From: an uncultured Flavobacteriales bacterium
Lineage (GTDB): Bacteria > Bacteroidota > Bacteroidia > Flavobacteriales_D > Sanyastnellaceae
NCBI GenBank assembly: GCA_938085105.1
Contig: CALKGK010000016.1
Coordinates: 1-47,252, forward strand
Reading direction: 5' to 3'
DNA length: 47,252 bases
Of the stretch, positions 1 through 47,252 are shown one piece after another. Numbering within the stretch: position 1 is the first letter of the stretch; each line of letters opens with the position of its first letter. The notes under the pieces are model-generated. The model was not told the DNA's origin. It searched no databases and saw nothing but the letters and a program-made list of their open reading frames with translations. The translations under genes were made by a program, and so were the position numbers.

Positions 1-2400
1 AGGAACCTCGTCGTTACAGTTGATGGTTGCATCTGCAGGAACTCCGATCAATTCAGGAGCTGTTGTATCTACAAAGTTGATGGTCAATGTTCGGGTTGAA
101 GTGTTACCACATTCGTCCATTGCTGTCCAAGTGTAGATGTCGGTGCGCTCTTGAGCACAAGCACCGTCGATGCTTTGTACATCAGGAGTAATCGCTACAT
201 CAGTATCACAGTTGTCAGTTGCTGTTGGAGCAACGATGTTTGGTGATACGTGACACTCAAGGGTCATTTCGTCATCTTCTCCACTCAATACTGGAGCTAC
301 GGTATCAACGATGGTGATCGTTTGAACACAAGTTACTTCATTTCCACATGGGTCAACCGCAATCCAAGTACGCTCGAAAGTGTAAGGACAATCTCCCATG
401 ATGTCGCCATCAGTGTAAGAGATCGTTGGTACTGAACAGTCATCTGTTGCAGTAGCCTCACCCGTGTTGCTTGGATCGGTAGATTCAGTACACTCAATCG
501 TTACGTCAGCAGCACAAGTGATTACCGGTGCAGCAAAATCGTTGATCGTGATGATCTGAACATCGCTGCTTGCATTTCCACAAGCATCCGTTGCCGTCCA
601 TGTTCTTTCGAAGGTAGCAGGACAAACGTCCGTTGCTGGTCCGTCCACAAACGTGATCACAAACTCAGAACAGTTATCAGTAGCCGTCGCTTCTCCGGCA
701 AATTCTGGATCCGAAGAACCGTTATCGCAGTTCACTACGTAGTCTGCAGGAACAGTGATTACTGGAGCTTCAGTATCGATTACCGTCAACACTTGTGACT
801 CAGACACGGTGTTTCCACACTCGTCGGTTGCCGACCACGTTCTTGTGATTTCGTAACCACAAGTATTGTAGCTTGTTTCAGCAGTCAATACCACTACTAC
901 ATCTTCATCACAGTTGTCCGTTGCAGCTACAATCGCTGAAGGAACTTCGTCGTTACAGTTGATGGTAGCATCCGCAGGAACTCCGATCAATTCAGGAGCT
1001 GTAGTATCTACAACGTGAATGATGTTCGTTACTGATGTTTGATTTCCACACTCATCGCTAGCTGTGATGGTTTGGAAGAAAGTATCATTACATCCGTCTG
1101 GCTCAACTGAAGTCGTTACCGTCACTTCGAGGTTGGCATCACAGTTATCGGTAAAGGTCATGGTCAATTGAGGCATTTCTTCGTGACACTCAATCGTCAA
1201 TTCTTGACCTTCTCCATCAGCTACAGGAGCAACAGTATCCACAATCGTGATCGTTTGTACGTCGCTTACTGTGTTTCCGCAAGGGTCTACTGCTGTCCAC
1301 GTTCTATCGAAAGTGTAAGGACAATCTCCGCTCAATGGACCATCAACGAAAGTGATGGTAGGCATTGAACAGTCGTCCGTTGCAGTAGCTTCACCTGTAT
1401 TGCTAGGATCAGTTGATTCATCGCATTCTACGGTTACATCCGCAGGAGTTGAAAGTACTGGTGCAGAGAAATCGTTGATGGTGATCACCTGAACATAGTT
1501 CGTTTGGTTTCCACAATCGTCCATTACTGTCCACGTGCGATCAAAGCTTGCTGGACAATCTTCACCGGCAACACCATCAACGAAAGTGATGCTCAAGTTA
1601 TCGTCACAGTTATCTTCTGCGGTTGGCTCACCAGCGAACTCAGGATCCGAAGAACCGTTATCGCAGTTCACTACATAGTCTTCTGGTGTTGTCAAGAAAA
1701 CAGGAGCAGTGGTGTCAAGCACAGTAATCGTCTGACTTACGGTTGTTTCGTTTCCACAATCATCGATTGCTGTCCAAGAACGGTTGATTTCATAACCACA
1801 ATCCAATTGAGCGATTCCAGAAATGGCAGTCAATTCAAGATCTTCATCACAGTTATCTGTGAACTCAGGATCGAATGCTGGAACTTCTTCATCACACTCA
1901 ATGGTCAAATCTTCTGGTTGGTTGGTCGCTACTGGAGAAGTGGTATCCAAAACGGTGATGGTCACCAATGCTTCAGAAGAGTTTCCGCAGTCATCGGTAG
2001 CGCTGCACCATTTCACATATTCGTAACCGCAATCCAAATCGTTGATCCAGTTGTCTACAACCACGGTCAAGTTATCGTCACAGTTATCTTCATAGGTCAC
2101 TACAATCTCAGGAACTTCCTGATCGCACTCGATGGTTTGATCTGGAGTTTGGAAAGTTATTACTGGAGCGAGATCATCCGTAATGGTAATCACCTGATCA
2201 ACCACCGCTTCAGTTCCACACTCATTGATAGCGGTCCAAGTTCTTACGATCTCTTCACCACAATCCAAGTCATTCATCACTTCTGTAAAGCTCACTTCAG
2301 CAGCTCCATAAATGAAGTCAGAGAAGGTTACGCTTGGAGCAGCAGGTACGTTTTCTTCACAAGTGATGTTCACGTCCATTGGCTCATCGCCATCCAACTG
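1..2400 (-). repeat. HYR-like tandem repeat array with duplicated four-module block
   Basis: About ten modules of roughly 234 bases (78 residues) within the giant gene. A higher-order repeat is superimposed. The start of one module at base 2 recurs at 941 and, more diverged, at 1880 (offset 939). The anchor at 707 recurs at 1643 (offset 936) and that at 451 recurs at 1384 (offset 933). All offsets are multiples of three, so one unit of about 312 residues, made of four modules, has been duplicated in frame. Confidence 0.85.
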
Positions 2401-5400
2401 AGGAACTGGGCAGGTAGAAATACCAGCGTCGAAGCTCAAGTCGTCGTCCTGACCATAAGTTACCGTGAACGGAGCAGTAGCACCTGTCAATGGATTAGCG
2501 TCAGAATCTTCGTTGTCGTCTCCACCTTGATCTTGTGCAGTAAGCACGAAGTCAGCAGGAAGTGTTTCTGGGTTGAATACAATAATGTACTCACCAGGAA
2601 GAACATCTTCGAACAAGTAGTTTCCGTTTTCATCTGTTGTTTGGTTAGCCACAACTTCATCATCTATCGTACCGAAGATTCCGTCATCTCCTGCAGCAAC
2701 AAGATTTACCTCTACTCCTTCTACTCCGTCTTCACCTGCATCTTGAATTCCGTTTTGGTTATCATCGTACCAAACAAAATCACCAATGTTTGTTGGGATG
2801 AAGAATCCAGCGTCAAAGTCTTCATAGTCTTCTCCTGGGTTCAATTCGTAGCAGTTGGTAGCACCGTTTTCATCAGCATCTGAATCCAAGGTATCGTCTC
2901 CCCCTGCATTTGCTTGTGTTCCTTCGAATCCGTTAGGAGCATCAAATACTACGAAGTACTCAACTCCCGGTTCGAGGTTTTCAAAGATGTAGAATCCGTT
3001 CTCATCGGTGGTCGTTGAAGCGATTGGATCAGCTTCTCCACAGATGTATAATTCAACTCCTACATTCTCAATTCCATCTTCGTTTGGATCCTGAACACCG
3101 TCTTGGTCTTCATCTTCCCAAACATAGTCTCCGATAGAACCGAGTGGGTTGTTGATCCCTGCATCAATCGTATCGTTGAACTCACCTGGTGCGAGGGTCA
3201 CTACTTGTGATTGTCCGTTCACTCCGGCATCAGAATCAATAGCATCGTCTCCACCTTGATTGGCTGGTGAGAATACAAAATCAGTTGGCAATGAGTTTGG
3301 TGCGAATACTACGAAGTACTCCACTCCTGGCTCAAGGTTTTCGAAAATGTAGAATCCGTTTTCGTCAGTGGTGGTTGATGCTACTGGTGCAGCTCCTCCG
3401 TTCACGAACAATTGAACCGTTACATCTTCAACTCCTGCTTCACCTGCATCTTGGATTCCGTCTCTATCGTCATCGAAGAACACAAAGTTTCCAAGGCTAG
3501 CTGTTGGTTGGTTGATTCCTGCATCTACCGTATCGTTGAATTCACCTGAAGTCAATTCTACACAAGCAGTTTCACCGTTTTCATCGGCATCGGAATCAGT
3601 AGCATCGTCACCACCTTGGTTGGCTGCAGAGAACACGTAGTCCGCTGGCAAGCTGTTTCCGTCAAATACTACATAGTAATCGTTGTCTGGATTGAGGTTT
3701 TCAAAGATGTAGAATCCGTTTTCATCGGTTGTGGTTGAAGCGATTGGATCACCTTCACCGCAGATGTAAAGTTCTACACTTACATTCTCTACTCCTTCTT
3801 CACCTGCATCTTGGATTCCATCTCTGTCTTCATCGAAGAACACGAAGTTTCCAAGAGATGCACATTCGTCAGCAACGAGGGTGATGTCTTCCAAATCTAC
3901 CGGACACTCATCATTACCCCAACGTACGAACAAATCGTAGCTTCCTGGAGCGAGTCCGTCAATCGTGAATGAACCGCTGTTGTCTGCTACATTATAAGCA
4001 GCAGGCCAGCTGTTACCTCCGTCGATCGAGAATTCAATGTTCGAACGCAAAGCTACATCGGCAAAAGTGAAGGTGATTGTTCCGTTCTCTTCAAGACAAA
4101 CTGGGTTGGTGCTTGTAACACTTACCTCTGGGTTCTCTAGAATGTTGATGTTCACTTCGTCTTGAGCTACACATCCGGCACAATCAGTAACGGTAACGGT
4201 GTAAGTTCCGCCTGCGTTTACTGTGATGCTTTCGGTTGTTTCACCTGTTGACCATACAATGGATGTTTCTTGGGAAGGAATGTCGCATGGAGTCAAAGTA
4301 GCGAACCACTCTGTACATCCACCGAAGGTACCACCGGTCCAAGAACCTAGTCCATAAGAACCTGGGTTAAATCCAGCTCCATCAGCCAAAATAAAGTGCT
4401 GCTCGCTGATTTTCTCTTCAATGGTGAACACGTCGTTTCCAACAGTTACGGTTCCAATGAAACTTCTGTAGAAGGTCTTGTTCGATCCGAGGTTGTTGGT
4501 GTAGCAGGATGCATTCCATGTGTTTCCTGTATTTTCTTTTTCATAGAGATCCATGTGAAGGATTCCTACTTGACCGTTGTTGATGATGCTTCCATCAATG
4601 GTTGCAGTTCCATCAGCATATTCGGTCAATTTCAAATCATCACCTGCTTGCCAGATCTCGTGAGCTGGTCCGCCACACTGTGCTCTTTGGAAAACAACTC
4701 CCGTTCCTGGAGTTGGGAAGCAACCTGCAGGCGCTGTTCCATTTCCAATAGTGTAACAAGCAATGATTTCGTTGCAATCGCTTTCTCCGTTGATGTCAGC
4801 AGTAAGTGTTATGGACTCCCCTTCGCAGATGCTTTGGTTTGGTCCGGCATCCACAGTAAGGTCGCTGTTGCATTCTGGCTGACAGTAATCTGGATTCACG
4901 TTCCAAACTTGGTCGAAGCATCCTTCCACGGTATACTGTGCATCGAAGTCTCCAGGGTTCCAGTTGTCTCCAACGATTCTCCACATTGCACCAACGTGTG
5001 TGGTTACAGTGAAGGTTTCTCCTGGGGCCAATTCTTGTACAAACTGATCACCACCTGGCAACCACTCGTAAAGGTCAACCACACAAATTCCGTAGTTGTT
5101 GATTTCCAATTCGATTTCGGTATTGTCTCCAACAGTGATGTCTTCAAGGTCGGTAGGACAATCGTCGTTCCCCCATTGAGCAAACAAGTCATACGTGCCA
5201 CCGGTCAATCCTTCAAAAGTGTATGAACCACTGTTGTCGTTCACTTGGATGAAGTTCGCTCCACCGTCGATCGACAATTTGATTCCTGTACGACAAGCGC
5301 TGTCATCAAAAGTCAAAGTAATGTTTCCTTCGCCTTGAGAGCAATTGTCTGGAGTTGAAGAAGCGCTCACTACAGGAACATCTGCTACAACAGTGATCAA

Positions 5401-8400
5401 TTGAACAGCTATAGCTACATTTCCACAGTTGTCAGTAGCAGTAAAGGTTCTTGTGATCACATCATCACATCCGTTTGAAGAACTAAGGTCTGCCATAGTA
5501 ATGATGGCATCACCGCAGTTGTCGATAGCTGTTGCCGTTTCGTTTGGCAAGTCTTCAGAACAAGAAACGCTGGTATCTTCAGGAACACTTGTAAACACAG
5601 GTGCTACTTCATCCACCAAAGTGATGGTTTGAGTACAAGAGAACAATTCGCCTGCATATTCACCAGAGAATGTTCTGGTGATGATTTCCGGACAAGTTCC
5701 GTTGGATACATCGTTGTATGTCCACTCCAAATCTACAGGTGTGACTCCAGAGCATCCGCTTGATTCTCCGTAAACACGGATATCATCGATTCCCCAACCA
5801 CCCATGGTGAATTGGCTAGAACCTTCTCCTCGAGCTCTGAATCTCACTTCGAATTGCTGACCAGAGGCTCCTGGAATTTCGTAAGTGTCGTTATAGTTAA
5901 TGGTAGAACCATAAACGTTTTGGTAAGTGTGCAGGGTAACCCAAGCACCACCGTTGATTCGGTATTGGATGTCCATGTAACCAGGAACATCTTCACCACC
6001 ATAAAGGTCTTGTTGCATGCAGAAGTTGAGGTACACATTGTCGGTACAGCAAGCTTCATACATTGGTGATTTCAACTTCGTGTCGTAATCAGTGTGGAAG
6101 TTGGTAAAGTCGATAAATACGTTTGGAACGTCTCCACAAGCAGGATCACATCCTGTTCCTACGTTCCACCCAGTACCGAGGCTCCATCCGTTGTTGCCGT
6201 TGCCCCATCCTTGCAATTCAAAGTCAAACTCACCTGCTTCACGCTGACAAGCTGCGTTGTCCGCACAAACTGCAGTTGGGTACCCTGTTGAGCTTGGATC
6301 GATGTTGCTTTCGCAATCCACCGTCAAATCAGAAGGACATTCAATATCACAAACAGGAAGTGGGCAATTCAAATTGGCATTGATATCACCGTGTCCGTCT
6401 GAAGATCCGCCATAAGAGAACCAAACAGAGAATCCGAAATCATCATTTTTACAGTTAGCACCGTTGCTACCGTATTGCAAACCGAACTCCTCGTTTCCGT
6501 CCATTGGACGAACGAAGAGGTACTCACCAGTCAAGTTTCCACGTCCAGTAAGTACGCTTGGACGATCTTGATCGAAGTTCCAGTAGGTCCAATCCTGAGC
6601 ATCTGCCATGGTAGCACCTCCACAGAGTTTCGCTTCCATTCCCATTCCGGTCCATTGTGCAAAGTCAGACTTGTCTTTGAAGTAGATAACAACCTCGAAG
6701 CGGTCGTTTGCATTACTTATTCTGTAAATCTCTCCGCTCAATTTTGCTGTTCCATCTGCAAACTGAACAAATTTCAATCCGTCAGCATCGCTGATCCAGT
6801 CTTGACCAAACTGGTTCGCAAACCAGAAGTGACGTTGACCCTGACCGTTAAACCCAATCACCTCACACTCTTGCTCTGTATCAGGAGTCTCACATTGAGC
6901 ATCGGCGATAGCCAAACCTGCAGCGATAAATGAAGATGGGTTATTTGATGGGTTTGATTGCAAGAAGATTTCTACTTCAGTTACATCTCCAGGAACGTTC
7001 TCAAGGATGAATGGCGTTAAGTTCAGCGATAATCCTTCGGTGTTTCCTGTAATCACATAGTGCTTAGAAATTGGTCCAGCAGTAATATCGAAATCTGCGT
7101 TACGACCATCGTCGGACATATCAGAAAGTGGCAAAGTAACCACGATGTCTCTTGGTACATCAGAGGCTTCAATTGGAAGCGTCATGGTGTAGCTTGTTTG
7201 CCACAAGTGTCTTCCAACAAACTCTCCACTACCTGCAGATACCATTCCTGCGTTGCTGCTGAATTCGTATGCTACAAAAGAGCGAAGGTTATGGCTAAAT
7301 CCGCTAGGAACACAAACACTTACGTTGCTTGCATTAGGGACTTGAGCGCGGTATGCTTTCTTATTGTTTTGGTTACTTCCGTTTCCTTCAATAACGTTTT
7401 GTGCATTGGCTACATAGTTCACACCATCTGCAACGAAGGTTACTGATGATGGAGGGTTTGATCCTTTCCATACCGTTTCAAGAATGGCGTATTCCAAATC
7501 TCCAGGTCCGTTCCCCAAGGTCAAGTTTCCGCAAGACTGTCCTTCGATACCTACACCTTGAACACTCACTTTCAAGCCATCGGCACATTCCAATTCAAAC
7601 TGATCTACATTTGGAAGTGGATCTGAATCACAAGTGATGGTTGCATTGAAATCGCCATGACCAATGCTCGTTCCTGAATGGTCGAACCACATGGAGAATC
7701 CGTTGTCGTTTGCGTTCAATGCGTTTGCTCCATCTCCAATTTGAAGTCCGTATCCGTTATTCTGATCTTCAACAATTAAGTGCTGGCTGTTCCAAGCACC
7801 GAAACCAACCATTCCTGATGTCTTGCTGGCGTCCAAAGAATAGAAAGTCCAGGTAGACTCATCACCCAAGTTCGGGTTCTTTGGTAAACCACCTTGGCTG
7901 GTCCATTGCGCGAAGTTTGATTGATTATCGAACCAAATGCTAAATTCAAACCCGTTGTTTGGGTTAGCAATGCTTTCTACACTACCGTAAAGCTTTGCTG
8001 TTCCATCGTCATACTTCGCAAAGAAAACTCCCGAACTGCTTGCTCTGAGATCAGTAGCAAAGTTGGGGAGCCAAACAATTCTTCCAGTTTCGGAAGCGTA
8101 TCCAGAAAGTGTGCAGGTTTCAACAAGGTTACCTGTGGTTTGACACTGTTCGTAAGCGTCTTGACAAACATTATCCCACCATGTATTACAACAATAGGAG
8201 TCGTTTTCAATAACGTTTAAGAAGCAATCGTCGTTTGTTCCATAAGGTGATGATCCGTTGGTCAAGGTAACGCAAGAGTCATCGTCAGCATGGAAGTTGA
8301 TGGTAACATGATCACACTGCGCACCACCCAGGTTGTCTTGAGCGAACAGTGTAACGCTGATGGTATTGTTTCCTGGAAGAATGGACTCATAGCTGTTATA

Positions 8401-8979
8401 AGGAATAACGTTTTCCGTATTGTTTTGTCCGTTCACCGTAATTTGAGCGCTTTCGCTATTTCCATTCACGACCACTTCGAACTGATAGTCTGCAGGAAGA
8501 TCGCTGTAAGAAAACGAAACGTTGTTGCTCAAGTAAGGAATGTTTGCAGCTGCTTGTCCAGTAGCATTGTCGATCACCTTAATGGCGGTAACACCTCCTG
8601 AACAGTCGCCTGGATTTACATGAGTGTCTCCACTTTCATAAATCTGAGAACATCCCACAACACGAACACAAATTCTGAAATCTCCGGCATTTTCCGGACA
8701 CCATTCTAGGGATTGTGTTGTTGAGAAACCCGTGAGGCCTTGAATTGAGCCAGAAGCATTTTCAGCCCACATCCACTCTACTTGATCTCCACATGAACCG
8801 CTGGGGGCGCTATCGAGAACAACACAACCGTTTTGAACGGAAGCTGAAGGGATGTTGACCTGACAACACGATTGTGCGTCAGCCTGCCACGAAAAGGCAG
8901 TGAAAAAGACTAGAGTGGCTAAAGCTCTAAGCCAAGGTAGCATTTGGCCATGAGCGGAACGAGCGTAGCTGTTTTCCAT
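1..8979 (-). CDS. Giant secreted multidomain adhesin-like protein (SdrD_B and HYR-like repeats), C-terminus beyond window
   Basis: The frame opens with ATG at 8979 and stays open for 2993 codons to the left edge, so the stop lies outside. Residues 1-37 look like a signal peptide (hydrophobic LATLVFF core, cleavage near ADA-QS). I read a CC-x3-WD-x2-C motif near residue 263. Three copies of a domain with an ADGTA-type motif lie near residues 323, 740 and 1455, and a MAM/LamG-like domain near 910-1075 ends in GIDDIRVYG. Four SdrD_B repeats (GNFVFFD-x-DRDGIQDAGE type) span about 1704-2193. About ten HYR-like repeats of roughly 78 residues (TRTWTA-x-D-x-CGN, then D-x-x-APV) follow to the edge. 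Such proteins in Bacteroidota are usually T9SS-exported surface adhesins or gliding-motility-associated proteins; the sorting domain would lie off-window. It follows rpe on the same strand after 260 bases. The architecture is clear; the function is inferred. Confidence 0.9.
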   Translation of the reverse strand, partial: MENSYARSAHGQMLPWLRALATLVFFTAFSWQADAQSCCQVNIPSASVQNGCVVLDSAPSGSCGDQVEWMWAENASGSIQGLTGFSTTQSLEWCPENAGDFRICVRVVGCSQIYESGDTHVNPGDCSGGVTAIKVIDNATGQAAANIPYLSNNVSFSYSDLPADYQFEVVVNGNSESAQITVNGQNNTENVIPYNSYESILPGNNTISVTLFAQDNLGGAQCDHVTINFHADDDSCVTLTNGSSPYGTNDDCFLNVIENDSYCCNTWWDNVCQDAYEQCQTTGNLVETCTLSGYASETGRIVWLPNFATDLRASSSGVFFAKYDDGTAKLYGSVESIANPNNGFEFSIWFDNQSNFAQWTSQGGLPKNPNLGDESTWTFYSLDASKTSGMVGFGAWNSQHLIVEDQNNGYGLQIGDGANALNANDNGFSMWFDHSGTSIGHGDFNATITCDSDPLPNVDQFELECADGLKVSVQGVGIEGQSCGNLTLGNGPGDLEYAILETVWKGSNPPSSVTFVADGVNYVANAQNVIEGNGSNQNNKKAYRAQVPNASNVSVCVPSGFSHNLRSFVAYEFSSNAGMVSAGSGEFVGRHLWQTSYTMTLPIEASDVPRDIVVTLPLSDMSDDGRNADFDITAGPISKHYVITGNTEGLSLNLTPFILENVPGDVTEVEIFLQSNPSNNPSSFIAAGLAIADAQCETPDTEQECEVIGFNGQGQRHFWFANQFGQDWISDADGLKFVQFADGTAKLSGEIYRISNANDRFEVVIYFKDKSDFAQWTGMGMEAKLCGGATMADAQDWTYWNFDQDRPSVLTGRGNLTGEYLFVRPMDGNEEFGLQYGSNGANCKNDDFGFSVWFSYGGSSDGHGDINANLNCPLPVCDIECPSDLTVDCESNIDPSSTGYPTAVCADNAACQREAGEFDFELQGWGNGNNGWSLGTGWNVGTGCDPACGDVPNVFIDFTNFHTDYDTKLKSPMYEACCTDNVYLNFCMQQDLYGGEDVPGYMDIQYRINGGAWVTLHTYQNVYGSTINYNDTYEIPGASGQQFEVRFRARGEGSSQFTMGGWGIDDIRVYGESSGCSGVTPVDLEWTYNDVSNGTCPEIITRTFSGEYAGELFSCTQTITLVDEVAPVFTSVPEDTSVSCSEDLPNETATAIDNCGDAIITMADLSSSNGCDDVITRTFTATDNCGNVAIAVQLITVVADVPVVSASSTPDNCSQGEGNITLTFDDSACRTGIKLSIDGGANFIQVNDNSGSYTFEGLTGGTYDLFAQWGNDDCPTDLEDITVGDNTEIELEINNYGICVVDLYEWLPGGDQFVQELAPGETFTVTTHVGAMWRIVGDNWNPGDFDAQYTVEGCFDQVWNVNPDYCQPECNSDLTVDAGPNQSICEGESITLTADINGESDCNEIIACYTIGNGTAPAGCFPTPGTGVVFQRAQCGGPAHEIWQAGDDLKLTEYADGTATIDGSIINNGQVGILHMDLYEKENTGNTWNASCYTNNLGSNKTFYRSFIGTVTVGNDVFTIEEKISEQHFILADGAGFNPGSYGLGSWTGGTFGGCTEWFATLTPCDIPSQETSIVWSTGETTESITVNAGGTYTVTVTDCAGCVAQDEVNINILENPEVSVTSTNPVCLEENGTITFTFADVALRSNIEFSIDGGNSWPAAYNVADNSGSFTIDGLAPGSYDLFVRWGNDECPVDLEDITLVADECASLGNFVFFDEDRDGIQDAGEEGVENVSVELYICGEGDPIASTTTDENGFYIFENLNPDNDYYVVFDGNSLPADYVFSAANQGGDDATDSDADENGETACVELTSGEFNDTVDAGINQPTASLGNFVFFDDDRDGIQDAGEAGVEDVTVQLFVNGGAAPVASTTTDENGFYIFENLEPGVEYFVVFAPNSLPTDFVFSPANQGGDDAIDSDAGVNGQSQVVTLAPGEFNDTIDAGINNPLGSIGDYVWEDEDQDGVQDPNEDGIENVGVELYICGEADPIASTTTDENGFYIFENLEPGVEYFVVFDAPNGFEGTQANAGGDDTLDSDADENGATNCYELNPGEDYEDFDAGFFIPTNIGDFVWYDDNQNGIQDAGEDGVEGVEVNLVAAGDDGIFGTIDDEVVANQTTDENGNYLFEDVLPGEYIIVFNPETLPADFVLTAQDQGGDDNEDSDANPLTGATAPFTVTYGQDDDLSFDAGISTCPVPQLDGDEPMDVNITCEENVPAAPSVTFSDFIYGAAEVSFTEVMNDLDCGEEIVRTWTAINECGTEAVVDQVITITDDLAPVITFQTPDQTIECDQEVPEIVVTYEDNCDDNLTVVVDNWINDLDCGYEYVKWCSATDDCGNSSEALVTITVLDTTSPVATNQPEDLTIECDEEVPAFDPEFTDNCDEDLELTAISGIAQLDCGYEINRSWTAIDDCGNETTVSQTITVLDTTAPVFLTTPEDYVVNCDNGSSDPEFAGEPTAEDNCDDNLSITFVDGVAGEDCPASFDRTWTVMDDCGNQTNYVQVITINDFSAPVLSTPADVTVECDESTDPSNTGEATATDDCSMPTITFVDGPLSGDCPYTFDRTWTAVDPCGNTVSDVQTITIVDTVAPVADGEGQELTIECHEEMPQLTMTFTDNCDANLEVTVTTSVEPDGCNDTFFQTITASDECGNQTSVTNIIHVVDTTAPELIGVPADATINCNDEVPSAIVAATDNCDEDVVVVLTAETSYNTCGYEITRTWSATDECGNTVSESQVLTVIDTEAPVITVPADYVVNCDNGSSDPEFAGEATATDNCSEFVITFVDGPATDVCPATFERTWTATDACGNASSDVQIITINDFAAPVITCAADVTIECTESTDPSNTGEATATDDCSVPTISYTDGDIMGDCPYTFERTWIAVDPCGNEVTCVQTITIVDTVAPVLSGEDDEMTLECHVSPNIVAPTATDNCDTDVAITPDVQSIDGACAQERTDIYTWTAMDECGNTSTRTLTINFVDTTAPELIGVPADATINCNDEVP
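2400..3860 (-). repeat. Four tandem SdrD_B-like repeats
   Basis: Units begin near 3853, 3493, 3133 and 2785 (period about 350-360 bases). Each carries G-[DN]-[FY]-V, a calcium-site-like D-x-[DN]-x-[DN]-G-x-QD, a TTDENG-[FN]-Y motif and a closing QGGDD or AGGDD segment. The first and third units share a CGE-x-DPIAST stretch that the second lacks, so similarity alternates along the array. Confidence 0.85.
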
Positions 8980-9060
8980 AGTAGTAAGTTTGCTAACGAG
9001 TAGCGTAAAATGTTTGGTTAATTATCTGGGGTTGAGACGCAGCTCACCCAAATCAAGTCA

Positions 9061-9068
9061 CAAAAATA
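9061..9068 (-). promoter_or_regulatory. Possible -7 promoter element of the giant adhesin gene
   Basis: On the minus strand this reads TATTTTTG, matching the Bacteroidota -7 consensus TAnnTTTG, 82 bases upstream of the giant gene start. No convincing -33 TTG element lies at the expected distance, so this is tentative. The rest of the 8980-9239 gap shows only an AT-rich inverted repeat (ATTTCTT/AAGAAAT, 9191-9210). Confidence 0.3.
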
Positions 9069-9239
9069 CCAAATAACTTTTAATATTTACCATTTATCGA
9101 AGAATTAATACTGTTCATCGATAAAGCATTGTGATCAAGTCAACCCCTTCCTACGCTTTCGAAGGCCTATGGTTACAGCATTTGTAGGATATTTCTTACG
9201 TCAAAGAAATAACACTCACTCAACAGGGAAAGAACACCT

Positions 9240-9893
9240 TTAATCGATGTTTTTAAGCAACTCAACGGTTCTCACTGGGTCTTCGCTGGCAAAAACGGCT
9301 GATCCAGCGACCAAAACATCTGCACCGGCATCAATCAAGGCTTTTGCGTTGTTCTCTCCTACTCCTCCGTCAATCTCAATGAGACAATTGGATGAGGAAG
9401 CATCGATCATTGCGCGCAGTTCTTTCACTTTGTTGTAGGTGTTTGGAATGAACTTTTGTCCGCCAAAACCAGGGTTCACGCTCATGAGGCAAACCAAGTC
9501 CAAATCTTCGATCACATCTTTCAACAAGGCAACAGGAGTATGTGGGTTAAGTGCTACACCTGCTTTCATTCCATGTGCCTTGATGTTTTGAATGCTTCTA
9601 TGGAGGTGATCGCATGCTTCGTAGTGCACTGTAAGTACATCTGCACCAATCGCTTTAAAAGTCTCTACGTAGCGATCGGGATCGACAATCATGAGGTGCA
9701 CATCCAATGGTTTTTTAGCGTGCTTCTTGATGGCTGCCATTACAGGCATTCCAAAACTGATGTTGGGAACAAAAACGCCGTCCATGATGTCGATGTGGAA
9801 CCAGTCTGCCTGACTCTCATTGATCATTTTACAATCGCGTTCTAGGTTGGCGAAATCGGCAGCCAAAACCGAAGGAGCTATAAGATGTTTCAT
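9240..9893 (-). CDS. rpe: Ribulose-phosphate 3-epimerase
   Basis: 217 residues, the normal length for the family. It interconverts D-ribulose 5-phosphate and D-xylulose 5-phosphate in the cytosolic pentose phosphate pathway. The TIM-barrel landmarks are all present: an N-terminal IAPSVLAADFANL segment, FHIDIMDGVFVPN with the metal-binding and catalytic Asp, LDVHLMI, MSVNPGFGGQKF near residue 140 and IDGGV near 175, followed by GADVLVAGSAVF. It is divergent from coaE across a 117-base gap (9894-10010) and precedes the giant adhesin gene on the same strand. Nothing suggests a link beyond proximity. Confidence 0.97.
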   Translation of the reverse strand: MKHLIAPSVLAADFANLERDCKMINESQADWFHIDIMDGVFVPNISFGMPVMAAIKKHAKKPLDVHLMIVDPDRYVETFKAIGADVLTVHYEACDHLHRSIQNIKAHGMKAGVALNPHTPVALLKDVIEDLDLVCLMSVNPGFGGQKFIPNTYNKVKELRAMIDASSSNCLIEIDGGVGENNAKALIDAGADVLVAGSAVFASEDPVRTVELLKNID

Positions 9894-10010
9894 GCTTATG
9901 TGAAGTATTTTGAATGCAAAGAAACGAAGAGCTTTGGAGAGTTCAGCCTTTCTTCCTAACGGAATTCGTTCAAATTTTGAGTTCTGCTAAAAAATAAAGA
10001 ACTTGAAGGA

Positions 10011-10610
10011 ATGAAAATCATTGGACTCACCGGAGGAATTGGGAGTGGTAAATCAACCATTGCACGTGTTTTTAGAAGCATGGGCGCCCCTATTTACACC
10101 GCCGATGATCGGGCGAAAGCCTTGTATACAGAATCACAAGATTTAAAAACAGCAGTTACAGCTCGTTTTGGGGCTGATGTTTATCCGAATGACCACTTTG
10201 CCCCTGCTGTTATGGCTTCAAAGGTGTTTCAAGATGAAAAGGCTTTGGCCGACCTAAATGCACTGGTGCACCCTTTGGTAAAGGAAGATTTTTCTTCTTG
10301 GCTGAAGGACCAAAATGCCCCCTATGTTATTCGTGAAGCGGCCATTCTTTTTGAGAGCGGCTCACATTTGGACTGTCATGAAGTGATTACCGTGGAAGCC
10401 AATGAAGATGAACGGATTCGAAGGGTGATGAAACGGGATGGGGTGAGTGAAGAACAAGTGCGCAGTAGAATGGATAAGCAGTGGAGTGACCCAGAACGAG
10501 CAGCTATGGCAACTCATGTCATCGTCAACAACCCAAGAAGTCTTGTGCTCAAAAGGTGTTACGACTTGCACGAACATTTTGTGGAACTTCGAGAAGCGGC
10601 GAAGGTCTAG
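10011..10610 (+). CDS. coaE: Dephospho-CoA kinase
   Basis: 199 residues, standard size. It phosphorylates the 3'-hydroxyl of dephospho-CoA using ATP, the last step of coenzyme A synthesis, in the cytosol. The P-loop GLTGGIGSGKST sits at residues 5-16, followed by a YTADDRAK segment. The lid-region pattern R-x3-RDG and the late HVIVNN stretch before the C-terminal helix are typical. A purine-rich GAAGGA precedes the ATG, supporting this start. It converges on the lipoprotein gene at 10634 with 23 bases between the stops. Confidence 0.97.
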   Translation: MKIIGLTGGIGSGKSTIARVFRSMGAPIYTADDRAKALYTESQDLKTAVTARFGADVYPNDHFAPAVMASKVFQDEKALADLNALVHPLVKEDFSSWLKDQNAPYVIREAAILFESGSHLDCHEVITVEANEDERIRRVMKRDGVSEEQVRSRMDKQWSDPERAAMATHVIVNNPRSLVLKRCYDLHEHFVELREAAKV

Positions 10611-10633
10611 ATGAGTTCTACTACGATTACGAA

Positions 10634-11968
10634 TTAGCGATTACTGGTGAACGTCAACATCATTTCCGCAATTCTAGAAGCAATCAACTCCGTGAACTTT
10701 TGTTGAAAACCAACTTCCGAGCTCCCGCCAATGTTGTTCTGCAACAGCTCGTCCAAGGCCGGCTTTTGCTCTTTGTACACTTCATCCATTCTGGAGCCCA
10801 GTAATTTGGTTCGCCAATTTCCGGGATAGAGCCGCTGTGCATTTCCATTGAAGCGCGCATATGCAATCTTTTCACTCTCAACGTAAGGAACATGGTCTGC
10901 AGCAATCACTTTACCTGTGGCCGTCTCCACCATCACGAAACGAAAACTTGCCTCCATGTGATCTTCCCGCTCATAATAGTAATAGTTCACCTTTTGATCG
11001 TTGGTGTTCGGACCCAAATAGCCTTTCCGCTCGTATCTTCTTTCCGGACTCGATCGCACTCGATAGGTCACAAACTCTCCAATGATGATGTACTGTGCTC
11101 CAATCAATTCCCCCGCCTCTCCAGTGATGTTCTCACTAAAGCCTGCTCCCATTCCAAGCAATTGCTCAGCCAGAAGATCATCGATGTTTTCGCGATCGAC
11201 CAACTCAATGCTCTTATCGTTGAGTTCAATAATGCTTTGTTTGATTTCAGCGCTGATCGACCTCTCAAGGGCGTCTGGAATGCTTTCGTTTTCCTTCAAA
11301 ACAATGCTCAATGAAAAGCGCACCCGACTCAAAGATTCGTTAAAACGTTCCAAGGCATTTTTATAATCAGCATCGATGGAAAGCACCTCGGCGTAGAAAT
11401 TCATCGCCTCTCGGAAGAGTCCCAATTCGAAGGCCTTTTCCCCTTTGTTGTAATTGGGAATGATCACGCGAAGCGACTTTAAATAGTCCAGTTCTGGATA
11501 GTTGGGCGATTTTTTTTCGAGCTGATGGATGTAGATATCCGCATCGTCATACCGCTCTGAAAGCACTGATTGATAAGCGTTTTCGTAAAGTTCTTCAGAC
11601 CAAGCGACATTGAGTTCATTTGAACTTTGATCGATCTTAGATCTGAGGTCCAAATTCAGCCATTGGTATTCATTGTTAAACCGATCGAGCTGAGTGAGGC
11701 TTCTTTCGGCTTCTTCGAAACGTTTGGATTGCAAGGCGATTTTCACCTGTGAGAGTTCACTTTCTGCATAGCGCAACGACAAGTTCTTTATAGCAACGTG
11801 TGCTTCTACATTATCATTTTGTCGGTAAGAACGTTCATAATTCTTGATGGCTTCCAAAGGCATATTGTTTTGCTCATACACCTTCGCGTCGTTGAAAAAA
11901 TGATCCGTACTGGAACAAGACCACATCAAAACACTCAAAGAAAACAAGAAGAGAAGAGAGGCTTTCAT
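10634..11968 (-). CDS. TPR-containing lipoprotein with CsgG/TolB-like C-terminal domain
   Basis: 444 residues. The start MKASLLFLFSLSVLMWSC has a lipobox with Cys18, so it should be a lipoprotein. Residues about 25-220 are helical with TPR-like pairs (MPLEAIKNYERSYRQND, FREAMNFYAEVLSIDADYKNAL). Residues about 230-440 resemble the CsgG/TolB-like nucleotide-binding-type fold: LVDRENIDDLLAEQ, IGAQYIIIGEF, then ETATGKVIAADH. In CsgG-type proteins such a segment assembles an outer-membrane pore, but here no curli genes adjoin. I infer an envelope role and cannot name a substrate. It stands alone between convergent coaE and a co-directional Mpo1-like gene. Confidence 0.75.
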   Translation of the reverse strand: MKASLLFLFSLSVLMWSCSSTDHFFNDAKVYEQNNMPLEAIKNYERSYRQNDNVEAHVAIKNLSLRYAESELSQVKIALQSKRFEEAERSLTQLDRFNNEYQWLNLDLRSKIDQSSNELNVAWSEELYENAYQSVLSERYDDADIYIHQLEKKSPNYPELDYLKSLRVIIPNYNKGEKAFELGLFREAMNFYAEVLSIDADYKNALERFNESLSRVRFSLSIVLKENESIPDALERSISAEIKQSIIELNDKSIELVDRENIDDLLAEQLLGMGAGFSENITGEAGELIGAQYIIIGEFVTYRVRSSPERRYERKGYLGPNTNDQKVNYYYYEREDHMEASFRFVMVETATGKVIAADHVPYVESEKIAYARFNGNAQRLYPGNWRTKLLGSRMDEVYKEQKPALDELLQNNIGGSSEVGFQQKFTELIASRIAEMMLTFTSNR

Positions 11969-12051
11969 GCAGCAATTTTACACCTTTTCAAGCAAATTCT
12001 GTTCCAAATCTTCACAACAAAACCTCCAGAATCAAGGTCCTCATTTTGAGT

Positions 12052-12531
12052 TCAGTACTTCACTCCAATTTTGGTAAGGATGAAACTCATGAGCCAAGCC
12101 GGACCAATCAGGAGAAACTTCAGGTCGTCAAAAAAAGACGGTTTTTCACCCTCGATTTTATGACCGATGAACTGTCCCACCCAAGCCAAAACGAACACCA
12201 AGAGGTACAAGAAAAGCGCCTGTTGAGGAAAGTGCACATTGACCTCCTTCACTCCCCATAAAACCAACAAGGAAATGAGTGCCATAAAGAAAGCCATGGT
12301 TTTACTGAGTCGGAGAAAGAACATTAAACCAAAAACGAGCAGCAGCGTTCCGATGTGGAGATACCCTTCGAAAGCCAGAAAATCTCCGCTCCATTGTTTG
12401 GTTGGTATTTTGGAAAGCAAACCGATGATGGTGAAAAAAATGAGGGGTACGCAAAACCAATGGATCAGTTTGTTGCTCGGGTTTTGATGACTCACTCCGT
12501 AGGCATCGAGCCAATCTTGCATTGTTTTCAT
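12052..12531 (-). CDS. Mpo1-like (DUF962/YGL010w family) membrane protein
   Basis: 159 residues from ATG at 12531. The frame extends upstream to 13122, but that part is antisense to the Nramp-like gene and has no family resemblance, so MKTMQDWL is taken as the start. About four membrane helices are visible (VPLIFFTIIGLL, IGTLLLVFGLMFFL, MAFFMALISLLVLWG, LFLYLLVFVLAWVG). His-rich family landmarks are present: YGVSHQNPSNKLIHW near the start and WVGQFIGHKIEGEKPSFFDD near residue 115. Yeast Mpo1 is an Fe(II)-dependent dioxygenase that alpha-oxidises 2-hydroxy fatty acids; for this protein that activity is inferred. It diverges from the transporter gene across 81 bases. A shorter paralogue lies at 18330-18671. 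Confidence 0.85.
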   Translation of the reverse strand: MKTMQDWLDAYGVSHQNPSNKLIHWFCVPLIFFTIIGLLSKIPTKQWSGDFLAFEGYLHIGTLLLVFGLMFFLRLSKTMAFFMALISLLVLWGVKEVNVHFPQQALFLYLLVFVLAWVGQFIGHKIEGEKPSFFDDLKFLLIGPAWLMSFILTKIGVKY

Positions 12532-12612
12532 AGGGCTGGTAAGGTTTTGTTTAAGGAAGGTAAACAATTTCTGTGGGAAAGTGAAAGCGCTAATTTCCAT
12601 AAGTTTGTCTCC

Positions 12613-13905
12613 ATGAGAAAATCTAACTTTCTTCAAACCTTGGGCCCGGGCATCCTCTTCGCCTCTACTGCCATTGGGGTATCCCATCTCGTTCAATCGA
12701 CAAGAGCTGGGGCGTTTTACGGTTTTAGTTTGCTTTGGGCCATTCTCGCTGCTAACATCTTTAAGTTTCCCTTTTTTGAATTCGGAACGCGTTATGCCAA
12801 CGTGATGGGCAAAAGCATTATTGATGGTTACCGCGGCATGAGCAAGGGCATGTTGCTTCTTTATTTTCTCATTACCCTTGGGTCCATGTTTTTCGTATCC
12901 TCCGCTGTTGGAGCTGTTACTGCTGGTTTTTTCGACCAACTCTTTTCTCTGCGCTCGCTTTGGGGTGAAAACAGCACCGTACTCGTCAGCCTGGTCCTTT
13001 TTCTCGGGAGCGCTCTGATATTGGGCTTGGGCATGTACAGTGTTTTGGACAGTCTCATTAAAATTATCGGTGCTGTTTTGGCCATCAGTACCCTTTGCGC
13101 ATTTGTGCTCGTCTTGTTTCACGAACCTGTTGATGCTGGGGTTTACGACACGGCATTTTCTTTTGAAATCGGCAAGCAGGACCTTCCATTCATCATTGCC
13201 CTGATGGGATGGATGCCCACTGCAGTTGACCTAAGTGCTTGGAACAGTTTGTGGACGTTGGAGCGCATCAAGAGTAGCGGATTTCAGCCTAGTTTAAAGG
13301 CATCTTTGCTCGACTTCAACCTGGGATATTGGATCTCCACGATCTTGTCCATATGCTTTTTAGTGATGGGGGCTCAACTGCTCTATGGAAACTCCGACGC
13401 CCTTCCCAGCGCCATGCATCTCTTTGCGGCAGGAATTGTTGACCTATATACGAAGGTGATCGGAAATTGGAGTCAGATCATCATCGGAACCGCAGCCTGC
13501 AGCATCATGTTTGGTACCTGCATTGCCATCTTCGACGGCTACTCCCGAAGCCTTGAACGCTGCTTCATCTTGTTCTACCCTCCTTCTGAAAAAGACGATT
13601 CCATCACGCATCCCATCCAAAAGAAAAAGGCGCCAATCTATCTGCTTACCTTACTCGTTCTTGCGATTGGAAGTTTGGCCATCGTGCTGCTTGCAAAGAA
13701 GCAACTTTTGGTGTTGGTGGATGTCGCCACTACCCTATCGTTCTTGATTGCCCCTGTCATTGCTGTTGCCAACTACCGCCTCGTAACAAGCAAAAATTTC
13801 CCCAAAGAAGCACATCCGAAGACCTTCATGAAAATCCTTAGTTTTCTGGGAATGGCCTTCCTTTTCATCTTCTCTATCATCTTTATTTGGAGCAAATGGA
13901 ATTAA
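12613..13905 (+). CDS. Nramp-family-like transporter lacking canonical metal-binding motifs
   Basis: 430 residues from ATG at 12613; the longer frame from 12355 overlaps the divergent Mpo1-like gene and is rejected. About eleven hydrophobic segments and the opening LGPGILFASTAIGVSHL...RAGA align without gaps to the first Nramp helix. Where Nramp proteins carry the metal-liganding D-P-G-N, this protein has G22-V-S-H25. In the sixth helix, the canonical M-P-H is M201-P-T203. Classical Nramps couple divalent metal uptake to protons; loss of the Asp and Asn ligands makes Mn/Fe transport unlikely in that form. It may carry another cation or solute. Such Nramp-like proteins appear in Bacteroidota genomes as Nramp-family divalent metal transporters; the substrate here is unknown. 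Confidence 0.85.
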   Translation: MRKSNFLQTLGPGILFASTAIGVSHLVQSTRAGAFYGFSLLWAILAANIFKFPFFEFGTRYANVMGKSIIDGYRGMSKGMLLLYFLITLGSMFFVSSAVGAVTAGFFDQLFSLRSLWGENSTVLVSLVLFLGSALILGLGMYSVLDSLIKIIGAVLAISTLCAFVLVLFHEPVDAGVYDTAFSFEIGKQDLPFIIALMGWMPTAVDLSAWNSLWTLERIKSSGFQPSLKASLLDFNLGYWISTILSICFLVMGAQLLYGNSDALPSAMHLFAAGIVDLYTKVIGNWSQIIIGTAACSIMFGTCIAIFDGYSRSLERCFILFYPPSEKDDSITHPIQKKKAPIYLLTLLVLAIGSLAIVLLAKKQLLVLVDVATTLSFLIAPVIAVANYRLVTSKNFPKEAHPKTFMKILSFLGMAFLFIFSIIFIWSKWN

Positions 13906-13920
13906 GTTAGAATGCTCCTC

Positions 13921-14928
13921 TTAAGGATTTGATTTTCCTGTGCATTGACGAAATACACTTTCGATATCGCGCTCCAAAAGTACTTTTGCTTGAACTGAAA
14001 AGGAAGTCCATTTAACTAGCCGAATCTTCCCTTGAAAAATTTCAATTCCCGTAATGTCTCCATCACTAAAGGAGCAGCAGCCGGTATTGAAATAGCAGGG
14101 CAAAAATCCTCCACCCGAATTCAAGGGAGTTTGTTGGTCTGCATGCTTAGCGAGCTCCATTTCCCACTTCACCCGCTCATCATCGCTGATGTCTTTCTTC
14201 AATTCTGTTTTGATGCGGTCAATGAAGGTGTCTGACATGAATACGGGTTGATGGGTGTGTCCGCACAGAAGCACGTGCTTGGGTTTTTGGACCATCCAAT
14301 GGTACATTTCGAGGTCGGTTTTAGACTTGAGTTGAAGGTTTTTCGCTGGTGTGCTCAACTTAAAACCACTCACCTTTTGAAACCATCTCCAGAGGTAGCG
14401 GACGAAGAACCGGCTGATGGTTGCAAAGCGCTCACTGCTCAGCGAGCCCTGGTGTCCGTGCAGCAAAACCACATTCCCCAAGTGTTCTCCTCTTGTTCTG
14501 CATTCGAGTACAAGAGCCTCGTGCACCTTCATTTTTGGAAAAAACTTGGAAAAGTAAGCCTGAAAAATGGGCTTCTCCCGCCAGTAATCATCGTGATTTC
14601 CCCAAATGCGGACCAAGGCATTTCGCTCGTGGAATTTCTTTTCGGCCTTCAAAACCTTTGGGTATTGTTGAATGACTTCACGCGCGCTGTTTTCCCAGAG
14701 TTCTTCCACATCACCCAATAAGCCTAAGTTGTAGCCGCTTTCTTCATAATATTGAAGTGCTGCGAGATAGGATTTTTCACAGCGTTGAAAATCGTCTGCC
14801 TCATCCCGCACACCGCGATGATGGTCTGAAAAGAAAACCCACGGATTCTGCTCCAAATCGATGGGGACGTGTTCTGCCTTTTTGTAAGCGCGGTTCAAAG
14901 CATTGTGGACTCGGGAAGTGCTCGCCAT
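13921..14928 (-). CDS. Calcineurin-like metallophosphoesterase
   Basis: 335 residues from ATG at 14928; the 42 upstream codons (to 15054) overlap the divergent aldehyde dehydrogenase and look non-coding. The five metal-site motifs of the calcineurin-like superfamily occur in order: FFSDHHRG (Asp35, His37), LLGDVEELWEN, WGNHDDYW, LLHGHQG and LCGHTHQP. The overall plan resembles UDP-2,3-diacylglucosamine hydrolase-like enzymes, but the protein is longer than LpxH (about 240 residues), so the substrate is uncertain. It has no signal peptide and is presumably cytosolic. Its 3' end faces the Nramp-like gene with 15 bases between them, and its 5' end is divergent from the aldehyde dehydrogenase (72 bases). 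Confidence 0.88.
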   Translation of the reverse strand: MASTSRVHNALNRAYKKAEHVPIDLEQNPWVFFSDHHRGVRDEADDFQRCEKSYLAALQYYEESGYNLGLLGDVEELWENSAREVIQQYPKVLKAEKKFHERNALVRIWGNHDDYWREKPIFQAYFSKFFPKMKVHEALVLECRTRGEHLGNVVLLHGHQGSLSSERFATISRFFVRYLWRWFQKVSGFKLSTPAKNLQLKSKTDLEMYHWMVQKPKHVLLCGHTHQPVFMSDTFIDRIKTELKKDISDDERVKWEMELAKHADQQTPLNSGGGFLPCYFNTGCCSFSDGDITGIEIFQGKIRLVKWTSFSVQAKVLLERDIESVFRQCTGKSNP

Positions 14929-15000
14929 GAGGTGAAAGTAATCAAACTTGGAAAAAAAGGAGAGTCGGAGTACATTACAAGTTCTAAGAAAACCAACTTT

Positions 15001-16413
15001 ATGAATCCATTCCTTACCTCTGAAGAAATCAAAGCTCAGCATCAAGCGCTCCAATCGCGAGTTCTTGAAATTGGGAACAGGACCTATAAGGAAAGGATCA
15101 AGCTATTGACCCAGTTAGAGAAGGTGATCTTGAAGCGGCGAGACGACATCAAAACAGCGCTGCATGAAGACTTCAGAAAACCACCCTTTGAAACCGACCT
15201 CTCCGAAATCTACGTCACCCTATCGGAGCTTCGCCATGCAAAAAAACATTTACGGGAATGGACCGCTGAACAAAGGGTAGGAAATCCAATCGCCCTTTTG
15301 GGTATGCGTTCCTTTGTGCGATCAGAGTCGAAAGGATTGGTGCTGATCATTGCACCGTGGAACTACCCCATCGCTTTGACCCTTGGTCCGCTCATCAGCG
15401 CCATTGCAGCGGGAAATGCCATCATCCTAAAACCCTCAGAAATCGCCCCAAAGAGCGCATCCATCATCGCAGAAATTGTGAATGAGGCCTTCCCAAACAA
15501 CGAAGCCATTGCGGTTTGTGGAGATGCCAGTACCGCTCAAGACCTCTTGTCTTTGCAGTGGAATCACATCTTCTTCACGGGATCGCCTGAAATCGGAAAA
15601 ATCGTGCTACAAAGCAGTGTTGAACATTTAACGCCAGTGACCTTGGAACTTGGAGGGAAGAGTCCGGCCATTGTTGACGAAACGGCCAATGTAGATCATA
15701 GTGCCGATCGCATCATTTGGGGAAAGTGCTTGAATGCTGGACAAACCTGCATTGCACCAGACTACGTGCTTGTTCATGAAAGCAAGAAAGACGAGTTGCT
15801 TCGGAAAATGGAAGAACGTTTGAAACGCTTTTATCAGCAAGAAGCATTGCCAGCCGACCACGCCTCGATTGTTTCAGAAAAACATTACCAACGTCAATGT
15901 GAATTACTGGACGACGCCGTGAGTAAGGGAGGGAAAGTTCTTGTTGGAGGAAACAAAAACGATCAACAACGCTTCTTATCCACCACCATTGTATGCAACA
16001 CGGACAAGGAAATGCGTTTGATGAAGGAAGAAATCTTTGGTCCGCTCCTCCCCGTTCTCAGCTACAGCACATGGGAAGAATGCATGAACATCGTCAATGA
16101 ATTTGAGCGGCCACTCAGTTTATATCACTTCAGCACCTCCAAAAAGAACATTCGAAGAGCCATTCTCGACACTCGGGCCGGAAGTACATGCATCAACCAA
16201 ACCCTTGTACAGTTCAACCATCCCGATTTGCCCTTTGGCGGAATCAATTGGAGTGGAATGGGAAAAGCGCACGGACGATGGGGATTTGAACTGTTCTCCA
16301 ATCAACGGAGCTTTGTGCAACAGCGCCATCGCCTCAATGCCCTGCGACTTGTTGGTCCACCATACAAAGGCTGGAAGCAGAAGCTCGCCAACCTTTTGAT
16401 CCGTTACATGTGA
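15001..16413 (+). CDS. Aldehyde dehydrogenase (ALDH3-like)
   Basis: 470 residues from ATG at 15001, the length of the short ALDH3/fatty-aldehyde dehydrogenase group. An upstream in-frame start at 14869 would overlap the divergent phosphoesterase gene. It oxidises an aldehyde to the acid with NAD(P)+. Seen directly: APWNYP with the oxyanion Asn121, ILKPSE, the catalytic Glu216 in TLELGGKSP, the nucleophile Cys250 in NAGQTCIAPDY, EEIFGPLLPV, and LPFGGINWSGMGKAHGRWGFE near the C-terminus. The substrate is inferred to be a medium or long-chain aldehyde; nothing in the neighbourhood fixes it. No C-terminal membrane anchor is present. Confidence 0.93.
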   Translation: MNPFLTSEEIKAQHQALQSRVLEIGNRTYKERIKLLTQLEKVILKRRDDIKTALHEDFRKPPFETDLSEIYVTLSELRHAKKHLREWTAEQRVGNPIALLGMRSFVRSESKGLVLIIAPWNYPIALTLGPLISAIAAGNAIILKPSEIAPKSASIIAEIVNEAFPNNEAIAVCGDASTAQDLLSLQWNHIFFTGSPEIGKIVLQSSVEHLTPVTLELGGKSPAIVDETANVDHSADRIIWGKCLNAGQTCIAPDYVLVHESKKDELLRKMEERLKRFYQQEALPADHASIVSEKHYQRQCELLDDAVSKGGKVLVGGNKNDQQRFLSTTIVCNTDKEMRLMKEEIFGPLLPVLSYSTWEECMNIVNEFERPLSLYHFSTSKKNIRRAILDTRAGSTCINQTLVQFNHPDLPFGGINWSGMGKAHGRWGFELFSNQRSFVQQRHRLNALRLVGPPYKGWKQKLANLLIRYM

Positions 16414-16474
16414 TCTTCCTTCCCAATCTCTAGTTTCATTTGAAAGAGAAAAGTACCTTTGTTGAGGTCCTGTT

Positions 16475-17533
16475 ATGCTTGTACAAACCTATTTTCCGCA
16501 ACGTCTATCTCCCAGCAGATACGATACTTTCCTCGCTAGTGGATGGTTTCGCGGATCTGTAATGTTGTATAAAATGGACCTTCTTTGCATCGAGGAAGAT
16601 CTTTATTCCGTGGTGAACATTCGCCTCAACTTGGAGCAGTTTGAACAAAGTAAGAGTCAGCGCAAAAAGTTCAAAAAAGTACAAGATCGTTTTCGGGTTG
16701 AAATAGGAAAAGCGACCTATTCTGAGGAAAAAGACGCTCTTTACCAGAAGCACAAGTACAAGTTCAGGGGCTTCATTCACGCCACTTTGGACGACTATCT
16801 TTCAAGCGGATTTCCCACTACCGTTTTCAATACGCAAGAAGTCTGCGTGTATGATGGAAACAAGCTCATTGCTGTTAGTTTCTTTGATTTGGGGGAGAAA
16901 TCTGTTGCTAGTTTGCTCGCGCTTTATGACGAAAATTACCAACGCTTCTCTCTCGGTGTTTTCACCATGTTGAAAGAAGTTGATTTCGCTCAGAAATTGG
17001 GCTACAAGTGGTATTATCCAGGGTACATTCTCGACAAAGAATCCTCCTTTAGCTACAAGTTGGACCTGGGGGAATTTGAACATTACAACCACAACAAACG
17101 TTGGGTATCGTACAAACAATATGAGCCCGAAGGCAGCTTGGCCTATACTATCAATGAAGAGTTGGACCTCGTAATGGACGAACTAGCGAGTGCTGGTATC
17201 AAGGCAGTATCCAAACTTTACCCCTATTTTTCAATGGGATACATGGGGTATTGGAAAATGAACTTCATCAAGTATCCTCGGATATTGATACTTGAAATCA
17301 AAGAGAACAACATCTTGGGCATCTCTTATGACGGAGAAGCCAAACAATTTGACCTCTTTTGGTGTCAGCGCTCACCTGCGTATGACCATCTGATCAACAT
17401 GGAGGTTTCTCGAGAGTTTCAGGAATCGGACAATTACCTCATGGAATTGCTGCACCTGGAAGAACTCAAACACACCACCTACAACGCCGCTGATATGGCG
17501 CTTTATTGTAAAAACCTTATAAACTTGACTTAG
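16475..17533 (+). CDS. Arginyl-tRNA--protein transferase-like (ATE/Bpt, GNAT-fold) protein
   Basis: 352 residues. The middle resembles the C-terminal GNAT-type domain of ATE1/Bpt aminoacyl-tRNA-protein transferases: LIAVSFFDLGEKSVASLLALYDE (residues 131-153) followed by RFSLGVFTMLKEVDFAQKLGYKWYYPGYIL (157-186), the counterpart of the Bpt pattern SLG-x-F-x(3)-E-x3-A...YLGYWI. The family transfers an amino acid from charged tRNA to a protein N-terminus, feeding the N-degron pathway. Bacteroidota carry diverged members of unproven activity; the extended C-terminal half (200-352) is not something I recognise. The stop at 17533 is followed one base later by the start of xth, implying co-translation. 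Confidence 0.7.
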   Translation: MLVQTYFPQRLSPSRYDTFLASGWFRGSVMLYKMDLLCIEEDLYSVVNIRLNLEQFEQSKSQRKKFKKVQDRFRVEIGKATYSEEKDALYQKHKYKFRGFIHATLDDYLSSGFPTTVFNTQEVCVYDGNKLIAVSFFDLGEKSVASLLALYDENYQRFSLGVFTMLKEVDFAQKLGYKWYYPGYILDKESSFSYKLDLGEFEHYNHNKRWVSYKQYEPEGSLAYTINEELDLVMDELASAGIKAVSKLYPYFSMGYMGYWKMNFIKYPRILILEIKENNILGISYDGEAKQFDLFWCQRSPAYDHLINMEVSREFQESDNYLMELLHLEELKHTTYNAADMALYCKNLINLT

Positions 17534-17534
17534 C

Positions 17535-18299
17535 ATGAAACTAATCTCTTGGAACGTTAATGGAATTCGAGCCGTGGCCAAAAAAGGACTCGATGAAATC
17601 ATCGCTAATTTGGATGCAGATATCATCTGTTTTCAAGAAACCAAAGCCACCGTTGAACAAGTAAAAGAGACCTTGGAATTTGCCGAAGAATATACGGTGT
17701 ATGCCAACGAAGCTGAACGAAAAGGTTATTCTGGAACGGCTATTTTGAGCAGGGTTCCCGTCATGAATGTTAGTTATGACATGAACATAGAAGAGCACGA
17801 TCAGGAAGGTCGGGTGATCTGTGTGGAGTTGGAAAACTGCTATATACTTACTGTCTATACTCCCAATTCTGGAAGTGCTCTAGCACGGCTTGACTACCGA
17901 TCGCAGTGGGATCACGATTTTGCGGACTACCTTTCAAAGTTGCAAGCCCAAAAGCCCATTGTGCTTTGTGGAGACCTCAACGTAGCCCATCGGGAAATCG
18001 ACCTCGCTCGTCCGAAACCCAACTACAACAAGTCGGCAGGATTTACGCAAACAGAAATTGATGGACTCGAGGGCTTGCTTGCCTTGGATTTGGTGGACAG
18101 TTTCAGGCACCTTCACCCGGAAGAAGTAAAATACTCTTGGTGGAGCTACCGCGCAGGAGCACGGGGAAAGAATATAGGATGGCGTATCGACTATTGGTTG
18201 GTGGATCGCCGACTTGAAGAACAGCTCCAACATGCCGACATCTTGAACGAAGTCATGGGCTCAGATCACTGTCCGGTGGAACTCCAAGTTGATCTTTGA
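17535..18299 (+). CDS. xth: Exodeoxyribonuclease III
   Basis: 254 residues, matching the ExoA/Xth family. It cleaves DNA 5' of abasic sites and removes 3'-blocking groups in base-excision repair. Motifs in order: MKLISWNVNGIRA at the N-terminus, ICFQETKA with the metal-binding Glu, VYTPNSG, GDLNVAH near residue 150, SWWSYRAGARGKNIGWRIDYWLV, and GSDHCPVELQVDL at the C-terminus with the catalytic Asp-His. The start lies one base after the stop of the ATE-like gene, and the Mpo1/DUF962-like gene follows after 30 bases, so the three probably form one transcript. Confidence 0.97.
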   Translation: MKLISWNVNGIRAVAKKGLDEIIANLDADIICFQETKATVEQVKETLEFAEEYTVYANEAERKGYSGTAILSRVPVMNVSYDMNIEEHDQEGRVICVELENCYILTVYTPNSGSALARLDYRSQWDHDFADYLSKLQAQKPIVLCGDLNVAHREIDLARPKPNYNKSAGFTQTEIDGLEGLLALDLVDSFRHLHPEEVKYSWWSYRAGARGKNIGWRIDYWLVDRRLEEQLQHADILNEVMGSDHCPVELQVDL

Positions 18300-18329
18300 T
18301 ATCTCCCACTTGCGTTGTAACTTACAAAC

Positions 18330-18671
18330 ATGAGTCAAAAGAAGTACACTTCGTTTAAGGACTTTTACCCCTACTATCTTTCGGAGCACCGCGAAACGGG
18401 CACGCGGATCACTCATTTTATTGGCACCAGCCTCTTTTTTGTATTTACTGCAGCAGCCATTGTATTGGGAAAGTGGTGGCTCGTGTTGATTGGAATCATT
18501 AGCGCCTACAAGATGGCATGGATTGGCCATTTCTTCATTGAAAAGAACAAACCCGCCACCTTTCAATATCCTTTGTGGAGTTTGATGGGCGACTTCAAAC
18601 TGTATTTTGAAATCCTCGTCTTCAAAGAATCCTTGAATGGGGACGACCCTCAGGACAATGCCGTTTCTTGA
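18330..18671 (+). CDS. Short Mpo1/DUF962-family membrane protein
   Basis: 113 residues. Two or three membrane helices (FIGTSLFFVFTAAAIVLG, WLVLIGIISAYKMAWIG) are framed by the family's His motifs: YLSEHRETGTRITHF at residues 16-30 and WIGHFFIEKNKPATFQYP near 70. Its size and order match the short bacterial DUF962 proteins. By homology with yeast Mpo1 it may be an iron-dependent lipid oxygenase, but this is unproven. It is the last gene of the ATE-like/xth cluster. Its last 22 bases overlap the 3' end of the convergent maltose phosphorylase gene. Confidence 0.85.
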   Translation: MSQKKYTSFKDFYPYYLSEHRETGTRITHFIGTSLFFVFTAAAIVLGKWWLVLIGIISAYKMAWIGHFFIEKNKPATFQYPLWSLMGDFKLYFEILVFKESLNGDDPQDNAVS

Positions 18672-20929
18672 CCGTTGATCACCACTGAAATGGGATCTCC
18701 TTCGAGGAGCAGCACTTTTGTTTCAGAAGCATTCACCTCAACCTGCATCTTTCTCCCTTTGAACATCACCTTAAAGGAATACGCCTCCCAGTGTTTTGGA
18801 ATCATGGTGTTGAAGTGTTGCACACCGTCTTTTACTCGGTAGCCACCAAAACCTTCCACCACAGACATCCAGGTTCCCGCCATGCTCGTAATGTGCAAGC
18901 CTTGATAAGCTTCGTGGTTGTAATCGTCCAAATCCAAACGTGAAGTTCTCAGGTACATCTCATAAGCCTTCTCTTCATAGCCCAAGCGCGCGGCAAGAAC
19001 CACGTGAACGCAGGGACTCAAAGAACTTTCGTGCACCGTAAAGGGTTCGTAAAAGTCGAAATTCTCCTTGATGGTTTCCACATCAAAATGATCTTCGAAG
19101 AGGTAGAGTCCTTGCAGGGTATCTGCTTGTTTGATGTACACCGATCTCAAAATACGGTCCCATGACCACTTTTGGTTGATCGGACGATCTTTGTCTGCCA
19201 ATTCGCTCACTGGAATCAACTCTTTGTCGAGAAAACCATCTTGTTGAAGGAAGACCTTCGAACCCTCTTTTTTGGGGAAGTACATCTTTTCGATGATGTC
19301 TGCCCATCGCTGGGTTTCCTCTTCCTCCTTGAACCTGTATTGGGCACATTTTTGCTGATAGACCACGGAATGAGCATCTTTCAAATAGAGAATGCACTTC
19401 AAGGTGTAAGATAAGCACCACTTTGCGATGTAGTTTGTGTACCAATTATTGTTGACGTTGTTTTCGTACTCATTGGGTCCGGTTACCCCCAACATCACAT
19501 ATCCTTGTTTGCTTTCGGACCAGTTGACCCTTTGCGACCAAAAGCGGGCAATTCCTAGCAGCACATCGAAACCGGATTCAGCGATGTATTCTTTATTGCC
19601 AGTGAAACGCACATAATTGTGGATGGCAAAGGCGATTGCACCATTTCTGTGGATCTCCTCGAAAGTGATTTCCCATTCATTGTGGCACTCCTCTCCTGTC
19701 ATGGTCACCATTGGATACAAAGCTGCTCCATTCACAAAGCCCAACTTTTCTGCATTTTCGATGGCTTTATCGAGTTGTTTGAAACGGTATTTCAGCAACT
19801 GTTTGGACACCTCCTCTGGGTGTGTACTCAGGTAAAAGGGCAAGCAATATGCCTCGGTGTCCCAGTACGTAGACCCCCCGTATTTTTCGCCGGTAAAGCC
19901 TTTCGGACCGATGTTTAAACGAGCATCTTCGCCCGTGTAGGTTTGATTTAAATGAAAAATATTGAATCGAATGCCTTGTTGAGCTTCCACGTCACCATCA
20001 ATAATGATATCGCCATTTTCCCAAATCTTGCTCCAAGCAACTGCGTGCTCTTCAAACATCTTTTGAGCACCTTTTGAAGCTGAACGACGAGCGGCATCTT
20101 GGGCATTTTTAACCAAGTCGGCCACATCGTGATTCATCGAACTTAACAAGCCCACATGCTTTTCAAAACTTGCCGTTTCGCCTTCCTCAAGCACCAAACG
20201 AAACTCTTGTGAAGCATAACTATTACTACTGTTTGCAGCAACTGGCCACACTTCAGCCCCTTTCACTGTGCATTTGCTTTCCATGGCAGCCGACAAAGTG
20301 AAATTGGTTTTCTTCGTGCTTGCTTTTACGTAGGCCGACTCCAATTCCGCCTCAGCGTCCAGCAAGTTCCAGAACTTTTCGTCCCAGTTGGTGTCTTGAT
20401 TTTCTACATCGCTATCGAGGTAAGACACCACCTCGAGTTGAACCGTTTTGCTTGGAGTGATGCTGTATTGAATGCAAGCACAATCATCATCAGCCATGCT
20501 GCAAATTCGTTGTGCCAGTACCTCAATTGAGAAATCTCCTGAAGGCGCCGTAGCCTTGAACGAACGTTGGAGCAAGCCCGATTTCATATCGAGCACCCTT
20601 TCAAAACGGTCTACTTTCCACGTATGAAGGTCCAGTTCAACACCATCAACCTTAACACTTAAGCCGATCCAATTGATGCTGTTAAGCACCTTTGCAAAAT
20701 ATTCAGGATAACCGTTCTTCCACCAACCTACTTTGGTTTTATCGGGGTAATAAATCCCCGCTACGTAGGAACCTTGGTGGTGGTCTCCAGAATAGTGCTC
20801 TTCGAAATTGGCACGTTGACCGAATTGACCATTTCCAATGGAGAAAATGGATTCTGAACTTCTTTGATATTCTGGATGAAAGGAAGATTCAATCACCTTC
20901 CAATCGTTGGCGTCGAGGTACTTGATCAT
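18650..20929 (-). CDS. mapA: Glycoside hydrolase family 65 maltose phosphorylase
   Basis: 759 residues, the usual size for GH65 phosphorylases. It splits maltose with inorganic phosphate into glucose and beta-glucose 1-phosphate, in the cytosol. Visible landmarks: FSIGNGQFGQRANFEE near residue 30, GGSTYWDTEAYCLPFY near 351-366, TGEECHNEWEI near 411, and GVTGPNEYENNV with the general-acid Glu487, the same number as in the Lactobacillus enzyme. There is no signal peptide. It is the last gene of the six-gene operon, 17 bases after pgmB, whose enzyme uses the product. Trehalose or another disaccharide as substrate cannot be excluded from sequence alone, but the GH13/SusCD context favours maltose. 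Confidence 0.92.
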   Translation of the reverse strand: MIKYLDANDWKVIESSFHPEYQRSSESIFSIGNGQFGQRANFEEHYSGDHHQGSYVAGIYYPDKTKVGWWKNGYPEYFAKVLNSINWIGLSVKVDGVELDLHTWKVDRFERVLDMKSGLLQRSFKATAPSGDFSIEVLAQRICSMADDDCACIQYSITPSKTVQLEVVSYLDSDVENQDTNWDEKFWNLLDAEAELESAYVKASTKKTNFTLSAAMESKCTVKGAEVWPVAANSSNSYASQEFRLVLEEGETASFEKHVGLLSSMNHDVADLVKNAQDAARRSASKGAQKMFEEHAVAWSKIWENGDIIIDGDVEAQQGIRFNIFHLNQTYTGEDARLNIGPKGFTGEKYGGSTYWDTEAYCLPFYLSTHPEEVSKQLLKYRFKQLDKAIENAEKLGFVNGAALYPMVTMTGEECHNEWEITFEEIHRNGAIAFAIHNYVRFTGNKEYIAESGFDVLLGIARFWSQRVNWSESKQGYVMLGVTGPNEYENNVNNNWYTNYIAKWCLSYTLKCILYLKDAHSVVYQQKCAQYRFKEEEETQRWADIIEKMYFPKKEGSKVFLQQDGFLDKELIPVSELADKDRPINQKWSWDRILRSVYIKQADTLQGLYLFEDHFDVETIKENFDFYEPFTVHESSLSPCVHVVLAARLGYEEKAYEMYLRTSRLDLDDYNHEAYQGLHITSMAGTWMSVVEGFGGYRVKDGVQHFNTMIPKHWEAYSFKVMFKGRKMQVEVNASETKVLLLEGDPISVVINGQETALS

Positions 20930-20946
20930 TGCAAGTGGTTCTTGTA

Positions 20947-21600
20947 CTATTTAAAACGTTGAATCAAATCGTTGAGGCGAAAATCTTGGAAACCTGGGAT
21001 CACAAAATTTGCCTGATTGAGGTGTTGTTCCTCACCGATGCCTACACATCGAAAGCCACCATCAATGGCCGCCTTGACCCCAGCGCTAGCATCTTCAAAA
21101 ACAACACAATCTTTGGGTTTTAGTCCCATCGCTTCAGCCCCCTTGAGAAATACTTCGGGGTCGGGCTTCGAGAAAGTCACCTTATTCCCATCGATGATGG
21201 CGTCAAACTTGGAGAGCAGTTTGATCCGCTCGAGAATGACTGTAGCATTTCTGCTTGAACTCCCCAAGGCCACCTTCATACCAGCAGCCATAAGCTCATC
21301 GATGAACTCTCCTACTCCAGGAAGAATTTCCTCTTCGTTCATGGACGAAATGTATTGGAGATAGGATTGATTTTTTTTGTCCATGAGCGCCAATTTGGTA
21401 TCGTTGTCCAAATGCAGATTACCCATCTTCAAAATCCGTTCTAGGGAATCGACACGGCTGAGTCCTTTGAGTTGTTCGTTGTCATGCTCGGTGAACTTTA
21501 CACCAATCTCTTTGGCGAGTTCTTGCCAAGCCACAAAATGGTATTTGGCGGAGTCAACAATCACCCCGTCCATATCAAAAATACATGCTTTGATGCTCAT
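20947..21600 (-). CDS. pgmB: Beta-phosphoglucomutase
   Basis: 217 residues, a HAD-superfamily subclass I enzyme of normal length. It converts beta-glucose 1-phosphate to glucose 6-phosphate. Seen: the phospho-acceptor motif FDMDGVIVDS with Asp9 and general acid/base Asp11, a cap region with GLSRVDSLERIL (pattern seen in beta-PGMs), LGSSSRNA, and FSKPDPEVFLKGAEAMGL followed by VVFEDASAGVKAA. It sits 17 bases upstream of the maltose phosphorylase gene and 15 bases downstream of the methylglyoxal-synthase-like gene, the classical mapA-pgmB pairing. Confidence 0.95.
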   Translation of the reverse strand: MSIKACIFDMDGVIVDSAKYHFVAWQELAKEIGVKFTEHDNEQLKGLSRVDSLERILKMGNLHLDNDTKLALMDKKNQSYLQYISSMNEEEILPGVGEFIDELMAAGMKVALGSSSRNATVILERIKLLSKFDAIIDGNKVTFSKPDPEVFLKGAEAMGLKPKDCVVFEDASAGVKAAIDGGFRCVGIGEEQHLNQANFVIPGFQDFRLNDLIQRFK

Positions 21601-21615
21601 AATGTAATGCTTGTT

Positions 21616-22041
21616 TTATTCACTGAGGTCGGCCTCTGTCCTGCTCTTGATCAGCTCAGCGGTTTCTTTTTTAATCAGCCCCAAAATGAGAAGTTCTGCA
21701 CTTGCAGGGTTGGTTGCCAAAGGAATGTTGACGCGGTTACAGGCATTGATGAACGCCGCCACTTCGTCTTGGTAGTCTTGATGGATGTCTGAATCTCGGA
21801 AATAGAGCACCATGGCGATATCTCCTGACTCCACCATCTTTTTCAGTTCCAAGTATCCGCCCGATTTCCCTTCACTCAAGTGAGTGATTTGGAGATCAAT
21901 GTTTGCAGATCTTAGCGACTCCGCCGTCATTCCCGTAGCAATGATTTTTCTCCCCCAGAGCCAATCTTTTCGTTCTTCGAGAAACTCAGCCAGGGTGGGT
22001 TTCATCTTATTGTGCGCAACGACGGCGATGTTTTTGATCAT
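21616..22041 (-). CDS. Methylglyoxal synthase family protein without the catalytic aspartate
   Basis: 141 residues from ATG at 22041, overlapping the TGA of the kinase gene in ATGA; upstream codons belong to that gene. The fold signature is clear: IKNIAVVAHNKMKP, IIATGMTAE, then VNIPLATNPASAELLI. E. coli MgsA makes methylglyoxal from dihydroxyacetone phosphate using Asp71 of GGDQQ; here the aligned segment is SGGYLELKK, with Tyr in place of Asp. Asp20 of VAHDHCK is Asn in VAHNKMK. The later Asp positions (LYFRDSD, HQDYQDE) are approximately kept. Catalysis as in E. coli is therefore doubtful; a triose-phosphate or phosphate sensing role is possible. Its place in a glycolytic operon fits either reading. 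Confidence 0.8.
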   Translation of the reverse strand: MIKNIAVVAHNKMKPTLAEFLEERKDWLWGRKIIATGMTAESLRSANIDLQITHLSEGKSGGYLELKKMVESGDIAMVLYFRDSDIHQDYQDEVAAFINACNRVNIPLATNPASAELLILGLIKKETAELIKSRTEADLSE

Positions 22042-22910
22042 GCGTTTTCTTGTTTCTGGTTGAAGATATACTTCGCGTGGTAATCTGCCAAAGTATAAAT
22101 GGGTTTCTTGATGATATTTCCGAGGATGACCCCCTCTTGTTCGCAAACCAATTGCAGACAATCTTCAAAATAATAGCCCACACTACCAATGAAATGCACA
22201 GGAAGATCTTGCCACCCCTCAAAGCACTTCACATGAATATCGATGAATTTTCGAATTCCCTCTTTCACCCATTCTTTCAAAAGCGGGTGACCGCCATTCT
22301 GGGTGTAAAACTTCATGTAAGAAGCCAGATAAACATTGGCGTTATCCCTGCGATAAACCGCATCGATCATATCGTCCTTGCTCAAATGGTAGGTATTTTC
22401 GAAACGCTCCATCAGTTCTTTTGGCAAACGCTTGTAGAAGTAGTTGGACAAGAGCATTTTCCCGAAGTAAGAACCGGAAGCCTCATCGCCCAAGATATAG
22501 GCCAAAGCAGGAACTTCTTCATACACCTCTTTACCATCAAAAAAGCAGGAATTGGATCCCGTACCGATGATACAAGTGATGTTTGGTCGGCCATCATACA
22601 CCGAAAACGCCGCTCCCACCAAGTCGTGATCCACCACCACTTTTGCATGGGTAAAAACCCTGCTCAAGCCCTCGTGCATGATGTTGCACAAACGCTCTGT
22701 TGACGCACCTGCGCCGTAGAAGAAAACCTGTTCCAAGTTGGCCGCCACCTTCATGATGGCCTCGTTTGAACGAAGGGTTTCCGCAATAAAATCGGCACTG
22801 TGGAAATACGGATTGAGACCGATGGAACGGTATTCGTCCAATCGGTCTCCCTTTTCATTTATCAATAACCAATCGCACTTTGTCGATCCGCTATCCGCAA
22901 TTAAAATCAT
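22038..22910 (-). CDS. BadF/BadG/BcrA/BcrD-type ATPase, probable sugar kinase (N-acetylglucosamine kinase-like)
   Basis: 290 residues with an ASKHA kinase fold. The phosphate-1 loop is LIADSGSTKCDW at the N-terminus, the phosphate-2 region is CIIGTGSNSCFFDG near residue 115, and ILGDEASGSYFGK follows near 138. Bacteroidota proteins of this type are commonly called N-acetylglucosamine kinases. Here the operon (maltose phosphorylase, pgmB, pfkA, gapA) suggests that the substrate is the free glucose released by maltose phosphorolysis, making it a glucokinase; this is inference. The gene starts 18 bases after gapA and its stop overlaps the next start by four bases, so translation is likely coupled. 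Confidence 0.85.
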   Translation of the reverse strand: MILIADSGSTKCDWLLINEKGDRLDEYRSIGLNPYFHSADFIAETLRSNEAIMKVAANLEQVFFYGAGASTERLCNIMHEGLSRVFTHAKVVVDHDLVGAAFSVYDGRPNITCIIGTGSNSCFFDGKEVYEEVPALAYILGDEASGSYFGKMLLSNYFYKRLPKELMERFENTYHLSKDDMIDAVYRRDNANVYLASYMKFYTQNGGHPLLKEWVKEGIRKFIDIHVKCFEGWQDLPVHFIGSVGYYFEDCLQLVCEQEGVILGNIIKKPIYTLADYHAKYIFNQKQENA

Positions 22911-22928
22911 TCTCTTTTCTTAAGTCAA

Positions 22929-24895
<1,967 letters not shown>

Positions 24896-24916
24896 GATAT
24901 GTTGAAATCGAAAAAC

Positions 24917-24924
24917 CGAAGTTA
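24917..24924 (-). promoter_or_regulatory. Possible -7 element of the pfkA operon
   Basis: The minus strand reads TAACTTCG, one mismatch from TAnnTTTG, 22 bases before the pfkA start and touching the edge of the palindrome at 24924-24940. Bound protein there would lie in the spacer between -7 and -33. Tentative. Confidence 0.35.
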
Positions 24925-24940
24925 GTGTATTATTTACACT
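24924..24940. promoter_or_regulatory. Candidate operator (AGTGTA-N5-TACACT palindrome), pfkA/regulator intergenic region
   Basis: AGTGTA TTATT TACACT, a perfect 6+6 inverted repeat in the divergent gap between pfkA and the Nudix regulator. The same GTGT-N7-ACAC core preceded by TTA occurs at 27968-27984 and 30881-30897 before the GH13 and susC genes. It is likely bound by a dimer, for which the Nudix-type regulator is the natural candidate. Confidence 0.6.
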
Positions 24941-24992
24941 TTACTTCATTCAAGGCCGAATTTTCTTGAAAACAGCCTTTGGTTTTGTTTAT

Positions 24993-25000
24993 TAACTTTG
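24993..25000 (+). promoter_or_regulatory. Probable -7 element of the regulator gene
   Basis: TAACTTTG exactly matches TAnnTTTG, 20 bases before the ATG at 25021. A TTG at 24966-24968 is 24 bases upstream, slightly beyond the usual 17-23 spacing. It implies a very short leader and argues against starting translation further upstream. Confidence 0.5.
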
Positions 25001-25020
25001 CCCAATGTAAATCAGACTTT

Positions 25021-25734
25021 ATGGATAAGCAAGCGGTAAACGGGTTAGACATCTCTGTGGATTGTGTGGTATTTGGATTTGATGGAGAAACCTTGAAATT
25101 GCTTTTGATTGAGCAAAGTGCAGGCGCCGACTTCCCAAAAGAGAAGCTTCAAATGGCTTTACCGGGGGATCTTGTTCAAGCGAATGAGGCTTTGGATGAA
25201 AGTGCAGCCCGAGTATTGACAGAGCTTACCTCTTTGGAAGGCATCTACTTGAAGCAATTCCACACCTTTGGAGACCCCAACCGGGTGAAAGGACTGAAAG
25301 ATCAAGATTGGTTGAGAATGTTTCGTGCAAATCCTGATCAGCGCGTGATTACCGTTGGTTATTACAGTTTGGTTCGCATGGAAGACTACCAACCGGAAGC
25401 CGCCAGCTTTGCCGCAAAAGCTTCTTGGATTGATGTGAATGAAATCCCCTCCCTTGCTTTTGACCACAACGAGATTGTTGAAGAAGGCATCAAGACGCTG
25501 CGAGAAGAACTCGACAGCAAACACATTGGTTTTGAACTTCTCCCAGATAAATTTACGCTGGGTCAGCTCCAACTGCTTTACGAAATCATTCTCGACAAAA
25601 AACTCGACAAACGGAACTTCAGAAAGAACATCAAGAAGATGGATCAGGTGATTCCTTTGGACGAAAAACAACAAGGGGTGTTGCACAAGCCTGCACAACT
25701 CTTCCGCTTTGAACGAGACGAGGAATTGAAATGA
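25021..25734 (+). CDS. Nudix-type transcriptional regulator (NrtR/AraR-like)
   Basis: 237 residues from ATG at 25021; an in-frame TTG at 24979 precedes the -7 box and is rejected. Residues about 8-150 form a Nudix domain (SVDCVVFGFDGETLKLLLIEQ, then LPGDLV). The Nudix box is degenerate: where hydrolases have REUxEExGU it reads ARVLTELTSLEG, so it probably senses a ligand rather than hydrolysing one. Residues about 175-237 match the NrtR winged-helix end (FTLGQLQLLYEIIL, LDKRNFRKNIKK). Relatives control NAD or sugar genes, e.g. AraR of Bacteroides. Divergence from the pfkA operon and proximity to GH13/SusCD suggest it controls the alpha-glucan genes. Its stop overlaps the CotH gene start by four bases. 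Confidence 0.88.
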   Translation: MDKQAVNGLDISVDCVVFGFDGETLKLLLIEQSAGADFPKEKLQMALPGDLVQANEALDESAARVLTELTSLEGIYLKQFHTFGDPNRVKGLKDQDWLRMFRANPDQRVITVGYYSLVRMEDYQPEAASFAAKASWIDVNEIPSLAFDHNEIVEEGIKTLREELDSKHIGFELLPDKFTLGQLQLLYEIILDKKLDKRNFRKNIKKMDQVIPLDEKQQGVLHKPAQLFRFERDEELK

Positions 25735-27965
25735 TTCGCCTGCTCACAATCACCGCAGGAATGCTGCTTTATGGTAGTTCCCTTGCACAGCTTTTTCAAG
25801 TGGAGAACAATGCCGCTTTTCTACAAGATGAAATTGCTGAAATACACATAACGCTGGATGCAGACAGTTTGGCCGACATGCTGCTCGAAGAAAACCTCTA
25901 CCTCGACCACGAATACCCCGCCACTTTTGTTTATCGAAGTGAAGGCATTTCAGACACCGTTCCGAACATTGGCTTTCGCTTAAGAGGGAACACTTCCAGA
26001 CAAGCTGGGAAAAAGTCCTTTAAGGTTTCCTTCAACACTTTTGACAACAACCAGAGCTATCGCGGACTGGAAAAAATGAATTTGAACGGAGAGCACAATG
26101 ATGTTTCCATGCTGCGTTCAAAGATTTGTTGGGAGATGCTTCACGAAGCTGATTTGCCGGCTTCGAGAACGAGTCATGTTGCCCTCTACATCAATGAAGC
26201 GTTTCGCGGAGTGTATTTAAACGTGGAGCACATTGACGAAGAATACATCGAAAAACGCTTTGGCAACAACAGTGGGAATCTATACAAGTGCACCTACGGA
26301 AGTAACTTGGAATTTTTAGGAAACAACCCTGAAGCGTACAAACTCAGTCCGTGGGGATCTCGAATTTATGAGTTGAAGACCAACACTGCTGCCGATGATT
26401 ATAGTGATTTGGCCGAATTCATTGGAGTATTGAACGACATCAACAACGAGGATTTCCAATGTGAAATTGAAGCTGTATTGAACGTCAATCACTACCTGAA
26501 AAACCTCGTCTACGAAATCCTTTTTGGCCATTGGGACGGCTATTCCATCAACCAGAACAACTATTACCTTTATAAAAACCCTGCCGATCAACGCTTCTAT
26601 TTTTTGAGTTTTGATTTGGACAATACCCTTGGAGTGGATTTCTTCAATCAGCCTTGGGAAACCTGGAACATCTATCAATGGGAATTTGGGGAGCGTCCGC
26701 TTTACCAAAGCATCATGTCATTTCCCGATTATCGAGCGCGATTCACAGCATATATGGAAGATGCTTTGAATAATGTTTATCAGGAATCGGAGCTCATTTC
26801 CCGCCTCGAAGAAATGCAGGAACTCATTCTCCCTTTTGCCCTTGAAGATGAATACAAAACTTTGGATTACGGCTTCGATAATGTCGACTTTGAAAATGCA
26901 ATTTCGGAGGCTTGGGGCGGACACATCCCCATCGGAATCGCTGATTTTATCGAAGCACGAGCCAACAGCGCATTGGATCAACTCCAAAACAATAACGCTG
27001 ATTTTAGTATTGTATTATCAAACAATAATAGTCTGTCAAACAACAACTTTAGTGTTTTTGCCGAAACCAATGGTGCAAGTGAAGTGCAATTGGAATACTG
27101 GTGGAGCAATACTCCTGAAACCGTCTTTTCGAGTGAAATGCTGAATGACGGTTTGGGCTTTGATTTAATTGCGGGAGATCACTGGTGGACGAGCACCCTT
27201 TTGTTGGATGAAACCGGTGATCAACTTCGCTACCGAGCACGAGCACAATACAACGGCGAATGGAGTGAATGGACTTGCGAAGAAATGGTATGGACGAGCA
27301 AGAGCTCAACCCCTCTTGTCATCAACGAAATCATGCCTTTGAACAATGGTTTTTTGGCCGATGAGTTTGGTGAGTACGACGATTGGTGCGAACTATATAA
27401 TGCGGGAGACCAAGCCATCTTTATTGGAAACAAATACCTCAGCAATAACGCAGAAGAGCCCAACAAATGGAAACTTCCTAACCTCACTCTCGAAGCAGGG
27501 GCTTTTTTGCTACTTTGGCTGGATGATGATGAAGAACAAGGAGTATTTCATGCCGACTTCTCTCTGGACAACAGCGGAGACGAGCTCTATTTGTTTGGAG
27601 TTGAAAGTGGCGAATACCGGCTGATGGACGAGCGTTCCTTTGGAAACATCACCCCAGATCAAAGCATAGGAAGATCGGAAGACGGCGGATCGGAATGGGT
27701 GCTTTTTGAAAATCCGACTCCGAATTCCAGTAACGCAAATGTGAATTCCATCAGCCAAAACGAGTTGAGGGATTGGCAGTTTTACCCAAACCCCGCAAGT
27801 CACCTCCTACACTTCTCTAGTTCCGTTTCAGGAAAGCTTATCAACATTCAAGGAGCCGAATTGATCCGTTTCCAAAACACCAAAACCTTAGATATTTCAA
27901 GCCTTTCGACAGGAATCTATCTCCTCAAGGTACATCATAGGACCTACAGATTGGTGAAATCTTAG
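25731..27965 (+). CDS. T9SS-exported CotH-kinase protein with lamin-tail domain
   Basis: 744 residues. Signal peptide 1-19 (LLYGSSLAQ). The CotH kinase domain spans about 35-410: FRLRGNTSRQAGKKSFKVSF with candidate ATP-contacting Lys95/98, FGHWDGYSINQNNYYLY near 265-281, and FLSFDLDNTLG near 291-301, which resembles the metal-binding loop. A lamin-tail domain lies at about 526-640 (LVINEIMPLN, ADFSLDNSGDELYLF). The T9SS sorting domain (FYPNPASHLL) is at 684-744. CotH of Bacillus spores phosphorylates coat proteins; bacterial exported relatives have unknown targets. The ATGA overlap with the Nudix regulator implies coupled translation, unusual for a surface protein. A role in the glucan system is inferred only from position. 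Confidence 0.88.
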   Translation: MIRLLTITAGMLLYGSSLAQLFQVENNAAFLQDEIAEIHITLDADSLADMLLEENLYLDHEYPATFVYRSEGISDTVPNIGFRLRGNTSRQAGKKSFKVSFNTFDNNQSYRGLEKMNLNGEHNDVSMLRSKICWEMLHEADLPASRTSHVALYINEAFRGVYLNVEHIDEEYIEKRFGNNSGNLYKCTYGSNLEFLGNNPEAYKLSPWGSRIYELKTNTAADDYSDLAEFIGVLNDINNEDFQCEIEAVLNVNHYLKNLVYEILFGHWDGYSINQNNYYLYKNPADQRFYFLSFDLDNTLGVDFFNQPWETWNIYQWEFGERPLYQSIMSFPDYRARFTAYMEDALNNVYQESELISRLEEMQELILPFALEDEYKTLDYGFDNVDFENAISEAWGGHIPIGIADFIEARANSALDQLQNNNADFSIVLSNNNSLSNNNFSVFAETNGASEVQLEYWWSNTPETVFSSEMLNDGLGFDLIAGDHWWTSTLLLDETGDQLRYRARAQYNGEWSEWTCEEMVWTSKSSTPLVINEIMPLNNGFLADEFGEYDDWCELYNAGDQAIFIGNKYLSNNAEEPNKWKLPNLTLEAGAFLLLWLDDDEEQGVFHADFSLDNSGDELYLFGVESGEYRLMDERSFGNITPDQSIGRSEDGGSEWVLFENPTPNSSNANVNSISQNELRDWQFYPNPASHLLHFSSSVSGKLINIQGAELIRFQNTKTLDISSLSTGIYLLKVHHRTYRLVKS

Positions 27966-27967
27966 TT

Positions 27968-27984
27968 AGTGTACGTGCAACACT
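27968..27984. promoter_or_regulatory. Candidate operator before the GH13 amylase gene
   Basis: AGTGTA CGTGC AACACT, an 11-of-12 match to the AGTGTA-N5-TACACT pattern, starting three bases after the CotH stop codon. It ends six bases before the -7 element TATATTTG, so it lies in the -33 to -7 spacer, a position suited to repression. Confidence 0.55.
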
Positions 27985-27990
27985 TTATTG

Positions 27991-27998
27991 TATATTTG
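27991..27998 (+). promoter_or_regulatory. Probable -7 element of the GH13 amylase gene
   Basis: TATATTTG matches TAnnTTTG exactly, 20 bases before the ATG at 28019. A -33 TTTG is not evident; the operator occupies that stretch. Confidence 0.5.
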
Positions 27999-28018
27999 AA
28001 ACTCACCATTAAGAGAAT

Positions 28019-30853
28019 ATGATGAAAAAGTTGTTCCTTTTGGCATCTTACTGCCTTATTTTTAGTGGATTAAGCGCTCAGATCGTTTGGACAGAGCCCG
28101 CCTTCCCAACTCAGGATGATGAATTAATATTGTACTACGATGCCACCCAAGGAAACGGTGGACTGGTAGGAACAACTCCTGTTTACATCCATACTGGTGT
28201 AATTACAAGCCTCTCTCCAACGCCTACAAGCTGGCAACATGTTCAAGGTAATTGGGGTCAGGCAGATGCCAACGTTTTGATGTCGCCCCTAGGGAACAAC
28301 CTCCACTCCTTTGACTTCGGCGGACAAACCCTCGCTGAATTTTACGGTTTACAGCCAGACGAAACCATCGAAGCACTTGCAATGGTCTTCAGAAACCAAA
28401 ACGGAAGTGCAGAAGGAAAAACAGAAGATGGAGGAGATATCTTTTATTCCCTTACCGACGGAAGTTTTACCGTTCAATTTATTAGTCCGGCAGAGGAAAG
28501 CATCATCCTTGAAGTTGATCAAAGTGTAAACATCAATGCTCAATGCTCTTCAAGCGCAGATTTGTCGCTTACCGTTGACGGAAACGAAGAAGCCTCAGCA
28601 TTGGCAGCCACCAGCTTGGAATACACCTTCACCCCTACAGAAGCCGGCACCTACAACATTACTATCTCAGGCGACAACGGAACAGAAACGGCCAGCGACA
28701 CCTTTGAAGTAGTCGTTCTCGGAAATCAAAACGTTGCTGCTTCTCCAGCGGGAGTTGAGGATGGAATCAACTACATTGATGATAACACAGTAGTATTGCA
28801 ACTTTTCGCTCCAAACAAGGAAAACATCTTCGTTATCGGTGATTTCAACAATTGGAACTTTGACGCTGATTATTTGATGAATTTGGACACCGATGGGGAA
28901 ACCTTTTGGCTTGAAATTGGTGGTTTGACACCTGGACAAGAGTACCGTTTCCAATACTACATCTCTTCCGACAACATGCGCATTGCAGATCCCTATTCGG
29001 AGAAAATTCTCGATCCATGGAACGACCAGTGGATTTCTGATGACACCTACCCTAACCTCATTGAGTACCCTAGCGGATCTACTACCATGCCGGTAACTGT
29101 GTTGGAAACAGGGCAAACTGAATTTAATTGGACCGACGAAAATTACGTGCGTCCGGAAGAAGAGAAACTCGTAATCTACGAAACCCTCCTTCGTGATTTC
29201 ATTGCCGCTCACGATTACGCAACCCTCACCGACAGCCTGGATTATCTCGAAAATTTAGGAGTGAACGCCATTCAATTGATGCCCGTGAACGAATTCGAGG
29301 GAAACGAAAGCTGGGGCTATAATCCTTCTTTCTTTTTTGCGGCGGACAAATATTACGGTCCAAGTGAGAGCTACAAAGCCTTTGTGAACGAATGTCACAA
29401 CCGCGGAATTGCTGTAATTATGGACATCGCCTTGAACCACAGTTTTGGTCAGAACCCGCAAGTGAGAATGTACTTCGACGCGAACATTGGTCCGTTTGGA
29501 GAGCCCACCGCTGAGAACCCTTGGTTCAACCAAACACCACGTCACGACTTCAACGTAGGCTACGATTACAACCACGAGAGTCCGCACACCAGAGCTTTCT
29601 GCAAACGCGTTCTCGAACATTGGGTTGAAGAATTCCACATTGACGGATATCGAATGGATCTATCAAAAGGCTTCACACAGAACAACACCTTGGGAAATAT
29701 TGGTGCTTGGAATGCCTACGATCAGAGTCGGGTAGACATCTTGAACGACTATAAAAACCACTTATGGAGTGTTGAACCCGGTGCATACATGATCTTGGAG
29801 CACTTTGCTGACAACGGTGAAGAAACCGCATTGGCGAACCAAGGCTTCATGCTTTGGGGGAACATCAACCACGAATACAATGAAGCTACCATGGGGTACA
29901 ATTCAGACCTCTCTTGGGGATCATACCAAACCCGTGGTTGGAACGACCCACACCTCATTAGTTACATGGAAAGTCATGACGAAGAGCGCCTTATGTACAA
30001 GAACCTTTTGTATGGAAACAGCGCCAATGGTTACGACATTACTCAAATGAACACAGCTCTTGCTCGTATGGAATTGGCTTCCTGCTTCCTCTACCCGATA
30101 CCTGGTCCGAAAATGCTTTGGCAGTTTGGAGAGCTTGGATATGATTTCTCCATCAACTATTGCACCGATGGAACCATTAATGAAAACTGTAGAACAGGGA
30201 ACAAGCCCATTCGTTGGGATTATTTTGATGAAGCAGCGAGAAGAAGAGTGTACAACGTAACTGCAGCCTTGAATCACCTCAAAACCACAGAGCCTGCCTT
30301 CTCCACCACCGACTTCAACATCGACCTAGGTGGCTTTGGAAAACGTATCCATTTGAACCACTCAAGCATGAACGTCACCATCATCGGTAACTTCGACGTT
30401 GTGGGCATCAACATGATACCAGGATTCCAGAACACAGGAACTTGGTATGACTACTTCACTGGAGAAGTAATTCAAGTGACCGACCTCAACAATGCCTTCT
30501 TCTTGGAACCAGGAGAATACCGCTTGTACACCACTGTGCCATTGGAAACACCCGTAATTGATCTGGGCATTGATGAGGAAGCAACGACTGCACAAGTTGC
30601 CATTTACCCAAATCCAGCGCAAGATGAAACCACCATTGATTTGAGCCGAAGCAACTGGAACGTTCAAGACATCAGTATTGAAGTATTTGACATGCGCGGA
30701 CAACGAGTGAGTGAGCAAATCGAAACAAATCAAGTATCGAGTAGCAGCATTCGATTGACTGAATTGGATCGTTTGACCCCAGGAATGTACATAGTTGCGC
30801 TTCAAGGGAAAAACGAAACACTGCGAAGAACCATTATCGTTCAAGGAAAATAG
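28019..30853 (+). CDS. GH13 alpha-amylase-family enzyme exported by T9SS
   Basis: 944 residues. Signal peptide 1-20 (IFSGLSA-Q). Residues 21-145 form an N-terminal domain resembling the first part of the SusE/F-like protein at 35939. A CBM48-like domain lies at about 243-340 (FVIGDFNNWNFDA). The GH13 barrel spans about 380-760: region I DIALNHS (469-475), nucleophile Asp547 in GYRMDLSK, acid/base Glu594 in MILEHF, and Asp654 in ESHDEER. The T9SS sorting domain (IYPNPAQDE) spans 860-944. It cleaves alpha-glucans, probably outside the cell. The closest arrangement resembles branching-enzyme or neopullulanase-like GH13 proteins, so exact bond specificity is open. Two ATGs stand in tandem (28019, 28022). 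The gene has its own promoter and operator. Confidence 0.92.
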   Translation: MMKKLFLLASYCLIFSGLSAQIVWTEPAFPTQDDELILYYDATQGNGGLVGTTPVYIHTGVITSLSPTPTSWQHVQGNWGQADANVLMSPLGNNLHSFDFGGQTLAEFYGLQPDETIEALAMVFRNQNGSAEGKTEDGGDIFYSLTDGSFTVQFISPAEESIILEVDQSVNINAQCSSSADLSLTVDGNEEASALAATSLEYTFTPTEAGTYNITISGDNGTETASDTFEVVVLGNQNVAASPAGVEDGINYIDDNTVVLQLFAPNKENIFVIGDFNNWNFDADYLMNLDTDGETFWLEIGGLTPGQEYRFQYYISSDNMRIADPYSEKILDPWNDQWISDDTYPNLIEYPSGSTTMPVTVLETGQTEFNWTDENYVRPEEEKLVIYETLLRDFIAAHDYATLTDSLDYLENLGVNAIQLMPVNEFEGNESWGYNPSFFFAADKYYGPSESYKAFVNECHNRGIAVIMDIALNHSFGQNPQVRMYFDANIGPFGEPTAENPWFNQTPRHDFNVGYDYNHESPHTRAFCKRVLEHWVEEFHIDGYRMDLSKGFTQNNTLGNIGAWNAYDQSRVDILNDYKNHLWSVEPGAYMILEHFADNGEETALANQGFMLWGNINHEYNEATMGYNSDLSWGSYQTRGWNDPHLISYMESHDEERLMYKNLLYGNSANGYDITQMNTALARMELASCFLYPIPGPKMLWQFGELGYDFSINYCTDGTINENCRTGNKPIRWDYFDEAARRRVYNVTAALNHLKTTEPAFSTTDFNIDLGGFGKRIHLNHSSMNVTIIGNFDVVGINMIPGFQNTGTWYDYFTGEVIQVTDLNNAFFLEPGEYRLYTTVPLETPVIDLGIDEEATTAQVAIYPNPAQDETTIDLSRSNWNVQDISIEVFDMRGQRVSEQIETNQVSSSSIRLTELDRLTPGMYIVALQGKNETLRRTIIVQGK

Positions 30854-30880
30854 CGACAGTACCTTGAAGATAAATGACTT

Positions 30881-30897
30881 AGTGTAAAGCACACACA
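30881..30897. promoter_or_regulatory. Candidate operator before susC
   Basis: AGTGTA AAGCA CACACA, containing GTGT-N7-ACAC and preceded by TT as at the other two sites. It lies 47 bases before the susC ATG. Weak -7-like boxes follow (TACCTTAG at 30912, TACCTTTA at 30922). This is the least symmetrical of the three copies. Confidence 0.45.
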
Positions 30898-30944
30898 AAA
30901 GTGATTTTACCTACCTTAGATTACCTTTAAACCAAAACCAACAT

Positions 30945-33900
30945 ATGAGAACCAAGATCTTCCTTGTAGGAGCCTGCATGTTAATGTGCATTAGTTCATT
31001 TGTGCAAGCTCAAACAGTGAAAGGGATTGTTAGCGATGAAAACAATCTTGTGTTGCCCGGAGCATCCGTGCTTGCCGATGGCGGAGCGAAAGGAGTATCA
31101 ACCGACATGAACGGTTCATACAGCCTCAACCTCTCTCCTGGTGAACACACCCTTGAATTTAGCTTCATTGGCTACCAGAAACAAAGCAAGAAAGTTGTTT
31201 TGACTGCCGGACAAACTTTGGAGTTAAACATCAGCATGCAGCCCGACGCCGTATTTATTGACGATGTCGTTGTTGTGGGCTACGGTGTTCAGCGAAAGAA
31301 AGACGTTACCGGAAACATTGCCACCGTTGACGCCAAGAAAATCACCGCCTTACCCACTCCTAGCTTCGAGGCCGCACTTCAAGGTCAGGCAGCCGGAGTT
31401 CAAGTAACCCAAGGTTCGGGACTCGCCGGTTCTGCCTCCACCATTCGTGTGCGTGGAACAGCCTCGGTTTCTGCAGGTGGTGATCCGCTTTATGTAGTGG
31501 ATGGAATTCCAATTACCCAAGATTACTTTATCCGAGGGAACGGAGGAGCGATGAACAACAACCCGCTCGCTACCCTCAACCCGAACGACATCGAATCGGT
31601 TGAAATCTTGAAAGACGCCTCTGCCACCGCCATTTACGGTTCTCGTGGAGCAAATGGAGTTATTCTCATCACCACCAAACGAGGAGCCAAGAAAAAAGGA
31701 CTTAGCATCGATTTCACTTCTCGTGTAGGAATCTCTACCCCCGCATCCTTACCGAACATGACCAACACCGAAGAATACCTTCAATTGCGTCAGGAAGCAT
31801 GGGAAAACGACGGAGGTACGGGCTATGTTTGGTTGCCGAATTATACTACGGCTGATGATGATGCCGAAACCAGAGCACTCGCCTACCGCGAAGCCATGGG
31901 TCGCGACATCGACTGGGTGGATCGCACCATTGGTACGGGAGTTAAACAAATGTACAGCGTTGGTTTGCGCAAAGGGGGTGAGAAATATGCTCTTTATGCT
32001 GGTTTGTCTTACGACGACAATGAGTCATACCTTATTGGAAACGGCTATGAAAGAATCAGTGGACGAATCAACTTTGACTACACCATCAACAAGTGGTTGA
32101 AAGCCATGGTATCGAGTTCTCTTTCTCGAGGAACCAACAGCAGAATTGATGCCGCTTGGAGCGGTGGCTTGGGTGATGCCATGTCGAACGCCCTCCCCTT
32201 CTACCCTGTTCGTTATGACGAAACTGTTTTGGATGAAGACGGTAATGTGCTTCACCCTGAAGACGAGTACTTCATTTGGAGAGACGAGTTCGGAGGTGCG
32301 AAGAACCCCGTTGGCTACCGAGAATCCTTCAAAAGCTGGAAGAACATCGAAAACCGATCCGTAAACAACGTTCGATTGCTCATCAACCCCATCAAAAACC
32401 TCAATATTGTCGCAAGTGGTGGTTTTGATTGGATGTTTTTGAGAGAAGAAATTGACGAAGCACCGATCCCAACCGTGCGCGACTTCTCACAATCCTTCCT
32501 CAACGTGAACTACATCTTGAACTGGAACTATTCCTTGACCGCCAACTATGATTGGGATTTATTGGAAGACCATAAATTTGGTTTCTTGGCTGGAACAGAA
32601 TTTCAACGATCAGACAGCTACGGATACTCTGAAGAAGTTACCGACGAAATCCCAACTCCACAGCGAAACGGGAACCCGTCGCAGTTCAGCTTCTTGTCTT
32701 ACTTCGGTAGAGCAAATTATACCTATAAAGATCGATACCTCGTTCAAGCCACCGCCCGTGTTGATGGATCATCGCGATTTGGTAGAAACAACCGTTACGG
32801 ATTCTTCCCATCAGTATCAGCAGGTTGGATCGTGAGCGAGGAGAATTTCATGAAAGACAGCAAAACCATTTCCTTCTTGAAAGTAAAAGCCTCTTACGGA
32901 CTCACAGGAAATGCCAATATTCCAGATTACGCACGTTTTGGAACCTACTCCGCTGCCGACAATGGAATCTTGTATGGAAATGAGAACATTCTCTTCCCAC
33001 TGCAATTGGCCAACCCTAACCTTCAGTGGGAAACCTCTAGAGTTGTTGATGCCTCCGTGGAAGTGGGACTGTGGAAAGACCGAGTAACCTTTGAATTGGG
33101 CGTTTACAACAAGCTATCGCAAGACGTTTTGATGAACGTAAACGTATCTCCAAGTACTGGATTCACCAATTACTGGGATAACGTAGCTGAAATCTTAAAC
33201 CGAGGAGTTGAGTTCTCCATCAAATCGAGAAACCTCGTTGGGAAATTTGAATGGACCACCGAATTCAACCTTGCGAGAAATTACAACGAGTTGGTAGACA
33301 TCGGTAACTACACCCCAGACGCCGTTTCTGGTGGAACCAATGACTCCCGTGTAATTGTTGGGAAGCCCATCGGAAGCTTCTACCTCGTAGAGTTCTCTCA
33401 TGTGGATCAAGCCAACGGATTGCCAGTGTATCTTGACCTCAACGGAAACGAAACCTACGACTACGACAACGCCATTCGTAAGTATGTTGGTGACGGATTG
33501 CCGGATTTCATTGGTGGAATTACCAACAGCTTCCGGTACAAGAATTGGGACATGCAAGCACTTGCCATCTTCAGTGTAGGAGCTAAAATCTTCGATTCTT
33601 CAGCGAAACGTCAGCTCGGTGTTGTTTCCTCTTGGAACATGCGAACCGACAAATTCGATCGTTGGAGACAACCTGGCGATGTGGCCGAATTCCCTATCCT
33701 TACCCTCGATGAAACAAAGTACGGTTTGGATGAAGGATTCCCTTGGTGGAACACCAGTCTGTTCGTTTATGACGCATCTTACTTCCGTTTGAGAAACATT
33801 GCCCTTGGATATACCTTCCAGAACTTGAAAGTGAAGAACATGACCTTCAACAACCTGAGATTGGCAGTGAATGTGACCAACGTTTTCACCTTAACCAACT

Positions 33901-34031
33901 TCCCTGGATTGGATCCTGAAGTAGCGAGAGATTTTGAAAACGCACAGGACCGTAACTTGAGTCCGAACGTTACCTACCTCACCCCACCACAGGAGCGCTC
34001 TTACAACTTCACTTTATCCTTCGCATTTTAA
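30945..34031 (+). CDS. susC: SusC/RagA-family TonB-linked outer-membrane transporter
   Basis: 1028 residues, standard for SusC. Signal peptide 1-22 (SSFVQA-Q). Residues about 24-108 form the carboxypeptidase-regulatory-like domain (VKGIVSDENNLVLPGASV). A TonB-box-like GYGVQRKKDVTG is at about 112-123. The plug follows, with LYVVDGIPI and the ILKDASATAIYGSRGANGVILITTK hallmark near 220-245. The remainder is the beta-barrel, ending in aromatic LSFAF as outer-membrane barrels do. It imports oligosaccharides captured by SusD using TonB energy. The GH13 and maltose phosphorylase neighbours indicate maltooligosaccharides. It leads a close-packed operon: susD begins 20 bases later. Confidence 0.97.
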   Translation: MRTKIFLVGACMLMCISSFVQAQTVKGIVSDENNLVLPGASVLADGGAKGVSTDMNGSYSLNLSPGEHTLEFSFIGYQKQSKKVVLTAGQTLELNISMQPDAVFIDDVVVVGYGVQRKKDVTGNIATVDAKKITALPTPSFEAALQGQAAGVQVTQGSGLAGSASTIRVRGTASVSAGGDPLYVVDGIPITQDYFIRGNGGAMNNNPLATLNPNDIESVEILKDASATAIYGSRGANGVILITTKRGAKKKGLSIDFTSRVGISTPASLPNMTNTEEYLQLRQEAWENDGGTGYVWLPNYTTADDDAETRALAYREAMGRDIDWVDRTIGTGVKQMYSVGLRKGGEKYALYAGLSYDDNESYLIGNGYERISGRINFDYTINKWLKAMVSSSLSRGTNSRIDAAWSGGLGDAMSNALPFYPVRYDETVLDEDGNVLHPEDEYFIWRDEFGGAKNPVGYRESFKSWKNIENRSVNNVRLLINPIKNLNIVASGGFDWMFLREEIDEAPIPTVRDFSQSFLNVNYILNWNYSLTANYDWDLLEDHKFGFLAGTEFQRSDSYGYSEEVTDEIPTPQRNGNPSQFSFLSYFGRANYTYKDRYLVQATARVDGSSRFGRNNRYGFFPSVSAGWIVSEENFMKDSKTISFLKVKASYGLTGNANIPDYARFGTYSAADNGILYGNENILFPLQLANPNLQWETSRVVDASVEVGLWKDRVTFELGVYNKLSQDVLMNVNVSPSTGFTNYWDNVAEILNRGVEFSIKSRNLVGKFEWTTEFNLARNYNELVDIGNYTPDAVSGGTNDSRVIVGKPIGSFYLVEFSHVDQANGLPVYLDLNGNETYDYDNAIRKYVGDGLPDFIGGITNSFRYKNWDMQALAIFSVGAKIFDSSAKRQLGVVSSWNMRTDKFDRWRQPGDVAEFPILTLDETKYGLDEGFPWWNTSLFVYDASYFRLRNIALGYTFQNLKVKNMTFNNLRLAVNVTNVFTLTNFPGLDPEVARDFENAQDRNLSPNVTYLTPPQERSYNFTLSFAF

Positions 34032-34051
34032 TCCTCTCAATCATTAGAACC

Positions 34052-35419
34052 ATGAAGATCAACTATAAATACCTTTTGATACTCGCTTGTGGCTTGATGA
34101 CATTGAGCGCATGTGACAAATTACTTGAGTTTGAACCGGGCGATGTTATCCTTGCTGAAGACGCATTGAAAACGCCGGAAGACCTCCAACGTTTGCTGAA
34201 CTCGAACTACGACGTTTTGGCGAACCTTTACGACGGTCGGGTTCAGGTTTTGAGTGAATTGCTAACCGACAACCTCAGCTTTCCTGAAGACAACAACGAT
34301 TATGCTGCTGTTTATGGAAGACAAACCAATTTCTTCACCTCCACCACCAATGGAGTATATTCCGACTTCTACAGAGCCATCTACCGATGCAACACCGTAT
34401 TGGAAAGTTTCGACTTCATCGATGGTTTAAGCGAAAGCGAACAAAAACGCATTGAAGCAGAAGCGCGTTTCATTCGAGCATTGTGCCACTGGTCTTTGGT
34501 GAAGCTCTACGCTCAGCCTTATAACAATACTCCAAACAACAGTCATTTGGGCATTGTATTGCGTTTGGAAGCCTCCCAAGAGCCGCTATCGAGAAACACC
34601 GTTGCAGAAGTATACGACGCCATTATTGACGACCTCCTCTTTGCTCATAGCAACCTGCCCATCGAGAATGGTTTTTATGCGAGCAGAAAGAGTGCAGCCG
34701 GGTATTTGGCTCACGTTTATTTCTTGATGAACGAATTGCCGAACGCCAACTTCTACGCCTCTGAGGTCATCAACAGCATGGAATTCACTTTGGACAATGA
34801 TCTCGATCGATTCGAGCAAGACAACATTTCTTCTGAAACCGTGTTTGGAATTGTGAGTTTCAGTAACGACTTTAGAAATGAAGGATTTAGCAACAACTAT
34901 CGATCAGACATCGGAACGCCGGTTTTGTCAATGAGCGAAAGCGTTTTCACCACCTTCTCACTCAATCCTAGTGATTTGAGGAATGAATGGATCGAAAACA
35001 ACAACGGAACATACTACACGACCCGTTTTAATGGAGCCAACTACTTCAACATTCCTTTGGTTCACCTCACAGGCTTGCACTTGCTTCGAGCTGAAGCCTT
35101 GGCAACAGAAGGAATTGATTTGGATGTTGCGATTGCTGATGTGAACGCCATTCGCACCCGAGCATTCGGTGAAGGAATCAACCAATTACCGAGCGATGCC
35201 AGCGCGGAGGACATCATTGAAGCAGCGCGTGAAGAGATGTTCAAAGAAACCATTTGCGAAGGGGTGTGGATTGATTACTTGAAGCGCCGAGGTACTTTGG
35301 GCGAAGACATCATCATCCGTGGAGCACCTTACGATTGTCCGGGAATGGCTTTGCAGTTCCCCAACGGAGAAACTTCGGTATCCGGATTTCAATTGAACCC
35401 AGAAGGTGGTTGTAACTAA
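34052..35419 (+). CDS. susD: SusD/RagB-family glycan-binding lipoprotein
   Basis: 455 residues. Lipobox LMTLSAC with Cys21, then a short linker. SusD signatures include LLEFEPGD near the N-terminus, DLQRLLNSNYDVL, RCNTVLESFDF, RIEAEARFIRALCHWSLVKLY (the TPR-like helical core) and the late HLTGLHLLRAEALA segment with AIADVNAIRTRA. The C-terminal half carries a REEMFKETICEGVWIDYLKRRG stretch usual in the family. It captures starch fragments on the cell surface and hands them to SusC. It is shorter than the B. thetaiotaomicron protein (551 residues), as in many flavobacteria. Confidence 0.96.
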   Translation: MKINYKYLLILACGLMTLSACDKLLEFEPGDVILAEDALKTPEDLQRLLNSNYDVLANLYDGRVQVLSELLTDNLSFPEDNNDYAAVYGRQTNFFTSTTNGVYSDFYRAIYRCNTVLESFDFIDGLSESEQKRIEAEARFIRALCHWSLVKLYAQPYNNTPNNSHLGIVLRLEASQEPLSRNTVAEVYDAIIDDLLFAHSNLPIENGFYASRKSAAGYLAHVYFLMNELPNANFYASEVINSMEFTLDNDLDRFEQDNISSETVFGIVSFSNDFRNEGFSNNYRSDIGTPVLSMSESVFTTFSLNPSDLRNEWIENNNGTYYTTRFNGANYFNIPLVHLTGLHLLRAEALATEGIDLDVAIADVNAIRTRAFGEGINQLPSDASAEDIIEAAREEMFKETICEGVWIDYLKRRGTLGEDIIIRGAPYDCPGMALQFPNGETSVSGFQLNPEGGCN

Positions 35420-35431
35420 GAAAAGAAGATC

Positions 35432-35935
35432 ATGAAAAGAACATTTATACATACATTTCTGCTCCTCAGCCTTGCGCTCTTCTTGGGGCAATGTAAACCA
35501 GAACTAGAAGGTGAATTGGGTGAGCCATTTGACAAGGTTGCTGGAATGTCAGGAACCTGGCAATTGACCCAATTCATTCAAAAAGACCTCAATAATCCCA
35601 TCAAAGAAGAGCGGGATCTGAGCTCTCTGTACGACAACGGAACCGATCAACCTTTGCGCATTAGCTTCAATGCCAGTGATCGTTCATACAGCACCGAAAT
35701 CATCAATGGAAAAAACTTTTTCGGCGATGAAGGAGTTTGGTCTTTTGATAACGACGACGTGCCTTCTACCCTCTTTCTTGAAACCGAAAGCCAAATGTTG
35801 AGCTTCGAATTGGGAAGCATGGTTCGTCCTTTCGATAACCAGCTGAACATCGAATTGAAACGCGGATGTTTTGGTGGTGAAAGCGATACCGAAACTGTGA
35901 TCTACATCTTTAAATTCAACCGAGTAAGCGAATAA
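35432..35935 (+). CDS. Small lipoprotein of the sus operon, unknown function
   Basis: 167 residues. Lipobox LALFLGQC with Cys21. The mature part is predicted to be beta-rich (GTWQLTQFIQKD, DGSS-like turns, EGVWSFDNDDVPSTLFLE), a lipocalin-like pattern seen in DUF5004-type lipoproteins of PULs; I do not recognise it securely. It starts 12 bases after susD and ends 3 bases before the SusE/F-like gene, so it belongs to the operon and is probably a surface or periplasmic glycan-binding accessory. Confidence 0.75.
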   Translation: MKRTFIHTFLLLSLALFLGQCKPELEGELGEPFDKVAGMSGTWQLTQFIQKDLNNPIKEERDLSSLYDNGTDQPLRISFNASDRSYSTEIINGKNFFGDEGVWSFDNDDVPSTLFLETESQMLSFELGSMVRPFDNQLNIELKRGCFGGESDTETVIYIFKFNRVSE

Positions 35936-35938
35936 ATC

Positions 35939-36808
35939 ATGAAGAAATTACTTTTAAGCACTTGCTTCGCTTGTTTATCAGGACTACTTGCTGCACAAGC
36001 CGCCTATATTCTTCCATCGCCTACAGACGCGAACGAAGAAATCACCCTTTACATCGATATCAGTTTAAGCACCGATGGAACTTCCAACAACGCTTTGAAG
36101 GCCATCCTCACGGATCATCCTGACGATGATGTTTACCTCTGGACGTGGAATCCTGCCGGACCAGCACACGATGGTGGAAATGGTGAATGGGGCGACTCGA
36201 ACGAGTTAAACAAGTTGGAAAAAATTGCACCAATGCTCTACTCCATCTCCTTTATTCCTACTGAATTTTATGGGGTTGATGGAGCAACTCTTTTTGCCAA
36301 TGGTATTAGCTGTTTGGCGAAACTGAAGGACGGAAATGCTTATGCCGATGATGGATACAATGGTGAAGCAAAAACAGAGGATTTGATCGTTGAAGTGATC
36401 CCGAAATTGTGCGATCGACGAATTTGTATTTTCCCGGAAATTCGTCAAGAAGACGACTTTGTATCCATTACCTACGATAACACTCAGGAAGGAAATCCAG
36501 GACTTCAAAACATGGGAATGGATGATTGCTACATCTTCATGATTGCATCCACCGATGAGTTCTTCTTTTTCAATTACGAAGTGAGTCCGTTGGCTGATGT
36601 GACGAACAATCCCGACTTGAAAATGACCGCTTTGATGGGTGATGATCAAGGAAAGTTCAGGTTTACATTCATCCCGGAAGACCTCTTCACGAACATTCCC
36701 GATGGAGATTCCATCAAAGTCATTCGTTTTGTGGTGGCCCGACCAGGCTTCACCTACCCTCCAGGGTCACTTCCATACGAAGTGCTCTCTATCCTCGATT
36801 GTGAATAA
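35939..36808 (+). CDS. SusE/SusF-like secreted starch-binding protein
   Basis: 289 residues. Signal peptide about 1-21 (LSGLLAAQA), with no lipobox, unlike classical SusE/F lipoproteins, and no clear T9SS domain. Two related segments (about 24-135 and 140-280) each have Trp/Tyr-rich beta-strands, such as VYLWTWNPAGPAHDGGNGEWG and ISFIPTEFYGV; the first resembles the N-terminal domain of the GH13 enzyme at 28019. These are likely glucan-binding Ig-like/CBM modules that hold starch near SusCD. The gene starts 3 bases after the small lipoprotein and ends before a strong terminator. Confidence 0.75.
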   Translation: MKKLLLSTCFACLSGLLAAQAAYILPSPTDANEEITLYIDISLSTDGTSNNALKAILTDHPDDDVYLWTWNPAGPAHDGGNGEWGDSNELNKLEKIAPMLYSISFIPTEFYGVDGATLFANGISCLAKLKDGNAYADDGYNGEAKTEDLIVEVIPKLCDRRICIFPEIRQEDDFVSITYDNTQEGNPGLQNMGMDDCYIFMIASTDEFFFFNYEVSPLADVTNNPDLKMTALMGDDQGKFRFTFIPEDLFTNIPDGDSIKVIRFVVARPGFTYPPGSLPYEVLSILDCE

Positions 36809-36813
36809 CACTT

Positions 36814-36839
36814 AAAGGCTGCATTTGCAGCCTTTTTTT
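36814..36839 (+). terminator. Rho-independent terminator after the susCD operon
   Basis: A nine-base stem AAAGGCTGC / GCAGCCTTT with an ATTT loop, followed by a run of T. It ends only 12 bases before the ATG of the GH13 lipoprotein gene, so that gene either depends on readthrough or has a promoter within the terminator region. Confidence 0.85.
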
Positions 36840-36850
36840 AGCTCAAGACC

Positions 36851-39232
36851 ATGAATTTTTCCAGTAAAACACTCCTATCCTCTCTCGTTGTGATCGCTTT
36901 GATTAGTGCTTGTAACACTTCGCCCACAGAAAAGAAAACAACAGCAACCGAGGTTTTTGCAACTCAAGCCCCCACCCGCTTTCGTGCCTTCAGTCCGATT
37001 CATCTCAACTATGGCAAAACCAAGATTGATCTGAACGACTATTTCCCAAACATTGAAGCCATCAGCTCCATTCAGCTTGGATCCCAAGGAGCTCTTAAAA
37101 TGGAAAGCAATGGCATCCTCAACATGCAAGCCTTGGAAATTCCTTTGGACATCCTCAGCGTTGAATACCAAAGTCAGACCTATGATCTTGTGGTGTTTGC
37201 TTCAAAAAAGAAACTACACACCTTAAGCTATTCGGGCGATGAAGGAACAGAGGAAGTCCTCTTGATGGGAAGCATGAACGGATGGAATGGAAAAGCCAAT
37301 CCACTGAGCAAAGGAGAAGATGGGAAATGGTCTGTAGATCTCATCCTCAATCCAGGCTTGTATGAATACCTCCTCATTGTTGATGGTCAGCAAGGTCTTG
37401 ACCCCAACAATCCGGACAAAAAAAGCAATGGTCAGGGCGGATTCAACAGCACCTTTCTGGTGGGCAATGCTGAAAGCTCCTCTACTCCTTTCCTCAGTTC
37501 TAATGCACCTGAAGGAGGACGAATTCAACTAGAAGCATCGGAGCAATCAACATTCTACGTCTTTCTTGACAATCAACTCTTGGCGAAGAGCGAACAAGAC
37601 GTGAGTGCCTTCAGTTTTGAAGTACCGAAAACCGAGCACAATCAACGCGCTCACCTTCGCGCTTGGGCAGTTTCTGAGAATGGCATCAGTAACGACATTT
37701 TGATTCCTTTGGACAAGGGAACTCCCATCACGAATCCGAGTCAATTGACACGAGAAGACCATGAAAACATGATCATGTACTTCATCATGGTGGACCGGTT
37801 CAACAATGGCAACACAAACAATGATGCCCCCGTTCAAAACGATAGCATCCTTCCCCTCGCCAATCATCTTGGTGGTGATTTGGCTGGGATTGAACAGAAA
37901 ATAAAAGACGGTTATTTTTCAGATCTTGGTGTAAACACCCTTTGGATTAGTCCGATCACCCAGAATCCGCTCGGAGCTTGGGGTTTATGGGACAAAGGAG
38001 TGAGTAGCAAATTTTCGGGTTATCACGGCTATTGGCCCAAAACCTCCACCACCATCGATCACCGTTTTGGCAGTGATCAAGAATTCCGCTCCCTCATTGA
38101 CAACACCCATGAAGCCAACATGAACATCTTGGTGGACTATGTGGCCAACCACGTTCATCAAGAACACAGCGTTTATCAAGAACACCCTGAATGGGCCACT
38201 TCTCTATATTTGGAAGACGGACGAATGAACACTGAGCTTTGGGACGAAGAACGCCTCACCACTTGGTTTGACACCTTCCTCCCGACTTTGGATTTTTCGA
38301 AGGAAGAAGTGCGGGAAGCCATGACCGACAGTGCACTATATTGGTTTGAAAACTACCCGATTGATGGCTTTCGTCATGACGCCACAAAGCACATTCAAGA
38401 AGAATTTTGGCGACTCCTCACCAAGAAGCTGAAAGAAAGAGTGGTCCATCCTCAAAACCGCAGCATCTATCAAATTGGCGAGACCTACGGTAATCCAGAG
38501 CTCATCCGAAGCTATGTGTCCAGTGGAATGTTGGATGCTCAGTTTGACTTCAATCTTTATGACGCCATGGTGGATGCTTTTGCCAAAGATGAAAGCGATT
38601 TTGACCATCTCGCTCGCGTTTTAAAACAGAGCATGGAATATTACGGGGCACATCATAAAATGGGCAACATTACAGGAAATCAAGACCGAACGCGCTTTGT
38701 GTCATATGCCGATGGAGCCGTATCTTTTTCTGAAGACCCCAAGCTTGCTGGTTGGACAAGAGACATCGAACACCAGGGAAAAGAAGGTTATGAAAAAATG
38801 CAGCTGCTCAATGCCTTCTTGATGAGCGCACCCGGAATTCCTTGCATCTATTATGGTGATGAAATAGCCATGCCTGGGGCCAATGATCCTGATAACCGAA
38901 GAATGATGCGTTTCGAAAATTGGAATGAAGATGAGACGGAAACAAGGGATCAACTCAAGGCACTGATTGCATTGAGAAAAAACCGAATGAGCTTGTTATA
39001 TGGTGACCTTCAAATCATGCACAACACTGGAGGAATACTCGTTCTTGAACGAAGCTATCTCGGGGAACGTACCCGAATCATCATCAATAAAAACAACTCG
39101 CTCACAGCACTCCCAGAAAAATTTCAAGGTGAAATGAAAGATGATCAAGTATTGTATCAAACTGGTTTAGTGAAAGGTGGAGGGGTCTCTTCCTTGGAGT
39201 CGCGCTCGTTTGTGTACCTAAATTTGGAATAA
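36851..39232 (+). CDS. GH13 alpha-amylase/neopullulanase-like lipoprotein (SusG/SusA-like role)
   Basis: 793 residues. Lipobox IALISAC with Cys21, so membrane-anchored. A CBM48-like domain lies at about 118-205 (VLLMGSMNGWNG, YEYLLIVDG). The GH13 barrel spans about 300-690: VDRFNNG (314-320), region I VDYVANH (428-434), nucleophile Asp510 in GFRHDATKH, acid/base Glu544 in QIGETYG, and Asp612 in GNQDRTRF, where GNQD replaces the usual NHD. GIPCIYYGDEIAMPG is near 662. A C-terminal beta domain closes the protein. It hydrolyses alpha-1,4-glucan or maltooligosaccharides at the outer membrane or periplasm; the side is not determinable. It directly follows the terminator of the susCD operon. Confidence 0.93.
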   Translation: MNFSSKTLLSSLVVIALISACNTSPTEKKTTATEVFATQAPTRFRAFSPIHLNYGKTKIDLNDYFPNIEAISSIQLGSQGALKMESNGILNMQALEIPLDILSVEYQSQTYDLVVFASKKKLHTLSYSGDEGTEEVLLMGSMNGWNGKANPLSKGEDGKWSVDLILNPGLYEYLLIVDGQQGLDPNNPDKKSNGQGGFNSTFLVGNAESSSTPFLSSNAPEGGRIQLEASEQSTFYVFLDNQLLAKSEQDVSAFSFEVPKTEHNQRAHLRAWAVSENGISNDILIPLDKGTPITNPSQLTREDHENMIMYFIMVDRFNNGNTNNDAPVQNDSILPLANHLGGDLAGIEQKIKDGYFSDLGVNTLWISPITQNPLGAWGLWDKGVSSKFSGYHGYWPKTSTTIDHRFGSDQEFRSLIDNTHEANMNILVDYVANHVHQEHSVYQEHPEWATSLYLEDGRMNTELWDEERLTTWFDTFLPTLDFSKEEVREAMTDSALYWFENYPIDGFRHDATKHIQEEFWRLLTKKLKERVVHPQNRSIYQIGETYGNPELIRSYVSSGMLDAQFDFNLYDAMVDAFAKDESDFDHLARVLKQSMEYYGAHHKMGNITGNQDRTRFVSYADGAVSFSEDPKLAGWTRDIEHQGKEGYEKMQLLNAFLMSAPGIPCIYYGDEIAMPGANDPDNRRMMRFENWNEDETETRDQLKALIALRKNRMSLLYGDLQIMHNTGGILVLERSYLGERTRIIINKNNSLTALPEKFQGEMKDDQVLYQTGLVKGGGVSSLESRSFVYLNLE

Positions 39233-39298
39233 TCCTGTAACCTTCTGCTCATATTGTAAGTAAAATCCTACACGACTTGTAAGATTTAACCGATCAGT

Positions 39299-41170
39299 AT
39301 GACCTATACTCGCACAGCACTTGTTGCCTTGACGTGCCTCTATTTTGGGTGTCTATTTGCCCAAACTGGACCAGCAGGCGTAAAGGACAACACAGAAAAT
39401 CGCCTCTGGTACAAAGCAGAACAATTAGCGATACTTCCCGCCAACTCCGCGCTTTCCTCCTGGCAAAATCAAGGAGGCAATGCATCTTTGAACGCTTTTG
39501 AATCGGGCAACAAGCGACCAAGTATCGTTGCCAATACCACAAATTTTAATGGATTTCGATCTGTTGTTTTTGACGGAAGTAACGATCTTCTTCGCATCAA
39601 CAACAGTTCAGACATCAATACACATTCAGGACACCTTTCCGAGAAGAGTTATGCCTTGGTATTTAGAACCGGAAATGACGTGAACACCCGTCAAGTGATT
39701 TACGAAGAAGGTGGAAACGTGCGTGGTGTAAATATATTTATCGAAAACGGAAGAGTATACTTTGGTGCTTACAATCTGCCCAACGATGGCGCTGGGGCCC
39801 CTTGGCCATTCCAATCGGTGAATATGCTTATCTCTCCCAACACCACTTACATCTTTACGGGCATTATGGAGGGAAACAGCACTCAAACAGGAAGCCTTGA
39901 AGCATTTTTGAACGGAGTGAGCATGGGTCAGGCCAACAGTATCGGGCTCCTGTATGCTCACAGTGGCGCCGTTGCATTGGGTGCGGTTCGCGGAGATAGT
40001 TACTTTTTTGACACCGCAGCCAACGGAAACCACTCTTATTTTTCAGGTGAAATTGCCGAGTTTATTTATTACAAAACGAAGATCAACCATGGAGAACGAG
40101 TAGTTCTTGAAAATTACCTCTCTTCAAAATTCAATATCGATTTGGACGGTGGCGATTGGTTTGAACATGATCTTGACGCTACTGCTAACTATGACTTCGA
40201 GCTTGCAGGACTTTGTGCATTGGACAATGTAAACCATCAAACCGATGCTCAAGGAAGGGGAATTTTACGCTTCAACAATGCCGCCAATTTGGACCATGGA
40301 GAATTTTACCTCTGGGCGCACAACAATCAAAGTACCAGCTGGGAAAATGCCAATACCCTGAATTTTGTAGACCAGAAATTGGCCCGGACATGGATCTTGG
40401 ATGAAGCCGGGGACGTGGGGAATGTCGACCTTACAGTTGACCTTAGCAGTCTCAACATCACTTCAGCCAACGATTACCGCATTTTGGTAGATGAAGATGG
40501 CGATGGAACATTTGAAGACGAGGAAGTCATTTTAACAGGACCAGAGTATGTGGGGCCGAACAGCATTCGTTTTTCAGCCATTGACATTCCTGCAGGAGTT
40601 CCGTTCACCTTGGGTTATAGCTTTCTTCTTTTGCCCGTTGAATGGTCTAGCTTCGACGTGATTTCAGAAATACAACGCGTAAAGGTCTTGTGGACCACAG
40701 CGAGTGAAACCAACAATTCCCTGTTCATCGTAGAACGTTCTTCCGACATGCAATCATGGGAAACAGTGAGCTATGTTGATGGAGCTGGAAATAGTGACAT
40801 GCCCATTGATTACAGTGTGAATGATCACGACCCCTTGAGTGGAACCTCCTATTATCGAGTAAGACAAATGGATTATTCTGGAATGAGCAACAGTACCGAA
40901 ATCAAAGCGGTGGAACGCATGCAAAACGATAACGACTTCGAACTGAGTCTCTATCCCAACCCCAGCTCAGATTACGTCACAATTGATAGTCCGGAAGACA
41001 TCGAAGGAGAAGCTATTTTGATGAGCATGCACGGACAAGTTATCGCTGAAAAGAAATTTGGTCAGGAAAACCGCATACATTTCTCCATGCGAGATTTACC
41101 ACGAGGCACCTATTTCGTGCAAGTGATGAGTTCTTTGGGAAGACAAAGCATGGAAGTGGTGAAAGAGTAA
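39299..41170 (+). CDS. LamG/concanavalin-like T9SS-exported protein
   Basis: 623 residues. Signal peptide 1-22 (GCLFAQ). Residues about 30-285 show a LamG-like jelly-roll pattern: FNGFRSVVFDGSNDLLRI, SYALVFRTGN, GEIAEFIYY, ending in LENYLSSKFNIDL. A fibronectin-like segment at about 455-545 (VLWTTASETNNSLFIVERS, YYRVRQMDYSG) is the usual stalk before a sorting domain. The T9SS type A domain (LYPNPSSDYVTI) is at about 553-623. It is likely a surface protein, possibly glucan-binding, but it may not belong functionally to the locus. A TTGTAAG direct repeat (39254-39260, 39277-39283) lies upstream; there is no copy of the operator. Confidence 0.85.
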   Translation: MTYTRTALVALTCLYFGCLFAQTGPAGVKDNTENRLWYKAEQLAILPANSALSSWQNQGGNASLNAFESGNKRPSIVANTTNFNGFRSVVFDGSNDLLRINNSSDINTHSGHLSEKSYALVFRTGNDVNTRQVIYEEGGNVRGVNIFIENGRVYFGAYNLPNDGAGAPWPFQSVNMLISPNTTYIFTGIMEGNSTQTGSLEAFLNGVSMGQANSIGLLYAHSGAVALGAVRGDSYFFDTAANGNHSYFSGEIAEFIYYKTKINHGERVVLENYLSSKFNIDLDGGDWFEHDLDATANYDFELAGLCALDNVNHQTDAQGRGILRFNNAANLDHGEFYLWAHNNQSTSWENANTLNFVDQKLARTWILDEAGDVGNVDLTVDLSSLNITSANDYRILVDEDGDGTFEDEEVILTGPEYVGPNSIRFSAIDIPAGVPFTLGYSFLLLPVEWSSFDVISEIQRVKVLWTTASETNNSLFIVERSSDMQSWETVSYVDGAGNSDMPIDYSVNDHDPLSGTSYYRVRQMDYSGMSNSTEIKAVERMQNDNDFELSLYPNPSSDYVTIDSPEDIEGEAILMSMHGQVIAEKKFGQENRIHFSMRDLPRGTYFVQVMSSLGRQSMEVVKE

Positions 41171-41216
41171 TCCATCACCACTTCATCACGCCATATTCAT
41201 TTAAGAAAGATTCAAG

Positions 41217-41241
41217 GGAGCGATCTAAATCAAATCGCTCC
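41217..41241 (-). terminator. Possible terminator of acs
   Basis: An eight-base stem GGAGCGAT / ATCGCTCC with a nine-base loop overlapping the last codons of acs. On the minus strand it is followed by a T-rich but interrupted stretch, so termination efficiency is doubtful. Confidence 0.35.
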
Positions 41242-43125
41242 ACTTACAATCTCATCAACAATATCCGGATCCAATAAAGTCGAAGTATCGCCAAGTTTAT
41301 CGGCTTCTCCTTCGGCCACTTTACGGAGGATTCTTCGCATGATTTTCCCTGACCTTGTTTTGGGCAAACCGCTCACGAATTGAATTTTTTCTGGTTTGGC
41401 GATTTTACCAATTTGCTCCACCACCGTTTCAATGATTGATCCGCGCGCAAAATCAGGATCCGTAGGCATCTCATTGCAGATCACATAAGCATAGATTCCT
41501 TGTCCTTTGATATCGTGCGGATACCCTACAACAGCGCTTTCCACCACCATGGGATTGGTATTCATCGCATCCTCAATCTCAGCAGTACCAAAACGGTGTC
41601 CGCTGACATTGATCACATCATCCACCCTACCGATGATTCGGTACATTCCATCCTTGTCTCTTTTCGCACCATCTCCCGTGAAATAATACCCATCATAATG
41701 GGAGAAATAGACATTCTTACAGCGCTCGTGATCGCCATAGGTTGTACGAATCATGGACGGCCAAGGAAACTTGATGCAGAGATACCCTTCTTCCTCGTTT
41801 TCAAGGATCTCTTTTCCCTCTTGATTGAGCAAAGCGGGTTGAATTCCAGGCAAAGGATACCCCGCATGCGTTGGGTGCATCGGACTGTGCGCACCTAATC
41901 CAGAAATCATGATTCCACCGGTCTCGGTTTGCCACCAGGTATCCACGATGGGGCAATTTCTTTTACCCACGTGCAAATGGTACCACTGCCACGCCTCTTC
42001 ATTGATGGGCTCCCCAACAGTTCCTAGCACCTTCAAGGAATCCAAACTGTAACTAAGTACGTGATCATCTCCACAAGCCATCAAAGCTCGAATGGCCGTT
42101 GGCGCTGTGTAGAAGATGTTGACGCTGTGTTTATCACATATTTGCCAGAAACGACCCGGATCAGGATACGTCGGAACCCCTTCAAACATTAAGCTTGTTG
42201 CTCCACTCAGCAGCGGTCCGTAAACGATGTAGGTGTGTCCGGTAATCCAACCAATATCGGCAGTACACCAATAAATATCGCTCTCCTCCACTTGAAATAC
42301 ATTTTGGAAACTGTAGGCCGCGTAAACCATGTAGCCAGCACACGTGTGAACCACACCTTTGGGCTTTCCAGTAGATCCAGAGGTGTACAAGATGAAGAGC
42401 ATATCCTCAGCGTCCATGGGTTCTGCTGGACACTCCAAAGCGACATCTTTGATGACATCATGCCACCAGACGTCACGCCCCGGCTTCATGTTGGGTAACC
42501 AAGAAAGACAATCGTAAACAATCACCGTTTCTACCGAGCTGCAAGATTCGAGGGCTTCATCCACGATGCGCTTGAGGGGAATCTGTTTGGTACCGCGATT
42601 GAGTCCGTCAGACGTAATCACCACCTTCGCTTTCGCATCTTCAATTCGATCCGCCATTGCCGAAGCTGAAAAACCTGCAAACACGACCGAATGCACCGCC
42701 CCAATACGCGCACAAGCGAGCACTGCCACTTTGAGCTCCGGGATCATGGGCATATAAATGATGACCCGATCTCCCTTTTTGACATTTTGAGATTTGAGTG
42801 CATTGGCAAACTGACACACCTTTTCGTACAGTTCGCGGTAAGTCCAGCGCACGAAGCGTTCTTTCGGATCGTTCGGTTCCCAAATCAGGGCCAATTTATT
42901 TCCGCGTTTTGCTAAGTGACGATCCAAGCAGTTTTCAGTGATGTTCAACTTTCCACCAGAGAACCATTCAACTTTAGGGGTTTCAAACTCCCAATCAAGC
43001 ACCTTGTCGTACTTTTTCACCCAGTTGAAGCTATTTGCTATTTCATCCCAAAACTGCTCAGGTTTTTCAACACTTTGAGCGTATTTGGCTTTGTATTCTT
43101 CGAATGATTTGATTCGTAAATCCAT
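41230..43125 (-). CDS. acs: Acetyl-CoA synthetase
   Basis: 631 residues from ATG at 43125 (MDLRIKSFEEYK); an in-frame ATG at 43197 adds 24 residues unlike the family. It activates acetate with ATP and CoA through acetyl-AMP. Seen: the AMP-binding YTSGSTGKPKGVVH, WWQTETGG, YYFTGDGAKRDKDG, GRVDDVINVSGHR, and the acetylatable Lys near 594 in LPKTRSGKIMRR. The N-terminal FWDEIANSFNWVKKYDKVLDW is the standard acetyl-CoA synthetase N-domain. It faces the upstream small ORF divergently and converges on the LamG-like gene. Confidence 0.96.
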   Translation of the reverse strand: MDLRIKSFEEYKAKYAQSVEKPEQFWDEIANSFNWVKKYDKVLDWEFETPKVEWFSGGKLNITENCLDRHLAKRGNKLALIWEPNDPKERFVRWTYRELYEKVCQFANALKSQNVKKGDRVIIYMPMIPELKVAVLACARIGAVHSVVFAGFSASAMADRIEDAKAKVVITSDGLNRGTKQIPLKRIVDEALESCSSVETVIVYDCLSWLPNMKPGRDVWWHDVIKDVALECPAEPMDAEDMLFILYTSGSTGKPKGVVHTCAGYMVYAAYSFQNVFQVEESDIYWCTADIGWITGHTYIVYGPLLSGATSLMFEGVPTYPDPGRFWQICDKHSVNIFYTAPTAIRALMACGDDHVLSYSLDSLKVLGTVGEPINEEAWQWYHLHVGKRNCPIVDTWWQTETGGIMISGLGAHSPMHPTHAGYPLPGIQPALLNQEGKEILENEEEGYLCIKFPWPSMIRTTYGDHERCKNVYFSHYDGYYFTGDGAKRDKDGMYRIIGRVDDVINVSGHRFGTAEIEDAMNTNPMVVESAVVGYPHDIKGQGIYAYVICNEMPTDPDFARGSIIETVVEQIGKIAKPEKIQFVSGLPKTRSGKIMRRILRKVAEGEADKLGDTSTLLDPDIVDEIVSGAI

Positions 43126-43190
43126 ATTGTAATGCTTTGCACCTTCCTTCTGATCGAGTTCAACGTCCTCTCCCTTACACCTTCCATTCC

Positions 43191-43391
43191 ATGTCAAAAA
43201 TCAGGTCTGATTTTCTTAGGCTCAATGTAAAGAGCTTGAAAGACAAAGACAATGGAAAACCACTCAAATCCGAGTACAAAACGATCAAGCGTGCGTACAA
43301 TTTGATTAAAATGAATATTCCAGTGAACAAAACGTTCAAGTGCTTCAAGCATGACAACCTTTGCTCTTCAACAAAAAACAAAAACCTTTAA
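43191..43391 (+). CDS. Small basic protein, uncertain
   Basis: 66 residues from ATG at 43191 (MSKIRSDFLRLNVKSLK); the frame extends to 43137, but that would place the start close to the acs promoter region. It is rich in Lys and Asn, has no signal peptide or hydrophobic segment, and matches nothing I recognise. Support: the stop at 43391 is followed five bases later by a good terminator stem that works on the plus strand. Against: no clear ribosome-binding site, and the terminator may serve only the minus-strand gene. Confidence 0.35.
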   Translation: MSKIRSDFLRLNVKSLKDKDNGKPLKSEYKTIKRAYNLIKMNIPVNKTFKCFKHDNLCSSTKNKNL

Positions 43392-43395
43392 CCAA

Positions 43396-43427
43396 AAAGA
43401 GGCAAGCCTTTTCAGACCTGCCTCTTT
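43396..43427. terminator. Bidirectional rho-independent terminator
   Basis: Stem AAAGAGGCA / TGCCTCTTT (nine base pairs) with a 14-base loop. The A-run on the left and T-rich stretch on the right give U-tracts in both directions. It ends the minus-strand FG-GAP gene (stop at 43457) and would end any plus-strand transcript of the small ORF. Confidence 0.8.
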
Positions 43428-43456
43428 ATTATTCTAGCAAATATTAATTGATGTTC

Positions 43457-46195
43457 TTACTTCACCATCACCTTGCGGCTTAGGCTAATTCCATCAATGT
43501 TCACATCCAAGTTATATACACCTGCAGCTAGCGCTTGAACAGGTACTTGAATGTTTTGTGTTCCGTTTGCATTGCTTTGCTCACTGAAAACCGTTCTTCC
43601 TGTGAGGTCGGTTAAAGTGATGTTCAAAGCAACGTCTGTGTTCAATTCCAATTGAACATTCAATACGTCAACAGCTGGATTTGGGAAAACGTTGATGCTA
43701 TTCAAAGCTTCAATTTCTTCCACTCCAACAACAGTTACCATTACTTCGATTCGATCTGAAGCACACATCCATTCTTGTGTTCTTACTTCCCAATTGTAGA
43801 AGTAGTAGTAGTACGTTCCACCGTAGAACGAATCAGTAATCGAACCAACCGTTCCGATCTCATACGGATAGCTAACACCACCATTTGATCTGAATAAGTT
43901 GTTCTCAGGACATCTCAAAGACATACCTGTTCCTACCGGTACTTCGAAGTTCAACTCCAAGGTATGTGTTCCAACTGCCAGGTCGAAAGACGTTTCTTGA
44001 ATCATCGAGCCATTTCCATCAAACAACTGAACCGTTCTTACACCGGCTCCTGCAGATTGAGGAACATTTACTTCAACGGTTTCAATGGTGAAAGGCTCGT
44101 AAGCATCAAAGTAGCTGTAAGCACCCGTTGAAGGGACTCCACCGTTCAACATGTAATCGGCAACGCTCATTCCACCTTCTTGCTCAGCTCCTGGGTACAA
44201 AGTATTTGCTTCAACCCATACAGAATAAGTGTCCTCCACCACAGGAGTAGTAAACGTACTTCCAGTAGCAATCGGCTCATCTGAATTTGCGGTAGCATAC
44301 CACATGATGTTTTCACCACCTGCAGTCAACTCGACTGTTCCTGGAGTTCCCAGCTCTTGAGAGGTCTCAATATCTGCAACAGCAGCAGGAAGAACCGTGA
44401 TTTCTACAGACTCAGAAAGCATTTGTTGATTCGAGCAAATTGCATCAATTTCTACGTAGTAAGTTCCTGATTCAGTTACTTCGATGTTTTGTCCACTTTG
44501 ATTGTTCGACCAAGTGTAACCAGAACCGTTCGAAGCTGTCAAAATAACTGACTCTCCTTCACAGAAAGTTGTTTCTCCATTCACCGTCAAAACAGGTTCT
44601 TCTTGAGTGATTACTGTTACGGCAACATTGTTTGAAACCGAAGCACAGTCATCTTCCCAAAGAATAACGTTGTAGTTTCCTGGTTCGCTTACCTCAATGC
44701 TTTGAGTTGTTGCACCATTCGACCAAGTATACTCGTATCCTTCGTCAGCAGTCAAAGTGATGGTTTCACCTGTACAAAGTGCAGTACCGCCATCAGCAGT
44801 GATTTCGTTTGGATCCAAAAGACATCCCACTTCAATGTAGTGGTGAGCTTCGTTGATAGCAACGTCGTCATAGGTGGTTACCATTCCTGAAGGCCAACGA
44901 ACGATCACTTGATCAATTTCTGTTGCCTGACCAAGTCCGAAGTGAGACATGGTAGAACTGAACGGTGCAAAACTTTCACCTGCTCTTACCTCACGAATCT
45001 GAACTCCCCAATCACCATATATTTCAATACGTGCACCAATCGCGTCTTGGTTTGAAACCAATCCTTCCAAGTTGAACTTCACCCAATTGTTATCGTTGGT
45101 GTTGTTCATATATAGGTTGTCACCATTGATCACATCCAAGAATCCATCGTTGTTGAAATCACCAATACCACCTGAATTGAAGTTCAATTCTTGTGGTGTA
45201 AAAGTTCCATCTCCATTATTCAAGTAAAGTTCGGTGTTCATCTCAGAGAAGATGTCTACAAAACCATTGTTGTCAAAATCTCCAGCATCACAGTTCCATG
45301 CACCGAGGTCGTTGGCGTTGATTCCAGAACCTGCGATGATATCGGTAAATGTTCCATCACCATTGTTCTCCATCAAGCGGTTCGCCCATGCGTGATTCAC
45401 GGTGAAGGCATCAAAATCGCCATCGTTATCAAAATCTTCGAATACAGTGGTCCAAGACTGGTCACCATCGTTCATGTTGGTTTCTTCACCAACTTCTGTA
45501 AAGGTTCCGTCGCCGTTGTTTCTGTAAAGAAGATTGATACGTTGCGCGTCTCCTTCTGGAGCTCCTCCACGACATTTCGTGATGTACAAATCGCTGTCCC
45601 AATCATTATCATAATCACACCAAATTGCGGCATAATTTCCACCAACATCCAAGGTATTGATCAATGATTGATCGAGCACCATGTTTCCGTTTCCATCATT
45701 TCGGTAAGGGTGAGACTGGTCAACATCGTGACAAACGAATGCGTCAAGATGACCATCGTTATCGATGTCTGATAAAGTCGTTCTCTGAGAGAAGATGTAC
45801 TCTGGGTAGGTAATCTCGGTGTATGCTGTACCGTCTTCGTTCGCCATAGCAAACGAAACGCGCGATCCGTTTCCGAACAACAAATCCGTGTAACCGTTTT
45901 CATCCAGGTCTCCAGCACAAATGCTCCAAGAAGGAGGATTTTGAACGTTCATTGGGAAGAAGGTTTGGCTAAAAGATCCATCGGTTTGTTGAAAGTCGAT
46001 GTAAATTCCATTGCCCACGACACGTACGACATCGTCCAGGTCGTCATTGTTCATGTCTGCGGCGCAATCTTCGTAGCTGAATCCGCTCGTTTCACCGAGC
46101 ATCGCAGCCTGATTGGTAAAGCTCACTTGTGCGCTTCCTCCTAAGAAAGCCATCAAGGCAACCACCAAACTTGCAGGTCTGTAAAGGTTTCTCAT
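43457..46195 (-). CDS. FG-GAP/VCBS and ASPIC/UnbV-domain T9SS-exported protein
   Basis: 912 residues. Signal peptide 1-22 (MAFLGGSAQ). Residues about 40-375 contain FG-GAP/VCBS repeats, recognisable by calcium-loop motifs (DMNNDDLDD, DLDENGYTD, DIDNDGHLD, DFDNDGDFD) and NNGDGTFT turns, implying a seven-bladed propeller. An ASPIC/UnbV segment follows at about 385-455 (GARIEIYGDWGVQIREV, SSTMSHFGLGQA, VRWPSG), as in CRTAC1-type proteins. Two Ig-like modules (YTWSNG) lie at about 465-610. The T9SS type A domain (VFPNPAVDV) is at about 838-912. It is probably a surface-bound adhesin; no partner is evident. A bidirectional terminator lies downstream. Confidence 0.9.
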   Translation of the reverse strand: MRNLYRPASLVVALMAFLGGSAQVSFTNQAAMLGETSGFSYEDCAADMNNDDLDDVVRVVGNGIYIDFQQTDGSFSQTFFPMNVQNPPSWSICAGDLDENGYTDLLFGNGSRVSFAMANEDGTAYTEITYPEYIFSQRTTLSDIDNDGHLDAFVCHDVDQSHPYRNDGNGNMVLDQSLINTLDVGGNYAAIWCDYDNDWDSDLYITKCRGGAPEGDAQRINLLYRNNGDGTFTEVGEETNMNDGDQSWTTVFEDFDNDGDFDAFTVNHAWANRLMENNGDGTFTDIIAGSGINANDLGAWNCDAGDFDNNGFVDIFSEMNTELYLNNGDGTFTPQELNFNSGGIGDFNNDGFLDVINGDNLYMNNTNDNNWVKFNLEGLVSNQDAIGARIEIYGDWGVQIREVRAGESFAPFSSTMSHFGLGQATEIDQVIVRWPSGMVTTYDDVAINEAHHYIEVGCLLDPNEITADGGTALCTGETITLTADEGYEYTWSNGATTQSIEVSEPGNYNVILWEDDCASVSNNVAVTVITQEEPVLTVNGETTFCEGESVILTASNGSGYTWSNNQSGQNIEVTESGTYYVEIDAICSNQQMLSESVEITVLPAAVADIETSQELGTPGTVELTAGGENIMWYATANSDEPIATGSTFTTPVVEDTYSVWVEANTLYPGAEQEGGMSVADYMLNGGVPSTGAYSYFDAYEPFTIETVEVNVPQSAGAGVRTVQLFDGNGSMIQETSFDLAVGTHTLELNFEVPVGTGMSLRCPENNLFRSNGGVSYPYEIGTVGSITDSFYGGTYYYYFYNWEVRTQEWMCASDRIEVMVTVVGVEEIEALNSINVFPNPAVDVLNVQLELNTDVALNITLTDLTGRTVFSEQSNANGTQNIQVPVQALAAGVYNLDVNIDGISLSRKVMVK

Positions 46196-46280
46196 TGTTA
46201 TTTGGTTTGATTTAGATGTGTAATATACTACTCTTCAAAGATTTGTCCGAATCGGCAGCTTGCAATTCTTGAATTCTTAT

Positions 46281-47252
46281 TTACTCCTGTACCCAAATTC
46301 GGTGTACTTGCTGCTCTCCCCCTCCTATCAAATGCACAAGGTAGACCCCAGTGCTTAATTGTAAAGGAAGTCGGTTTTCTCCTGCCAATTTTTCCTCTTG
46401 CAAGAGAAGCTGTCCGGAGCTACTGTATACCGTCACTTGAAGTTTATCTGGGCTATTCATCTGCAGCTCTTGTGAACCACTAACGTGAGTAAATTGGATT
46501 TTTTCGCTCGCTGATTGAGATGCTATTCCAACGAAAGGACCTACCTCCAGCGCTGTTGCACGAACCAGCACTGGTGTGCGGTCTGCAGCGTTGTACATTC
46601 CCTCAAAAGCAGCAATGGTTGAATCTTCAATCGCGAAGAGTTCATCCACAAACTTTGGCGGAATGCTTTGATAATAGGCTTCTACTTCTAAGGTCAAAGC
46701 CAAATCATTTCCCAGCGTAGGCAGGTTCAAGAAGAGCACATCCATTCCGTTGCCTTCCACTCCGCCTTCATCGAGGTTAAAGTTGGAATCCATGAGCGCC
46801 ATTCCATCCACTCGAGTGGTGTCATAAGTGCTGTGAGAAGAACTGAACCCTCGAGGAACTAAACGATTATCTTTCAACTTATTAAACCCTCTTTCAAGGA
46901 TACTCGTATAGTTTCCTGCAACATCCCCCATGACCATTTCATAGATTTGAATGTCTTCTTCTGAGCGGATCACATCGTGGTGCTGTTCGTAACCAGCATC
47001 TTCATTCACGAGGTAATAGTCTTCATCCCAGAGTCCGTTCTCAAAAACAGTATTCCCTTCCGCATCAAGCAAACGAATTTGTAAGAAGAGCCTGCGCGCC
47101 GGATACCCCGAAGGAAACTTGTGTCCGGCCAGATTACTCAAAGATACACTGACGAAAAGGGTGTCGGCAGTTCGGTCCAAAAATTCAGTGCCTAGGAGCA
47201 AACTTTGTTGTTGAAGCATCGCAGTTGTTGCTGCAATGCTGGCTTCGAAATC
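46281..47252 (-). CDS. C-terminal part of a multiheme-cytochrome-like T9SS protein (partial)
   Basis: The stop is at 46281 and the frame stays open to the right edge (324 codons); an internal Met at 47219 is not the true start. The segment NLAGHKFPSGYPARRLFLQIRLLD near the upstream end, followed by VFENGLWDEDYYL, resembles the C-terminal segment of multiheme c-type cytochromes, where the His of GHxxPSGYPxRR is a distal heme ligand. No CXXCH lies within the window; those would be upstream. The end is a T9SS-like sorting domain (LQVTVYSSSGQLLL, STGVYLVHLI). The cytochrome identity is inferred from this pattern alone. The FG-GAP gene follows 85 bases downstream on the same strand. Confidence 0.6.
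   Translation of the reverse strand, partial: DFEASIAATTAMLQQQSLLLGTEFLDRTADTLFVSVSLSNLAGHKFPSGYPARRLFLQIRLLDAEGNTVFENGLWDEDYYLVNEDAGYEQHHDVIRSEEDIQIYEMVMGDVAGNYTSILERGFNKLKDNRLVPRGFSSSHSTYDTTRVDGMALMDSNFNLDEGGVEGNGMDVLFLNLPTLGNDLALTLEVEAYYQSIPPKFVDELFAIEDSTIAAFEGMYNAADRTPVLVRATALEVGPFVGIASQSASEKIQFTHVSGSQELQMNSPDKLQVTVYSSSGQLLLQEEKLAGENRLPLQLSTGVYLVHLIGGGEQQVHRIWVQE

Follow-up and report, generated by a model that had tools for sequence, protein, structure and literature searches.

Cra/FruR of E. coli is a regulator of central carbon metabolism with two site geometries. In Proteobacteria, central carbon metabolism is controlled by HexR and CceR (PMC5507952), and starch utilization in Bacteroides is subject to the maltose-responsive regulator SusR (PMC3878776). 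BtAraR (BT0354) of Bacteroides thetaiotaomicron is an L-arabinose repressor that also controls SusC/SusD operons; it belongs to the NrtR family, in which the Nudix signature GX5EX7REUXEEXGU is impaired, and it contacts bases in the major groove through K179, R180, N181 and K184 (PMC4666351). In the open-licence literature searched, we found neither a Bacteroidota regulator acting on core glycolysis nor an NrtR-type regulator of glycolysis.

Here, we analyzed a stretch of 47,252 nt from an uncultured Flavobacteriales bacterium, referred to as the window, which harbors an alpha-glucan locus next to glycolytic genes (Table 1). With a probability of about 0.82, a dimeric NrtR/AraR-type regulator encoded in this locus is predicted to bind the palindrome AGTGTA-N5-TACACT over central-carbon and alpha-glucan genes. 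This reading is based on sequence comparisons, namely the conservation of sites at orthologous genes, the identical DNA-contact helix, the joint loss of regulator and sites, and the covariation of helix and palindrome.

Table 1. Genes, predicted operators and putative -7 boxes of the locus; mismatches refer to AGTGTA-N5-TACACT.
Feature	Position	Strand	Sequence	Remarks
GH65, probable maltose or trehalose phosphorylase	18650-20929	-		PF03632/PF03636
HAD hydrolase, probable beta-phosphoglucomutase	20947-21600	-		PF00702/PF13419; function suggested by neighbourhood
Sugar-kinase-like protein	22038-22910	-		GlcNAc/MurNAc kinase relatives in PDB; weak hexokinase match; no match in Pfam scan
gapA, glyceraldehyde-3-phosphate dehydrogenase	22929-23918	-		PF00044/PF02800
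pfkA, 6-phosphofructokinase	23924-24895	-		PF00365; first gene of the operon under proposed control
Putative pfkA -7 box	24917-24924	-	TAACTTCG	overlaps final base of the 24924 operator
Predicted operator	24924-24940	n/a	AGTGTATTATTTACACT	0 mismatches; between divergent pfkA and regulator genes
Putative regulator -7 box	24993-25000	+	TAACTTTG	52 nt past the 24924 operator
Regulator	25021-25734	+		degenerate Nudix domain and NrtR-type winged helix; recognition helix DKRNFRK
CotH-family protein	25731-27965	+		T9SS-sorted
Predicted operator before GH13	27968-27984	n/a	AGTGTACGTGCAACACT	1 mismatch
Putative GH13 -7 box	27991-27998	+	TATATTTG	6 nt past the 27968 operator
GH13 with CBM48	28019-30853	+		T9SS-sorted
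Weak predicted operator before susC	30881-30897	n/a	AGTGTAAAGCACACACA	2 mismatches
SusC-family receptor	30945-34031	+		TIGR04056
SusD-family protein	34052-35419	+		
Second GH13	36851-39232	+		with glycogen-binding module

The three palindromes, which an earlier note had read as operators of an alpha-glucan regulon, were recovered at 24924, 27968 and 30881, each directly preceded by TT. They account for all GTGT-N7-ACAC motifs of the window (exactly three, compared to a computed expectation of 0.79). Since three of 100 shuffles of the window reached three or more, this count is by itself only mildly unusual. The proposed placement at control regions is likewise borne out, with the second site ending 34 nt 5′ of the GH13 ATG and the third 47 nt 5′ of the susC ATG. 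Of 22 pfkA sites, 13 have the motif TAnnTT(T/C/A)G, which we take to be the -7 consensus, at offset -1 or 0, and a putative -7 box is found at offset 5-6 in six of nine GH13 sites; all -7 boxes reported here are matches to the consensus only.

In the whole genome, the exact palindrome occurs five times compared to a Markov expectation of 0.048. These sites are located at pfkA/regulator, phosphoglucose isomerase (PGI), the pyruvate-kinase operon, glutamate dehydrogenase (GDH) and a transporter; exact or near-exact sites are also present 5′ of the genes for PDH E1 and PEPCK. The shorter pattern AGTGT-N7-ACACT was found 11 times (2.45 expected) versus two times for the reversed control. Sites upstream of PGI, the pyruvate-kinase operon, PDH E1, GDH, PEPCK and the transporter thus point to a central-carbon regulon of which the alpha-glucan locus is one part. 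With up to two mismatches, 56 sites were counted versus 152 for the reversed pattern, and this raw count and its control are of no use for or against a regulon. As there is no genome-wide excess at this level, a two-mismatch site such as 30881 is not credible by itself. Its sequence is present as the earlier note gave it, but with two mismatches and susC sites confined to 4 of 13 loci (nine without, the window's own site being scored as a miss) its membership is weak, and chance is possible for this site alone.

Conservation upstream of orthologous genes in relatives, one of the checks named in the earlier note, was mostly confirmed, with exact sites conserved. A site is present at 21 of 24 pfkA loci and 10 of 15 GH13 loci (window included in both; five GH13 loci without), 17 of 29 regulator genes and 7 of 13 PGI loci (six without), and AGTGT-N7-ACACT at 11 of 21 PEPCK loci (ten without). 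The pyruvate-kinase operon carries a site in 15 of 24 cases (nine without), a count from an upstream test separate from that for PGI, regulator, PEPCK, recA and FBPase; because a small gene precedes pyk, these sites lie 423-450 nt 5′ of its ATG. The recA control had a site at none of 22 loci, and shuffled sequences gave an expectation of at most 0.02 upstream sites per set. Three loci with short upstream sequence (L047, L286, L308) were dropped, and the PEPCK fragments L287-L289 and a second recA copy (L313) stand outside the upstream counts. FBPase, considered as a core gluconeogenic target, was discarded, with a site at only one of 23 loci.

Ten relatives together contain 46 exact sites versus nine for the reversed pattern, and by hand tally 37 of the 46 are located at genes of glycolysis, PDH, GDH, alpha-glucan metabolism or sugar transport. 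A number of exact sites are at genes without a clear link, such as those for an aminotransferase, SHMT, a response regulator, a short-chain dehydrogenase, an aldehyde dehydrogenase and a HAD protein. Equally good sites inside unrelated genes, which the note had asked about, did not appear among the 32 exact sites with flanks from these relatives: 29 are intergenic and three fall at the very start of automatically extended ORFs. Outside the family, 9 of 22 sites with at most one mismatch were flagged within ORFs, and such weak sites were counted in the regulon only at pfkA, GH13, susC, CBM and PDH genes. The number of sites correlates with regulator identity (0.76), and that of the reversed control pattern does so weakly as well (0.33); in several family members with an orthologue of 58-66% identity it is at background.

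A regulon confined to the local alpha-glucan genes is therefore unlikely. The local set may be an ancestral core, as in one family (f4, 50-53% regulator identity) good sites occur mainly at pfkA and GH13 or CBM genes; in the window's own family, however, PGI, pyruvate kinase, PEPCK, GDH and PDH, none of them near an alpha-glucan gene, repeatedly carry sites. The alpha-glucan regulon originally proposed thus stands for the conserved pfkA/regulator and GH13 sites and was too narrow with respect to central-carbon genes.

The 25021-25734 protein combines a Nudix-like N-terminal domain with an NrtR-type winged helix, the arrangement that defines the NrtR family, and its profile scores of 90.7 bits (NrtR_WHD), 31.1 (AraR_C) and 29.6 (NUDIX) all exceed the cut-off. 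In the Nudix signature, read by eye from the window sequence, the RE pair is changed to RV and EE to EL. The closest solved relative is BtAraR (5bs6, E 1e-38). Its base-contacting residues K179, R180, N181 and K184 are kept in the window protein and in 53 of 57 rows of the regulator clade, several rows being one contig met twice; the remaining four, from family f4, carry R at position 184. At the further base-contact positions K204 and R205 the window protein has H and K. The BtAraR gel-shift operators equal AGTGTA-N5-TACACT at 11, 10 and 11 of 12 positions, counted by eye. A semipalindromic operator, bound by the regulator as a dimer, is predicted.

The earlier note had singled out the Nudix protein because no AraC, LacI or SusR-type regulator was present. 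Among 28 window proteins searched against Pfam there is indeed no other regulator, but this proves little. Better grounds for this protein as the likely reader of the sites are its recognition residues, its being the single NrtR-domain protein of the genome, and its co-loss and covariation with the sites. A congener lacking the regulator (G044) retains pfkA-gapA and has no site, compared to 11 and 8 sites in two other congeners (G020 and G034; 19-mer, at most one mismatch). Paralogues with the helix DKGNFRK have TTGTA-N5-TACAA beside them in four of four cases, and a DKRNFRK homologue from Ignavibacteriales adjoins the palindrome GTGTA-N5-TACAC; no adjoining TGT-N7-ACA palindrome was found at two DIRNFRK homologues (G089 and G148). 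That the palindromes are true operators of another transcription factor is hence quite unlikely: the genome-wide regulator count, which gave one protein, covered NrtR_WHD alone, but the contact residues equal those of BtAraR and the operators are alike, the site is next to the gene of the regulator, with whose recognition helix it covaries, and both disappear together in G044.

In spite of the AraR_C match and the equal operator class, orthology of the regulator to AraR or XylR, in which case too much would have been read into the sites of a pentose regulator, is very unlikely. The arabinose contact R34 of BtAraR is replaced by Q in the window protein and most clade members (R86 and H131 are kept in the window), G48-F49 by D-L in the clade comparison, and 15 residues are inserted before V92. 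The window proteins that were scanned include none for arabinose or xylose; the neighbours are pfkA, gapA, GH65, GH13 and sus genes instead of arabinose catabolism, many genes in the relatives' neighbourhoods being unannotated. In the tree, whose sample lies outside XylR, the clade forms one side of a branch (support 100/97) without BtAraR. Pocket residues, neighbourhood and tree led us to reject an identity with AraR. Identity with NrtR proper, the NAD regulator, was rejected on the NCBIfam NtrR equivalog (104.6 bits, below the cut-off of 400) and the lack of NAD genes among the scanned window proteins, and membership in the Cra/FruR family as the domain scan gave no LacI-type fold. Chance palindromes near promoters, which the window count and the two-mismatch genome count would allow, are practically negligible for the whole site set in view of the orthologous conservation with its recA control and shuffle expectation.

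Under the preferred reading, the dimeric regulator would bind AGTGTA-N5-TACACT at sites covering or abutting the -7 region of the pfkA-gapA-kinase-HAD-GH65 operon, alpha-glucan genes, PGI, pyruvate kinase and amylases, and because of this position repression is expected without effector. The effector may be a sugar or sugar phosphate derived from alpha-glucan or glucose and held in the Nudix pocket. In analogy to L-arabinose in BtAraR, it would move the winged helices away from each other and free the promoters, so that alpha-glucan uptake would be tied to glycolytic capacity.

Median site-to-ATG distances are 9-42 nt for seven catabolic families versus 56-141 nt for six others, a grouping made post hoc. 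The comparison retains a pfkA site 236 nt away; GH31, the HAD gene and the regulator (medians 50.5, 26.5 and 79, respectively) stand outside it. Since sites of catabolic genes overlap the putative promoter and those of PEPCK, GDH and PDH lie further upstream, the regulator may be a Cra-like dual one. We tentatively consider a hexose-metabolite-sensing, Nudix-fold counterpart of Cra in Bacteroidota that might repress alpha-glucan uptake, PGI, pfkA-gapA and pyruvate kinase and activate PEPCK, GDH, PDH and SHMT, a switch between sugar and amino-acid/gluconeogenic metabolism. Equally tentative are its details, with the modified pocket as sensor, repression from promoter-overlapping sites and activation from distal ones.

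If the central-carbon reading is correct, the NrtR/AraR scaffold has come to control central carbon metabolism after serving in the control of single sugars or NAD, and the regulon would explain how these alpha-glucan degraders of aquatic habitats match polymer uptake to their glycolytic flux. Protein, operator and at least nine promoters are specified by the prediction. With SusR the regulator would share the control of a starch sus locus, but SusR is a membrane activator with a periplasmic sensor and direct-repeat sites, a type absent from the scanned window proteins. HexR, CceR and Cra would resemble it as single regulators of glycolysis and, at least partly, gluconeogenesis (pckA), but have RpiR and LacI folds instead of Nudix, other operators and other phyla. 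NrtR, NdnR and NadQ share the fold and the degenerate Nudix box and differ in controlling NAD genes and in the equivalog score. The closest likeness is to BtAraR, with the same domain architecture, equal recognition-helix residues and operators fitting the same palindrome; here, in contrast, a predicted glycolysis and alpha-glucan regulon takes the place of arabinose, with Q34, D48, L49 and the insert in the pocket and a separate branch in the tree.

The three palindromes of the window lie where the earlier note had placed them, with 0, 1 and 2 mismatches to the operator pattern AGTGTA-N5-TACACT. The core GTGT-N7-ACAC, which the note had expected less than once by chance, has an expectation of 0.79 in the window and was seen three times, always at these places; at least three occurrences were also reached in 3 of 100 shuffles of the window. 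Within the 3.17-Mb genome, the exact pattern was found five times, compared with 0.048 expected from a first-order Markov model derived from 11 stretches of the same genome, and the form AGTGT-N7-ACACT 11 times (2 for the reversed control pattern, 2.45 expected). When up to two mismatches are allowed, 56 sites stand against 152 of the reversed pattern; there is no excess at this level, so the argument for the site at 30881 comes entirely from its context.

Features of the window and of other contigs
Contig	Position	Feature	Context
window	22038-22910	protein without Pfam match	between gapA and HAD gene in most relatives
window	24924	palindrome	pfkA/regulator
window	25021-25734	Nudix regulator	helix DKRNFRK
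window	25731-27965	CotH-family T9SS-sorted protein	between regulator and GH13, likewise in several relatives
window	27968	palindrome	GH13
window	30881	palindrome	susC
L006		exact site	before major-facilitator transporter
L007		exact site	before 152-aa gene, then pyruvate kinase
L007	3989-4447	152-aa gene, no Pfam match	immediately 5' of pyruvate kinase (pyk); relatives have similar small genes there
L008		exact site	before glutamate dehydrogenase (GDH), 124 nt to ATG
L009		exact site	before phosphoglucose isomerase (PGI)
L010		AGTGT-N7-ACACT	before small HAD protein
L011		AGTGT-N7-ACACT	before GH13 amylase
L012		AGTGT-N7-ACACT	before PDH E1-beta; ETF-beta divergent
L014		AGTGT-N7-ACACT	before lectin-like CHU_C protein
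L170		AGTGT-N7-ACACT	136 nt before PEPCK ATG; overlaps end of preceding gene
L346 (G089)	2931-3623	DIRNFRK homologue	downstream of pfkA-gapA-kinase; no AGTGTA palindrome found there

The proposed alpha-glucan regulon thus proved too narrow: sites do occur at alpha-glucan genes, but others precede the PGI, GDH, PDH, PEPCK and transporter genes and the pyk operon, and the set is therefore not restricted to alpha-glucan metabolism.

The regulator comprises 237 residues with NUDIX, NrtR_WHD and AraR_C domains; no other protein of the genome matches NrtR_WHD. The closest solved structure to the regulator is the L-arabinose repressor BtAraR of Bacteroides thetaiotaomicron (5bs6, E 1e-38), followed by SoNrtR. 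In the BtAraR-DNA structure (PMC4666351), K179, R180, N181 and K184 make major-groove contacts with the GTGT half-site. The window protein conserves all four, as do 53 of the 57 rows of the clade alignment; in the remaining four, from family f4, position 184 is R. In place of the minor-groove contacts K204 and R205, the window regulator has H and K. Operators of BtAraR tested by gel shift (PMC4666351) share 11, 10 and 11 of 12 positions with the window palindrome.

Among 150 sampled genomes of the order, 108 had a regulator match. Ten close relatives contain 46 exact sites (reversed control: 9), of which 37 lie at glycolysis, PDH, GDH, alpha-glucan or sugar-transport genes by hand tally. From these 46, 32 were examined with flanks: 29 are intergenic and three lie at the start of reading frames that the script had extended to the earliest possible start codon. 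Counted per gene, including the window or its own genome, sites precede pfkA in 21/24 loci, the pyruvate-kinase operon in 15/24, GH13 in 10/15, the regulator gene in 17/29, PGI in 7/13, susC in 4/13 and FBPase in 1/23, and the control gene recA in 0/22. PEPCK carries AGTGT-N7-ACACT in 11/21 loci; in ten of these the distance to the ATG is 136-151 nt. At 50-59% identity, families f4 and f5 still have the pfkA site in 6/6 loci; a susC site occurs in 2/2 f5 loci, and PDH E1-alpha is preceded by an exact site in one genome of f9. A search for PF00342 phosphoglucose isomerase found no match in 12 of 25 genomes of f1 (the family of the window), most of them >95% complete, which may use another isomerase. 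Exact operators before SHMT and an aminotransferase (L164, L166, L167, L169) in G020 and G034, two genomes of one genus, hint that the same regulator also controls serine or amino-acid genes.

Genome G044 has neither a regulator match nor any site (19-mer, at most one mismatch); its congeners G020 and G034 carry 11 and 8 sites. It retains the pfkA-gapA-kinase genes, and no site of at least 10/12 was found in this 15-kb region. In G128, too, neither a regulator match nor a site was detected, but sites are also absent from several congeners that do have an orthologue. Only distant homologues with helix DIRNFRK occur in G089 and G148, where pfkA has no upstream site; the G089 homologue may be the same regulator acting on an altered operator. 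Regulator identity correlates with site number at 0.76 (control pattern 0.33; 41 family genomes, relatedness uncorrected).

Outside the clade, DKRNFRK homologues have GTGTA-N5-TACAC (Ignavibacteriales) or GTGT-N7-ACAC (Mucilaginibacter) upstream. TTGTA-N5-TACAA was found upstream of DKGNFRK paralogues in 4/4 loci and of a DTRNFRK homologue in 1/1. Among 14 Flavobacterium and Mesonia homologues, whose helix differs, one showed a TGT-N7-ACA palindrome of poor quality, and single DKANFRK and DRRNFRK homologues had no upstream palindrome. The NrtR-type DKGNFRK paralogues (L340-L343), which adjoin CBM48-rich T9SS proteins and GH2-like enzymes, are predicted to control a second sugar regulon through TTGTA-N5-TACAA. 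Two contigs titled Chryseobacterium gleum (L181, L189) look mislabelled; their regulators group with uncultured Flavobacteriales in the tree.

Between the end of the site and the first in-frame ATG, median distances are 9-42 nt for seven catabolic families (PGI, the small gene before pyk, pfkA, two GH13 types, transporter, susC) and 56-141 nt for six others (FBPase with one site, PDH E1-beta, PDH E1-alpha, SHMT, GDH, PEPCK); for this post hoc grouping the family-level p is 0.001. A TAnnTT(T/C/A)G box, which we take to be the Bacteroidota -7 element, starts at an offset of -1 or 0 nt to the site at pfkA (13/22 cases) and of -1 to 7 nt at one amylase type (6/6 cases), a position that suits a repressor. 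The putative box lies about 100-112 nt downstream of the site in 10/12 PEPCK cases and 77-89 nt downstream in 4/4 GDH cases, which would suit an activator; Cra activates from upstream sites. These distal sites could alternatively serve looping or belong to another transcript.

The free BtAraR dimer binds DNA, and ligand binding turns the winged helices away (PMC4666351). By analogy, the window regulator would bind its operators as a free dimer until a ligand rotates the winged helices off the DNA. Its pocket retains R86 and H131 of BtAraR, whereas R34 is Q and G48-F49 is D-L. The pocket also contains an insert, roughly 15 residues long (GDPNRVxxLKDxxWLRxFRxxPxRRV), that is common to f1 and f5 and altered in f4. 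From the regulon content we infer a hexose or hexose-phosphate effector. The pfkA-gapA-sugar kinase-HAD-GH65 operon fits maltose phosphorolysis feeding glycolysis, and the 22038-22910 protein may be its glucokinase, since its solved relatives are GlcNAc/MurNAc kinases.

The literature searched, which did not include the founding NrtR paper, yielded no NrtR-type regulator of glycolysis. Two reports describe NrtR-type sugar regulators in Bacteroides for arabinose and xylose (PMC4666351, PMC3878776), and comparable central-carbon control is exerted in Proteobacteria by HexR and CceR (PMC5507952).
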